A stretch of DNA of 64,000 nt from Dactylorhiza incarnata (Eukaryota > Streptophyta > Magnoliopsida > Asparagales > Orchidaceae). The position numbers were made by a program, and so were the translations under genes. Below the pieces are notes generated by a model that searched no databases, had not been told where the DNA came from, and was given only the letters and a program-made list of their open reading frames with translations. Shown piece after piece: positions 1-64,000 of this stretch. Numbering within the stretch: the first letter of the stretch is position 1; each line of letters begins with the position of its first letter. The stretch is from assembly GCA_033032865.1 (NCBI GenBank), contig JAWHQI010000028.1, forward strand, positions 5,599,001-5,663,000, in the 5' to 3' direction.

Positions 1-271
1 AGATGATTTTATAGTTCATTTTAAGAATGTAGAACTAAAATGTGACAACAAAAACGCTATAAATCTAACCAATAATCTGGTCCACCACTCTAAATCAAAA
101 CACATTGATGTTAGGCACCCCTTCATTCATGATCATATAATGAAAGAAAATGTTAGAGTAAGCTTTATTGGCACTTAATCTCAACTTGCGAACGTATTCA
201 CAAAACCACTCACAGATGCCCGATTAAATTTACTTAGATTGGAGTTGGGTGTTTTGGACATCTTAGGCTAA
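1..271 (+). pseudogene. Copia D: C-terminal end of RNase H (truncated by window start)
   Basis: The translation matches the last ~90 residues of a Ty1/copia RNase H: a KCDN motif, then LTNNLVHHSKSKHID, a DHI motif, and the FTKPL signature that precedes the stop at 269-271. One in-frame stop (at about 177) breaks it. The same block ends copia 2 (20201) and copia 3 (37603), which sets family and orientation. The rest of the element lies left of the window. Non-functional. Confidence 0.85.
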
Positions 272-2476
272 ATTTTTAGATCTGCAATTTTTTGATTATT
301 TTTCCGATTTCTTTGCTACATTAGGTGCTCCTTGCAGTAGATAACCATAATCAATAAAAAATTTAAAAGAAAAATGTCGAAAAACATGATTTTTACTTGA
401 AAATGCAAAACTCGGTTTGATACAACCCGCTGGTTACTGCTACCATCGACGATAATGCTAATTTCATTTTTCTTTTCTTTTTTATTGCATCTTTTCTTTT
501 TGTTGGAATGAAAGATTATTCTACTGATTTTCTCATCAATGGCTTCCATGTTTAGTAAAAAATGTTTATTATTTCTTATATTTTTTTAAATAAAAAAACA
601 TAGAAAATTAAAAAACAAAATAAAATCACAAAATATGCTTTTCTCTAATTTTTATTCTTGTATTTCTTTCTATTTTTATAAAAACAAATTTTGTAAAACT
701 GCTTAATTAGTAATGCTAAAGTCATGGATGAATAGATATAACATTTAAAGATTCACTACAATATATGATTTCATTTTCATACTTTTTAAACATTGTCTTG
801 ATTATTCATGTCTTGCACACTATCTTATTAAATGTACAATGAAAGTGAATGTAGGAAACATGTGTAGAAATGCTTAGTATGTCTCTGAGTATGAGTGATG
901 TTTTATGTTTGATAATGATTTTTCACAAACACTTTTTGATTTCTACACTTGCAAATAATCTTGTTTATGCATGTATGTGTAGTGTAATTTTATAACTAGT
1001 TGAAATGCACTGATAAATTACCCACACACCATTGAATTGACTTCTTGCAGTTCATGGATGTTCATGCACTCATCATTAGAGAAGTGTGGTTGCAAAATAA
1101 AATTGAATGTTTTCTAAACAAGTGAATTCAGAGTCCTTGGTCATCAAAATCAAATCAAATAATAAATGACAAGGAAAACTCCATCAATCACTACTTCTCC
1201 TCCTGATAAGCTTTAATAAACATTGTGAGGTTAAGCGCCTTAAAAAGAATTATAAAGTGTCTTGTGCAAATAAATTACAAAAACACCACTAGATATACTT
1301 CTCTTTAGTATACTGGATCTCAAACATAAAATTCACACTAAAGCTATGTGATTCAACCAAACACTACTTCGCTCCCTGATAAGTTTTAATGAGCATTGTG
1401 TGTGTGTGTGTGCACGAAGCACATTGGTATGTGTACTATTTCTTATTGTGCATTGAAATAATTGGAAGTAATTTTACTTTGCATTTTGATGATGTTTTGT
1501 ATATTTCATCACATGCCACACGTGTCTTGATTATTACTCATGTATACTTTCTCAAAATCACATTTTATACACATCATTATCTTTCATAAATTTTCCACGC
1601 ACGAGAATTGAACTCTAAAGCACAATTACACAAATTCTACAAATGTGAGTAACTTTACTAGAATAACTAAGCATTATTGCTACAATTTTTTCTAATGTTT
1701 GAATTGCAAATCATTTTACAATGTAATTTGTAGTCTTTTCTTGATATATCTCTCTTGCATGGCTAATCTCAAATTCAAACTTCGATAAACAATTTTTTTG
1801 AACAATCAACAGAAAGATATCTCTTGGTTTATAACTCTAATTTTTATCATTATTTTCAAACAACAATCTTTCCAACAATCTACTTATTTTTCAAGCCTAT
1901 CCCTCCTTATGTTTTGTGCTCTTACGGTTTGCATGATGATTTATTTATGGCATTTCCTTTGTTATGCAACCTTTACATTAGTATATCTCTCTCTTTATTA
2001 TTCATGATTATTTCAATAAGGCAACTTGATTTGTTTAAAGGGGAGATCACACGCTTTCATGATTGTCTTCACTATGTGCTTCATGCATTATTTTTATAAC
2101 TTTTTCATAGTTTACTCTTACACTTGATCATGATTATCTTTAACACAAGTGGTCTTTTATTTAATAAAAAAGGGGAGAATAAAATTCATAACTCAACTCA
2201 CCTCTACCGTCTTTTGATAATACCAAAGGGGAGAGAATAAAGTGAGAAATCTAGAAATCTAGGGGGAGTAAATTATAACACCCATATTTGTAAGGACAAC
2301 AAACATATAGGGGGAGTATTTTTTTTTATGAAAATCACCATAGTTATGTACTTGATTATAACACTCTAAAACTTGTTTTCACGATTATCACTTACCGCAC
2401 TATCCTATAAACACAACTCTAATTTTAAATGACTCATTTCTCAATGGAGGATTTGTTATTATCAAAAAGGAGAGTT
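272..2476 (+). other. Copia D 3' non-coding region ending in a polypurine tract
   Basis: About 2.2 kb of AT-rich sequence without a credible ORF lies between the RNase H stop and the 3' LTR. Copia 2 (20202-22362) and copia 3 (37604-39676) have homologous stretches of similar length. It holds the paired 'gataag..ttaatgagcattgtg' motif (near 1203 and 1377). It ends with 'aaaaaggagagt' just before the LTR, the expected polypurine primer of plus-strand synthesis. Purine-rich blocks with 'gggggag' (2160-2320) resemble degenerate extra polypurine tracts. Confidence 0.75.
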
Positions 2477-2590
2477 TGTTAGAACATGCGTTTCGTATCT
2501 CTTGGTTTGAGAATAAAAATCTCATTATGTATTTAATCAAGCTTTTTCATGTTTATAGTGTGTAGGCCATACAAGTACAGTATCACACTG
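2477..2590 (+). repeat. Copia D 3' LTR, truncated
   Basis: It starts TGTTAGAACATG right after the polypurine tract. It matches the start of the copia 2 and copia 3 LTRs (TGTTGGAACATG, then 'gagaataacaaatct'). Similarity to the copia 3 LTR ends near 2590, after about 115 of ~1250 bp. The ORF that could be read across 2549-2830 is a chance ORF. Confidence 0.7.
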
Positions 2591-3050
2591 ATCGAGAATG
2601 ACCAAATAAGATTAAAAGATGGACGTCGTGATCCATCTCTTTCTTGTGGCAGGAAACCATCCCAAAATAGGGGTTTTTTTCCCTCCAAATCCACTTTCTC
2701 AATCCTCTCAAAAAATATCTGGATGGCTCGACTTAACCCTCAATGCAAGGGTCGAAAAATGAGTAGAAAAATACAATTCACGATGTCAGACCCTCCCGAT
2801 CATAGATTGGCGATCGTCCACTCATGGTAAGCGATCAACAGTCCTCTGCTTCAGTATGCGATTGTCGACCAAGTTAGCGATTGTAAATCACCGACCAAGA
2901 TTAGTTGATCATTGATCATTGATCAAGGAGGTATTGAGTTTCTCGAAGTGCCTGGTCGTGCATGATTGAGAAATTTAGCAATTCTCATCAAAATTAAATG
3001 ATGAACTCCCCACACATGATGCCGACTTGGAATGTGATGCATAACATGAA
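2591..3050 (-). repeat. Fragment of gypsy G LTR (first copy)
   Basis: It matches 29991-30449, which on the minus strand directly follows the tail and polypurine tract of gypsy G. It is therefore read as a piece of that element's 3' LTR, carried along in the duplication. The 'gatcatcgatcattgatc' stretch near 2905-2925 is locally palindromic. No coding capacity is visible. Confidence 0.55.
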
Positions 3051-3108
3051 ATTCACAATAATTCCACTAGTTATACTTCACAATGATGAACTCCCCACAC
3101 ATGATGCC

Positions 3109-3561
3109 CACTAGTTATACTTCTCTTTAGTACACTGGATCTCAAACATAAAGTTCACAATAAAGCGATGTGATTCAACCAAGCACTTTGCTCCCTGATA
3201 AGGTTTAATGAGCATTGTGTGTGCGAAGCATCTTGGTAGGTGTACTATTATTTATTGTGCATTGAAATAAGTGGAAGTAATTTTACTTTGCATTTTGATG
3301 ATGTTGTGTATATTCCATCACATGTCATACATGTCTTAATTATTACTCATGTATACTTTCTCAAAATCACATTTTGTACAAATCATTATCTTTCATAAAT
3401 CTTCCACACATGAGAATTGGACTCTAAAGCACAATTACTCAAATTTCTACAAATGTGAGTAACTGTACTAGAATAGCTAATCATGATTGCTACAATGTTT
3501 TCTAATGTTTGAATTGCAAATCATTTTACATTGTAATTTATAGTTTTTCTTGATATATCTC
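3109..3561 (+). repeat. Right copy of the tandem duplication, part 1 (before element B)
   Basis: It is homologous to 1288-1750 of the left copy and has the same paired 3'-region motif. It ends with ATCTC (3557-3561), the left target-site duplication of element B. The copy continues at 29178. Confidence 0.75.
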
Positions 3562-5177
3562 TGTTAGTTCAACTTAGTCTAATCACCTAGAGAGGGAGGT
3601 GAATAGGTGTTTCAAATGTTTTGGTCTTCTTTAAATTATTGTTTGTTTTAGCTTAGAGAGATAAAGACTAGAAGCACACCACAGAAAACACACAATAATT
3701 TATAGTGGTTCCCTAGTTAAAGGTACATCCACTTCCCCCTCCAACTATCTAGCAGTGTGCTAGACTAGGCCAACTCCACCAATCTTAGATCCAACAGATC
3801 TTACGACTCAGGCACAAAGGCGCTACAACTCAAATCTACCAAAAATCCTACCTCAGGTTCCAGGAACCCTACAACTCAGGCACAAAGACCTTACAGCTCA
3901 GGCACTCTGGCCCTACAACTCAGACTCAAAGAGTCATACAGCTCAGGCACTTTGGCCCTACAACTCAGACTCGAAGAGTCATACAGAAAATATGTTGTTT
4001 TACAAGGTTGAAGAATACTTTGCACAGCTCTAGAGAGTTCTTCTGAAGCCTGATGCAGATGGCCTCTGGACTTGAAGAGAAAGATTTAAGAGAGTTTTAC
4101 TGATGCACGAAAGCTTCTCTTCTATTATTTTCTTCTTTCTGGAACACAACTTACTAGTCGATGGTGCTTGACTGGGACTTAGAGAACCGAGAGTATGAGT
4201 GTATTGTTCTCACGAAATTGTTCCTTCTTCTTATAGCCGCTCTATGTTTCGATTATGCTCTCTGTCATGTGCTGTCAATTAGGGCACACACTTTGTTTTT
4301 TATATGACAAGACCGTCTAACGGTCTATTCTGAGCTCTCTTTATTGTCAGAAGCTCATTCCTTAACGACATCCGCTGATTGGTCTCTTAGACGGCGACAT
4401 TAAATGCAGATAGCGTATTTCAAAAAATCTCGGTCTGTCTCGACGATATGAGCAACATCTGGACGACAGAACTCGTTGTCTCAGCGATCCATTTGGGACT
4501 TTAGACATTTCTTCAAGTATTTAGAAATCTTCACCAGAGGAAGATATCTCAACGATATGGAATATCTCAGCTACAAATGGAGTCACGGAGACATGAAGTC
4601 TTCTAGTCGATATTGCCGAGATCATCTTGTCAATATGAGGTCTTCTCACTGATATCGTCGAGATCATTTTGACTACCGCTTTAGCTGCAAATTGTCTCCA
4701 CGTTCTCTGACTTAGTCTTCAAGATGATAAAACCTCTTTATGACGATATGTCTTCTTAGTTAGATACTTAAGAATGATGAAGAACTTCAACATGCTAGAC
4801 TTTTCAACGATATCGTCGTGTGATACTTGTTGTCACGACGATACCTTGAATTGGTTGATTCTGCTTGTTCTCACAATAATATCATCGTGCTTTGTTGACA
4901 CAACGATATCGTCGTGTTATTCTTATGGTCACGACGATCACTGACTTATTTCTTCTGGTGTCTTCTGTGAGTAATCCCAGTGATATCGTCGTGTGTATCT
5001 TGTTGACATGATGATATTTGTCTTTGTCATTTTTGCTTGATCCTTATACATTATACTTAGTATGTATGATGTTCTACCTGCTTATGTCACATCAAATGAT
5101 CATCAAATACAAATTATACTTATCATTGACTTGGGGACGTCTCCAAATCTGGAACATTGTGGGCAGTGTTCCCAACA
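3562..5177 (-). repeat. Element B 3' LTR
   Basis: 1616 bp, paired with 27537-29172. Two internal patterns stand out. Short direct repeats of 'tacaactcaggcac..gg' lie at 3820-3985. The palindrome ACGATATCGT, often followed by CGTG, recurs at about 4806, 4901 and 4979, with decayed forms elsewhere between 4440 and 5020. On the minus strand this palindrome cluster lies in the first ~400 bp of the LTR, where U3 control sequences are expected. A TATA-like TATAAAAA lies on the minus strand near 4296-4303. Confidence 0.9.
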
Positions 5178-5419
5178 ATCTTCTCCTATTTGAAGAAGTC
5201 ATAACATATTCAATAATAAAGCACATTAATTGAAAATCAACAGATAATAAGAGCATTTCAGTTCAGATTGTGAGAGCATCAGCATATGATAGATAATATG
5301 AGATAATCATTACAATTTTCAGTACAAGAAATATCATCAACACATTATGAATTTATAAATATTGAAATGTATTTGAATTTTTCAGCATTTCTACATTTGC
5401 CAAAAATAAGGAAAGTCAA
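5178..5419 (-). other. Element B polypurine tract and 3' spacer
   Basis: On the minus strand, 'aaataggagaagat' directly precedes the LTR start TGTTGGGAAC. This fits a polypurine tract at 5178-5192. The rest up to 5419 is AT-rich with no other recognisable feature. Confidence 0.6.
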
Positions 5420-7677
5420 TTATGCTTCTGGTTCCTTTATAGTTATTCCACTCCTTGCTCTCTTGGAAGCAGCCTCCTGCTTCTTTTCAGATTGCCTACT
5501 GAAATAGCCATTGGGCTTAGGATGATATCTGAGTGGCTCTTGTGCATCTGCTGGAATTCTTCCTGCCAGCTTGTCTCTTCTGTAGCTTCTTTTTAGCTCT
5601 GCTTGATTTTCATATTTTGATCATTCTTGGGTGTTGTACAATTTGTTTCTTTCAGTCTTATTTATTTTGACATGCTCCCATGCATTTAAAATAATTTCCC
5701 TTAATTTAGGGCTCCATTGCTCATAATATTCTTTCTTCTCCATCTCTTCTCTATATATTTTCTTTCTTAATTGTGTCTCATCTTCATCAACAATCTCCTT
5801 TCATTTCCCTTATTCAACATCAGCAGCATGTACATCAATAGACATATCAGTAGGCTCATCATAGAAGATAGGAGGGAGATTCATTGCTTCCCTGATTGTA
5901 TTAGAGGTCCAAATGGCATGCTCACCACTGACCTTTATCATAGATCTCTCCCCTTTATGACTTCTTCTGAAATGTCCCTTTGTAGACTTCCCTAAAGATT
6001 CAGAATTTTGTCCTTTAGCATGTGGATTCTTTTTTCCAGATGATTTTTAGTTTCAAGCAGATGACTGTCCAGCTCCTGATTGCAGAGATCTAGTCTTTCT
6101 TGAATGATTATTTTGTTCTCAGACATTTGCCTGGTAGTAGTTATGTAGGCTTTCTCTAGATTGTCAGATGTTACAACCTGATTTTCAATAATACCAGCTA
6201 GACCTTTGTGAGTGAGTTATAGTTGTTTGGCAGTATCCTCTTGTAGATATTTCATTTCAATTCTTAGGCTAGCAGTCTAAATGGACAAGTCTTTTCTCAA
6301 GTCATTGATAATATTGTCAACATAGCTTTCAAGTTTGTTTCCTTGCTCATCCAGGAGCATCCTTATTTGGAGCAGCAGTGATGAGTCCTCTAACATTTGT
6401 CCTGAAGATGAGCTGGGCTTTTCAGGTTCTCCCTCAGCCTTCTGCTTCATTACAATAGATAGGTAGTCCTCCATTCCTTCAGTCTCATCAAATATAGGGG
6501 AAGGAGATCTTCTGAATAAAGATTGTCTCACTTCATCCTCAGGAATATTCAATCCTTCAACAGTTAATAGATCAATGCTTATGTTGACATCCAACTGTTC
6601 TTGATTTGGTTCCTGTTCAGCCTCAATTGGGTCCTCTTGGACTGCTAATCCAGGATGGACATCATCCTCAACCTCAGTGATCTTGTTGATTACTTCTTTC
6701 ACATGAGCAGGGAGCTTAGTGTCAAGCTCCCCCTCAGTTTCAGCATTTCCTTGATCTGATCATGCAGTGGTCCTGGATTCAGTGCTCTGTATTGAAACTT
6801 GAAGTGAGACATCCCTCTGTTCTACCTCCTCTTCAGAGCTTGTTAGATTTGGATTGTGCACAGGCTCACTCCATGTGGATGAGCTTCCTTATGTACTCTC
6901 CATACTCCTTTCAGCCTTCTTCCATTTGGGGGATTTTGTTAGAACTTTTTCCCATCTTTCAAGTACCTTTATATCTATCTGTCTCATATGATGAATTTTT
7001 ACTCCTAGCTTCTTGTTGGATTTGCCAGGGTATGAAAGGAGTAGGAAAAGGGATAGTATTCTGCCAAGATTTAGCACTTGAAAGCTTTCTTGAATTCTCT
7101 TGAAGATGATTTGAGCCCAATCTATTTTCTTGCTTAGGATAATCCTTGCCATGAGATCAAACATTTGTTTAGATATCCTATCATGTGACCCTACCTTGCA
7201 TAGGAGGACTTTTCCCACTTTATCAGCCAACAGCTTTCCCTGTTGATTGAAACTCTTCCTTTCCAGAGACCCATAGGTCTTCTTGGAGTACCCACACCAT
7301 ACTAGGGCATCATCTAGGTCCTTTTTGGTGACCTCTTCATTTTCTTCTTCATTGGCAAAGGTAGGCAGCTGAAGAACCTTAGCTAGTCTCCTTAGGGTCA
7401 CTTTTACTTTTATCTCATTGATCTTACTTTTGACTAACGTTCCCTTTGAGCCAGCTTTGGCATTTGAGTAAAATTCAAGGACTTCTCTTTTCATTATTAC
7501 AGTAGATTCTGATAACATGAACTTCAATTTGACGGAGTCGAGCAGTCTGATGGTGTCTTGAATTTCTTCTGGTGCCTTCAGGAATCCATCCCTTACTATT
7601 TCACTTCCTTCATACAGGTATCCTTCCTTCTTTGGAGCCATCTCACAGATATCTGAAGAAGAGCTGAGCAGTATCAA
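5420..7677 (-). pseudogene. Element B accessory ORF, second (distal) module
   Basis: The first segment (6889-7677) is a 262-residue ORF whose likely real start is the internal MAPKKEG. It has an 'LEFYSNAK' motif, an 'LQLP' segment, then KLLADKVGK, GSHDRISKQMFDLMARI and 'KKIDWAQIIFKRIQ'. An acidic Glu-rich stretch follows (6277-6702), then helical sequence, then a basic tail (SPKLREII..., PKPNGYFSRQ..., KKQEAASKRARSG) ending at the stop at 5420-5422. Several stops interrupt it. The whole series aligns with module 1 (8323-11612), so it is a diverged tandem duplicate. From memory it resembles the plant-specific 'putative plant transposon protein' domain of ORFs in LTR elements. Its function is unknown. 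Confidence 0.65.
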
Positions 7678-8322
7678 CTTGTTTACTTGCGCAAGACGGA
7701 AAGCACACGACGGCTTTTAGGGCAAATGTAGTCTGTGCTTTTAATTTCAAGACATTTAACCCTATTTATAATTTCTAGTGTGGAAAGCAGAGAGCCTCGT
7801 GTTAGATGTTTGATTATGTCAGATTGAATGGTTGTGATCGATTCATTTTGGATTTCAGAATTGACGAACAGGCATTTAAGTATCGTCATGTCTTTATGAC
7901 GAAATCGTAGAGTCATTTCAACGATACTTTCTGTTACTACGGCGATATAGTTTTGTAGACAAAACAATATTATCTTGGTTTACTCTTTTGCATAATCAGT
8001 GTTTTGTGTGTCAGCTGCAACAACATTCTTAGTAGCTTGTATGTTTTCTTAAGGATGCATTGTTATTTAGTGACACAAGATTATACATTAGTTATGGTGC
8101 ATAGTACCTTTTTATTTGAACTGCATTAACTTATCATTTGATGACTATTCTCACAAATAAATAAGTTAATTATCAATAATATGTTAACACAGGTTCAACA
8201 TGTATTAGAATAAAGAAATGATTATATGAATAAGTATATCACAAACTTCAGCAAGATTTTATAAATAAACCAAATGTTTTAGATAGAATTGCAACAACAT
8301 TTGCTTTTTGTTATCACATGTT
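7678..8322 (-). other. Spacer between accessory modules; leader of module 2
   Basis: A 94-codon minus-strand ORF (7683-7967) is probably not a gene. The part next to module 2 ('gggcaaatgtagtctgtgc', '..ggttgtgat..') resembles the sequence upstream of module 1 (11665-11810). The duplication therefore included the leader. It also has 'gacgaaatcgt' and 'cgatatag' motifs like those of the element's LTR. The remainder is AT-rich. Confidence 0.55.
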
Positions 8323-11300
8323 CTAATATTTCCTTTTCTTTCCTGTATCTTTCTCATTGCTCTGTAGTTTCTGCTCTTGTCTTTCAAAATACTCGAATGG
8401 CTTTGGGATGTACTTATCAGGAATTGGAGGTGCATTGCTTAGCAATGTTCCTTCTTGTTGATGCTTTTTATACAATCTTCTTAAGGCTTCAGTTTTCTTA
8501 TGCTTGTCCCACTCACTTGAAGGGTAGTGTTTTGAGATGTCTTTAGCACTTTCACTAAAGTCTCTCCATGTAGACTCTACAATGTCTCTTGACCTTGGGC
8601 TTAAGAATTGAAGGTTTGGATCACTGGCCCACCCTTCATCTCTTTTTCTTTTGAGAGGCAATTCTTCATTTATCATCATGGTCTTCCTTCTCTGACTTGA
8701 TTCACCAATGCTCTGTAGAATTTCTTGGGTGCTTTGCTCCAACTTGGTGTTTAGAGTTTCATGAGTGAATTCATTTGAATTAATGCACCTAGTTATGATC
8801 ACCCTTTGACTATCAGTAATCTGTGTAGTTAGCTATCTAACTGCACTCTCCAGATTCTTATTTGCCAGTTGGTTTTGATGTATGGAGGTGTCAACTCTTT
8901 CACCCAGTGATTGTAGTGCATTCATATTACTGTCTACAGCTGTTCCAACTCTGGAGAACCAGTTGGTGATCTGAGTGTTGATGTGATCAATGTCTGCCCT
9001 TTTTTCATTCATCTGTGTTAACATGTCATCTTTGATTCCCCTTATTGCCATGCCCACATATTACTGATAGTTTTTTCTTTCCTAAATAAGCAAGTTCTTT
9101 ATTTGAACAACCAAGGAGCTTGGAGCTTGCTCTGATAGTGTTGTTGCTTTTGGAAGATCTTTCTCTTTCTCAGATACCTTCCCTTGAAGGTCTTCAGTCA
9201 AACTAGCTATGGTCTCATCATTAAGAGGATTATTATGGGAGACTTGTCTCTGATGATCCTCAATCTCTTTTGCAGCTTCTTTGTCTACAATCGAAATGAA
9301 ATCTCTACACAGATTCTCTTGTTCAATACTTCCCATCTCAGGGATAGTATCCTCAGTATCCATCTTGCAGCTAAAGCTGTCAATTAATATCAAAAACCGT
9401 AAATCGAACCGAAACCGAATCGGAACCGCAAAGAACCAGACCGAACCGTTCGCGAATTATTTGGGTTCCGGTTTGACTTTCGGAACCGTGAACAACATTG
9501 GTCCGGGTGTGGTTCTTTTATTTTATTATCCAGACCGGAACCGGAACCGCAATATACAAGTCTCAAGCGGTTTCAAGATTTTTAGAACCGATCCAAACCG
9601 GACCGAAGCAGAACCGAACCGCAACCCATTTATTATTATTATTATATTATTATTATTATTATTTTCTTATAATATATCTATAATATCTATACTTACTATT
9701 ATAGGTGAAACTGGTGTGGTTTGAACCCAAATCGCAATCTCAACAAAGGGGGTTGGTTTTGAACTGAACAAAATTGCACCGCACCAAAACCGTGCTGTAT
9801 AGTTTGACATTGATGCGATTTGGAGTCGGTTTTTGCGGTGTACTTTCGGTTCTTATACAGTCATATAATATATTTTCAATTTTACTCACATATTATTTTG
9901 AATTATTTTGTTTTAAAAATATAGCGGATATACAACTAATATTTAATAGTAATCATGAAAGATAAATCTAATTGTAGCTGATAAATTTGTTAAATTGAAT
10001 TAACTAATAATTTTTTCAAACAAAATTTTAAATGTAAAATAAGATTTCAAGAGCAACAATTCAAATTTCTTTACCCTATGTTGAGTCGTGGTCTTCAGCA
10101 ACATGAACATTATTGCATCAGCATTACACGATCGTGTTTTTTAAATTTATAAAATCGGTGCGGTCTGGTGCAATTTTGTGGTTTTGTGGTTTTAGTTTTG
10201 GTGTAACGCAAAATTCCTGCGCCCGGGCCTCAGACTTCGAAGTCCCACTTGCAAAAAAATGAACGCGCGGGTATACTTTTCTCCTCCGATTTTTTTATTT
10301 TTGACCTCCCCCATTCATTCCGCTAAATTTGGTTTTAATTCTAGTTGAAACCGATTGGAACCGGACCGAACCGCATAGAACTGGACCGAACCGTTAGTGA
10401 CCGGTTTGATTTTGGTTCTTATTGAACCATAACCGGAACCGTTAACACAACGATTCCAAAAATTATGCTAGAACCGGAACCAGAACCGGAACCGGTCAAA
10501 CCAAATATGGTTTTGGTTCTAATTTGAAGAACTGTTACCTTAGCGGTTCGGTTCACGGTTTTAGTAGAACCGGAACCGAACCGGAACCGTGACAGCTCTA
10601 GTTGTAGCTTCCTAGGTCTTCTTGGACAGCAGACTCAGTGTGAGTTGTTTCCTCAACCCCTGGAGTAAGGAGTTCATTATGAGACTCCCCCTCAAGAACA
10701 TCCACATCCTCGACAGGAAACACTGTCTCTTGGGCTGAGAGCTCAGCATGATTCTCCCCCTCAATTTGAGCATTTTTCTTTCTAGCAGAGGAGTCTTCAG
10801 AGATTGTCACAGTGGCAACCAAGGTCTTTACCTATGGCTCTTGATTTGGTGTGTTGTCACCACTTATAGATGAGTTGTCTTCACTTTCCCTGATCTCCTT
10901 CCCCGTCTTTGCAGTCTTGGGAATGACTTTCTCCCACCTCCCTAGAATCTTCAAGTCTATCTTCTTCATGTGATGGATGGGTGATCCCATCTTGTCATTC
11001 AGCTGAAGGGTGTTAATGAGATATAGGGATAGGATTCCTCCAAAGTTTGGTGCTTGGAGACTTCCCTGGATCCTTTTGAAGAGTAACTGAGCCCAATCAG
11101 TTTTCTTGCATAGAACTATTCTTGTCATTATCTCAAACATGTCCTTAGATATTTTGTCATGAGATCCAGGTTTGCATATCAATGTTTTGCCAGCGATATC
11201 TGCCAAAAGTTTTCCTCTTACATTGAAGTCAGCCTTTTTCAAGGTACGATATAATTTTTCTGTGTGGTTGCACCACTTCTTTGAAGTCGAGAGATCTTCC

Positions 11301-11612
11301 TCCGAGATCTCTTCCTCTATCTCGTCTCCTGAAAATCTAGGCAGATGGAGCGCCTTGGAAATTCCTTTTGCCGTCACTCTTAATAGGGTATTTCCAAACC
11401 TAGTTTTGATTGCATTTCTAGAAGTACTCATCTTGGGCTCAGCATAGAACTCCAGAAGTCCTCTTTGCATGATAGCAGTTGGCTCTAAGTGCACGTATTC
11501 TATCCCCACAGTATCAATTTGTCTGAGCGCTAACCTCATTGGCCTTGATGAATCCGCCGCGCACCAGCTCACATCCAGCATTGCAGGTGTCGTCATTCTT
11601 TACAGGTGCCAT
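8323..11612 (-). pseudogene. Element B accessory ORF, first (proximal) module, split by a hAT insertion
   Basis: The likely start is the ATG at 11612, giving MAPVKND... and ELVRGGFIKANE, which aligns with MAPKKEG...EIVRDGFLKAPE of module 2. A frameshift near 11530 moves reading to the ORF 10832-11596. Shared blocks are 'LLEFYAEPK', 'LHLPRF', KLLADIAGKTL, GSHDKISKDMFEIMTRI and 'KKTDWAQLLFKRIQ'. An acidic region follows (10609-10822, continuing 9082-9371 past the hAT). Then comes a helical segment with repeated Asn/Gln (8833-9057) and a basic C-terminus (8323-8802; SPRSRDIV, PKPFEYFERQ, ending in GKKRKY). It looks like a plant LTR-element accessory or env-like protein. No catalytic motif and no clear membrane segment is seen. 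Confidence 0.65.
9372..10600. mobile_element. Non-autonomous hAT element (1.2 kb)
   Basis: The ends are imperfect inverted repeats: TAAAGCTGTCA at the left and TAGAGCTGTCA read inward from the right. They are flanked by an imperfect 8-bp duplication, CTTGCAGC (9364-9371) and GTTGTAGC (10601-10608). Both subterminal regions are packed with AACCGGAACCGAACC-type motifs, typical of hAT transposase binding arrays. No transposase is encoded; ORFs in this interval are chance readings. It interrupts module 1 of element B. A TTA-rich microsatellite lies at 9630-9662. Confidence 0.8.
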
Positions 11613-11944
11613 TTCCTTGGGATCGTCGAGTTTGCAGGGGTTCGGCATCGTGAGAACTCATCGTGATAGCTTAGAGCAAATGTAGGTTGTACTCTATTTC
11701 TAAATATGTGATCTATTAATATATTTCTTACTTTAGAATGTGAAGAGGCGTGCACCTGACCTGGCAGACTGCGTTGATCTTAGACTCAACGGTTGTGATT
11801 GCAAGATCCAATATACTTGTCAAAACTAATGTTTTTCTTTAATATAGTGCTTCTTAATCCAGACAAATGCCTGGACCATGCATCTGTTGTCCAATAATCA
11901 CATTTGCCTTTGGCTGGCCATTGGACAAACCTGCAAGACAGAGA
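11613..11944 (-). pseudogene. Element B protease remnant and intergenic spacer
   Basis: Minus-strand reading near 11850-11885 gives W-T-T-D-A-W-S-R-H-L-S-G. This aligns with the copia protease block W-Y-L-D-S-G-C-S-K-H-M-T-G of copia 2 (17168-17212), with the DSG core altered and one residue missing. It comes right after the gag tail, where copia protease normally starts. The rest of pol is gone. The remaining ~240 bases up to module 1 hold the module leader. Confidence 0.5.
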
Positions 11945-12456
11945 TTAGAATTCCTTAGGAACCCAAATGAATTTGGTACCTATGTTCTTGTTATCCTTAA
12001 CAACTGGAAATTTAATAACCAGACTACTTGCGGGCTTCTCATACTTTGCTCTAGGCACTGTTGGGTTGAACCAACAGTCTATAACAGTGTGCCCAACCTT
12101 GCCACAGCACCAGCATTCAAATTTATTATACCTTCTTCTCTGAGTCACCTTCTAAATAGAGGGCAGGTGACTAGAAGTGCAGACTGCTTTACAGCAAGCA
12201 TTTCTACTAGTCATGTGGCTGTGCATTGACTTGGGAGTTGGTTACACAGTCACTAGCTTTACTTTAGGAATAGGCCTTTAAGGTAAGGATTTTTCCTTCT
12301 CTTTGGCTGATGGTGCATGTGGAGAAGCACCCTTTTGGAAGAACGTTCTAGATTGAGAAGTCTCTCCAATTTCCTTATAATAGTATGATCCTCCTCTATA
12401 TTGAGTGATGAAGCTATCTATAATAAGGAGAACAGTTTTAGGCTTAGAGAAGTTAG
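11945..12456 (-). pseudogene. Element B gag, C-terminal part with CCHC zinc knuckle
   Basis: The ORF 11945-12148 encodes CWCCGKVGHTVIDC, a CX2CX4HX4C nucleocapsid-type knuckle, and ends with FIWVPKEF. That is the same position and tail type as the second knuckle of copia 2 gag (CX2CX4HX4C, then KQILVPK). Upstream (12278-12456) is a Ser/Lys-rich linker continuous with the gag part at 26702-27224, if the CACTA element is removed. A stop at 12278-12280 separates the linker from the knuckle. Confidence 0.7.
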
Positions 12457-12459
12457 CCA

Positions 12460-12890
12460 CACTACAAGAAAATAGACTTCTGGCCAGGGCAAATTGCCCT
12501 GGCAAAAAGTCCAAAACCGTGGCTAAAGAGTTCTTGCCACGGTCTAGCCACGGAAAAAATTCGTGACTAAAGTTCACGTGGAGAAAGAGTTTTAGCCACG
12601 GATTAACCGTGGCAAATAGTATTAGCCACCAAGAATGTCGTGGCTAATACCTGGACATTTATCCACGGTTTTCCCCCCGGCAAAAGCTTTTCAATTACGT
12701 TAAATAGACTATTTGCCACAACATTTTACCGTGGCAAATAATCTAATTATTAGCCACAATTTGAAACCCTGGCTAATGGTAATTTTGATATTTTTTAAAA
12801 AAATCTATTTGCCACAGTTTTAAACCGTGGCAAATAATTAATAATGTTTTTTTTAACTAGAAATTTGTGGCTAATATAACAATGAATATC
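12460..12890. repeat. CACTA left subterminal repeats
   Basis: A dozen or so variants of 'ttagccacgg' / 'ccgtggcaaat' in both orientations follow the terminal inverted repeat. The same unit is found in the right arm (26470-26690). Such arrays are the known binding platform of CACTA accessory proteins. Confidence 0.8.
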
Positions 12891-12938
12891 ACAGAACTTC
12901 AAAGGAGCCAAATGAACTCATAAGCATAAAAAATGATT

Positions 12939-12944
12939 TTTATT
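12939..12944 (-). promoter_or_regulatory. Possible polyadenylation signal AATAAA for a captured-gene transcript
   Basis: On the minus strand AATAAA sits within 'aatgaataaaaatc', about 235 bases beyond the stop of the thioesterase-like exon (13178-13180) and before the subterminal repeats. The placement fits the 3' end of a minus-strand transcript. The motif is common in AT-rich DNA, so this is tentative. Confidence 0.35.
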
Positions 12945-13177
12945 CATTAGTTTAGTTCAAATGTACAACTTCCCAGCTCAACTGAAGAATAACAACACCA
13001 ACTAATCTCCCCTCCCAATTCCTCTCCACCATTCTCCCATCTCCATATTTCTAAGCTTCTAATAACGAACATTAATGCTACATCAGTGAATCGAAACACA
13101 AGTGTATGTACAAAGTATGAAATCGTAACTTACTATGCATCCTCTAACTTAATATGCTTCCTCTTACTGTCAGTAGG

Positions 13178-13272
13178 TTAACTCGACAGAATTTTTGCAA
13201 CATGGGTAGCTGAAGCATCCATGCCATCAACATTATATGGACCATCTCTAGACAAATCCCCCTTGTCAAACC
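13178..13272 (-). pseudogene. Captured exon: acyl-protein thioesterase-like, second exon
   Basis: After an acceptor 'tttctatag', the exon reads FDKGDLSRDGPYNVDGMDAS, then ATHVAKILS and a stop at 13178-13180. This matches the segment of plant acyl-protein thioesterases (lysophospholipase-like alpha/beta hydrolases) that follows the FGGFP..AWFD block: FD-GDLSEDGPDD-EG-DASAAHVANLLS in family members I recall. The nucleophile motif (GFSMG) that would come next is absent, so the captured piece could not be catalytic. Joined to 13421-13490, the first codon is rebuilt as Trp, exactly as in the family. Confidence 0.8.
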
Positions 13273-13420
13273 CTATAGAAACGGTAAACATAAGTACAAA
13301 TAATCAATTGTAGATTTATAAGAATAAAAACTTAAAACATAAAACAATACAATAATTGGTTATACTTTAAACCAGACGAAGTTCTGCCTGAAAAGCCAGT
13401 ACTTAGATAAGTGAACTTAC

Positions 13421-13490
13421 ATGCATTTGAAGGAAATCCACCAAAAAAAGATACATGTCTAGCAGGGGCAGTTGGACATGTCCATTTTAT
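13421..13490 (-). pseudogene. Captured exon: acyl-protein thioesterase-like, first exon
   Basis: It is bounded by an acceptor 'cttatgtag' and a donor GTAAGT. It reads IKWTCPTAPARHVSFFGG then FPSNA, and ends one base into a codon. Plant acyl-protein thioesterases have the block KWICPTAP-RPV--FGGFP-TAWFD. The leftover T plus the GG that starts exon 13178-13272 gives Trp, keeping the AWFD motif and the frame. Both splice sites are therefore credible. The upstream Gly-Asp oxyanion region (HGLGD) was not found in the CACTA left arm. Confidence 0.8.
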
Positions 13491-13881
13491 CTACATAAGT
13501 AAATTTACACCACATGTTTAAGAAAAAAAGTTACTAGTTGGAAAACAAGGGATATAAACGTCCAGTCATATTTTTAAAGATAGGAGGAACATAAAGACCT
13601 GAAATCCGATGCTGAGTGGTGTGTTACAGTATCCGGTGCTTCGACGATTTTCATACAGACCTGAAATTCATAATCTTAACATGCTATGGCGACTGCATCT
13701 TTCCTTTTTAAAAAACTTGAAATATATTAACCACATGTTTGTATTTCACAGGAAATTAACCAGCAAGTGTCCTTCCATGTTCAATATCTCATTGTTGATA
13801 ACATTACTTTAATTATTGTGGGTGTTGGCCAATTTTAATTTACAAAAAAAGCGTACATGCAATCCACAGCAGACAACCAGC
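13491..13881. other. CACTA left arm, remaining non-coding part
   Basis: AT-rich. On the minus strand, 13598-13662 is bounded by 'tttcag' and GT and stays open, so it could be another short exon of a captured gene. I do not recognise its product. It ends at the insertion point of copia 2, with CCAGC (13877-13881) as left target-site copy. Confidence 0.4.
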
Positions 13882-14049
13882 TGTTGGAACATGGTTTTAT
13901 GCATCCCTTTAATTTGAGAATAACAAATCCTACTTGTATTTGATCTTGTTTGTCATTGTGTTTTTAACATGCAGGTTTGGACAGATATGACACCAGGTTG
14001 CTGCAATACTGGTCTGGCTCTATCCACAAGCAGAAGGATTGAAAGATGT

Positions 14050-14430
14050 CTAACGCCAGGCGTTAGGTCTTAACGTTTGGCATTAGCGTTCGACGGGATG
14101 GTCTGCCGATCGACGGGATGAGCTGTCGATCGATGGGATGGCTTGCCAACTGAATAAAAAGAGAAAGATGCTCAACGCCAGACGTTAGGAATTAACGACG
14201 ACGTTAACGATCGACGAATATGGCAAGGAGGAAGCAGCCGTGATTGAAGGACGAACTTTAGGAATGATTTGCCTCAACGCGTGCGTTAGCCTTAACGTCG
14301 GCGTTAGTATTGCCTAAAATAAACAATTCCTAAAGAACAGAATCTCTTTCCTCTTCTGAAGATCCGAGCCATCAATATGTTGCTATACATGGTCAATGCC
14401 CGACGTTAGAACTCAACGCCGACGTTATCT
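14050..14430 (+). promoter_or_regulatory. Copia 2 U3 palindrome array (TAACGcc..ggCGTTA)
   Basis: At least four paired copies of the near-palindrome (T)AACGCCxGxCGTTAG occur near 14053, 14173, 14275 and 14395, often in tandem pairs, with 'cgacgggatgg' repeats between (14090-14145). The 3' LTR has the same set. A further copy lies at about 20396, just after RNase H. Its location directly before the TATA box suggests enhancer or repressor binding sites. Confidence 0.5.
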
Positions 14431-14437
14431 CAAGTTC

Positions 14438-14444
14438 TATAAAT
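14438..14444 (+). promoter_or_regulatory. Copia 2 LTR TATA box
   Basis: TATAAAT in the context 'gttctataaattgg', matched at 22932-22938 in the 3' LTR. It is about 555 bp into the LTR, a usual place for the U3/R boundary. Confidence 0.6.
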
Positions 14445-15165
14445 TGGATGATTTCGACGTCTCTGACTACTAATTGATTTGAGCCATACTCCAGCACTCC
14501 AGAAACTCAATCAGAGCTGTATTTTCCAGAATTTCATCTCCCACACACATTTGAGCAAAGAATTCAAGGAGAATAGGATCAACGCCTTCTCAACGCGAAG
14601 AACACACGCTTCGACTTCAAGAACTTACAGCGTCATTCATCATCTCCAGAATTCTTCATATGGAGTTTTAGTTTATGTGTTCAAATATTTAGTTGTAACT
14701 TTTTATTATTTGCTTGGAAGTAAATTCGCCTCGTGTTGGCGACTAGGTCTGGGTAGGACTTAGGTGGCAATTCGTCTTGTGTTGGCAACTAGGTCTAGGA
14801 AGTAGATCTAGGGGGTGCTCGAGGACTTTTCTGGGTATAGGAAGGCTAGAGCGGCTTGAGGCCGGATCTGGGAAAGATCGGCTAAAGCCAACCGGTTCTT
14901 GGTGAGAAGAGTCGGTATAGAAAACAAAAAGGATATTTCATATTTCACCTTCGATTTCTAGCATTATAGAAATCACATATTTTGTAATCATAAATCATAA
15001 TGAAAATCATGTTCTTTCTAGTTTGTTTTAAATTTATTCACTCCACTTTAGTTTTGATTTAATTTGATTTATAGAAAAACAACAAAAGTTTTATATTAAA
15101 TAATCAAGTTTTAAAAACCCTTATTCACCCCCCCCCCCTCTAAGGGCGCCTCACGATCCAACAAG

Positions 15166-15181
15166 TTGTATCAGAGCTAGG
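15166..15181 (+). other. Copia 2 primer binding site
   Basis: TTGTATCAGAGCTAGG, two bases after the LTR, resembles the plant initiator-Met site TGGTATCAGAGC with one mismatch in that core. Confidence 0.8.
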
Positions 15182-15212
15182 TTATTCTAAAATAGTCTAA
15201 CAACCAGGAATA

Positions 15213-17138
15213 ATGACATCTCGTGATTTCGCTTTTCATGAAGGGCAAGGAATAAGTTGACCTCCACTTTTCACCGAAACTGACTACAATTATTAGAGAA
15301 CACGCATGCGTTATTTTCTAATCAATTTAGATCTAGATGTCTGGGCTAGTATTGAAACACCGTATACGACTCCTACTTATATTGTTGGGGAAGTAACCAT
15401 GGAAAAGCCTAAAGATAGGTGGGATGATGGAGATGAAAATAAATGTTAAAATAATGCTAAAGCCATGAATGCTTTATTTTGCGCTTTAGATAGGACTGAA
15501 TTTAATAGAGTTTGTGCTTGTGAAACTGCTTATGACATTTGGAATTTGCTTGAAATAACACATGAAGGTACCTCGCAGGTTAAAGACTCAAAGCTATTCC
15601 AACTGGAATCAAAATTTGAAAGGTTCGGGATGGATCCAAATGAGGACGTCGACTCAATGTATACTCGCTTCACCAAGATTGTCAACGCCTCAAAGATTGT
15701 TGGAAAAACATTCTCAAACGGTGACTTGGTGCGAAAGATCCTTCGGTCTCTTCCTCTAATGTTCAATCCAAAGGTGACTGCAATCTCCGAATCGCATGAT
15801 CTAAGGCGGCTTCGGATCGAGAGCCTCATTGGGAATCTCAACACCCATGAGGTCGAACTCAACATTCAAGATGAAGAATACAATAAGGAGCCAAAGAAGA
15901 AAGCCTTGGCACTAAAGTCAAGAAAAGAGGATGACGATGAGGAAGATGACGAGGAGATTCTCTTTGTGAAAAACTTCACAAAGTTCATGAAGAATCCAGA
16001 GAGAAGAAATACTTTTCGTAAGTACTTTCGAAAAGGAGCATCGTCCAAAAAGGAGAAAAAGGAAAAATCAAGCGACGAAGATGAAGAGCGACCTCCTCCT
16101 GAGTGCTTCCACTGCAGGAAGACCGGGCATATAAGAAGCCAATGCCCAAAATACTTGAAGGAACAAAAAGAAAAGCGGTATAAAGGAAAGGAGAAGAAGA
16201 AGGCCTTGAAGGCAACAACATGGGATGATTCTTCATCCGGATGCTCAAGCGAACCAAGTTCAAGTGAGGATAATGAGGCAAACTTGTGCCTCATGGGGAA
16301 GAACCAAGAATCAACTGATGATGAGTGCAGTGTCCAAAGCGACACTGAGGTAATCCCTTCCACTTATGATGATCTTTATGTTGAATATTTAAAAACGTGC
16401 AAATCGTTTGGTAGAAATTTAAAAGATCTTGATCTTCTTAAAACTGAGAATAAAATCCTTTTAAAACAAAATCAAAAATTAAATAAAGAAATAATGTCAT
16501 GTCAAAAGAATGACAATCATTTGACAAAGGCAAAGGAACTTGAAAACGATCTTTCTAAGGCTCTCTTCAACATCGAATCACTCGTGAAAGAAAAGAGAGA
16601 CTTAAAAAGAAGGTTGAAAATATCTCTTTCCCAAATTGAAAATGAAAAGAAAAATTTTGCAAAGATATGTGGAAATTTAGTAAGTGAAAACTTCGTCTTA
16701 AAAGCCCAAATAAATGATCTTAATGTGGCGATAAACAAATTTGGGGTTGGCCAAAAATCACTGGATATGATTTTGGGCAACCAGTGCCATGGATCTGCTA
16801 AGTTTGGGCTGGGATATGTTTCCAAAACCTACCGCCCAGGGTTGACTTCTAGCGCTGGCATTAGCTCTGCTTCCAGAAATCAAAAATATTTTCATAAAAA
16901 TATTTCCTTCACTCCCTCTACCTCTGTGTATACCAGCAAGGGTCAACAACAGTCTCTGAAAAAGGTCTCAACCCCTTTTGTTGCTTGTGCCAATTGTTTA
17001 TTTTTTGGGCACACCACGGACTCTTGCAGGAAGAAGGGAAAGCGCACCTTTAAGCAAATCTTGGTACCTAAGGTCTCCACCTATGTTATGGTAGGAACCT
17101 CATGGGTATTCGGATTTTCACTAAGTTTTTCTTCTTAG
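15213..17138 (+). pseudogene. gag: Copia 2 gag
   Basis: The likely start is the ATG at 15213 (MTSRDFAFHEGQ, also found as MTHHDLAFNEGQ in copia 3). Stops at about 15258, 15296 and 15447 leave an open stretch from 15465 of 557 codons. It contains a UBN2/retrotransposon gag capsid region (DIWNLLEITHEGT..., KILRSLP), an acidic stretch, knuckle 1 CFHCRKTGHIRSQC (residues ~213-226 of the open part), a second Ser/Asp-rich acidic part, a long Lys/Glu/Leu coiled coil (~residues 300-410), and knuckle 2 CANCLFFGHTTDSC (~508-521) followed by KQILVPK. Gag packages the RNA and forms the virus-like particle. The early stops should prevent function. Confidence 0.85.
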
Positions 17139-17555
17139 GTATGTTGGTAGGCTAAGGACAAAGAAGATATGTGGTACTTGGACTCAGGCTGCTCCAAGCA
17201 CATGACGGGCGATAAAGCAAAATTCCTTAGCCTCACCAAGAAAAAAGGAGGAACCGTAACGTTTGGTGATAATGGAAAATGAAGAATATTGGGCACCAGT
17301 ACAGTGGGTAACAACTCTTTCTCTCTTACTAATGTCTTATTTGTAGAAGGCTTAAAACATAACTTAATCTCTATTAGTCAATTATGTGATAAAGGTCTTA
17401 ATGTGTTATTTGAGTCCTCTACAAATTTGTGCAAAATCATTGATCCCAAGTCTAATAATATAGTACTCACTGCACCAAGAATTCATAATGTTTATTTAAT
17501 TGTTTTTCATGATCTATCACGTGCATCTCTTAAATGTCTTATATCTAAAAAATGA
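17139..17555 (+). pseudogene. Copia 2 protease
   Basis: It continues in the gag frame after TAG at 17136-17138. The aspartic protease core WYLDSGCSKHMTG lies at 17168-17206. It is followed by TVTFGD, and then by LTNVLFVEGLKHNLISISQL and LCDKG, typical of copia protease before integrase. A TAG at 17148 and a TGA at 17280 break the frame. The catalytic Asp-Ser-Gly itself is intact. Confidence 0.8.
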
Positions 17556-18700
17556 AGAATTGAATTATGGCATAGGCGTCTTGGTCACTCTAGCACCAAG
17601 TTGATTTTAAAATTATCAAAAAATAAAATTATTAGAGGATTGCCAATACTAAATGGAAACCTTTCTTCCTTATGCTCTCCATGCCAAAAAGAATTTTTTT
17701 CAAAAACATTGTTTAAAAGTAAAATTGAAGTATCCGCCTCAAGACCATTGCAACTAATTCACATGGACCTTTTTGGGCCAATTAGCACTTGTAGCCTTGG
17801 TGGTAAAAAATATACTTTTGTATTAATTGACGATTTTTCAAGATTCGCGTGGACTTTATTTCTTACCTCCAAATCCGATTCATTTTCTGAATTTTCAAAA
17901 CTTTGCAATCGCATTCAAAATAAATTAGACTTAAAAATTAAATGCATAAGGTCGGATCATGGAGGAGAATTTGAAAATGATAGTTACACCACTTTCTGCA
18001 ATAATCTAGGTATTAAACACTAATTTTCCGCTCCACGCACCCCCAACAAAATGGTGTGGTGGACTAGAAAAATAGAACCCTTCAGGAACTCGCACACACT
18101 ATGTTATCTGAGTATGGGTTGCCTAGATCTTTTTGGGCTGAAGTGGTAAATACATCTTGTTATGTTATAAATCGTATCATGCTTCGCCCTATTTTGAAAT
18201 TAACTCCATACGAATTATATTACCAAAAGAAACCTAATGTATCGTACTTTCATGTTTTTGGATGTAAATGTTTTATCTTAAATACCAAAGATGCATTAGC
18301 TAAATTCGCTGAAAAATGCGATGAAGGAATCTTTCTTGTCTACTCATCAACTAGCAAGGCATATAGGATATATAATAAAAAATCTAAAAAGGTTGAAGAA
18401 TCTATTCATGTTAAGTTTGATGAACTTGTGCCTTGTGTAGATACTAATATTATAGGAAAAGAAGATGAACCCCCTTCACATTTGGAGCTTGATGATGATG
18501 AACCACTTGGAAAGGACAAAGAAGTAGTGTCGGTGCAAGAAGACTTCGTGCCTCCAAGCGAGCTTAGATTCACAATAGATAATCCAAGGGATCTTGTCAT
18601 TAGAGAACCGTCAAGAGTGGTAACTACACGTTCTGCCTTTAATGAATCTTTTTCCAATTTATGTTTTGTTTCCAAAATTGAACCCAAAAACATTTCTACG
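17556..18700 (+). pseudogene. Copia 2 integrase
   Basis: The HHCC zinc region is visible as WHRRLGHSS and CSPCQ. The core begins with the first catalytic Asp in IHMDLFGP (about 17760). The second Asp is in RSDHGGEFEN (about 17960). The third acidic residue should lie in the V-V-E-R-K-N block. There the codon reads GAC and is followed by TAG, and indels near 18020-18065 shift the frame. The C-terminal part (18101 on) has GLPRSFWAEVVNTSCYVINR and the FHVFGCKCF, AYRIYN blocks. Inactive. Confidence 0.82.
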
Positions 18701-19550
18701 GCTTTAAATGATGAATTTTGGTTTATTGCTATGAATGAAGAATTAAATCAATTTGCACTCAGTAGGGTTCGGAAACTTGTTGAAAGACCATCTAATCACC
18801 CGGTCATAGGTGTAAATGGATATTTAAAAATAAATTAGATGGTGATTCTATGATCACAAGGAACAAAGCTAGATTGGTAGCACAAGGTTATTCTCAAATT
18901 GAGGGGGGTAGACTTTGATGAAACATTTTCACCCGTAGCTCGCCTTGAATCAATTAGAATTTTTCTTGCATTTGCAAGTTATAAAAAGTTTAAATTATTT
19001 CAAATGGATGTAAAAAGTGTTTTCTTAAACTGGATAATTAAAGAAAAAGTCTATGTAGAACAACCCCCCGACTTTATAGATGAAAAATTTCCAAATCACA
19101 TCTATAGATTAGAAAAGGCTCTTTATGGTCTAAAACAAGCGCCTTGTGCATGGCATGCACGACTAACATCTTTTTTATTAAAGCACGGTTATAAAATGAG
19201 TAGTGCCGACAACACACTCTTCATTAAGCTTATTGATAATGATATAATAATTTTACAAATATATGTTGATGATATTATTTTTGGAGCCATTAATGAAGAG
19301 TTGTGTAATAAAGTAGTACTAGTAATGCAAAATGAATTTGAGATGAGTCTAGTTGGTGAATTTTCTTGGCTTTCAAATAACCCAAAGAAATGATAGAATC
19401 TTCATATGTCAATCTAAATACGTACATGATATGCTAAAACGATTTGGATTTGAAAACTTAAAACAAGCTAGTACTCCAATGAGCGCGTCACTAAAATTAG
19501 GAAAAGATGAAACCGGAATTTCCATTGATCAACTTTGTATAGAGGAATGA
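18701..19550 (+). pseudogene. Copia 2 reverse transcriptase
   Basis: It begins near FWFIAMNEELNQF. The KWVFK-type block is garbled by a frameshift (18815-18840). VDFDETFSPVARLESIRI, FQMDVKS and LYGLKQAPCAWHARL follow. The catalytic box YVDDIIFG is intact (about 19262-19285). A frameshift at about 19370 interrupts the FLGFQI block. Motif order and spacing are those of copia RT. It could not make a full polyprotein. Confidence 0.85.
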
Positions 19551-20201
19551 TTGGATCCTTATTGTACCTTAGTGCATCTAGACCCGACATTATGTTTGTC
19601 GTATGCCTATGCGCTAGATTTCAAGCAAACCCAAAAGAATCTCATTTAAAAGCGGTAAAACGAATTTTTTAGATATCTAATTGGCACACCTAAATTAGGA
19701 CTTTGGTATCCAACTAATGATTCCTTTCTATTACATGGGTATTCCGACTCGGATTATGTGGGTTGTTCTTTAGATAGAAAAAGCACTAGTGGCACATGTC
19801 ATTTCTTAGGTCCTTCTCTAGTTGCATGGTCAAGTAGAAAACAAAATTTTGTTGCCCTCTCCACCACCGAGGCAGAATATATTGCACTAGGAAGCTATTG
19901 TGCCCAAGCCTTATGGATGACTCAAACATTAGAAGACTTCGGAGTTCATCTAACTAACATAGAACTAAAGTGTGACAACAAGAGTGCTATTGATTTAACC
20001 AACAACCCCGTTCATCACTCAAGATCCAAACACATAGACATTAGACATTATTTCATTAGGGATCATATAAAAAAGGAACATGTTCATGTAAACTTTATTG
20101 GAACTGAATCACAACTTGTGGACATCTTTACCAAACCTTTACCAGATTCCCACTTTGCTCTACTTAGACTAGAATTAGGAGTTTTAGATATAACAAATTG
20201 A
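19551..20201 (+). pseudogene. Copia 2 RNase H
   Basis: The first part is frameshifted near 19665. The last 147 codons (19758-20201) are open and read DRKSTSGTCHFLG, WSSRKQNFVALSTTEAEY, KCDNKSAIDLTNNPVHHS, RSKHIDIRHYFIRDHI, and FTKPLPD before the natural stop. The Ser-Thr-Glu-Ala-Glu and Cys-Asp-Asn catalytic surroundings are present. Confidence 0.85.
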
Positions 20202-22362
20202 AAATCACCACATGCTATGTCTCCTTACAAAAAAATTAAATAGAAAAGATAAAAATATGCTTAAATAAGCCTTCAAATCAGTTCAACTTTCTCTGAAATT
20301 TCTACCCTAAGAAGGTCTATGTATATACTCCCTATTTCAAAGAATTTTTTTCCAAAAATCTCAAAAAATTGAGTACTCTTTCGGAGTTAACTAGTTAATG
20401 CCAGACGTTAGCCTTTTTCTCCAGAACAAAATTCTGCTTTCACTAGTATATTTTTGGTATTTTCTACTATTTTTCTCACATTATTTTGTCTGATTTCAAA
20501 TTATTTTGGTATTAATTTTGTTGTTTTTATTTCAAAATACAAAAAAAAAAAATTTCAAATATTTCAAAATGATCAAAAATATGATTTTGTTATTTGTTTT
20601 ACTTTAACTCCTTACAAAATTATGATTTGACTATAAAACTTCACAAGAGCAAACATCTTTGTTATTTTGTTTCCAATGGTCAAAATATATTTTGGCATAC
20701 TCACAAGGATTTTCTTCAATGTCTAATTTTAATTTCAAATTTTCTAAACATTGTTTTTGTCATGCCTTGACCTTAATCTGATTATGTGCAATGAAATAGT
20801 CTATAGATAATTGTGTATGATTGCATAACATGCCTCTAAGTATGAGTAATGTTTTATGATAATCAATGATTCATACACTCATTATTTTGATAATCTATAT
20901 GTGTTCATAATCTTAGTCTTGCATGATTGTGTCGTGTAATAGTTTTAACACATTGAGTTGTATGTCTAAATTACCTACACTGTCTTTTAAACATAAATTT
21001 CTTGCACACAAAGAAGTGTTACTCAAAATAAAAAATATTTGCAACAACAAGTGAATTCGGTGACATCCTTTGGCCCAAAATAAAAAGATGAAATAAAAAT
21101 CCAAAGTTAACTCCACCAAGCACTACTCACCCTCCTGATAAATCTTAATGAGCATTGTGAGGTTGAGCACCTTGGAAAGAATTGTAAAGTGTCTTGTGCA
21201 AACATATTGTACACTGGATCACTAAAATAAAATTTGTATACAAATGCTTATGTGATCCCCCAAGAAATACTTCGCTTTGTGATAAGTCTTAATGAGCATT
21301 ATGTGGGTGAAGCACCTTGGTAGTTGTACTTATGTTTTGTGCTTTGAAATTTTATTCTAAATATGATGTGTGAAAGTAATTATAAGATTGCATTCTTAAT
21401 GTTGTTGTTACTATTTCATTACATGTCATATGTTTTGATTATTTCACTTGTATACGTTTTTCAAAACACCTTATGCACATATCATTGATTTCCATAAAGC
21501 TTCTACTCACGAGAATTGGATCCTAATGCAAATTTACATAATTCTCTCAAAACTTAAGTAAAAGCACTAGATTGCAATGCATGATTTCTACAATGTTTTC
21601 TTTACTTGAAATACGAATTTGTTACATTGTAGTTATTATCTTTATGAATATGTTGATTCATGCTTGCCTATTGGTTATGAAAATTTTCAAATCTAAAATG
21701 CTCACATGTAAAGAGTCTAGATATATTGTTGAAATGGTCAAATTATTACAACAATATAAATCTTAATAACTTTGTTTTATCTTTCCGCATTCCTATTTTA
21801 CTGTGTGGTTTTTACCATGTGTTCTCATGCTTATTTCTAAAGATTTGTCTTTCACTTGTACTTGTCAAACAACATTGCATTCTTTTCCAACAAGTAATAT
21901 TCTACTTAAAATTTAATTTGAAAAAACAAGTGGTAGAATTCCTTTGGTTAAATCTTGGACTGTTGTTCTTTCACGCTTATCATATATTTGTCGTTGTGCC
22001 ACTCTCTCCCTTAGCTCGATCACGACTTAACTTATGTTAAAACAAAACTCTTACTTCCTCTCTTAGTTATGTTCTACCTTTTGCCCTCTCTTTTTTTTAC
22101 ACTCCACCCACTTTTGCTAATAACAAAAGGGGGAGAATAAATTGATAAATCACAAGGAGTCGGATTCACTAGATTAAGGGGGAGCATAAATCTAGTCTAT
22201 GAGTGCATACACTAAGGGGGAGCACTTAAGTAGGGGGAGCACAATGTTAAGAGAACTATAACTCTTATTATTATCTCTATGATTGCTTTGTGTCATATAT
22301 CCTTCTAAAAACACACATATTATATATGATTATGATTTATCTCTATTGGATTTGTTATTATC
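20202..22362 (+). other. Copia 2 3' non-coding region
   Basis: 2.2 kb of AT-rich DNA with no credible gene. It holds two ~60-bp direct copies of the conserved 'gataa(a/g)tcttaatgagcatt' motif, followed by 'agcaccttgg' (near 21137 and 21288). Purine-rich 'gggggag' blocks near 22128-22245 precede the polypurine tract. An extra LTR-type palindrome lies at 20396. Confidence 0.7.
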
Positions 22363-22375
22363 AAAAGGGGGAGAT
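22363..22375 (+). other. Copia 2 polypurine tract
   Basis: 'aaaagggggagat' directly precedes the 3' LTR; copia 3 and copia D have the same type of tract. It would prime plus-strand DNA synthesis. Confidence 0.85.
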
Positions 22376-23655
22376 TGTTGGAACATGGTTTTCTGCATCC
22401 CTTTAATTTGAGAATAACAAATCCTACTTGTATTTGATCTTATTTGTCATTGTGTTTTTAGCATGCAGATTTGGACAGATATGACACGAGGTTGCTGCAA
22501 TACTGGTCTGGCTCTATCCACATGCAGAAGGATTGAAAGATTTCTAACGCTAGGCATTAGGTCTTAACGCTGGGCGTTAGCATTCGACGGGATGGTCTGC
22601 CGATCGACGGGATGGGCTGCCGATCGACGGGATGGCTTGCCGACTGAATAAAAAGAGAAAGATGCTCAATGCCAGGTGTTATGAATTAACGTCGGCGTTA
22701 ACGATCGACGAATATGGCAAGGAGGAAGCAGCCGTGATTGAAGGATGAACTTTAGGAATGATTTGCCTCAACGCGTGCGTTAGCCTTAACGTCGGCGTTA
22801 GTATTGCCTAAAATAAACAATTCCTAAAGTGCAGAATCTCTTTCCTCTTCTGAAGATCCGAGCCATCAATATGTTGTTATACATGGTCAACGCCCGGTGT
22901 TAGAACTCAACGCCGACGTTAGCTCAAGTTCTATAAATTGGATGATTTTGACGTCTCTGATTACTGATTGATTTGAGCATTACTCCAGCACTCCAGAAAC
23001 TCAATCAGAGCCGTATTTTCCAGAACTTCATCTCCCGCACACATTCGAGCAAAGAATTCAAGGAGAACAGGATCAACGCCTTCTCAATGCGAAGAACACA
23101 CTATTCGACTTCAAGAACTTACAGCGGATTTCATCATCTCCAGAATTCTTCATATGGAGTTTTAGTTTATGTGTTCAAATATTTAGTTGTAACCTTTTAT
23201 TATTTGCTTGGAAGTAAATTCGCCTCGTGTTGGCGACTAGGTCTGGGTAGGACTTAGGGGGCAATTCGCCTCGTGTTGGCGACTAAGTCTAGGAAGTAGA
23301 TCTAGGGGGTGCTCGAGGCCTTTTCTGGGTATAAGAAGGCTAGAGCGGCTTGAGGCCGGATCTGGGAAAGATCGGCTAAAGCCAGCCGGTTCTTGGTGAG
23401 AAGAGTCGGTATAGAAAACAAAAAGGATATTTCATTTTTGCCTTCGATTTCTAGCATTATAGAAATCACATATTTTGTAATCATAAATCATAATGAAAAT
23501 CATGTTCTTTCTAGTTTGTTTTAAGTTGATTCACTCAACTTTAGTTTTGATTTAATTTGATTTAAAGAAAAACAACAAAAGTTTTATATTAAATAATCAA
23601 GTTTTAAAAACCCTTATTCACCCCCCCCCCTCTAAGGGCGCCTCACGATCCAACA
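22376..23655 (+). repeat. Copia 2 3' LTR
   Basis: 1280 bp, nearly the same as 13882-15163, including the palindrome array (22540-22925), TATA box (22932-22938) and a C10 run (23621-23630). Differences are scattered and largely transitions. It ends CCAACA before CTAGC. Confidence 0.92.
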
Positions 23656-24792
23656 CTAGCTCATTCATATTCTGCTGGCTATTAAAATGATTGGATCCAA
23701 ATTTGACAGAACAATAAAGGGATATTATATTCATGATCATCTGAGCAGTATAATCTGCCAACTGAAGGCCTTCATATTGTGATCATCTAATCAATATTGT
23801 GATCACATAGATATATTTCTGGAAGGTAATAAGTTGTTGGAAACATTCTTATTCATTGACAGAAAATCGCTTTTGAACTGTATGGATCATGGTCCATTGT
23901 AGTAAAAAGTACAGTAATAAAATTCAAGTTTTTTAATGATAGTGAAAATTTAACAATTTCATGACGATACGCAATCATCAAAAAAATTTAAACTCACAAC
24001 AATTCAAAACATATTGCAATGAAATAAAGTCAGGATGCTATACTGTAGAGAGATGCAAGAGAAATCATATAGAAATATCAGAAACAATACAGAAATAACA
24101 ATTAAATAATTTCTCCTGGAAGTTAAGAAAACATCAAAGTTTGAATATTTTTTTCACTAGGAGTGGCCCTCCCCGCACCACCTGCTTCCATCTCACGCGA
24201 TTAGTTTTATTTTAATATCAAAACACAATTAAAACATAGAGTATGTCTAAAATATACTAATGGCCAAGCAATGGTTAAGGATCTTAGTGAAAAAACTATT
24301 AATTTGATTAGTCTTCTTAGGAAAACTCAAAAAAAGTTCCATCGCATGTGATCATATTTGTTTAGTAGTGAATGACTGAAATTTTGCTAAGAAGATCATA
24401 CCTGAAATTTGGCCTAGAAAGAAAATTAGAAACTCATGGAATCTATTTTTCCAGACCAAGAACATGTATTTAAATGAGGGGAATCAATCTAAAGCATACA
24501 CATTAATAAAATTAACAACATCTTGTAAATGTACAAGAATGCTTAACAAGCTATTCAGTTAATCAAAGAACTCCAAAATACTAAATTCATATAAAACTGG
24601 CAGAAGCAAAATTTATATAGAAGAATGTACCCTATTTGATATGTAGTAGCTCTATCTATGCCAGTAGCAGCCAGCCACCAACAACAATTGCAAATTTTGG
24701 CCACCAACAACAATTGCAACCTATCAATAAATTAAAAACACCAATCAAGTAGAATATATAAGACTCATAGCGCAAATCTTTTTCTACTGCAT
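23656..24792. other. CACTA right arm, unassigned interior
   Basis: AT-rich, with no long ORF. It includes a tandem 'ccaccaacaacaattgcaa' pair near 24674-24718. It could hold further introns or short exons of captured genes; I can assign none. Confidence 0.4.
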
Positions 24793-24861
24793 TCAAACAA
24801 CGAATACCTCAACACCAACACGACTTGCCATAGCAACCTCCCGGGCAATTAACATCAAAAC
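24793..24861 (-). pseudogene. Captured exon: UMP (uridylate) kinase-like, second exon
   Basis: After acceptor 'tttattag' it reads VLMLIAREVAMASRVGVEV, then F-V-V and a stop at 24793. Plant and bacterial UMP kinases of the amino-acid kinase fold have the block (V)xxIAREVA--xRLGVEVAIVVGGGN at this place. The Gly-rich nucleotide-binding loop that should follow is missing, so no activity is possible. Joined to 24979-25114 the frame is kept, Lys then Val, where the family has -DPK-V-. Confidence 0.75.
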
Positions 24862-24978
24862 CTAATAAAGAAGAGTTATTAACTGCATATACATGCTCTT
24901 ACAGTTTTGGCAATAATAAAATACGGCCTTATAAAAATAATTCAAACAGCCAAGCAAACAGGAGAGGGGAGAGCATAC

Positions 24979-25114
24979 TTTTGTCCGTGAACCAATCCCA
25001 ACCAATGCAGAACCACTAATTTTCAAAACTGCTCTCTTCCACCTGGGATTTGATAGTGGTTTTAATTTAAAGCTACTTGATAAGCTAGCTGAAACAGGTG
25101 AAGTGGCGGGATAT
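24979..25114 (-). pseudogene. Captured exon: UMP kinase-like, first exon
   Basis: Acceptor 'gcttgtgcag' and donor GTATGC bound 136 bp. The exon reads YPATSPVSASLSSSFKL..., then NPRWKRAVLKISGSALVG and IGSRTK. The block P-x-W-K-R-x-x-L-K-I-S-G-x-A-L is the N-terminal phosphate-binding segment of UMP kinase. The Trp-Lys-Arg form is that of plant proteins. Ser-rich sequence before it fits a linker or transit-type region. Its end and the next exon fit without a frame change. Confidence 0.78.
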
Positions 25115-25289
25115 CTGCACAAGCAATCAACCAAATTCATGCAACACAATGAGGTTCATCATTCATGAGGTTCATCAGTGGTACCAAAAATACAACCTAT
25201 ATTTATCAGTAAACATTGACATGACAAAAAAAATATGCATAATCAATGAGATTCATTATTCATTGTTCTTGTAGAACAACAGTGCATAC

Positions 25290-25342
25290 TTCCTTTGATT
25301 TTCAAGCTGTGATGTCAAAAGATCATTGTATCCCACAAAAAT
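25290..25342 (-). pseudogene. Captured exon: possible BRAP2/BRIZ-like coiled-coil exon
   Basis: Bounded by acceptor 'attgtggcag' and donor GTATGC. The 53 bp reads IFVGYNDLLTSQLENQR plus two bases. The string YN-LL-SQLENQR resembles the coiled-coil of plant BRCA1-associated (BRAP2-type) RING proteins. The two leftover bases plus the first base of exon 24979-25114 make a Lys codon in frame, so a chimeric reading frame of at least three exons exists. Its origin is less certain than for the neighbouring UMP kinase exons. Confidence 0.5.
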
Positions 25343-26170
25343 CTGCCACAATAGTGAGAATATGATTCAACAAATAAGTCAAAGCATATTTGAAGTATTT
25401 ATTACTCCTTGGAGTGGCAAAAACTCCAACGAATATGTAGAATAGAGAAAATAGAAAGGGGTAAAGAAAGCTGGCAAGAACAAAAATCATATAAACACAC
25501 TTACATACAAACACACAAACATACATAAACACACACTTACATACAAACACACAAACATAAACACATACATAAATATACACATACAACCACTCATACATAA
25601 ACACACACACACGCACACACACACACACACACAAACACATAACATAAACACACTTACACACATACAACCGCACATTTTCATACACAAACATAAACACACA
25701 ATTACACACATACAACCACACATGCACACACACATACAAACACATACACACATACACCAATACACACACATACACACATAAACAAATACACACACACACA
25801 CATACACACATAAACAAATACACACACACATACACAAATAAACAAATGCACACACATACACAAATACACACACATACACACATACACAAATAAACAAATA
25901 CACACCTACACACATACACACACAAAATACACACATACACACAAAATACACACACATACACACAAAATACACACATAAACACACACAAAATACACACACA
26001 TAAACACACACACACACACACACACAAAATACACACACATAAACACACAAAATACACACACACACGCACAAAAACAAATACACACAGACATATACGCACA
26101 CACACACACACAAATATACATAGTGAAAGATGAAATCAATATCATACAAACATACATAGTATGTGATACC
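25343..26170. repeat. Long CA/CACATA microsatellite within the CACTA right arm
   Basis: From about 25490 to 26130 the plus strand is almost only 'acacacatac' and 'cacaaaatac' variants, with no unit in perfect register. All reading frames stay open because of base composition, so the Cys/Val-rich ORFs here are artefacts. On the minus strand it would be the first intron of the captured-gene transcript. 25343-25490 has no recognisable content. Confidence 0.85.
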
Positions 26171-26469
26171 TCGAGGCAGGGCGGGATCTCCAGCTGCAGG
26201 TAGAGTCGAAGATGAGGTGAGGTCACGGAAGGGAGAAGATTCGAAGTCGCTGAAGATCGACGGAGGTAAATCGCTGAAGATCGAGGTCACAGGAGGGAGA
26301 AGAGTTGAAGTCATTGTAGATCGTCGGAGGTCGTCGAGGTCGAAGTTGCTCGCTAGAGAAGAGTCCAAATTGCTCGCGGGAGAAGCTTGTGGGCGGACCG
26401 ACAACGTGATTAAGGTAGAATGCAAATGCACGAGTAGATCGCGAATACATATGCGGATGGCCATGGCTA
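26171..26469 (-). other. Possible 5' exon of the captured-gene transcript
   Basis: GC-richer than its surroundings. On the minus strand it is open and Ser/Pro/Asp-rich (repeats like 'SIFSDLPPSIFSDFESSP') and ends at a donor-like CTCGAG|GTATCA. Tandem 'gaagatcg(a)' units of ~30 bp explain the repeats. It has the position and composition of a first exon. Its exit phase does not match exon 25290-25342, so either another exon intervenes or it is not coding. Confidence 0.35.
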
Positions 26470-26698
26470 ATACTTTAGTATTAGCCACGTTAAACAAAAA
26501 TCATGGTTAATACCTTAATATTAATCACGCTTTTTTCCTCACGATAATACTTAAGTATTAACCACGATTTTTGCTTGTCGTGGCTAATACTTAAGTATTT
26601 GCCACGGTTTTGTAACCCTGGCTAAAACTAATGTATTAACCATAGTTTTGGAACCCTGGCAAAAAAAAGTGTAGCTAAAAATTATTTTTCTAGTAGTG
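26470..26698. repeat. CACTA right subterminal repeats and terminal inverted repeat
   Basis: Repeated 'ggctaatact' and 'gccacgg' motifs run up to the terminal CTAGTAGTG, mirroring 12460-12890. Confidence 0.8.
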
Positions 26699-26701
26699 CC
26701 A

Positions 26702-27224
26702 CGGGACTTCGTTCTAAATTGAGCTTGTTCTCCCGGGACTTAATTGTCCTATCCTGAGTTTCAGTCTTCCTCTGAAATAGGATAAGTTCATTGGTCAATT
26801 TAATCACCTCCTTGGTCATCTCACCGATTTGAGATCTGAATGGCTTGAGGATCCTAATTTCCTCAGCCTGAGATTTGACCAACTTTTTTCTCTTCTTGAG
26901 AATAACCAAGAGAATACCATATTGTTCCAATAAATCAGTATGGTCCTTATTATTGTAGGATGAGCAGTCTTCTGCTTCACCATCAACATTGCTTTCACAA
27001 GATGATGAGCAATCATCTGATGCACTTTTGTTATTTTCAATCGAAGAAGATAATGAAAATATGTGCGGAGTGCATACCTGTGCAGGATGTGAATCATCCT
27101 GATCTTCCTCATCAGATAGGGCTACACGCCTATAGAACTCCTCATCCTCAGGTTCACTATCTGAGAGAGTGAGAGGTGCCCTTATCCTTCTTCTAGCAGC
27201 AGAGCTGCCTTCATCTTCAGACAC
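26702..27224 (-). pseudogene. gag: Element B gag, N-terminal part (acidic plus coiled coil)
   Basis: The ORF starts MSEDEGSSAARRRIRAPL. It is strongly acidic and Ser-rich for ~100 residues, then Lys/Glu/Leu-rich, with heptad-like spacing to the CACTA junction. Its last few codons in the present sequence come from the CACTA end. The order acidic, coiled coil, CCHC is that of the C-terminal half of copia 2 gag. The UBN2 capsid region and first knuckle are missing. Without CACTA the frame runs on into 12278-12456. Confidence 0.6.
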
Positions 27225-27518
27225 ACAATCTGAGAGAGTTAAAGGTGCTCTTATGCCAATCTTGGCAGCAGGAACTCACATTGCTCCTCTTTTTCTTTCA
27301 GATACAGAAGTTCAATGTGTGTCTTCTTCTCAGTTGTATAGTGGCTCTTGGGATTTGATTTTTCAATGAGAGATCTACCATTCAGGTGCCACCCATTTCT
27401 ATTCTGCTTATTTGATGGTTCACAGAGCTTCTTATCTTGTGAATCTCCCTTGAAGTCCAGGTGTATAAACTATTTATTTTTTGGTGATCTTGTTCAGCTG
27501 TTAAGACTTTTTGAACAA
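27225..27518 (-). other. Element B leader with a duplicated peptide unit
   Basis: It lies between the primer binding site and the gag ORF. The minus-strand reading contains RAPLTLSD upstream of the same peptide in the ORF at 27224, so a ~57-bp tandem duplication spans the apparent start. No other feature is seen. Confidence 0.45.
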
Positions 27519-27534
27519 CCTTGCTTTGATACCA
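27519..27534 (-). other. Element B primer binding site
   Basis: On the minus strand TGGTATCAAAGCAAGG, two bases inside the LTR. It matches the initiator-Met type TGGTATCAGAGC with one change and fixes the orientation of B. Confidence 0.85.
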
Positions 27535-27536
27535 CT

Positions 27537-29172
27537 TGTTAGTTCAAGATAGTCTAATCACCTAAAGGGTGGGGGGGGGGGGGGGGGGAATAGGTGTTTC
27601 AAATGTTTTGGTCTTCTTTAGATTATTGTCTGTTTTAGATTAGAGATATACAGACTAGAAGCACACCACAGAAAATACACAACAATTTATAGTGGTTCCC
27701 CAGTTAAGGGTACATCCACTTTCCCCCTCCACCTATCTAGCAGTGTGCTAGACTAGGCCAACTCCTTCAATCTCAGATCCAACAGATCTTATAACTCAGG
27801 CACAAAGGCTCTACAACTCAGGCACAAAGGCCATACAACTCAGATCTGCCAGAGATCCTACCTCGGGTTCTATTAACCCTACAACTCAGGCACAAAGACC
27901 CTATAGCTCAGACACTCTGGCCCTACAACTCAGCTCAAAGAGTCCTACATCTCAAGCACTCTAGCCCTACAACTCAGACTCAAAGAGTCTTACAAAAAAT
28001 ATGTTGTTTTATAAGGTTGAAGAATACTCTACACAGCTCTGGAGAGTTCTTCTGAAGACTGATGCAGATGGCCTCTGGACTTGGAGAGAAAGCTTTAAGA
28101 GATTTTTACTGATGCACGAAAGCTTCTCTTCTATTCTTTTCTTCTTTCTGTAACACAACTTACCAGTCGATGGTGCTTGATTGGGACTTAGAGAACTGAG
28201 AGTATGAGTGTATTGTTCTCACAAAATTGTTCCTTCTTCTTACATGCAGCTGCTACGTGTTTCGATTCTGTTCTCTGTAATGCGTTGTCAATTAGGGCAC
28301 GCACTTTGTCTTTTTATATGACAAGGCCTTCTAACGGTCTATTCTGAGCAATCTTTATTGTCAGAAGCTCATTCCTTAATGACATCCACTGATTGGTCTC
28401 TTAGACGACGACATTAAATTCAGACAACGCATTTCAAAAAATCTCGGTCTGTCTCGATGATATGAGCAGCATCTCGACGACGGAACTCGCTGTCTCAGCG
28501 ATCCATTTGGGACATTAGACATTTCTTCAAGTCTTCAGAAATCTTCCCCAGAGGAAGATATCTCGATGATATGGAAAATCTCGGCTACTTATGCAGTCAC
28601 GACGACATGAAGTCTTCTCGTCGAGATCATCTTGTCAATATGAGGTCTTCTCACCGATATCGTTGAGATCATTCTGACTACTAGTTCAGCTGCAAACTGT
28701 CTCCACAATCTCTTACTTAGTCTTCAAGGTCATATAACCTCTTTACGGCGATATGTTTTCTTAGTCAGATACTTAAGAATGTTGAAGAACTTCAACACGC
28801 CAGAATTTTCAATGATATCATGATGTGATTCTTGTTGTCACGATGATACGTTGACTTGGTTGATTCTGCTTATTCTCATAACGATATCGTCATGTGTACT
28901 TTGTTGACACAATGATATCGTCATGTTATTCTTATCATCACGACGACAACTGTCTTATTTCTTCTGTTGTCTTCTGCGATCCCAGCGATATCGTCGTGTG
29001 CATCTTGTTGACACGACGATATTTGCCTTAGTCATTTTTTCTTGATCTTTATACATTATACTTAGTATGTATGATGTTCTAACCTGCACATGTCACATCA
29101 AATACAAATTGTACTTATCATTGGCTTGAGGACTTCTCCAAATCTGGAACATTGTGGGCAGTGTTCCCAGCA
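27537..29172 (-). repeat. Element B 5' LTR
   Basis: 1636 bp, homologous over its full length to 3562-5177. It has an 18-base G run at 27571-27588 where the partner has 'gagagggagg'. Decayed ACGATATCGT palindromes occur at 28870-29025. It ends CCCAGCA before the ATCTC duplication. Confidence 0.9.
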
Positions 29173-29177
29173 ATCTC

Positions 29178-30449
29178 TCTTACTTGGCTAATCTCAAATT
29201 CAAACTTCAATAAACAATTTTTTTGAACAATCAACGGAAAGATATCTCTTGGTTTATAACTTTAATTTTGATCACTATTTTCAAACGACAATCTTTCCAA
29301 CAATCTACTTATTCTTCATGCCTAGCCCTCCTTATGTTTTGTGCTCTTATGGTTTGCATGATGATTTATTTATGTCATTTCCATTGTTATGCAACATTTC
29401 CATTGATTATTTCAACAAGACAACTTGATTTGTTAAAAGGGGAGATCACACGCTTTCATGATTGTTGTCACTATGTGCTTGATGCATTATTTTTATGACC
29501 TTTTTCGCAGCTTACTCTTACGCTTGATCATGAGTATCTTTAACACAAGTAGTCTTTTATTTTAAAAAAAGGGGAGAATAAAATTCATAATTTAACTCAC
29601 CTCTACTCTCTTTCGATAATACCAAAAGGGAGAGAATAAAGTGAGAAATCTAGAAATCAGGGGGAGTAAATTATAACACCCATATTTGTAAGAGGGGCAA
29701 ACATATAAGGGGAGTATTCTTTTATGAAAATCACCATAGTTATGTACTTGATTATAAAACTCTAAAACTTGTTTTCACGATTATCACTTGTCGCACTATC
29801 CTATAAACACAACTCTAATTTTAAATGGCTCATTTCTCATTGGATGATTTGTTATTATCAAAAGGGAGAGTTTGTTGGAGCATGCGTTCCGCATCTCTAG
29901 GTTTAAGAATAACAAATCTCATTATGTAATTAATCAAGCTTGTTTTGTGTTTATAGTGTGTAGTCCATACAAGTACAATATCACACTAATCGAGAATGAT
30001 CGAAAAAACATGAAAAGATGGACGACATGCTCCATCTCTTTCTTGTGGTAGCAAACCATCCCAAAATAGGGGTTTTTCCTCCAAATCCACTTTCTCAATC
30101 CTCTCAAAAAATATCCGGATGGCTCGGCTTATCCCTCAATTCAAGGGTCAAAAAATGAGCAGAAAAAATACAATTCACGATGTCAGACCCTCCCGATCAG
30201 AGATCGGCGATTGTCCACTCATGGTAAGCAATCAACATTCATCTACCTCTGTATGCGATTGTCGACCAAGTTAGCAATTGTAGATCACCGACCAAGATTA
30301 GTTGATCATCGATCATTGATCGAGGAGGTATTGAGTTTCTCGAAGTGTCTGGTCATGCATGATGGAGAAATTTAGCAATTCTCATCAAAATCAAATGATG
30401 AACTCCCCACACATGATGCCCACTTGGAATGTGATGCATAACATGAAAA
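29178..30449 (+). repeat. Right copy of the tandem duplication, part 2 (after element B)
   Basis: It resumes the copia D 3' region exactly where 3561 left off. It includes the D polypurine tract, a truncated LTR from 29873 (TGTTGGAGCATGCG) to about 29990, and the G LTR piece. The ORF 29223-29498 matches one at 1798-2007 only because both are copies of the same non-coding DNA. Confidence 0.75.
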
Positions 30450-30461
30450 TGGGGCATTACA
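29991..30461 (-). repeat. Gypsy G 3' LTR, truncated
   Basis: On the minus strand the pol tail and purine stretch 'ggatgggagagt' (30462-30475) are followed by TGTAATGCCCC, a typical gypsy LTR start. The LTR continues leftwards until it meets copia D at about 29990. Confidence 0.6.
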
Positions 30462-31314
30462 ACTCTCCCATCCTTAAATGAATTTTCATTCAAAAATTAA
30501 ACTAGAAGGTAATACTTGAATCGACAAGGTCTGTATATTCCTCCCGCATGAGCTGCTCTCTCTCCCAAGAGAATTATTCACGTCCACAGTTCTTCCACCA
30601 AACCTTCACAAGTGTGAACTCCTTATTGAGCAGTTCCCATATTTTGTATCTCCATTACTCAAGTGATGAACCACGGTACCCAAATCCTCCGCAACTAACA
30701 CTATATTTGCTTCCACCACCTAGTTGGGCTCCAACAATGCCTTTCTCAGAACAGACATGTGAAAAATGTTATGTATACCACTCAACTCTACAGAAAGAGC
30801 AAGATTATATGCGACATCACCCACCCAGCCAATTACTCAAAATAGTTTCATGTATCTGCAACTCAGCTTTTCAAACATCGGACCTTCAACACACTTTTGA
30901 ACGGTTTGATTTTCAAGTACGCTTTATCGCAAACTGTGAACTTCACAGTCTAATGGAGTGCAATAAAATACTTTACCTGGTGGTCATGAGCAATCTTCAA
31001 GCATTCTTGGATAATGCTGATGTTTTTGAAGGTCTCACCCACCTCTTCTATCTTCAACAACTGAATGTCTCCGTCCCTGCCCAAGACATCGACACCACCT
31101 CCCATAAAAAGCCTCAAATGAAGCCACCTGAATACTCACTTAGAATTTGTTTTTGTAGGTGAACTCTATCATGAATAGGTGATCCTCACACTTCTTCCTG
31201 AAGTCCAGAATACACCTCCTCAAGATATAATCCATCATTCTGTTGGTCCTCTCCATATAACCGAAGGTCCGCGGATGGAACACTATGTTAAACTTAAGTT
31301 TGTTCCCCATTTAT
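30462..31314 (-). pseudogene. Gypsy G integrase, C-terminal part
   Basis: Minus-strand reading gives FHPRTFGYMERTNRMMDYIL, then CEDHLFMIEFTYKNKF, ASFEAFYGR and VWWKNCGREELFLGRE. This matches gypsy integrase blocks FHPQTDGQSERTIQ, EF-YNNSY, PFEALYGR and LW-HG-EEATWE. Stops and frameshifts abound. It is cut by the copia 3 LTR and continues at 44847. The plus-strand ORF 30548-31162 is only its shadow. Confidence 0.8.
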
Positions 31315-32569
31315 TGTTGGAACATGCATTCCGCATGTCTTGATTTGATAATAACAAATCTCATTATGTATTTGATCAAGCTTGTTTTATGTTTATAGTA
31401 TGCAGGAAACACAGGTACAATACCACACTGAATGCTTACATGAAATGCAATGCAAAATGGAAATGATATTCTAAAGTTAGTCCTACCGCTGGAGATAGCG
31501 ATCATGACAATGGGACAACTAGCACAACACTTTCTAATGAAATCATTGGCAGGAGCAGCAAAGCCAATTTTTTAAAGAGCTAATGCGCAATGTTAACACT
31601 AGCGTGAGGTCGTAACTGAATGGAAAGCACGGCTATCATCTGCTTATTGAGGATCCAAATAGAGCAAGACATCAATCAGACGGTGAGAGCATATATTTAG
31701 ATAACGTGATGTGATAACACTATCGCAGCGCGGTAGCGATTTCCTAAAATAAGAAACACGCTTACCATTCGTGGACGGCCAACGCACATATCTATTACCA
31801 TTATGGGTATCGCATGGCGGTAACACCTATCGTCGGCGCTGGCTCATAGTTCTACTTAATTAGATGCTCCACTATTTCATTTAAAAGGATGTTGAAGCTA
31901 CAACTTTGAACCAAATCGTGTGAACCCTCATCCCAGTCAACCAGAGCACTCCCTACGTCAAATTTGAATATCCAAAGGAGAACATGAAGGCAGATTCAAT
32001 CAACTCTTATTCTACACGAAGGATGAAAGCAACAAAAACTCTGATCTATCATGTTCCTTCGTCATCGCCTTCGGAGTTTCACTATAGTAAGTTTTTTTCT
32101 ACAGAAGTTTTTATTTCTCATCTTGTATTTTCTCTTTTCTTTGGTGACTATTTTTTTGTATCTGTAGTGGAATTTGCCTATTTGGGCGACTAGGTCAGTG
32201 CACATCTTAGGGAGCAATTTGCCGTGTATGTTTGTGACTAAATCTAAGGAGTATGTCTAGGGGAGCTTGAGACCTATCTAGGGAGAGATAGGATAGGGTC
32301 AAACGGTCCTTAAGGAAAAGGTTCGGTATATAAAATTAAAGAGTTTTTATATTCACCGCCTTGATTTCTAGCGTCATGGAAATCATCCTTTTGTAACCAA
32401 AATATCAGTTGAATAAAATCACGAAACATGTTTCTTATTACTTTGAAGGTTTCATGTTTCATTCTCTAAAATAATTTTGAAAAATATTTTGATATAAGTT
32501 TTTAAGTCAAAAAGAAATTTGATTAACACCCTTATTCACCCCCATCCAAGGGTGTTTGATGATCCAACA
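31315..32569 (+). repeat. Copia 3 5' LTR
   Basis: 1255 bp, TGTTGGAACATGC...GATCCAACA. It shares start and end blocks with copia 2. It has its own inverted motif, 'accgctgg..gatagcg' near 31488 and 'agcgcggtagcg' near 31725. Near its end 'cccttattcacccccatcc' corresponds to the C-run of copia 2. Confidence 0.85.
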
Positions 32570-32571
32570 AG

Positions 32572-32587
32572 TAGTATCAGAGCTAGA
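32572..32587 (+). other. Copia 3 primer binding site
   Basis: TAGTATCAGAGCTAGA, two bases after the LTR; one mismatch to the Met-type core TGGTATCAGAGC. Confidence 0.75.
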
Positions 32588-32618
32588 TTATTCCAAAAAT
32601 GTTTCACCAGCTAGAATA

Positions 32619-34574
32619 ATGACGCATCATGATCTCGCTTTCAATGAGGGGCAAGAGATTAGTCAACCACCATTGTTCACCGGTTCAGATTACAATTATT
32701 GGCGAACTGGGATGAGGTGCTTATTGATTACTTTAGATCTAGAAGTATGCATTATGGTAGAACAACGATACTTCTCTCTTACAATTATAGGTCGAGGAGA
32801 AACTATTGAAAAACCAAAATATAAATAGGATGAAATGATAAACTAAAATGTAAAAATAATTCTAAAGCCATTATTTCTTTGTTTTGCGCTCGTGATAGAA
32901 CTGGATTTAATCATATTTGTGCTTACGAAACATCTTATGATATTTAAAATTTATTGCAATTAACTCATGAAGCTACATCGCAGGTCAAGGATTCAAAACT
33001 CTTTCAATTGGAATCTGAGTATGAGAATTTTCGGATAGAAGTCGATGAAGAAGTGGACACCATGTCCACAAGGATCACAAATATCATAAATGCTTCAAGA
33101 GTACTTGGAAAAATGTTCTCAAACGGTGACTTGGTGAGATAGATTCTAAGATCTCTTACACCGAGATTCAACCCGAAGGTGATGGCCATTACTGAATTGC
33201 ATGATCTAAGGCGGCTCAAGATTGAGAGCCTCATTGGGAATCTTAAAACTGATTATGTTGAACTCAAGATTCAACATGATGAATACCACAAAGAGCCTAA
33301 GAAGAAATAATTGGCGCTAAAATCAAAGAAGTAGACCGGCGGGGATGACGAAGATGACGGGGAGAGCCTCTTTGTGAAGAACTTCAAGAAATTCTTGAGA
33401 AATTCAAAAAGAGAAACACCTTATGGAAATACTTCACCAAAGATACTAATAAGAAGGGATCGTGGTCTAAGAAGGGGAAAACTAGAAGTGAAGACAACGA
33501 GGAACGACCACCACCAGATTTCTTTCATTGTCGAAGGACCTGACATATCTGGAGCAATTGCCCAAAATATCTGAAAGGAGTAAAAAGAAAAGTGGCACAA
33601 AGGGAAGGAGAAGAAGAAGGTGCTAAATGAGGCCACATGGGATGACTCCTCTGAGGAATCAAGCGGCTCAAGCTCAAGCGATGATGAAGAGGCAAATATG
33701 TGCCTCATGGGAAAGGGCAACTCATCGTCGGATGACAAAAGCAGTGCCCAAAGAGACAATGAGGTACATCCTCCTTCCTACGATGATCTATATGTTGAAT
33801 GCATAAAATGTTGCAAATATTTTGAGAAAAATTTAATGATCTTGACATTCTAAAATCTGAAAATATAATTTTACTAGAAAATAAAAAACTATCAAAAGAA
33901 CTAAAAAGATTTGGGAAAGAAAAAATGACTTTGCCAAGAGTGCAATCGCTCTTTGTCAAGAGTCAAAGAACTAGAAAAAATACTGGCTAAGACCTCCTCC
34001 AATATCAAATCTCTCACTAATGGGAGGTGGGACTTAGACAGTAAATTGAAATCTAATCTTTCTTAAGTAGAAAATGACAAAAAGATGTTTGCAAATCAGT
34101 GTGTCATGCTTGTAACTGAAAACACCACCCTAAAATCTTGAATCCATGATCTAAATATTGCGACAGAAAATTTTGGTGGTTGCAAAAAAAATGGATATGA
34201 TTTTTGCCAACCAATGTCATGGTAGTCTAAAATTTAGGCTGGGATATAACCTTGTGGACTATCGCCCAATGATAACACTTACCGCTGGCGATAGCGATAG
34301 TGACAAATCCAGCAAAATCAAAAACTTGAATTAAAAATTAAATAACATTTATGTTGGTTCCTATCTTCCAGCAAGAATCCACCCAGAAATCTAATGGTGG
34401 TTTCAAACCCTTTTCTTTTATGTGCCAAATGCAACATCTTTGGACACACTTCAGACTATTGTAGGAATAAGGGACACAATGCTATAAAGCAAATCTGGGT
34501 ACCTAAGATTTCCACCTACACTATTGGGGGAATCCCTTGGGTATCTGAATCTTTACTCCCCACTTCTTTCTAGG
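32619..34574 (+). pseudogene. gag: Copia 3 gag
   Basis: It starts MTHHDLAFNEGQEISQPPLF, homologous to copia 2. The capsid-like region (QLTHEATSQVKDSKLFQLES..., FSNGDLVR) is broken by several stops. Knuckle 1 has lost its first Cys (reads FFHCRRT, then a stop). Knuckle 2 CAKCNIFGHTSDYC is intact at about 34425-34466. The coiled-coil part (33780-34190) is frameshifted. Non-functional. Confidence 0.8.
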
Positions 34575-36030
34575 TATGTTGGCAGGCTAAGGATAAATGA
34601 GACATGTGGTACTAGGATTATGAATGCTCCAAGCACATGACGGGAAACACAGCAAAGTTCCTTAGCCTTGCGAATAAGAAATGAGGGATGGTGACATTTG
34701 GTGGCAATAGCAAAGGAAGAATCATGGGCGTCTGACAGTGGGTAACAAATCATTCTCTATTGCCGTCTTATTTGTAGAAGGCTTAAAACAAAACTTGATT
34801 TCTATTATTCAATTTTGTGGTAAAGGACTAAATGTGTTATTTGAATATTCTACAAATCTTTGCAAAATTATAAACGCCAAAACTAATAAAATACTACTTA
34901 CTGCACCTAGATCTCATAACATATATATTATTGCTTTCAATGATCTTTCTCAATCTTCAATGAAATGTTTAATTTCTAAAAATGAAGAATTAGAATTTTG
35001 GCATAGGCGGCTTGGTCATTCTAGAAGCAAGTTAATCTTAAAATTATCAAAAGAGGAAGTGTCATCCCAAAAGGGAAAATTCTTTAGATCCTCTTTCGAA
35101 AGCAAAAATAAAATTTCTGCTACTAGACCACTCCAATTAATTCATATGGGTCTCTTTGGCCTAGTTAGCACTTCTAGTATAGATGGTAGAAAATATACCT
35201 TTGTACTAATTGATGATTTTTCTAGATTTTGGTGAACTACTTTTCTCTAAATCTAATGCTTTTCTTAAATTCTCTAAATTATGCAAACATATTCAAAATG
35301 AACTTGATATAAAAATTAATTGTATACGCTCAGATCATGGAGGTGAATTTGAAAATGAAATATTTTCTTCATTTTGTGATAATCTAGTTATTCTGCATGA
35401 ATTTTCCGCTCCATGCACACCACAACAAAATGGTGTAGTAGAGAGGAAAATTTGAACCCTTTAAGAACTAGCATGCAATACGCTTTCTAAATATGGGTTA
35501 CCTAGACACTTTTGGGCTGAAGCCATTAGCACCGCATGATATGTTATCAATCGAGTTATGCTTCACCCAATTTTGAAACAAACTCCTTAAGAACTTAATT
35601 TTCAAATGAAGCCTTATGTATCTTAGTTTTATGTATTTGGATGTAAATGCTTTCTATTAAACACGAAAGATAACTTAGGCAAATTTGATGAAAAATATGA
35701 TGAAGGTATTTTGATTGGTTATTCTTCAAATAGTAGGGCTTATAGAGTGTATAACCAAAGAACAAAAATAGTTGAAGAATCAATACATGCTAGATTTGAT
35801 GAGTTTGTCTCTTGTGTAGATACAATTGACAATGCAAGAAATAAAGAGGAGCCTACTTCCATCGTGGAGCATGAGGATGATGAGCCACATAATGTTGAGG
35901 CGGAGAAAGAAGAAGAATATGAGGAGTACATGTCACCGAGTGTGGTAAAGGTTACAAAATCATCCACGAGAGCTTATCATTGGAGAACCTTCGAAAGGGG
36001 TAACAACTCGCTCTTTCTTGCATGAATATT
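34575..36030 (+). pseudogene. Copia 3 protease and integrase
   Basis: The protease core reads W-Y-stop-D-Y-E-C-S-K-H-M-T-G at about 34607, so the Asp-Ser-Gly is destroyed. Integrase shows FWHRRLGHSRS, PLQLIHMGLFG (first catalytic Asp replaced by Gly), IRSDHGGEFEN (second Asp kept), and PQQNGVVERK with the Glu kept (35434-35450). The C-terminal YRVYN block lies at 35735. Several frameshifts. Confidence 0.8.
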
Positions 36031-36960
36031 TTTCAAATCTTTGTTTTATTTCTTCAATTGAACCTAATAATATTTTCACCATTTTAAATGATGAATCTTG
36101 GTTTTTGGCTATGAATGACGAACTTAATCAATTTAAAAGAAATAAGGTGTGGAAACTAGTTGAGTGACCATCAAATCATCTGGTATTAAGAGTAAAATGG
36201 TTTTTAAAAATATAAACTAGATGGTGACTCTGGAATAATTGCGAATAAAGCTAGACTAGTAGCATAAGGATATTCATAAATTGAGGGGTAGATTTTGAAG
36301 AAATATTTGCACCCATTGCTCGTGAATCTATTCGCATCTTTCTTGCATTTGTGAGTTTTAAATGATTTAAATTATTTCAAAAGGATGTAAAGAGTGCATT
36401 TTTAAATGGGATAATCAAAGAATAAGTCTATGTTGAACCCCCCCCCCCCCCCCCCCCCCAACCCAACTTTATAAATGATAAATTTCCAAACCATGTCTAC
36501 AAATTAGAAAATGCATTTTATGGATTAAAATAAGTGTCACATGCTTGGTATGATAGATTGACTTCATTTGTTTTAAAAGCATGGTTATATTATGGGCGGT
36601 GCAGACACCACACTCTTCATTATGCATTTAAGTGATGATTTGATTATATTGAAAATTTATGTAGATGATATTATTTTTGGATCCACTAATGAAGACTTAT
36701 GTAATGAAGTAGTTAAAGTAATACAAAATGAATTTCGGATGAGCTTTGTAGGAGAACTCACTTATTTTCTTGGTTTTCAAATCACTTAACATACTGGTGA
36801 AATCTTTATTTGTCAAAGTAAATATGTTTAGCATATGCTTAGAAGATTTGGATTTTAAAACCTTAAGCAAGCTAATACACCAATGAGTGCATCTCTACAA
36901 CTAAGAAAATATAAAGGTGGAATTTCAATTGATTAAATACTCTATCAAGGAATGATTTGA
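36031..36960 (+). pseudogene. Copia 3 reverse transcriptase
   Basis: ESWFLAMNDELNQF (36092) starts the domain. A run of 22 C bases (36438-36459) has replaced the 'VEQPP' coding stretch. YVDDIIFG survives at 36658-36681, followed by FVGELTYFLGFQIT. Numerous stops. Confidence 0.8.
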
Positions 36961-37603
36961 TCATTATTATATTTGAGTGCCTCTAGACCAGATATCATAT
37001 TTGTCGTGTGTTTATGTGCTCGCTTTCAAGCCAATCCAAAAGAATCTCATTTAAAAGCGGTTAAACGTATTTTTAGATATATAATAGACACACCTAGATT
37101 AAGATTATGATATCCTCATAATAATTTATTTTTCATTACATGGTTTTTCTGATTCTGATTATGTTGGATGTTTTTAGATCGTAGAAGCACTAGTGGCAAG
37201 TGTCATATCTTAGGGCCATCACTTGTGTCATGGTCAAGTTGGAAACATAATTATGTTGCCCTCTCCACCATTGAGACTAAGTATATCACACTAGGTAGTT
37301 ATTGCACACACACATTATGGATGATGCAAACACTAGAAGACTTTGGAATTCATCTAAATAACATAGAACTATGTGTGATAACAAAAGCGTTATTGATCTA
37401 ACCAATAATCTAGTACACCACTCTAGATCTAAACACATTGATGCAAGGCACCACTTCATTCGTGATCATATAAAAAGGGAACACATTAGAGTATGCTTCA
37501 TTGGAACTGAATCACAACTTGCATGCATATTCACAAAACCACTCCCTGATGCACGATTTTCATCTCTTAGATTGGAGTAAGGGGTTTTGGACATCTTAAG
37601 CTA
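36961..37603 (+). pseudogene. Copia 3 RNase H
   Basis: DRRSTSGKCHILGPSLVSW, ALSTIETKY and CDNKSVIDLTNNLVHHS are readable in two frames, then the HIDARHHFIRDHI and FTKPLPD blocks. It ends at a stop near 37603, as in copia D and copia 2. Confidence 0.8.
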
Positions 37604-39689
37604 AAAAATTTAGATCCACAATTTTTTAATTATTTTTCCAAATTCTTTGATGTAGTAGGTGCCCCATATCATGGAAAGCATTAATCAAGAAAAATGGAAC
37701 GAAAATTTTTCGAATGCCATGCTTTTAAACAAAAAAATCAAAACTTTGTCTAATACAGCCCGACGATAACTGTTACCACTAGCGGTAGATTTGAATTTCT
37801 GTTAATGCTTTTTTTTCATTTTCTTATTTTTGTTGGCATAGAAGATTATTATTCTAACTTACTCGACATTGTATTCTGTGTTTTTTCAGCAAAATCATTT
37901 CATTATTTCATTATGTCGTTACTTTTCTTAAAACCTAAAACCAAATACAAAATTATAAAATAAATCAAAATCTCAAAAAAATGTATTTATATTCTGATTT
38001 CAATTGTATTTGTTTTAATTTTATTTTAAAAAATTCCTAAAAACTGCTTATTTTTCATTGTTATAGTCCAGAATGAATAGATATATTGCTTAAAGATTCT
38101 TTGCAATGTATGATTTAATTTTCAAACTTCTTAAATATTGTCTTGATTATTCATGCCTTGCATATTATCTTTTATTTTACAAGGAAAATAATTGTAGGAA
38201 ACATTTGTAGGAGTGCTTAGCATGTTTATAAGTACGAGTGATGATTTATGATAGATAATAATTTATTTCTCACTCACGTTTTGATTCCTACATATACAAA
38301 TAATCTTATTCATGCATGAGTATATAGTGCAATAATATAACTAATTAAAATGCATGGATAAATTACATACACACCCTTGAATTGACTTCTTGCAATTCAT
38401 GGTCATTCATGGACCTATTACTTAAAGAAGTGTGGTTACTTAAACAAGTGAATTCAGAGTTCTTGGTCACTAAATAAAAAAATTCCAATAATAAATGACA
38501 AGAAAACTCCACCAAGCACTACTTCTCCTCCTAATAAGTCTTAATAAGCATTGTGAGGTTGAACACCTTGGAAAGAATTGGAAAGTGACTTGTGCAACCA
38601 ATTTACAAATACACCACATAACTTTACTTCACTTTAATTAGTACACCGGATCACCAATAAAAGTTAGAATAATACTATGTGATCCCCCAAATACTACTTC
38701 GCTCCCCGATAAGTCATAATAAGCATTGTGTGTGTGAAGCACCTTGGTAGTTGTACTATTTGTTATTGTGCATAGAATTTAGTGGAAGTAATATTACTTT
38801 GCATTTTTTATGATGTTACGATTATTCCATTACATATCTCATGTGTCTTGATTATTGCACTTGTATACTTTATCAAAACACTATTTCTACACATCATTGC
38901 CTTACATAAATCTTCCACTCATGAGAATTGGACCCCAAACGCATAAATACACTATTCTCCACAAATGTTAAGCAAATATACTAGATAGCTAAGCATGATC
39001 GCTATAATGTTTTTTTATATACTTGAATTGCAAATCACTTTACATTGTAGACTGTTATCTTTTCTTGATATTTCAATCATGTTTGATATATTTCAAAACA
39101 ATCAATAGAATGCCATCTCTTGTGCTATCACTCATATATATACATTGGTATTTCCATCACTTTAGAATTCATGATTAACCGTTCAATTCCTTTTTTAAGG
39201 GGAGCCTCTACTTCTTCGTGCATATCTTATATATGTTTTATGCATTCTTTTCATGAATTTTCCGCTGTGTTTTACACTTATGCTCTATCATGATTATCTT
39301 TTGACTAGTCAATAAGTGGTATGCATTCTTTAACAAAAAGTGGAATCTTATTCATCACTAAATAGGGAAAACTAAAACTTCATGACTACACTCACCTCAA
39401 CCCTCTTTTGATAATTCCAAAAAGGAGAGAATAAATTGAGAAATCTAATACTCTAGGGGAGTACAATATAGCACCAATATGTGTAAAAGAAGTACTTATG
39501 TAGGGAGAGCATTCATATAGGGGGAGTACACATTTCTAAAATATGAACATAATTATGTACTCAACTACAACACTTCAGAAAACATGTGTTATCACAATTA
39601 TCATTTACTACACTATTCTAAAAACACACCTCTATTTTAAAATGACTAATTTCTCATTAGAGGATTTGTTATTATCAAAAGGGAGAGTT
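37604..39689 (+). other. Copia 3 3' non-coding region and polypurine tract
   Basis: About 2.1 kb, homologous to the same part of D and copia 2, with both copies of the 'ttaataagcattgtg...cacc(t)tgg' motif (near 38540 and 38713). It ends 'caaaagggagagt' before TGTTGG. No gene seen. Confidence 0.7.
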
Positions 39690-39878
39690 TGTTGGAACAT
39701 GCATTTCATATCTATTGGCTTGAGAATAACAAATCTCACTGTGTATTTGATGAAGCTTGTTTTGTGTTTACAGCATGTAGGAAATACAAGTATAATACCA
39801 TATTGAATGCTTACAAGAAATGTGATGCAAAAATGGAAACAATACTCTGAAGTTAGTCCTACCGTGGGTGGTAGCACC
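39690..39878 (+). repeat. Copia 3 3' LTR, left part
   Basis: TGTTGGAACATGCATTTC..., the first 189 bp of the 3' LTR, ending in the target site GCACC (39874-39878) of element H. Confidence 0.85.
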
Positions 39879-41507
39879 TGTAACGACCCAATTTTCAACA
39901 CGCAATAAAATAAAATGAAGTTGGCATCAGATGAATCTATAAAATAAGTTTGTTCAAAAATATTGTGCCAATAGAGAAATCGATGTATTAAGAAACCTAG
40001 TTAATAGTTAATAGCAAAATTGGTAACAAATTGGTGTGCTGATAGCAATGGTTATAAAGGTGTGCTGATAGTAATTGCGTATATGTGTGCTGATACCAGC
40101 AGGTGTGCTAATAGTAAATTCTTAAAATAAAATAAAATAAAAGTGGGCTGCCATGTATGTGGGCTGCTATACTTAATTATGAACTGTTTTTGGACTGTTA
40201 TTATCCTATATTCTTGGTATTAAGTGGGCTGAAATTCTGTTTTGATTGCTGTTTTTGGCAGCTGCCATGGGGTTTGTCTTTTCCTTGTTGTTGGTGGTTT
40301 GAGTTGGTGAGCTTTTAGCTTGTTTTGACACATGGTCAAGCCAAGTGTTGGCTGAAATTAAATTGCCACTTACTGCTCTCTCTATAAATGCTCCCAGCTC
40401 TTCTTATTCTCCTTCATCCCATGCCCCTCCTTCTCCCTGATTACTATCCTTCTCCCTCTTCCTCTCTTATTGTTGGCTGCTGCTGCTACCTATTGTGCTG
40501 TGCTGCCCCTCCTGCTGCTTGCTGCCGCTGTGCCGCTGCTTTGCGCCGCTGCTGCTACCATCATTTCTCTAATGCATTTCTGCGGGAGCTGTTTCCTGTG
40601 CCTTATGCTGCTGCCTTGTGCTGCTTCTGCTTCCCATCGGCTGTGCTGTGAGCACTTATCGCTTTAATTATGCTTAGCTACTATATTTTCGGAATATAAA
40701 CTTGCATCACCTTTGTATGTGCATTAACATGATTTGGATGAAAAATAAAGAGAGAGAGTTTAGATAAAAACAATGGAAGGAAACATTTAAGTGTTAAATG
40801 TAAATTGCGCATTTATGAATTTAATAGAATACGATTTGCGAGTTGACGAAAGATTATAGATTGTATTAGGAAAAGATAAAAGATGTTAAAACTCTGCATA
40901 GGGAATTGTGACGGATTTTGAATCATATGTAGAGGTTATCTACAGATGGATTCGCCTATAGGCGGTGAGCCTATGAAAAGCCCTTAAGTGGGAAGCCCTT
41001 AAGTGGGTGTGGCCAATTCAAGTTGCATGATGCCTTAACAATTCCTATAATATGTAATTGAAATAACGTTTAATGGATATGTATTGAAATATTTTGCCCT
41101 AAAGGGGTGTAACGGAATATTTTGCCCTAAAGGGGTGTAACGACATATTATGGTGATATTGCTTTCCTTTATAGAATTATGAAATTAAACTTTATGCATA
41201 TTATTATTGGAATTTTGTGCTTGTATAGCAGTTAAAGGGGTATGTTGTTCACTTAGTCATATTTTTATGACTAAGCCCGTCGTCATTTTGTTTAGGTTGC
41301 TATGGCGAACAGGTATGCACAAATGTTAAGTTGATCAAGACAGAATAATAAAGACAACAATTTATTCCAAGGTATGAGATAAGTTCTTATTATGTATTTT
41401 ATTTTGTACTCACTCACCTTACTTCGTCCTGGGGCAATTATGGTAAAAAAAAAAAAAAGGTAAATTAAGACACAGAGGTCGTGTGAGGTCCAAGTTGGGG
41501 CCTTACA
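39879..41507 (+). repeat. Element H 5' LTR
   Basis: 1629 bp, TGTAACGACCCAATT...GGGGCCTTACA. TATAAAT lies at 40383-40389, followed by a pyrimidine-rich, GCTGCTGC-rich stretch (40390-40650). Repeats 'ttttgccctaaaggggtgtaacg' occur twice near 41090-41135, and 'agcccttaagtggg' twice near 40978-41008. Confidence 0.92.
40383..40389 (+). promoter_or_regulatory. Element H LTR TATA box
   Basis: TATAAAT in 'ctctctataaatgctccc', repeated at 42638-42644 in the 3' LTR. The C/T-rich sequence just after it suits a transcription start region. Confidence 0.6.
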
Positions 41508-42133
41508 AAATGGTATCAGAGCCCAGGTTTCCAAGAAGTTCGGTTGCAATGAGTACGAAATAAATTCACATAATATGACTTTGAGAGGATCGCACATAAA
41601 GATCTAGTTATACGAAACCCGTTCGAATCAAATACCGGTTTATTAAAGTTAATTTAAGTATAAAAGTTTGAGAGAAGCTTAAGAAAGATATTAAGTATTA
41701 AGAAGAAAGTAGATATAAATGATAGTTGAGAATAATTGTGATAGTTCTTCGTTGTAGGTCTTCTGTAGAATTGAGATCAAGTAGAATAATAAAAGTTGAA
41801 ATATACAAGTATGAAATTGAACTAATATCATAAGACTTGTAATCTCACTTTCGTTCTATGTACTGTATTGTGGATACTGGCCAGATCCTTTATATAGTAA
41901 GTAGTTTTGAAGGAGATGTTACAGAAGAAAAGATGGGGTGACGTAATAAAGATAAAGAAGAATTCAAGATCCGAATTACCACTTTCAAGATGTGCTCATA
42001 AGCAAAGAAACTAAGGTTATTAAAATATCAAGTAAAATTTATTTTGGAAGATTGAAAGTTTGAAGAAGTGAGTTCAGAATTGAAATTGCGCAAGATTTTC
42101 GAGGACGAAAATTCCTATAAGAGGGGAAGAGTT
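41508..42133 (+). other. Element H internal region (PBS to polypurine tract)
   Basis: TGGTATCAGAGCCCAGG at 41511-41527 is the Met-type primer site. The rest is A-rich without a coding frame. Near the end, 'tttcgaggacgaaaattcc' is what is left of the gypsy pol C-terminus. 'ataagaggggaagagt' (42117-42132) is the polypurine tract. Confidence 0.85.
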
Positions 42134-43758
42134 TGTAACGACCCAATTTTCAACACGCAATAAAATAAAATGAAGTTGGCATCAGATGAATCTATAAAAT
42201 AAGTTTGTTCAAAAATATTGTGCCAATAGAGAAATCGATGTATTAAGAAACCTAGTTAATAGTTAATAGCAAAATTGGTAACAAATTGGTGTGCTGATAG
42301 CAATGGTTATAAAGGTGTGCTGATAGTAATTGCGTATATGTGTGCTGATACCAGCAGGTGTGCTAATAGTAAATTCTTAAAATAAAATAAAATAAAAGTG
42401 GGCTGCCATGTATGTGGGCTGCTATACTTAATTATGAACTGTTTTTGGACTGTTATTATCCTATATTCTTGGTATTAAGTGGGCTGAAATTCTGTTTTGA
42501 TTGCTGTTTTTGGCAGCTGCCATGGGGTTTGTCTTTTCCTTGTTGTTGGTGGTTTGAGTTGGTGAGCTTTTAGCTTGTTTTGACACATGGTCAAGCCAAG
42601 TGTTGGCTGAAATTAAATTGCCACTTACTGCTCTCTCTATAAATGCTCCCAGCTCTTCTTATTCTCCTTCATCCCATGCCCCTCCTTCTCCCTGATTACT
42701 ATCCTTCTCCCTCTTCCTCTCTTATTGTTGGCTGCTGCTGCTACCTATTGTGCTGTGCTGCCCCTCCTGCTGCTTGCTGCCGCTGTGCCGCTGCTTTGCG
42801 CCGCTGCTGCTACCATCATTTCTCTAATGCATTTCTGCGGGAGCTGTTTCCTGTGCCTTATGCTGCTGCCTTGTGCTGCTTTTGCTTCCCGTCGGCTGTG
42901 CTGTGAGCACTTATCGCTTTAATTATGCTTAGCTACTATATTTTCGGAATATAAACTTGCATCACCTTTGTATGTGCATTAACATGATTTGGATGAAAAA
43001 TAAAGAGAGAGAGTTTAGATAAAAACAATGGAAGGAAACATTTAAGTGTTAAATGTAAATTGCGCATTTATGAATTTAATAGAATACGATTTGCGAGTTG
43101 ACGAAAGATTATAGATTGTATTAGGAAAAGATAAAAGATGTTAAAACTCTGCATAGGGAATTGTGACGGATTTTGAATCATATGTAGAGGTTATCTACAG
43201 ATGGATTCGCCTATAGGCGGTGAGCCTATGAAAAGCCCTTAAGTGGGAAGCCCTTAAGTGGGTGTGGCCAATTCAAGTTGCATGATGCCTTAACAATTCC
43301 TATAATATGTAATTGAAATAACGTTTAATGGATATGTATTGAAATATTTTGCCCTAAAGGGGTGTAACGGAATATTTTGCCCTAAAGGGGTGTAACGACA
43401 TATTATGGTGATATTGCTTTCCTTTATAGAATTATGAAATTAAACTTTATGCATATTATTATTGGAATTTTGTGCTTGTATAGCAGTTAAAGGGGTATGT
43501 TGTTCACTTAGTCATATTTTTATGACTAAGCCCGTCGTCATTTTGTTTAGGTTGCTATGGCGAACAGGTATGCACAAATGTTAAGTTGATCAAGACAGAA
43601 TAATAAAGACAACAATTTATTCCAAGGTATGAGATAAGTTCTTATTATGTATTTTATTTTGTACTCACTCACCTTACTTCGTCCTGGGGCAATTATGGTA
43701 AAAAAAAAAGGTAAATTAAGACACAGAGGTCGTGTGAGGTCCAAGTTGGGGCCTTACA
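42134..43758 (+). repeat. Element H 3' LTR
   Basis: 1625 bp; base-for-base copy of 39879-41507 apart from the few changes noted there. Confidence 0.92.
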
Positions 43759-44846
43759 GCACCTACCGCTGGTGGTAGCGATCTTGACAATTGGACAACT
43801 CGCACAAGACTTTCAAATAAATTATTGGCAGGAGAAGCGAAGCCAATTTGTATAAAATCTAATGCGTGGTGCTAACACTAACACGTGGCGGTAACTAAAT
43901 GGCAAGCCAGACGATCATCTACTGATTGATGAGCCAAATGGAGCAAGATATCAATCAGTAGGCGGGAGCATATATTGAGCTAACACAGCGCTATAACCCT
44001 ATAACGGCGCAGTAGCGATGCCTAAAATAAGAAACACGCTTACCATTACTGGATGGCCAACACACAGATTTCTTACCATTATGGGTACCATGCGGCAGGA
44101 ACATACCGTCAGCGCTAGCTCACAGTTCTATTTAATTAGCCGCTCCACTATTTTATTTAAAAGGACACTAAAGACACAACTCCCAACCAAATCGTGTGAT
44201 CCCTCATCCCAGTCAACCAGAGCATTCCCTACAACAAACTTGAAGATCCAAAGGAGAAATTGAAGGCAGATTCAATCAACGCTTATTCTACATGAAGGAC
44301 GAATGCAATGACAACTCTGATCTTTTGCATTCCTTCATCATCGCCTTCAGAGTTTCTTTATAGGGAGTTTTTTCTCTACATAAGTCTGTATTTCTCATCT
44401 TGTATTTTCTCTTTTCTTTGGTGACTATTTTTGTGTATCGGTAGTAGAATTCACCCGTGTGGGAGACTAGGTTCGTGTGCAACTTAGGGAGGAATTCACC
44501 ACGTATATTGGAAACTAGATCTAGGGAATAGTTCTAGGTAGCATCTTGAGGCCTATCTTGGGAGAGATAGGCTGGGGACAACTGATCTTTAGGGAGAATG
44601 GTCGGTATAGAAAACAATAAAGTTTTATATTCATCGTCTTGATTTCTAGCATCATGGAAATCATCCTTTTGTAACCAAAATATTAGTTGAATAAAATCAT
44701 GCAACTTGTTTCTTATTACTTTGAAGGTTTCATGTTTCATTCTCTAAAATGATTTAGAAATATATTATGATTTAAGTTTTTAAGTCAAACAAAATTTGAT
44801 TAACACCCTTATTTACCTCCCCCCTCTAAACGCACCTGACTACACA
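43759..44846 (+). repeat. Copia 3 3' LTR, right part
   Basis: Resumes after the GCACC duplication with 'taccgctggtggtagcgat' and ends near 'ctacaca'. It matches 31490-32569. The last ~15 bases differ from the 5' LTR end (GATCCAACA), so the exact border is uncertain by a few bases. Confidence 0.8.
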
Positions 44847-45784
44847 ATAGCTGTTGCTGAACTAGTTTGTAATCCTTCATAGTAAACTCTTATCACAGTT
44901 ATTAGTAATACTCTTGGGGATTCCATGCAATGAACTATGTTCCGAATGTAAAGCTCCATCATTCTTACTACATTGTCGTTCTTCCTGTTTAGGGATGAAA
45001 TGTGCGACCTTCGTCAAAAGACCGACGATTTCCCGTATTTCATCATGACCCCACTTAGGACCTAGGTAAACCATGCAAGAAATCTATGGAGAATTCGTTG
45101 AATTTCCATTCAAAAATAGGGAGCGGTTTCAAAAAACCTCACGGCCTTTGACATTTCACTTTCACTAAAGAACAAGTTTGGTTGTGAGCCACAAACAAGA
45201 CCACATCCTTCTTCATATAGGACCACCAAAAGGATTTCCTCATGCCCTATAAATTTTTATCTCCATGGATGAATCAAATATTTTGTAAACTATGCTTCAT
45301 ACATAAGCTGATCTCGTAATTTTACAAACTTCGGTAGACACTTTACTTTTCTTGTGAAAGACCCCCACCATCAAACACAAAATCTCTACCACCACTCTCT
45401 TGAGCTTCTACAACTAGGAGTTTCAACTCATCCTCCAGAATGGTTGCTTTCTGAATATGATCTGTGTTATCAAATTGCATCTCGATCCAATACACGCTAG
45501 GATGAGTTATGCTTCTAACATTAACACCATACATATCCAAGGATTCAAAAATTCTTTACAAACCATTCTTCATGGGTGCAAATCCAATTATCATGGCTCA
45601 CATACTTCCTACTCAAAGCATTCGTGACCACGTTCATCTTTGTTGGAGTATAGTATATCTCCAAATCGTAATACCTAAGGAATACAATTTAGTATCGTAG
45701 TCTCATGTTCATTTCCTTTCGAGTAAGTAAGTATCTCATACTCTTATGATCAGTAAAGATGTCAATGTTTCCCTATACACATAG
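44847..45784 (-). pseudogene. Gypsy G: RNase H end and N-terminal integrase
   Basis: Minus-strand blocks, from the right: DLEIYYTPTK-MNVVTNALSRK (RNase H/integrase border), then VYWIEMQFDN...ILEDELKLL, WWSYMKKDVVLFVAHNQTC (zinc region), PLPIFEWKFNEFSIDFLHGLP with the first catalytic Asp, and LLTKVAHFIP. Many stops. It continues across copia 3 into 30462-31314. Cut at its upstream side by the LTR of E. Confidence 0.82.
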
Positions 45785-45839
45785 TGTAACATCCCGACTT
45801 TTATTGGGTCACTGACCCTAGTGAACCCAATAAAAGTAG

Positions 45840-46470
45840 GCCCAAAGCGACCATTTTGGGTATTATTGTGCGCCGCACCTAAGTCATTGAGGTACAGTGG
45901 CCAAACGTACTCCGATCTGACTCGTATGACCAATACGAGTGCAACGGAATTCGTTGCACCTCGATCCGAGGTCGTTTAGAGAAAATGATAAGTTTGAGTA
46001 TCGTTGCGCGCCACAACCACCATATTGTGGAATAGTGGCCAAACGTACTCCGATCTGACTTCAGTCAGTTCCGTTAGACTCGTATGACCAATACGAGTGC
46101 AATGGAATTCATTGCACCATGATCCGAGGTCGTTTAGAGAAAACGACCATTTTGAGTATCGTTGCGCGCCACAACCACACTATTGTGGAATAGTGGCCAA
46201 ACGTACTCCGATCTGACTTCAGTCAGTTCTGTTAGACTCGTATGACCAATACGAGTGCAACGGAATTCGTTACACCTCGATCCGAGGTCGTTTAGAGAAA
46301 ACGACCATTTTAAGTATCATTGCGCGCCACAACCACACTATTGTGGAATAGTGGTCAAACGTACTCTGATTCGACTTCCGTCAGTTTCGTCAGACTCGTG
46401 TAATCTATACGGGTGTAATGAAACTCGTTCCATTTCAACCCGAGGTCATATGGAGAATATGCCATTTTAG
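45840..46470 (+). repeat. 158-bp tandem array in the gypsy E LTR with inverted repeat ACTCGTAT..ATACGAGT
   Basis: Four units with the palindrome 'actcgtatgaccaatacgagt' at about 45920, 46079, 46236 and (decayed) 46394, so the period is 157-159. Between them lie 'gtgcaacggaattcgttgca', itself an inverted repeat, and 'cgaggtcgtttagagaaaacga'. Element F carries the homologous array on the opposite strand with the same period. Confidence 0.8.
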
Positions 46471-46810
46471 GATTATGTAGACCGCTTCAGTACAACGCAT
46501 GAAATATGGAGCGCATGAACTCGGAATCATCCCGGTAAATCTTTGTGGACCCCCGGGACCATGGAGGACCTCACCCTAAGTTGACTTCGGTCAACCCCCC
46601 CCCCCCCCCCCCCCCAAACTTGAAAGTTGGGAAAAATAGGAGAAAAGAAGGGGGGAGGAGAGAGAATCTCCTCCCCCAAGGGGGAGGGTGCTGCCCATGA
46701 TTGGGCAGCCCCTAGGGTAGTGGAGGGGAGGGGGGAGAAAATATCTCCCCCACCCACCCTCCCTTTAGTCCCACATCATGGGTAAAGGGAGGGAGGGCAC
46801 CCTCCTCCCC

Positions 46811-46818
46811 TATAAAAG
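46811..46818 (+). promoter_or_regulatory. Gypsy E LTR TATA box
   Basis: TATAAAAG in 'ctcccctataaaagggcc', a strong match in otherwise GC-rich DNA about 1 kb into the LTR. Confidence 0.7.
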
Positions 46819-48119
46819 GGCCCCAACCCCCTCCTTCCCTGAGTACACCCCCCTCATCCTCCTCCTCCCATGCCAGCTAGCCCTCCCCCTCCCCTGCCGT
46901 AACCCTTCCCAGCCGAGCCCTTCCCCCTCCCTCTCTGCTTCCTATACGGGGAAAAGCCCCACCCCGGATGACGGCCGGAGGCGCCAGGCCGCCGGACCCC
47001 GCCGGAGGACTGCCCCCTCCCCGGCGCCCCAGCAAGGGGCGGCAGGGGAGGCTCCCCTAGTGGGGGAGGTGACGCAGCAAGCCTGCATGGCGCATGCAGG
47101 CTGCACCACCACCCACGCCCCCTTCCTTATGTATTTTTGGCGGTGGCCGGCAGCGCCAGGCCGCCGGAGCACCACCGGAGTGGTCGTCGGCCCCTAGCGC
47201 ACCAACCGGGGGTGGAGCCGGCCCCAGCCGGCCGCTGCCCGGCAGCGACAGCGGCCGCCTCCCGCTGGGATAGCGGGAGCCATCCGATCTTCACCAGGAA
47301 ATCAGGCGGCTCCCCTTTCCTTCACTCCCCCCCCCCCCCCCCCGCCTCCACATACGTGCCACCCCACAACGGATCCGCTGCCGATCCACTGTGGGGACCC
47401 CAGGAGGGCGCACGGTGCAGCGCCCCCTGCCCCCTCTCCTTTCCTCTATCCGCACCCCAAAAGCCCCCTTCCTTATTTAATTTCCTGAGGGTGAATGGGG
47501 CATTTTTGGCAAAAACCCCAACATGGAAAATGTTCCCCACTCAGAGGGGCACCTCCTGTAATTTTTTGAGATTTTTAGGTGGAAATTTGCTATTTTTAAA
47601 CCCATATACAAGGTTTATTTAAAAGAATTAAAAGACCAAATGAGCTGGGAAAATTCCCCAAAAATTATAGGCTCTAATTTAGGATATTTTGCAATTACTA
47701 TAAAAGTTTGAAGGTGTGATCTTTTCTTTTGGTCCTTTAAAGGTCTTTTACGAGCAAAATAAACGCCCGAAATTGAGCGACATTAAGTGGGATAATTTGG
47801 CGGACTTGCGACGCGTATTTTTAGTTACGTAGTAAAATTATGCGTATCGATCTACGGAATCGACTAAGTTAAAAGTATCGACGCGAAATTTGGATCGTAA
47901 TCACGAGGAGACACTGCAAATTCAATAACGTCAAGATATTTAAAATGTGAACCCAAGGCACACGATATATAAGTAATCTCACAAAATATAAGTAAGCTCC
48001 TATGAACGGAGAAAAGACCTCTATGAATGGGGATTGAACGAAACTTCCTCCTAAGAACGGAGTTGACATTGAAGCCTCCTGTTATGGTGTGATTGGACTA
48101 GTAACCCTTTTATTTATTA

Positions 48120-48445
48120 TGCTCTCCAGTCTCGTACTGGTCCTGCATTTTCTTTCTGCATTTATTTTTAAACCAGTCTCGCACTGGTCCCCTTACTTAT
48201 ATTTCTGTTCGTTCATTTCCAGTAATCCAGTCTTGCACTGGTCCTTTATTTACTGTTTTCTGTACTTTCAATTTTCTAGTCTCGTACTGGTCCTGCATTT
48301 ACTTTCTGCATTTATTCTTTAAATCCAGTCTCGCACTGTTCCCCTTACTTATATTTCTGTTAGTTCATTTCCAGTAATCCAGTCTCACACTGGTCCTTTA
48401 TTTACTGCTTTCTGTACTTTCAATTCTCCAGTCTCGTACTGGTCC
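48120..48445 (+). repeat. ~50-bp repeats with hairpin CCAGTctcgtACTGG
   Basis: Seven copies at about 48126, 48172, 48228, 48275, 48327, 48379 and 48428, each CCAGT(ctcgt/ctcgc/cttgc)ACTGG with short T-rich spacers ('tttctgcatttattt'). Each unit can form a 5-bp stem. They are in the downstream half of the LTR, so they would be in the RNA. Confidence 0.75.
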
Positions 48446-49750
48446 TGATATTACGGCCCCTGCTTCCGGCCTTTCTTACTGCTTATGTTGCACTTTATAT
48501 ATTTTAGTGCTAACCGCGGTCCTATGCTGGCAAGCGGTGCTTCTCCTCCTTTCTGTGAGGCCTTAGTTGGGGAAAACCTGGAGTTGAGTCCCTCCTCCCG
48601 AGTGACCCCAAATAAGGAGCCCTCCTACCGCTGAGCCTCCCGGTCAAAAGTCGAGTGACCGGTCGAGTTAAGAATGTTGCGGCAAGACTTAAAGCGCTTA
48701 CTCTGAGTTTAAGATTTTGAAGATTGTTTTGGAAGTGGTGGGTCGGTCACACCCGCAGACCGTTCGTACCGGTGTGGGAGGGTTGACGACTCATGGTGAC
48801 AGGGAGATGTGCACAGCGGGTTATCACCACTCTTAACCCACAGTTTTGCCTCCGTTGGTCGGCCTAAACTTTGGAATCGCCGGATCTCGCTCACATCCAG
48901 TTAGTACATTAAGTTGTACGGGAGGGCCTGAGTGATACGGTACGACTACATTTAGAAGTGGCAGGACTGGCCACTATCACCGACGGCCACATCGGTGAGG
49001 CCCGTGGGGTACGCAACCCTGCTTGAAGCAAAGCGGTCTAACCTGTGTCGACACAGGGTTTTGCATGTGTGCAGGTTTGAATACTTGGGTGCGAGTGTGT
49101 GCGAAATAGTACCGCCTTTATTACATACTGCGCGTCTATGTCACCTCGTGGATATTATAGATGGTAGGCCATATAGATATATATATATACGTATATATGT
49201 TTGCCTGCTGCTAACCATCTACCTTGCTTCGGCTATTTATTTCTATACCTTAGCTTGCCCCCAGGATATGGATCCGGGGAGGGAATGTGTCTTCTACTTA
49301 GCTCTGTGACTAATGGTTATTCTTATAACCAATCACAGGAGATGGGACAGCACGAAGCCCCCGCACAGCAGGATCAGTTACCAGCCTTAGAGATGGCCCA
49401 ATCGGATACTCCAGCCTCGCCCCCTGTCTTCCGCGACGTGAGTCCTAGAGTATAGGACTAGCTTAAGAGCATTTTGTTATAGTCATGTGTAGCCCCCGAG
49501 GAAGATGTTGTAAACAATAGGCTTCAACCTTTTCTCTTTATGAATTATAAGTTGTGTGCTTAGTTTTCCTATTCTATTGCTTCCGCTATGTGATTCTGAT
49601 GTATTGTTGTGATTCTTGTGCCTGGCAAGGCGACCGCTCAGTGCTTAAGAGGGTGGGCCGTTGCCATCCGGGAAGCACTAGTACTCAGCTTTGGGCAGTA
49701 AGATCCCCCCTCCCTGAACCCGGTTCAATTTTGCGGAGGGGTCTTACAAA

Positions 49751-49766
49751 TGGATCAGAGCTACCA
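49751..49766 (+). other. Gypsy E primer binding site
   Basis: TGGATCAGAGCTACCA, two bases after the LTR. Compared with the usual TGGTATCAGAGC, one T is missing; F has the same deletion (TGGATCAGAGCG). Confidence 0.7.
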
Positions 49767-49869
49767 CGATCCGACCACATGGGGCAGTCTTTAGATCCTC
49801 CCTTCCCAGTTTCCGTTACTTGCTTCGGGATGAACCACGCAGCGGAAGCCTGGTGGACCCTTAGGTTTA

Positions 49870-51030
49870 ATGTTTAAGGATCCTAGACTGCACAGTAATA
49901 CACCCACACGTTCTTCCGCTTCCTTTCAGTCAGTTCTGCAAAATTCTCTTACTTTTGCAAGTACTGATGTTCGCTTGTTACTTCTCCAGATACAGTTGTA
50001 CAGTAACGGAAGGTCCTCCTCTAGGGATCAGTACCATCCTACCACTCCACCACCAGCCCCGGCTGCCCCAACTGCAGTTCCTTTTGTTGATACGGATCTA
50101 GGACGGACACTGACAGCTCTGCTAGCCACCTTTCAGACAGCCATCCTACAGCCACCCCAGCAGACCACTGTGCCTACCGATCTTCTGACGACATTCCGAG
50201 GGCTAAGGCCCCTACCTTCCGAGGCACCGAGTCTGCCATACAGGCAGAGGAGTGGGTAGAGAGAGTTGAGGAGCTTCTGGTTGGGATGATGTGCCCCGCT
50301 GTGGCCGCAGTGTCTTTAGTAGTGACCTTACTGGAGGGGTATGCCCGAGACTGCTGGAGGGCAGCCAGCCGCTCCACATTTAGAGGACGACCACTCAGCA
50401 CGATCCTCTGGGGAGAGTTCTCAGAGGTCTTCCTAGATCACTTCATCTCAGACGCAGATAGGATTGCACTCCAGGAGCGTTTCCTGCAGATCCGGCAAGG
50501 AGAGAGGACGGTACTGGAGTACCAGCGAGAGTTCATCCACTTGGCCCATTTCGCTGGGACTTTGGCAGTTACAGACAGAGATAGAGCGACTAGATTCTAT
50601 TGAGGACTACGAGACGATCTTTTATAGGCTTTGATCATGATCTCCCAGTCGACCTTTCACACGATCCCCTCACACGCCGCAGCCTTAGAGATGGATCAGA
50701 GGATGGTGGCCCAACAGCGAAGGGGACACATGGATGTTCCCCGGGCTCAGGGCCGAGAGAGAGGAGTAGGCCCTCGCAGGCAGGACCGAGATAGGAGACA
50801 GCGTCAGCGCCACGAGCCATATAGGCATGCACCCCAGCCCCGATCGGCACTAGCACCCAGACCAGCCCCAGCACCTCAGCCCGCCCCAGCCGCCCGACAA
50901 GATGTTCCCTTTGCAGGGAACTGCTACCTTTGCCAGCAGCCCGGGCATATACGAGCTTTCTGCCCTCAGGCTGTAGGCAGGCCCAGCTTAGGAGCAGTAC
51001 AGGGAGCTGCAGAGAGAGGACGAGGATGAG
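49870..51030 (+). pseudogene. gag: Gypsy E gag
   Basis: It has a Pro/Thr-rich N-terminal part. Then a frame change near 50200 leads to the retrotransposon gag domain: FRGTESAIQAEEWVERVEEL, LEGYARDCWR, and FLDHFISDADRIALQERFLQ followed by the GERTVLEYQREF block. A stop at about 50601 precedes an Arg/Pro-rich region with the knuckle CYLCQQPGHIRAFC (50922-50963). Frameshifts and stops prevent one product. Confidence 0.8.
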
Positions 51031-51223
51031 GAGGTTGCAGAGGACGACCTATAGGCAGGAGGGACCAGGCTAGACAGTGCAGAGCAGCACCACTCGAGGC
51101 ATACACATTAGATCTTCAGCATGGACCTGCACCAGATGTAGTGATATGTATATACTTTAATTAGCTATGGTATACTAGGATGATATGATGTAGCCTTTTG
51201 TTTAGCTTGTGTGATTACTACTC

Positions 51224-51790
51224 ATGTATATCTGTAAAGAGCATATGATCATAGTATATATATTACCAGGTTTACTTTTGGTAGAAGGTTATCCCGCTAA
51301 AACGCTATTCGATACCGGTGCCACACATTCCTTCGTCGCACAGAACTTCATCGCAAACAAAGGAAACACCGTACGATCATCTGGAATGTCGATACGAATA
51401 CGACTCCCGGATGGATCAGACATGACGTCCACATAGAAGTGCTCCTTCCAAGCAACGCCAGGAGGCGTAGAATTCAAAATCAACGCAACCATTCTAGCGA
51501 TAACCGGATTCGACATCATTTTAGGAATGGATTGGTTGGCCGAGCACAACGCCCAAATCAATTGTTTGACTCGAGATATCCACCTCTGAAACCCAAATGG
51601 GCAGTCTATCACACTAACAGGTATACCCTCTGTCACCCGCATTATCTTAACATTCGCTCAAACAGTCAAAGCAGTCCGGCGAAAGGACGAGGTGTACCTG
51701 ATCTACTTCGAGATGGATGACAAGACGCAAGTACTCTCTAGAGTACCCGTAATTCAAGACTTCCCAGACGTCTTTCCAGAATCCCTTCCT
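51224..51790 (+). pseudogene. Gypsy E protease
   Basis: Retropepsin motif LFDTGATHSFV at about 51305-51337, then ILGMDWLAEHNA (flap and C-terminal block, about 51515-51550). One frame is open apart from TAG at 51434 and TGA at 51587. At each, the family sense codon would be one transition away (Trp and Arg). Confidence 0.82.
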
Positions 51791-52717
51791 GGGTTACCCC
51801 CGCAATGAGAAGTAGTCTTCCAGATTGAACTTGCTCATGGAGCTCGACCGGTATCCCGAGCACCTTATCGGATGGCCCCAAGGGAACTAGCTGAGCTCAA
51901 GATACAATTACACGAGTTAATTGATGCAGGTTTCGTTCGTCCAAGTACCTCGCCCTGGGGAGCTCCAGTACTATTTGTCAAGAAGAAGGATGGATCCCTG
52001 CATCTCTGTATCGATTACAGGGAACTAAATAAGCTCACTATCTGAAATACCTATCCCCTACCTAGGATAGACGAATTGTTCGATCAGTTGCAAGGCGCGG
52101 CCATCTTCTCCAAAATGGATTTAAGGTCCGGCTATTATCAACTCCGAGTACGAGAAGAAGACATCCCCAAGACCGCTTTCAGCTCCCTCTATGGACTTTA
52201 TGAATTTATGGTAATGCCGTTCGGGCTGACCAATTCCCCATCCGCCATCATGGCTCTTAAGAATAAGGTGTTTGAACCTTTCCTAGACCACTTCGTGATC
52301 GTTTTTATAGACAACGTACTTATTTACTCGAAGAACAAGACGGATCATGCTAGGCATCTCCAAATGGTATTACTTAAGTTACGGGAACACTCGCTCTTTG
52401 CAAAGTCCAGTAAGTGTGAATTCTGGATAGAGGAAGTCGGTTTCCTTGGGCACACGATCAAAAAGAACGGGGTAGCAGTAGACCAAGCCAAGATACAAGC
52501 GGTGCGAGACTGGCCACCACTTAAGTCAGCGGCAGATATTAGGAGTTTCCTTGGTCTTGCTGACTACTACCGCAAGTTCGTAGAAGGATTTTCTAACCCC
52601 TCACCTCCCTCACCAAGAAGGATACAACGTTTCAATGGACTCCCGAATGCGAGGCAGCATTCGCGGAACAAAAGAACCGACTAATATCGGCTCCAATTCT
52701 GACACTCCCCTCAGGCA
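51791..52717 (+). pseudogene. Gypsy E reverse transcriptase
   Basis: Same frame as protease, with TGA at 51806 and 52043. Blocks are [18 protein letters not shown], then [56 protein letters not shown] and the [16 protein letters not shown] blocks. The catalytic box reads [10 protein letters not shown]: the second Asp codon is AAC at 52313-52315 instead of GAC/GAT. A frameshift near 52598 precedes the F insertion. Two independent kinds of damage make it inactive. Confidence 0.88.
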
Positions 52718-53483
52718 CTGAGTGTAAGACCCCCCTCCCAAATCGGCGGTCCGACCGGGGGATCTTATCGCACACCACCCCTTTTGCACGACGCCGAAGC
52801 GATCACGAAGGGTGAAGGTACCAGTTTCTTCAACCCCCTTCCTTGAACACTCCAAGGTCATGCATTGGGGATGTGTTAAGCGAAAGTCACTACACATCAA
52901 CAGAGTAAGGAAGCGACATTCTAGCGGAAGACTTCATTAAAGAGTGCACTTTATAGTATTTAGCGGAAGACGTCGTATTATAGCGGAAGATTAACTATCA
53001 CAGAAACCTTAAACTCAAGACCTGTATGAATAATTTCCATACCTCCACCGCATTAAATCCTGTCCATCCAGGATTCATTGCCAATATATAGATGTTGTGA
53101 GGTGGGGCACAACAAAAGTGATGCGGCTCAACAACTTGTACCTAATGTAGTCTGCTCTGTGGCTTTCTCCACACTTGGGTGTTGTCTCTCATCCGCACCT
53201 GTCACCTGTGCTAAAGACAAGATATTAGAACCATGAATCAAATCCAACTCCTACTAACACACAACATAATATAACAATTACAAGGGAGGGGATATCTGGA
53301 CTCTTATTGGGCCGAGGCAGTCTTCCCGCGACCACCGCCTGCGTACTCTGTATCATCCTGCATACGGCCTCAGACCCACGTAGTTCTATTAGTTTCGCAC
53401 GGGTTGCCCTCTCAGACCGTCCGTCGTGCGGGTTGCCTTAGAGTAAAACTCATAGGCCATCCGATTTTATCCCTTGTCACATT

Positions 53484-53720
53484 TCTCGAAGGCGACATTT
53501 ACTTCTCGTAGGAATTATTTCTCGAAGGCAACATTTCTTTCCCGTAGGAATTATTTCTCGAAGGCAACATTTCTTTCCCGTAAGAATTATTTCTCGAAGG
53601 CAACATTTCATTCCCGTAGGAATTATTTCTCGAAGGCAACATTTCTTTCCCGTAGGAATTATTTCTCGAAGGCAACATATCTTTCCCGTAGGAATTATTT
53701 CTCGAAGGCAACATTTCATC
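53484..53720. repeat. 36-bp tandem array in F LTR
   Basis: About 6.5 units of 'ttctcgaaggcaacattt' plus 'ctttcccgtaggaattat'. The other LTR has the same array at 59842-60078. Because 36 is a multiple of three, several frames stay open, with 12-residue repeats on both strands. These ORFs are not genes. Confidence 0.85.
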
Positions 53721-56049
53721 ATAAGAGGAGAAAAGAAAAATCTTTTAAAGCTTAACAATACATCCACCCACAGTTTTGTAGGAGGAGAGAAGACGAACTC
53801 TATATAAGCTTAGCATATCTCCATCCGAGAAGGTACCACTATTTTAACCCGGCTGGCAATTAAGTCGAGCCATCCTCATATGGCTCATAGGCTCCCGTCA
53901 ATCATTTGGATGCTTGGTGATCAAACCCAAGTCATCTATATAACATTTCCATTGGTATTGGTACCACATCAAAAGAAGAGGGAGTCTTTCCACCTTTAAT
54001 CAAGATCAGAATTTGTGAAGGGGTAGAGAGAGAAGAAATGTTAGAGAATATGGGAAGGAGGTAGTAACAGCAAAGCCCACCTACCAAAAGCATATCAACA
54101 GCCCTCAATTCACAAGGAAATCCCCAACATTAAATGATAGCAGCAGCCCCCAACCCGATTCTACAAGGCAGCCCCCAATTAGACAAAAAACATATAAGAA
54201 GCAGCCCTCCCCCCCCCCCCCCCCCCCCCCCCCAATCAGGTTATATAACAGCAACCCCCATTTAGACAACAAAAATAATGGAAGCAGCCCCCAGCAAAAA
54301 TGCATAACAGCAGCCCCCTTTAGGAATTAAAATTCCCAACTTATTTAAGCATAGCAGAAAACCTTGCTAACAACCAAGAGGAATTACCATAAACAAGCCT
54401 AAAATTTTGCCAACAAAAACTAGAGAATCACGCCCAATGACCCAAAACTTTTGTCAACAAAACTTTTAGGAGTTCAGCCACTTGAAGAAGCAGGATACTA
54501 TTAATCAAGAAAGGAATCCAGAAAAGGGATGGAGGGAGGAGGAGGAAGAGAGTGTAAAACATTATTGACTGAGTCCCGCCTATCAATATTCAAACAACTT
54601 CTATATCTCCCCATATTTATAGAGATTAGGAGAGGTGGGGGAGCTCCTGGGTTGCCTGTGATAGAGAGATAGGAACAAGATAGGAACCCAAGGCTCAGTT
54701 GACCTCCAAGTAAAGGCAGAAAACAAAGAGGCTGAAAAGGAGCTCTCATCTCCCAAACTCCTTTCAACAAATAAGATAGCTTCATGAATTGTCTGATGAT
54801 CAACTCTGATAAGGAAATCAAATAAAGACTAGTGACACTATTCCTAGCAATCTTCTCACATATTACAAATATTCAGTGTTTGAACCACTCCAACTCTCAA
54901 AACCTTATTGAGAAGTTGCTTCAAGGTTCTATAAAGTATAACTTAAGCAGCATAAACTAGGTAATCGGAAATGACGAGAAGGGAGTTCAGTTCAAGGGAT
55001 TAGCAAGGATCTCGTTTAAGCTCCAACTGAAATCAACTACCCTTCCCCAACCTTAAAGAAACATACACCAAGTTAGATTAAAATTTACAAACCTTCTCAA
55101 GCGAACCCCCCCCCCCCCCCCCCCCCACCACCACCACAAGATAGGCCCTCTCTTGAGCAAGCTTACAACTCATATATACCAATATATAAGAGCTTGCTTA
55201 GACAGACAGTGAGAGAGGGTTAGAGTAATGATTACCATTTCCGGAGGAGGAAGAGAGAGTGAAGCTGCCATACCTTGCCGTGAGTCCCCCCCCCCCCCCC
55301 TGAGGATGCCGACCCAGCTCTCTTTATAGCCATGGCTGGCCAATGAGAGTTCATCACAAGGATTGTGGTTTTCTTTCTCCTTCTTGGTTTGAGTTCAACG
55401 GTAGAGGGAGAGATTGGTTTGAGATAAATGATAGAGGGAGAGATAGAGATCAATCCGAAGCTCCCAGCGCAACACTTCTTCCGAATCCAAAAGCACAGGT
55501 GGCCTCTATCGCATGGCAGATGGATCCACCCCAAGAACTGTTCAGGAACGAGGAATAGCTGCCCGATCATACCTTCCGCTCCGAGCTCGCGTGCCATGGA
55601 TTTCCGCCCCTAGTTCCTCCGCCCCTGGTTTTGGGGTTTCATCGCCGATTTCTGTTTAGGAGCAGGGCATCCAACTCTTTTATTCTACATATATAAGCTT
55701 ATATATGTATATGTATATATATACACATTACACAAACACACATATATATGCACGTATATATATCAAAGCATGCAAAGTTCTCGCGAAAAAAACAATGCAC
55801 AAAGGGTCTTGCTGTGTTCGTAACAATCACACGAAGTTAACGAAATTATTTGAAGTTGATTCCGAATCCGTTCATTCATAATTATTCACACCAATCAGTA
55901 CACAGCTCAAAATAGGTTATTTCGGCTAACTTTCTCAAATCTCATTGAATTTGAACGAAACGAATTGTGTTGCGCTCATATTGATTATACCAGTCTGATG
56001 CGAGTAACTGGGATCAATTCTGAGCTCGTGTGCTCAATACTCTAAAACT

Positions 56050-56680
56050 GCGTCGTCGTGACGCGCTACTGTACTCAGAACGGTCACTTTCTCCAACTGA
56101 CCTCGGATTGGAACGAAATGAATTCCGTTGCACTCGTATCGACCATACGAGTCTAACGCAACTGACAGAAGTCGATTCGGAGCACGTATGCTCAATATTC
56201 TAAAACTGCGTCGTCGTGACGCGCTACGGTACTCAAAACGGTCAATTTCACCAAATGACATCGGATTGGAACGAAACGAATTCTGTTGCACTCGTATCAA
56301 CCATACGAGTCTAACGCAACTGACAGAAGTCGATTCGGAGCATGTATGCTCAGTATTCTAAAACTGCGTCGTCGTGACGCGCTACGGTACTCAAAACGGT
56401 CAATTTCACCAAATGACCTCGGATTGGAACGAAACGAATTCCGTTGCACTCGTATCAACCATACGAGTCTAACGTTACTGACGGAAGTCGATTCAGAGCA
56501 CGTATGCTCATTATTCTAAAACTGTGTCGTCGTGACGTGCTGCGGTACTCAAAACGGTCAATTTCACCAAATGACCTCGGATTGGAATGAAACGGATTCC
56601 GTTGCACTCGTATCGACCATACGAGTCCAACGCAACAGACGGAAGTCGATTCGGGGCACGTCTGTTCAATAAACAACTTT
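56050..56680 (-). repeat. 158-bp tandem array in F 3' LTR
   Basis: Four units, palindrome 'actcgtatcgaccatacgagt' at about 56132, 56290, 56448 and 56606: period 158. Minus-strand homologue of the array at 45840-46470 in E. The 5' LTR copy is at 62075-62710. Confidence 0.8.
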
Positions 56681-57552
56681 GACGTTGTGGCGAAGCACGA
56701 TGCTACCCAAAACAGTTATTTCCTTAAATAACCACCACTATGTGGTGAAGGTCGGGTCGTGGTTGCCCTATGACCCGGCCTAGGTTCCTCCAAGGGTTCA
56801 ACTGAACCGGCTAGACCCCTTTTCAAAGTTGGGATGTTACAAACCAATAAAACAAAGAAGATTTTCGTCCCCGAAAATACGAGTGGGTCATGGAGGTTCA
56901 AAACGGGACCTACTGTAGATCACTATAGGCGTCGAATGATCCCAAAATTTAAGGGTCTATAGGTTTGGTTTTTCCTAATGAGCTGCATCGATTGCTTTTA
57001 TCGTGCAACATAAGAAGTAGCTTAAGTGGAACAAAGGTAGCTTTACCGTAGCTATGTCCATTCTGCCGCAATTCTGATATATATTGTTCGAGGGAACATT
57101 TCGTGCGCCAAATTGTTCACTAATTGAATTACCAGCTTAGATAATTATATCGAATAAGTAATTCTAGCATAGTCGAATACCTCCAAAATTTGCATATCTG
57201 AAATGCAAAATTTGTGAGTTGTGTCCTAGAGGTACATAGTAAAAACCCATTAACATATAACCGACTCTTATACGAATGTTTATATGTTAGTGGAACAGAT
57301 AACAAGAATTGTAAGTAAGCAGGGTAAATCCATGACATATAACCAACTCCCATACGAAGGTTATATGTTGATGGTACATGTAAAAATAGCAAATAAGCAG
57401 TGAAAAATTCATGAACATATAACCAACTCCCATACGAAGGTTATATGTTAATGGTATATGCAGGTATGTATGTTTTGATGCAAATGATGCACATGCAAGC
57501 CATGCATAACGAGTACTCACGACTCAATCACATATCCAAACATCGACATAGT

Positions 57553-58215
57553 CTGACCGCTTTTCTTCCAGCAGGGTCGCGACCCCCGCGGGCCTCACCG
57601 ATGTGGCCATCGATGACAGTGGCCGGTCCTGCCACTTCTGGGTGTGGACGTACCGCACTACCCAGGCCCCAACGTACAACCCCGTGTACCCTCGGACGTA
57701 GGAGACATCCGGCAACAACTGAATTTGGCCAACCAGCAGAGGGACCCAGCGGGGCATATAAGATACAACCGAGCTCCTGGGGAGCACATCTCCCTATCGC
57801 CTAGAGTCGTCAACCCTCCCGCACCGATACATACAGTCTACGGGCATGACCGACCCGCCACTATAATCACATACAATTATTTTACTAGTTTGCACCTGAT
57901 GTTGCCATATTTTGACCGTTTTTCTTCCAACAGGGTAGCGAACCCCGCGGGCCTCACCGATGTGGCCGTCGATGACAGTGGCCGGTCCTGCCACTTCTGG
58001 GTGTAGATGTACCGCACTACCCAGGCCCCAACGTACAACCCCGTGTACCCTCGGGCGTAGGAGACATCCGACAACAACTGAATTTGGCCAACCAGCGGAG
58101 GGACCCAGCGGGGCATATAAGATACAACCGAGCTCCCGGGGTGCACACCTCCCTGTCGCCTAGAGTCGTCAACCCTCCCGCACCGGTACGTACGGTCTAC
58201 GGGCATGACCGACCC
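57553..58215 (-). repeat. Two tandem ~356-bp units homologous to part of the gypsy E LTR
   Basis: Units start with 'gaccg(c/t)ttttcttcca' near 57557 and 57913 and are over 90 percent alike by eye. Reversed, they match E LTR 48721-49042 ('gagggttgacgactc', 'ggcaggaccggccact', 'ccacatcggtgaggcccg'). What is LTR in E is thus internal and doubled in F. Confidence 0.75.
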
Positions 58216-59062
58216 GCCACTTTTCTACCGCAAGCAATTTACAGTAAAAGCAATGAATAAAATAGGCAACCAGCATATTCGAGTCCGCGGTGACTTACCC
58301 TTTTTAACGAGGCTTTCCGGCTAGCCGAGTATACAATATTGCAAGTCCCATGAATGCTAACAATGTAATTCTGGGATGGGGTGCATACAAGCTTTTCTAA
58401 ATTTGCCACTATTTTATTTCAATCCAGCACATTGCCTTAGTAATTATTTCCTGAAATATTGACGTTATTGAAAAGACTAACATTTCATCATATCTCTTCT
58501 ACGATTACACAGCTTTATTTTAAACAGATCGTCAAATTGATAAATGTTATATCAAGTCAAAGCATACTTCATATTTGCAATCGTCAGAGCAATTCTCCAT
58601 ATACACACAAAATTTCATTTGATTAGCTCACCTCAAATGAAATTTTGAAAACGAGAATTTTAATCCCAATAAAACAAAGAGGCTTAAACCTGGGATTGAA
58701 ATTAGTAATAGAATCCTTACATTGCACACATAATTCCATATGATTAGTTTACCTCGAATGGAATTTTGAAAATGAGACTTTAATCCCAAAAAAACAAAGA
58801 GGCTTAAACCCGGGGTTCAAAATTGAACTGGTCAATTGCATGGTTTAATGAAAGTGTTTTATGGGGACAAGGTAAATCATCAGTTGATATCCGATGTGGT
58901 AAAGGCATGTAAGTGTTAATCCACATATATATGCCAAGTTTGTTGTTAACTTTTTCCTTTAAGGTCCACCACCGCTTCCGCTGTAGTGGGTCGTCCTGAA
59001 CCACGCAATAATGATCGGTGGAGAAAGAGTTGTTTCTGTGAACACTATTGGTCAAAAGATCG

Positions 59063-59078
59063 GTTACGCTCTGATCCA
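59063..59078 (-). other. Element F primer binding site
   Basis: Minus strand TGGATCAGAGCGTAAC, two bases inside the LTR end; the TGGATCAGAGC core is the same as in E. Confidence 0.7.
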
Positions 59079-59080
59079 TT

Positions 59081-62000
59081 TGTAAGACCCCCCTCCCAAA
59101 TCGGCGGTCCGACCGGGGGATCTTATCGCACACCACCCCTTTTGCACGACGCCGAAGCGATCACGAAGGGTGAAGGTACCAGCTTCTTCAACCCCCTTCC
59201 TTGAACACTCCAAGGTCATGCATTGGGGCGGTGTTAAGCGAAAGTCACTACACATCAACAGAGTAAGGAAGCGACATTCTAGCGGAAGACTTCATTAAAG
59301 AGTGCACTTTATAGTATTTAGCGAAAGACGTCGTATTATAGCGGAAGATTAACAATCACAGAAACCTTAAACTCAAGACCTGTATGAATAATTTACATAC
59401 CTCCGCCGCATTAAATCCTGTCCATCCAGGATTCATTGCCAATATATAGATGTCGTGAGGTGGGGCACAACAAAAGTAATGCGGCTCAACAACTTGTACC
59501 TGACGTGGTCTGCTCTGTGGCTTTCTCCACACTTGGGTGATGTGTCTCATCCGCACCTGTCACCTGTGCTAAAGACAAGATATTAGAACTACGAATCAAA
59601 TCCAACTCCTACTAACACACAACATAATATAACAGTTACAAGGGAGGGGATATCTGGACTCTTATTGGGCCGAGGCAGTCTTCCCGCGACCACCGCCTAC
59701 GTACTCCTTATCATCCTGCATACGGCCTCAGACCCACGTAGTTCTATTAGTTTCGCACGGGTTGCCCTCTCATACCGTCCGTCGTGCGGGTTGCCTTAGA
59801 GTAAAACTCATAGGCCATCCGATTTTACCCCTTGTCACATTTCTCGAAGGCGACATTTAGTTCTCGTAGGAATTATTTCTCGAAGGCAACATTTCTTTCC
59901 CGTAGGAATTATTTCTCGAAGGCAACATTTCTTTCCCGTAGGAATTATTTCTCGAAGGCAACATTTCATTCCCGTAGGAATTATTTCTCGAAGGCAACAT
60001 TTCTTTCCCGTAGGAATTATTTCTCGAAGGCAACATATCTTTCCCGTAGGAATTATTTCTCGAAGGCAACATTTCATCATAAGAGGAGAAAAGAAAACTA
60101 TTTTAAGGCTTAACAATACATCCACCCACAGTTTTGTAGGGGGAGAGAAGACGAACTCTATATAAGCTTAGCATATCTCCATCCGAGAAGGTACCACTGT
60201 TTTAACCCGGCTGGCAATTAAATCGAGCCATCCTCATATGGCTCATAGGCTCCCGTCAATCATTTGGATGCTTGGTGATCAAACCCAAGTAATCTATAAA
60301 ACATTTCCATTGGTATTGGTACCACATCAAAAGAAGAGGGAGTCTTTCCACCTTTAATCAAGATCAGAATTTGTGAAGGGGTAGAGAGAGAAGAAATGTT
60401 AGAGAATATGGGAAGGAGGTAGTAACAACAAAGCCCACCTACCAAAAGCATATCAACAGCCCTCAATTCGCAAGGAAAGCCCCAACATTAAATGATAGCA
60501 GCAACCCCCAACCCGATTCTACAAGGCAGCCCCCAATTAGACAAAAATAACATATAAGAAGCAGCCCCCCCCCCCCCCCCCAAATCAGGTTATATAACAG
60601 CAGCCACCATTTATTCAAACAACTTCTATATCTCCCCATATTTATAGAGATTAGGAGAGGTGGGGGAGCTCCTGGGTTGCCTGTGACAGAGAGATAGGAA
60701 CAAGATAGGAACCCAAGGCTCAGTTGACCTCCAAGTAAAGGCAGAAAACAAAGAGGCTGAAAAGGAGCTCTCATCTCCCAACCTCCTTTCAACAAATAAG
60801 ATAGCTTCATGAATTGTCTGATGATCAACTCTGATAAGGAAATCAAATAAAGACTAGTGACACTATTCCTAGCAATCTTCTCACATATTACAAATATTCA
60901 GTGTTTGAACCACTCCAACTCTCAAAACCTTATTGAGAAGTTGCTTCAAGGTTCTATAAAGTATAACTTAAGCAACATAAACTAGGTAATCAGAAATGAC
61001 GAGAAGGGAGTTCAGTTCAAGGGATTAGTAAGGATCTCGTTTAAGCTCCAACTGAAATCAACTACCCTTCCCCAACCTTAAAGAAACATACACCAAGTTA
61101 GATTAAAATTTACCAACCTTCTCAAGCGAACCCCCCCCCCCCCCCCCCCCAAGATAGGCCCTCTCTTGAGCAAGCTTACAACTCATATATACCAATATAT
61201 AAGAGCTTGCTTAGACAGACAGAGAGAGAGAGAGTTAGAGTAATGATTACCATTTCCGGAGGAGGAAGAGAGAGTGAAGCTGCCATACCTTGCCGTGAGT
61301 CCCCCCCCCCCCCCCCCCCCCTTGAGGATGCCGACCCAGCTCTCTTTATAGCCATGGCTGGCCAATGAGAGTTCATCACAAGGATTGTGGTTTTCTTTCT
61401 CCTTCTTGGTTTGAGATCAACGGTAGAGGGAGAGATTGGTTTGAGATAAAAGATAGAGGGAGAGAGAGAGATCAATCCGAAGCTCCTAGCGCAGCACTTC
61501 TTCCGAATCCAAAAGCACAGGTGGCCTATATCGCATGGCAGATGGATCCACCCCGAGAACTGTTCAGGAACGAGGAATCGCTGCCCGATCATACCTTCCC
61601 CTCCGAGCTCGCGTGCCATGGATTTCCGCCCCTAGTTCCTCCGCCCCTGGTTTTGGGGTTTCATCGCTGATTTCGATTTAGGAGCAGGACATCCAACTCT
61701 TTTATTCTACATATATAAGCTTATATATGTATATGTATATATATACACATTACACACACACACACATATATATACACGCATATATATCAAAGTATGCAAA
61801 GTTCTCGCGAAAAAAACAATGCACAAAGGGTCTTGCTGTGTTCGTAACAATCACACGAAGTTAACGAAATTATTTGAAGTTGATATGAATCCGTTCATTC
61901 ATAATTATTCACTCCAATCAGTACACAGCTCAAAATAGGTTATTTCGGCTAACTTTCTCAAATCTCATCGAATTTGAACGAAACGAATTGTGTTGCGCTC

Positions 62001-62867
62001 ATATTGCTCAATACTCTAAAACTGGGATCAATTCTGAGATCAATTCTGAGCTCGTGTGCTCAATACTCTAAAACTGCGTCGTCGTGACGCGCTACTGTAC
62101 TCAAAACGGTCACTTTCTCCAACTGACTTCGGATTGGAACGAAATGAATTCTGTTGCACTCGTATCGACCATACGAGTCTAACGGAACTGACAGAAGTCG
62201 ATTCGGAGCACGTATGCTCAATATTCTAAAACAGTGTCGTCGTGATGCGCTACGGTACTCAAAACGGTCAATTTCACCAAATGACCTCGGATTGGAACGA
62301 AACAAATTCCGTTGCACTCGTATCAACCATACGAGTCTAACGCAACTGACTGAAGTTGATTCGGAGCACGTATGCTCAGTATTCTAAAACTGCGTTGTCG
62401 TGACGCGCTACGGTACTCAAAATGGTCAATTTCACCAAATGACCTCGGATTGGAACGAAACGAATTTTGTTGCACTCGTATCAACCATACGAGTCTAACG
62501 TTACTGACGGAAGTCGATTCGGAGCACGTATGCTCATTATTCTAACACTGCGTCATCGTGACGTGCTGCGGTACTCAAAACGATCAATTTCACCAAATGA
62601 CCTCGGATTGGAACGAAACGGATTCCGTTGCACTCGTATCGACCATACGAGTCCAACACAACCGACGGAAGTCGATTCGTGGCACGTCTGTTCAATAAAC
62701 AACTTTGACGTTGTGGCGAAGCACGATGCTACCCAAAACAGTTATTTCTTTAAATAACCACCACTATGTGGTGAAGGTCGGGTCGTGGTTGCCCTATGAC
62801 CCGGCCTAGGTTCCTCCAAGGGTTCAACTGAACCGGCTAGACCCCTTTTCAAAGTTGGGATGTTACA
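59081..62867 (-). repeat. Element F 5' LTR (shorter form)
   Basis: 3787 bp. It matches 52723-56841 closely, apart from the ~330-bp deletion after 'ccattta' (60608-60615) and C-run lengths (17, 20, 21). Minus-strand TATAAAG at 61344-61350. Confidence 0.88.
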
Positions 62868-62872
62868 TTGAG

Positions 62873-63424
62873 GGCTTCCAAATCTATGCTGACGCATCGC
62901 TAAAAGGGTTGGGAGACGTACTAATGCAGCACGGCAGGGTAGTTACCTACGCATCACGTCAGCTGAAGCCTCACGAACTAAACTATGCCACCCATGATCT
63001 GGAACTGGGTGCGGTAGTATTCACACTAAAAGTCTAAAGGCATTATCTCTATGGAGTAAGATGCGAGATCTTCTCCGACCACAAGAGCCTCAAATACATC
63101 TTGACCTAGAAAGAGCTAAATCTCCGACAGCGTCGGTCATTGGAATTCATGTGCGATTACGACTTCGCCCTCCAATACCACCCCGGCAAAGCCAATAAGG
63201 TTGCAGATGTCATGAGTCGGCAACCTCCGATGTACGGAAATTGGCTAGAGATGATACCGGAGGAATTAGTCAAGTCCTTGGCAGACTTGGATATCAACCT
63301 CATCACCCGCAGGAACCCGATGGATTATCAGGCCCAGCTCTACTGGATGGAGATACAGTGTGACATCAGAGACAGAATACGAGAAGCACAGAAGGTCGAC
63401 GTAGAAGCGGCCCCAATTATTTAG
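62873..63424 (+). pseudogene. Gypsy E RNase H (continues after F)
   Basis: [20 protein letters not shown] carries the RNase H catalytic Asp. [58 protein letters not shown] and a connection region follow. Stops at 63035 (TAA), 63107 (TAG, family Gln) and 63422 (TAG, probably Trp). Confidence 0.87.
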
Positions 63425-64000
63425 ACCCTGCAACATGGCGCACAGGAAAACTACAATCTATATGATGGCATCCTGCAGTACAAACACCACATATTCATTC
63501 CCTCTGCCGAAGGAATCCGGGAAGAGATACTCCGCGAAGCACATCAATCAAGGTATTCGATACACCCGGGAATGGTAAAGATGTATACAGATCTACGAAG
63601 AACATTGTATTGGTCAGGTATGAAGAAGGACGTCACCGATTATGTAGCACACTGCCAGACCTGTCAAATGGTCAAGGCAGAATGTCGTATCCTAGGAGGT
63701 TTGCTACAACCCCTGCCCATACCAGAATGGAAATTCGAAGATATCTCCATGGACTTCGTTCATGGCTTACCCCGATTTCGTGCAGGAAATGACTCAATAT
63801 GGGTCGTAGTAGATCGCCTCACAAAAGTGGCCCATTTTATCCCAAACAGACAAGGCGACAACGTCGACATTTTAGCCCAGCTATTTATAGAGCAGGTGGC
63901 CCGATTTCATGGGGTACCCAAGTCAATAATATCTGACCGCGACGGGCGCTTTACTTCGAAAGAATGAAGGAGAGTGCAAGTTTATCTGGGAACCGGACTG
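63425..64000 (+). pseudogene. Gypsy E integrase (cut by window end)
   Basis: Zinc-binding HHCC region with HQSRYSIHPG and CQTCQ. The catalytic core has the first Asp in ISMDFVHGLP (about 63748) and the second in IISDRDGRFTS (about 63930). TGA at 63965 stands where the family has Trp (FW). The Glu of the triad and any chromodomain lie beyond the window. Confidence 0.87.

Follow-up and report, generated by a model that had tools for sequence, protein, structure and literature searches.

The 64-kb stretch of orchid DNA analysed here in its entirety (the window) very probably harbors a non-autonomous Pack-CACTA transposon that captured DNA of genes for BRAP2 (BRCA1-associated protein, RING/ZnF-UBP), a trihelix-UMP kinase and an acyl-protein thioesterase (APT), introns included, inserted with duplication of CCA, was subsequently interrupted by a Copia retrotransposon and has decayed (Table 1). 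The Pack-CACTA reading, put forward in the initial annotation, is supported by a combination of CACTA ends, a 3-bp duplication, the lack of a transposase family in the Pfam scan described below, and pieces of three unrelated host genes that share a strand, introns being present in two of these pieces.

Table 1. Features of the CACTA element and its immediate flanks (window coordinates)
Feature	Position	Strand	Basis or remark
Left target-site duplication CCA	12457-12459	none	sequence comparison of flanks
CACTA transposon	12460-26698	gene pieces on -	terminal CACTAC.AGAAAA inverted repeats, CCA duplication, empty-site frame
Left terminal and subterminal repeat array	12460-12880	none	TTAGCCACGG-like units
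APT exon B (exon 2)	13168-13272	-	protein matches; in-frame stop where P0015 has Glu
APT exon A	13421-13490	-	protein matches and AG/GT borders
Nested Copia LTR retrotransposon	13882-23655	+	LTRs 13882-15163, 22376-23655
UMP-kinase exon 3	24631-24720	-	protein alignment; 18-nt stretch in two copies and frameshift
UMP-kinase exon 2	24808-24861	-	protein alignment, borders
Trihelix-UMP kinase exon 1	24979-25114	-	protein matches, borders
BRAP2 exon piece	25286-25342	-	Dendrobium catenatum P0043; possible donor 25289
AC-rich microsatellite-like tract	25495-26112	none	composition
Open stretch, ATG at 26464	26170-26464	-	candidate donors GT 26169 (phase 1), 26155 (phase 0)
Right terminal and subterminal repeat array	26461-26698	none	repeat search and motif count
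Right target-site duplication CCA	26699-26701	none	sequence comparison of flanks

Ends, insertion site and content of the element

Inverted terminal repeats starting with CACTA/CACTG, a 3-bp target-site duplication and subterminal repeat arrays at each end are characteristic of CACTA (En/Spm) transposons, and all of them are present here, as had been claimed from the first inspection. The left end reads CACTACAAGAAAAT from position 12460, the right end is the reverse complement of CACTACTAGAAAAA with its last base at 26698, and CCA is found on each side. At the left end, a 441-bp region holds 13 occurrences of the subterminal motif, counted as T[T/A]GCCAC plus its complement; a 298-bp region at the right end holds 3, and the 3726 bp of non-Copia interior a single one (0 in 12901-13881; 1 in 23656-26400). 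When 300-bp flanks from both sides were fused around a single CCA, one of the minus-strand frames was open from the beginning of the fused sequence, through the junction and for ~60 codons further, with several stops in each of the remaining five frames; the element, with its CCA duplication, probably inserted into an open reading frame.

The nested Copia does separate the UMP kinase and thioesterase parts, as initially proposed. Its LTRs share 95% identity, and its 5-bp flanks (CCAGC/CTAGC) are the same at 4 of 5 bases. Because Copia is nested inside it, the CACTA element appears to be at least ~1.9 million years old, a minimum age suggested by an assumed rate of 1.3e-8. The Copia insertion split the element at a later time; the present copy looks decayed. 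Without this insert, its size is about 4.5 kb.

By its content, the element is non-autonomous. A Pfam scan of all 23 stop-free pieces of at least 35 aa from its unassigned parts revealed neither a transposase family outside Copia nor domains of further captured genes; matches to TM250 (E 0.08), DinI (E 0.14) and Cytochrom_B559a (E 0.1) were rejected as chance-level. Within this scope (stop-free pieces of at least 35 aa) the element has no transposase gene of its own, as is typical of Pack-CACTA transposons, and open reading frames of at least 150 aa inside it lie within Copia, extend across the AC tract or enter from the right flank. An autonomous relative would have mobilised it in trans. A second copy of the element was not detected within the 64-kb window at E 1e-3.

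Captured pieces of three host genes

The second hallmark of Pack-CACTA elements, coding DNA of unrelated host genes, is represented by the APT, UMP kinase and BRAP2 pieces. All three lie on the minus strand in the same orientation, in the order BRAP2, UMP kinase, APT, and 12/12 of the proposed exon borders have AG or GT; both the shared orientation and the borders agree with the initial annotation.

The APT exons match a PDB entry that bears the name acyl-protein thioesterase 2 (6avy, E 3.6e-20) and Nepenthes P0015 (70% over 100% of the query), the sole candidate of its search, with a Pfam match to Abhydrolase_2 (E 0.001) under the curated cut-off. The thioesterase similarity and the first exon were retained as originally drawn, and the second (13178-13272 in the earlier version) had to be extended to 13168.

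For the UMP-kinase piece, the best of the listed matches comes from Dendrobium nobile (E 1.7e-21, 74%). Plant names are attached to all 14 of the proteins listed, of which 13 carry PF13837, 13 carry PF00696 and 12 carry both. The seven PDB matches listed are uniformly uridylate kinases, though weak (best E 0.013), and the Pfam match to AA_kinase (E 0.24) is under the curated cut-off. The similarity and the exon at 24979-25114 stand as first reported; the exon formerly placed at 24793-24861 ends at 24808 instead, and exon 3 had been overlooked. The piece keeps 23/25 residues invariant in the 14 plant proteins and 42/47 invariant in the first six alone, numbers that are too small to judge selection. 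In a leave-one-out control covering 8 of the 14 proteins, six kept all columns, P0002 kept 25/27 and P0004 25/26.

The candidate BRAP2 piece, with 19 residues in all, is the weakest of the three. Compared with the entire window, Dendrobium catenatum P0043 gives E 1.4e-4 for this piece, with identity at 16/19 aa that includes an unbroken run of 15 residues. The similarity, originally offered as "perhaps BRAP2" at 25290-25342, is thus upheld, with an end that reaches four bases beyond 25290.

Introns are kept within the UMP-kinase and APT pieces, and therefore the capture was from genomic DNA. The CACTA element would have acquired such DNA from the host genes for BRAP2, trihelix-UMP kinase and acyl-protein thioesterase, most likely by the published route of tandem insertion followed by aberrant excision.

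Alternative readings and a possible chimeric transcript

The gene pieces could instead have been assembled by a Helitron or a Pack-MULE that subsequently entered a plain non-autonomous CACTA element, a mere container in that case. Helitrons and Mutator-like elements also bear host-gene pieces (PMC13317346), and the APT and BRAP2/UMP-kinase pieces are non-adjacent, being on opposite sides of Copia. However, among the longest 25 of 203 inverted pairs, none flanks all three pieces except the repeats of the CACTA ends themselves, and the pair 13708-13729/23915-23936 encloses no exon. We consider this scenario very unlikely, and direct capture by the CACTA element remains the preferred reading.

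A separate possibility is that the element constitutes a functional chimeric gene, whose mRNA would start at the right end, take in the BRAP2, UMP-kinase and APT exons and either encode a fusion protein or act as a regulatory RNA. Such a gene would draw on the arrangement of the three pieces on one strand with conforming borders, on the in-frame junction of the BRAP2 piece with UMP-kinase exons 1-2, and on the precedent of Tgm-Express1 in soybean, whose captured CACTA exons are spliced into chimeric RNA (PMC1947982). Its possible upstream part is the open stretch starting with the ATG at 26464, a putative leader or first exon that gave no Pfam match. Combined with a GT at 26155, this ATG opens a frame of 206 residues that spans BRAP2 plus the first two UMP-kinase exons. 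The layout suggested by the initial annotation, with the donor at 26169, was rejected: it is in phase 1 from the ATG, which puts BRAP2 out of frame and stops the reading. On a simple consensus score the donor at 26155 (GTATGT) reaches 4/7 and that at 26169 reaches 3/7, with 3-6 for the six exon donors. But the choice of 26155 argues only weakly for the frame because it is one of six in-phase GT sites (26431, 26398, 26290, 26155, 26119 and 26107), all of which open into BRAP2 and reach UMP-kinase exon 2; a frame from this ATG through UMP-kinase exon 2 is, thus, possible and non-specific. A continuous frame across all three pieces is broken by the frameshift in UMP-kinase exon 3 and by the stop in APT exon 2, and any such transcript would have to cross the 9.8-kb Copia. 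A functional chimera in the present copy is, in our estimation, a highly improbable outcome.

Before the split and decay, the element could have yielded a spliced chimeric RNA; the transcript envisaged in the initial annotation, reaching from about 26470 to 12940, is hypothetical. The specific version in which a transcript from the right end joined a leader (ATG 26464, donor 26155), the BRAP2 exon and the trihelix-type UMP kinase start in one frame of ~206 residues appears unlikely. If true, it would represent a new exon combination built by a transposon, and sister copies without Copia perhaps still make this chimera. A Pfam search of the BRAP2-UMP kinase fusion returned no family.

Finally, the notion that the protein similarities reflect chance or the transposon's own genes, for which one could cite the short BRAP2 match and Pfam scores of the pieces under curated cut-offs, can be practically discarded: 0/500 dinucleotide shuffles of the non-Copia element reach the real score for any of P0001, P0015 and P0043; UMP kinase and APT are each represented by 2-3 exons, whose order and frame are correct apart from the lesions described above; and the matched sequences are plant cellular proteins rather than parts of a CACTA transposase gene. 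For APT and UMP kinase, chance is already refuted by this control together with the protein matches (6avy, P0015 and the orchid proteins matched by the UMP-kinase piece). An NCBIfam search of the short gene pieces returned nothing.

Relation to known gene-capturing transposons

Pack-MULEs and gene-capturing Helitrons differ from CACTA elements in their ends and target duplications, whereas the element described here has CACTA termini and a 3-bp duplication. They share with it the host-gene fragments aboard, which in their case are sometimes expressed as chimeric transcripts (PMC13317346). Gene-capturing CACTA transposons are themselves an already known kind. Tgm-Express1 of soybean, a CACTA-type element with five host-gene fragments, likewise combines exons and introns of unrelated genes but, unlike this element, sits in a host-gene intron and is demonstrably spliced into chimeric RNAs (PMC1947982); the captured genes, host and target are different here. 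The Arabidopsis Pack-CACTA query has the same CACTA ends, CACTACAA, and Pack-CACTA/Pack-TYPE elements of Arabidopsis, rice and maize are similarly described as having no transposase found, coding DNA inside and pieces from more than one locus, the latter being greatest for maize Pack-CACTA (PMC8903248). The present element differs in its orchid host and in its larger size, which is due to the nested Copia.

An orchid case of CACTA exon capture was not encountered among the matches listed in the open-access literature, and the word orchid is absent from the main text of both the Pack-TYPE survey (PMC8903248) and the 2026 review (PMC13317346). Overall, while the known picture of how Pack-CACTA elements work is unchanged, this analysis adds to it a clear three-gene example of CACTA exon capture in an orchid.

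Termini, insertion site and nested Copia

The CACTA transposon proposed at 12460–26698 in the initial annotation is borne out by its terminal sequences (left, CACTACAAGAAAAT, starting at 12460; right, on the opposite strand, CACTACTAGAAAAA, starting at 26698), by CCA at both flanks and by subterminal motifs, with 13 copies of T[T/A]GCCAC or its complement at the left end (441 bp) and 3 at the right (298 bp), compared with one in 3726 bp of non-Copia interior. The left and right subterminal arrays also match each other partially (76% over 75 bp, 81% over 48 bp). In an empty site reconstructed from 300 bp per flank and a single CCA, one minus-strand frame is open from its start, through the junction and for ~60 codons further, with several stops in each of the remaining five frames; because this frame stays open across the joined flanks, the insertion target was probably an open reading frame. 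Neither of the two flanking ORFs examined (10832–11596 and 26682–27224) matched a Pfam family.

The element is, as claimed, split by a Copia retrotransposon (Table), which lies between the third UMP-kinase exon and the acyl-protein thioesterase (APT) exons and contains Gag, SH3-like and reverse-transcriptase families. Its LTR divergence (K2P 0.050) corresponds to an age of ~1.9 My at an assumed rate of 1.3e-8. A 22-nt inverted pair (13708–13729/23915–23936, 91% complementary), spaced by ~430 bp if the Copia is removed, is possibly a small MITE split by the Copia, or a chance occurrence. An AC-rich, microsatellite-like tract of ~620 bp occupies 25495–26112 within the CACTA element.

Several other repeats and transposon-like sequences were observed in the window. 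A ~1.45 kb repeat (3562–4995 vs. 27537–29000, 87% identity, internal repeats ~90 bp apart) flanks the element on both sides, the second copy ending where the query ended (29000); both copies are probably parts of a repeated element. A minus-strand ORF at 6889–7677 matched Transposase_32 (putative plant transposon protein) at 28.8 bits, under the cut-off of 45 (E 1.4e-6), and 11025–11215 is 70% similar to 7049–7239. The plus strand carries a reverse transcriptase (RVT_1) fragment at 52076–52684 (E 2.2e-25), and tandem repeat units reading SRRNYFSKATF, weakly matched by tblastn, occur at 53510–53680 and 59859–60038.

Coordinates of the nested Copia, the APT exons and UMP-kinase exon 3
Feature	Position	Strand	Remarks
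Copia	13882–23655		LTRs 95% identical, K2P 0.050; 5-bp flanks CCAGC/CTAGC
APT exon A	13421–13490	minus	
APT exon B	13168–13272	minus	GTAAGA donor ten bases past the initially annotated end
UMP-kinase exon 3	24631–24720	minus	found by tblastn; absent from the initial annotation

Three gene pieces

Three proteins from the searches, P0001, P0015 (the Nepenthes APT match) and P0043 (Dendrobium catenatum BRCA1-associated protein, BRAP2), scored 84.3, 48.1 and 35.8 bits by tblastn. When the non-Copia element was shuffled 500 times with its dinucleotides preserved, their best scores were 25.4, 26.9 and 26.2 bits, so that 0/500 attained the real score for each.

The proposed UMP-kinase similarity is supported by plant proteins, with flowering-plant names in all 14 listed; the top six comprise five orchids (Dendrobium nobile, Phalaenopsis equestris, Vanilla, Platanthera and Dendrobium thyrsiflorum) and Asparagus. 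The exon structure required correction: exon 2 stops ahead of the GT at 24807 rather than at the TGA beyond, and a third exon had been overlooked, which tblastn listed for 12 of the 14 proteins (all except P0005 and P0011). PF13837 and PF00696 are each present in 13 of these 14 proteins and together in 12, a pairing that marks the fusion type in which a trihelix DNA-binding domain is linked to a UMP kinase. All seven PDB matches listed are uridylate kinases, albeit weak (best E 0.013). Exon 1 lacks three residues present in relatives, and exon 3 contains an 18-nt stretch in two copies and a frameshift.

For APT, the similarity held, the end of exon B having been placed too short. Joined via a T|GG tryptophan codon, the two exons are similar to the maize enzyme in PDB chain 6avy (E 3.6e-20), which bears the name acyl-protein thioesterase 2, and to P0015, the sole candidate in that search (70% over the entire query). 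Exon B has an in-frame stop at the position of a Glu in P0015. On its donor side end 2.3 tandem copies of a 19-bp unit (13126–13168), possibly at the boundary of the captured DNA.

The tentatively suggested similarity of a minus-strand piece to BRAP2 is confirmed by a Dendrobium catenatum match (16 of 19 residues identical over the full stretch; P0043 vs. the window, E 1.4e-4). The search bait, made in part from the window's peptide, favours matches resembling the window; the Dendrobium sequence is independent of it. Each of the 37 proteins listed carries one or more of three Pfam families (zinc-finger-UBP, RING, BRAP2), and those with name and organism given are plants. Among these 37, YNDLLTSQLENQRKY, with 15 residues identical to the window, occurs in two Dendrobium catenatum proteins, and the pattern YN..L..QL..QR in two, both Dendrobium. 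Together with the order of the UMP-kinase matches, this identity points to an orchid as the host. The similarity runs to 25286, overshooting the proposed exon end (25290) by four bases. This would be a chance match if the native exon ends at 25290; alternatively, the piece was cut within an exon.

Splice sites and a possible chimeric frame

All six acceptors have AG and all six donors GT, which is weaker evidence than it appears because the borders were partly picked for AG/GT. On a simple seven-point consensus, the donors score 3 for BRAP2, 4, 3 and 4 for UMP-kinase exons 1–3, and 6 and 4 for APT exons A and B. BRAP2 joins UMP-kinase exons 1–2 in frame via phase 2, the frame being broken in exon 3. 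An ATG at 26464 starts an open stretch near the right end. With the GT at 26169 as donor (score 3), the frame from this ATG would reach BRAP2 out of phase; with the one at 26155 (score 4), it would extend for 206 residues into UMP-kinase exon 3, and five further in-phase GT sites also give frames reaching exon 2. These sites would allow a putative chimeric frame that spans BRAP2 and UMP-kinase exons 1–2 but stops short of APT.

Capture and comparison with known elements

Retention of introns in two of the three gene pieces shows that the captured material was genomic DNA, not mRNA. In the model published for Pack-CACTA elements, related elements insert in tandem and aberrant excision then takes the intervening DNA (PMC8903248, PMC13317346). 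Such a model would permit successive captures and would fit three pieces at separate places in the element. Among the literature matches listed, there was no orchid case of such an element. Splicing places the five host-gene fragments carried by soybean Tgm-Express1 in chimeric RNAs, and in some of these RNAs the reading frame is itself chimeric (PMC1947982). The Dactylorhiza element is an ordinary member of the same gene-fragment-carrying kind of CACTA.
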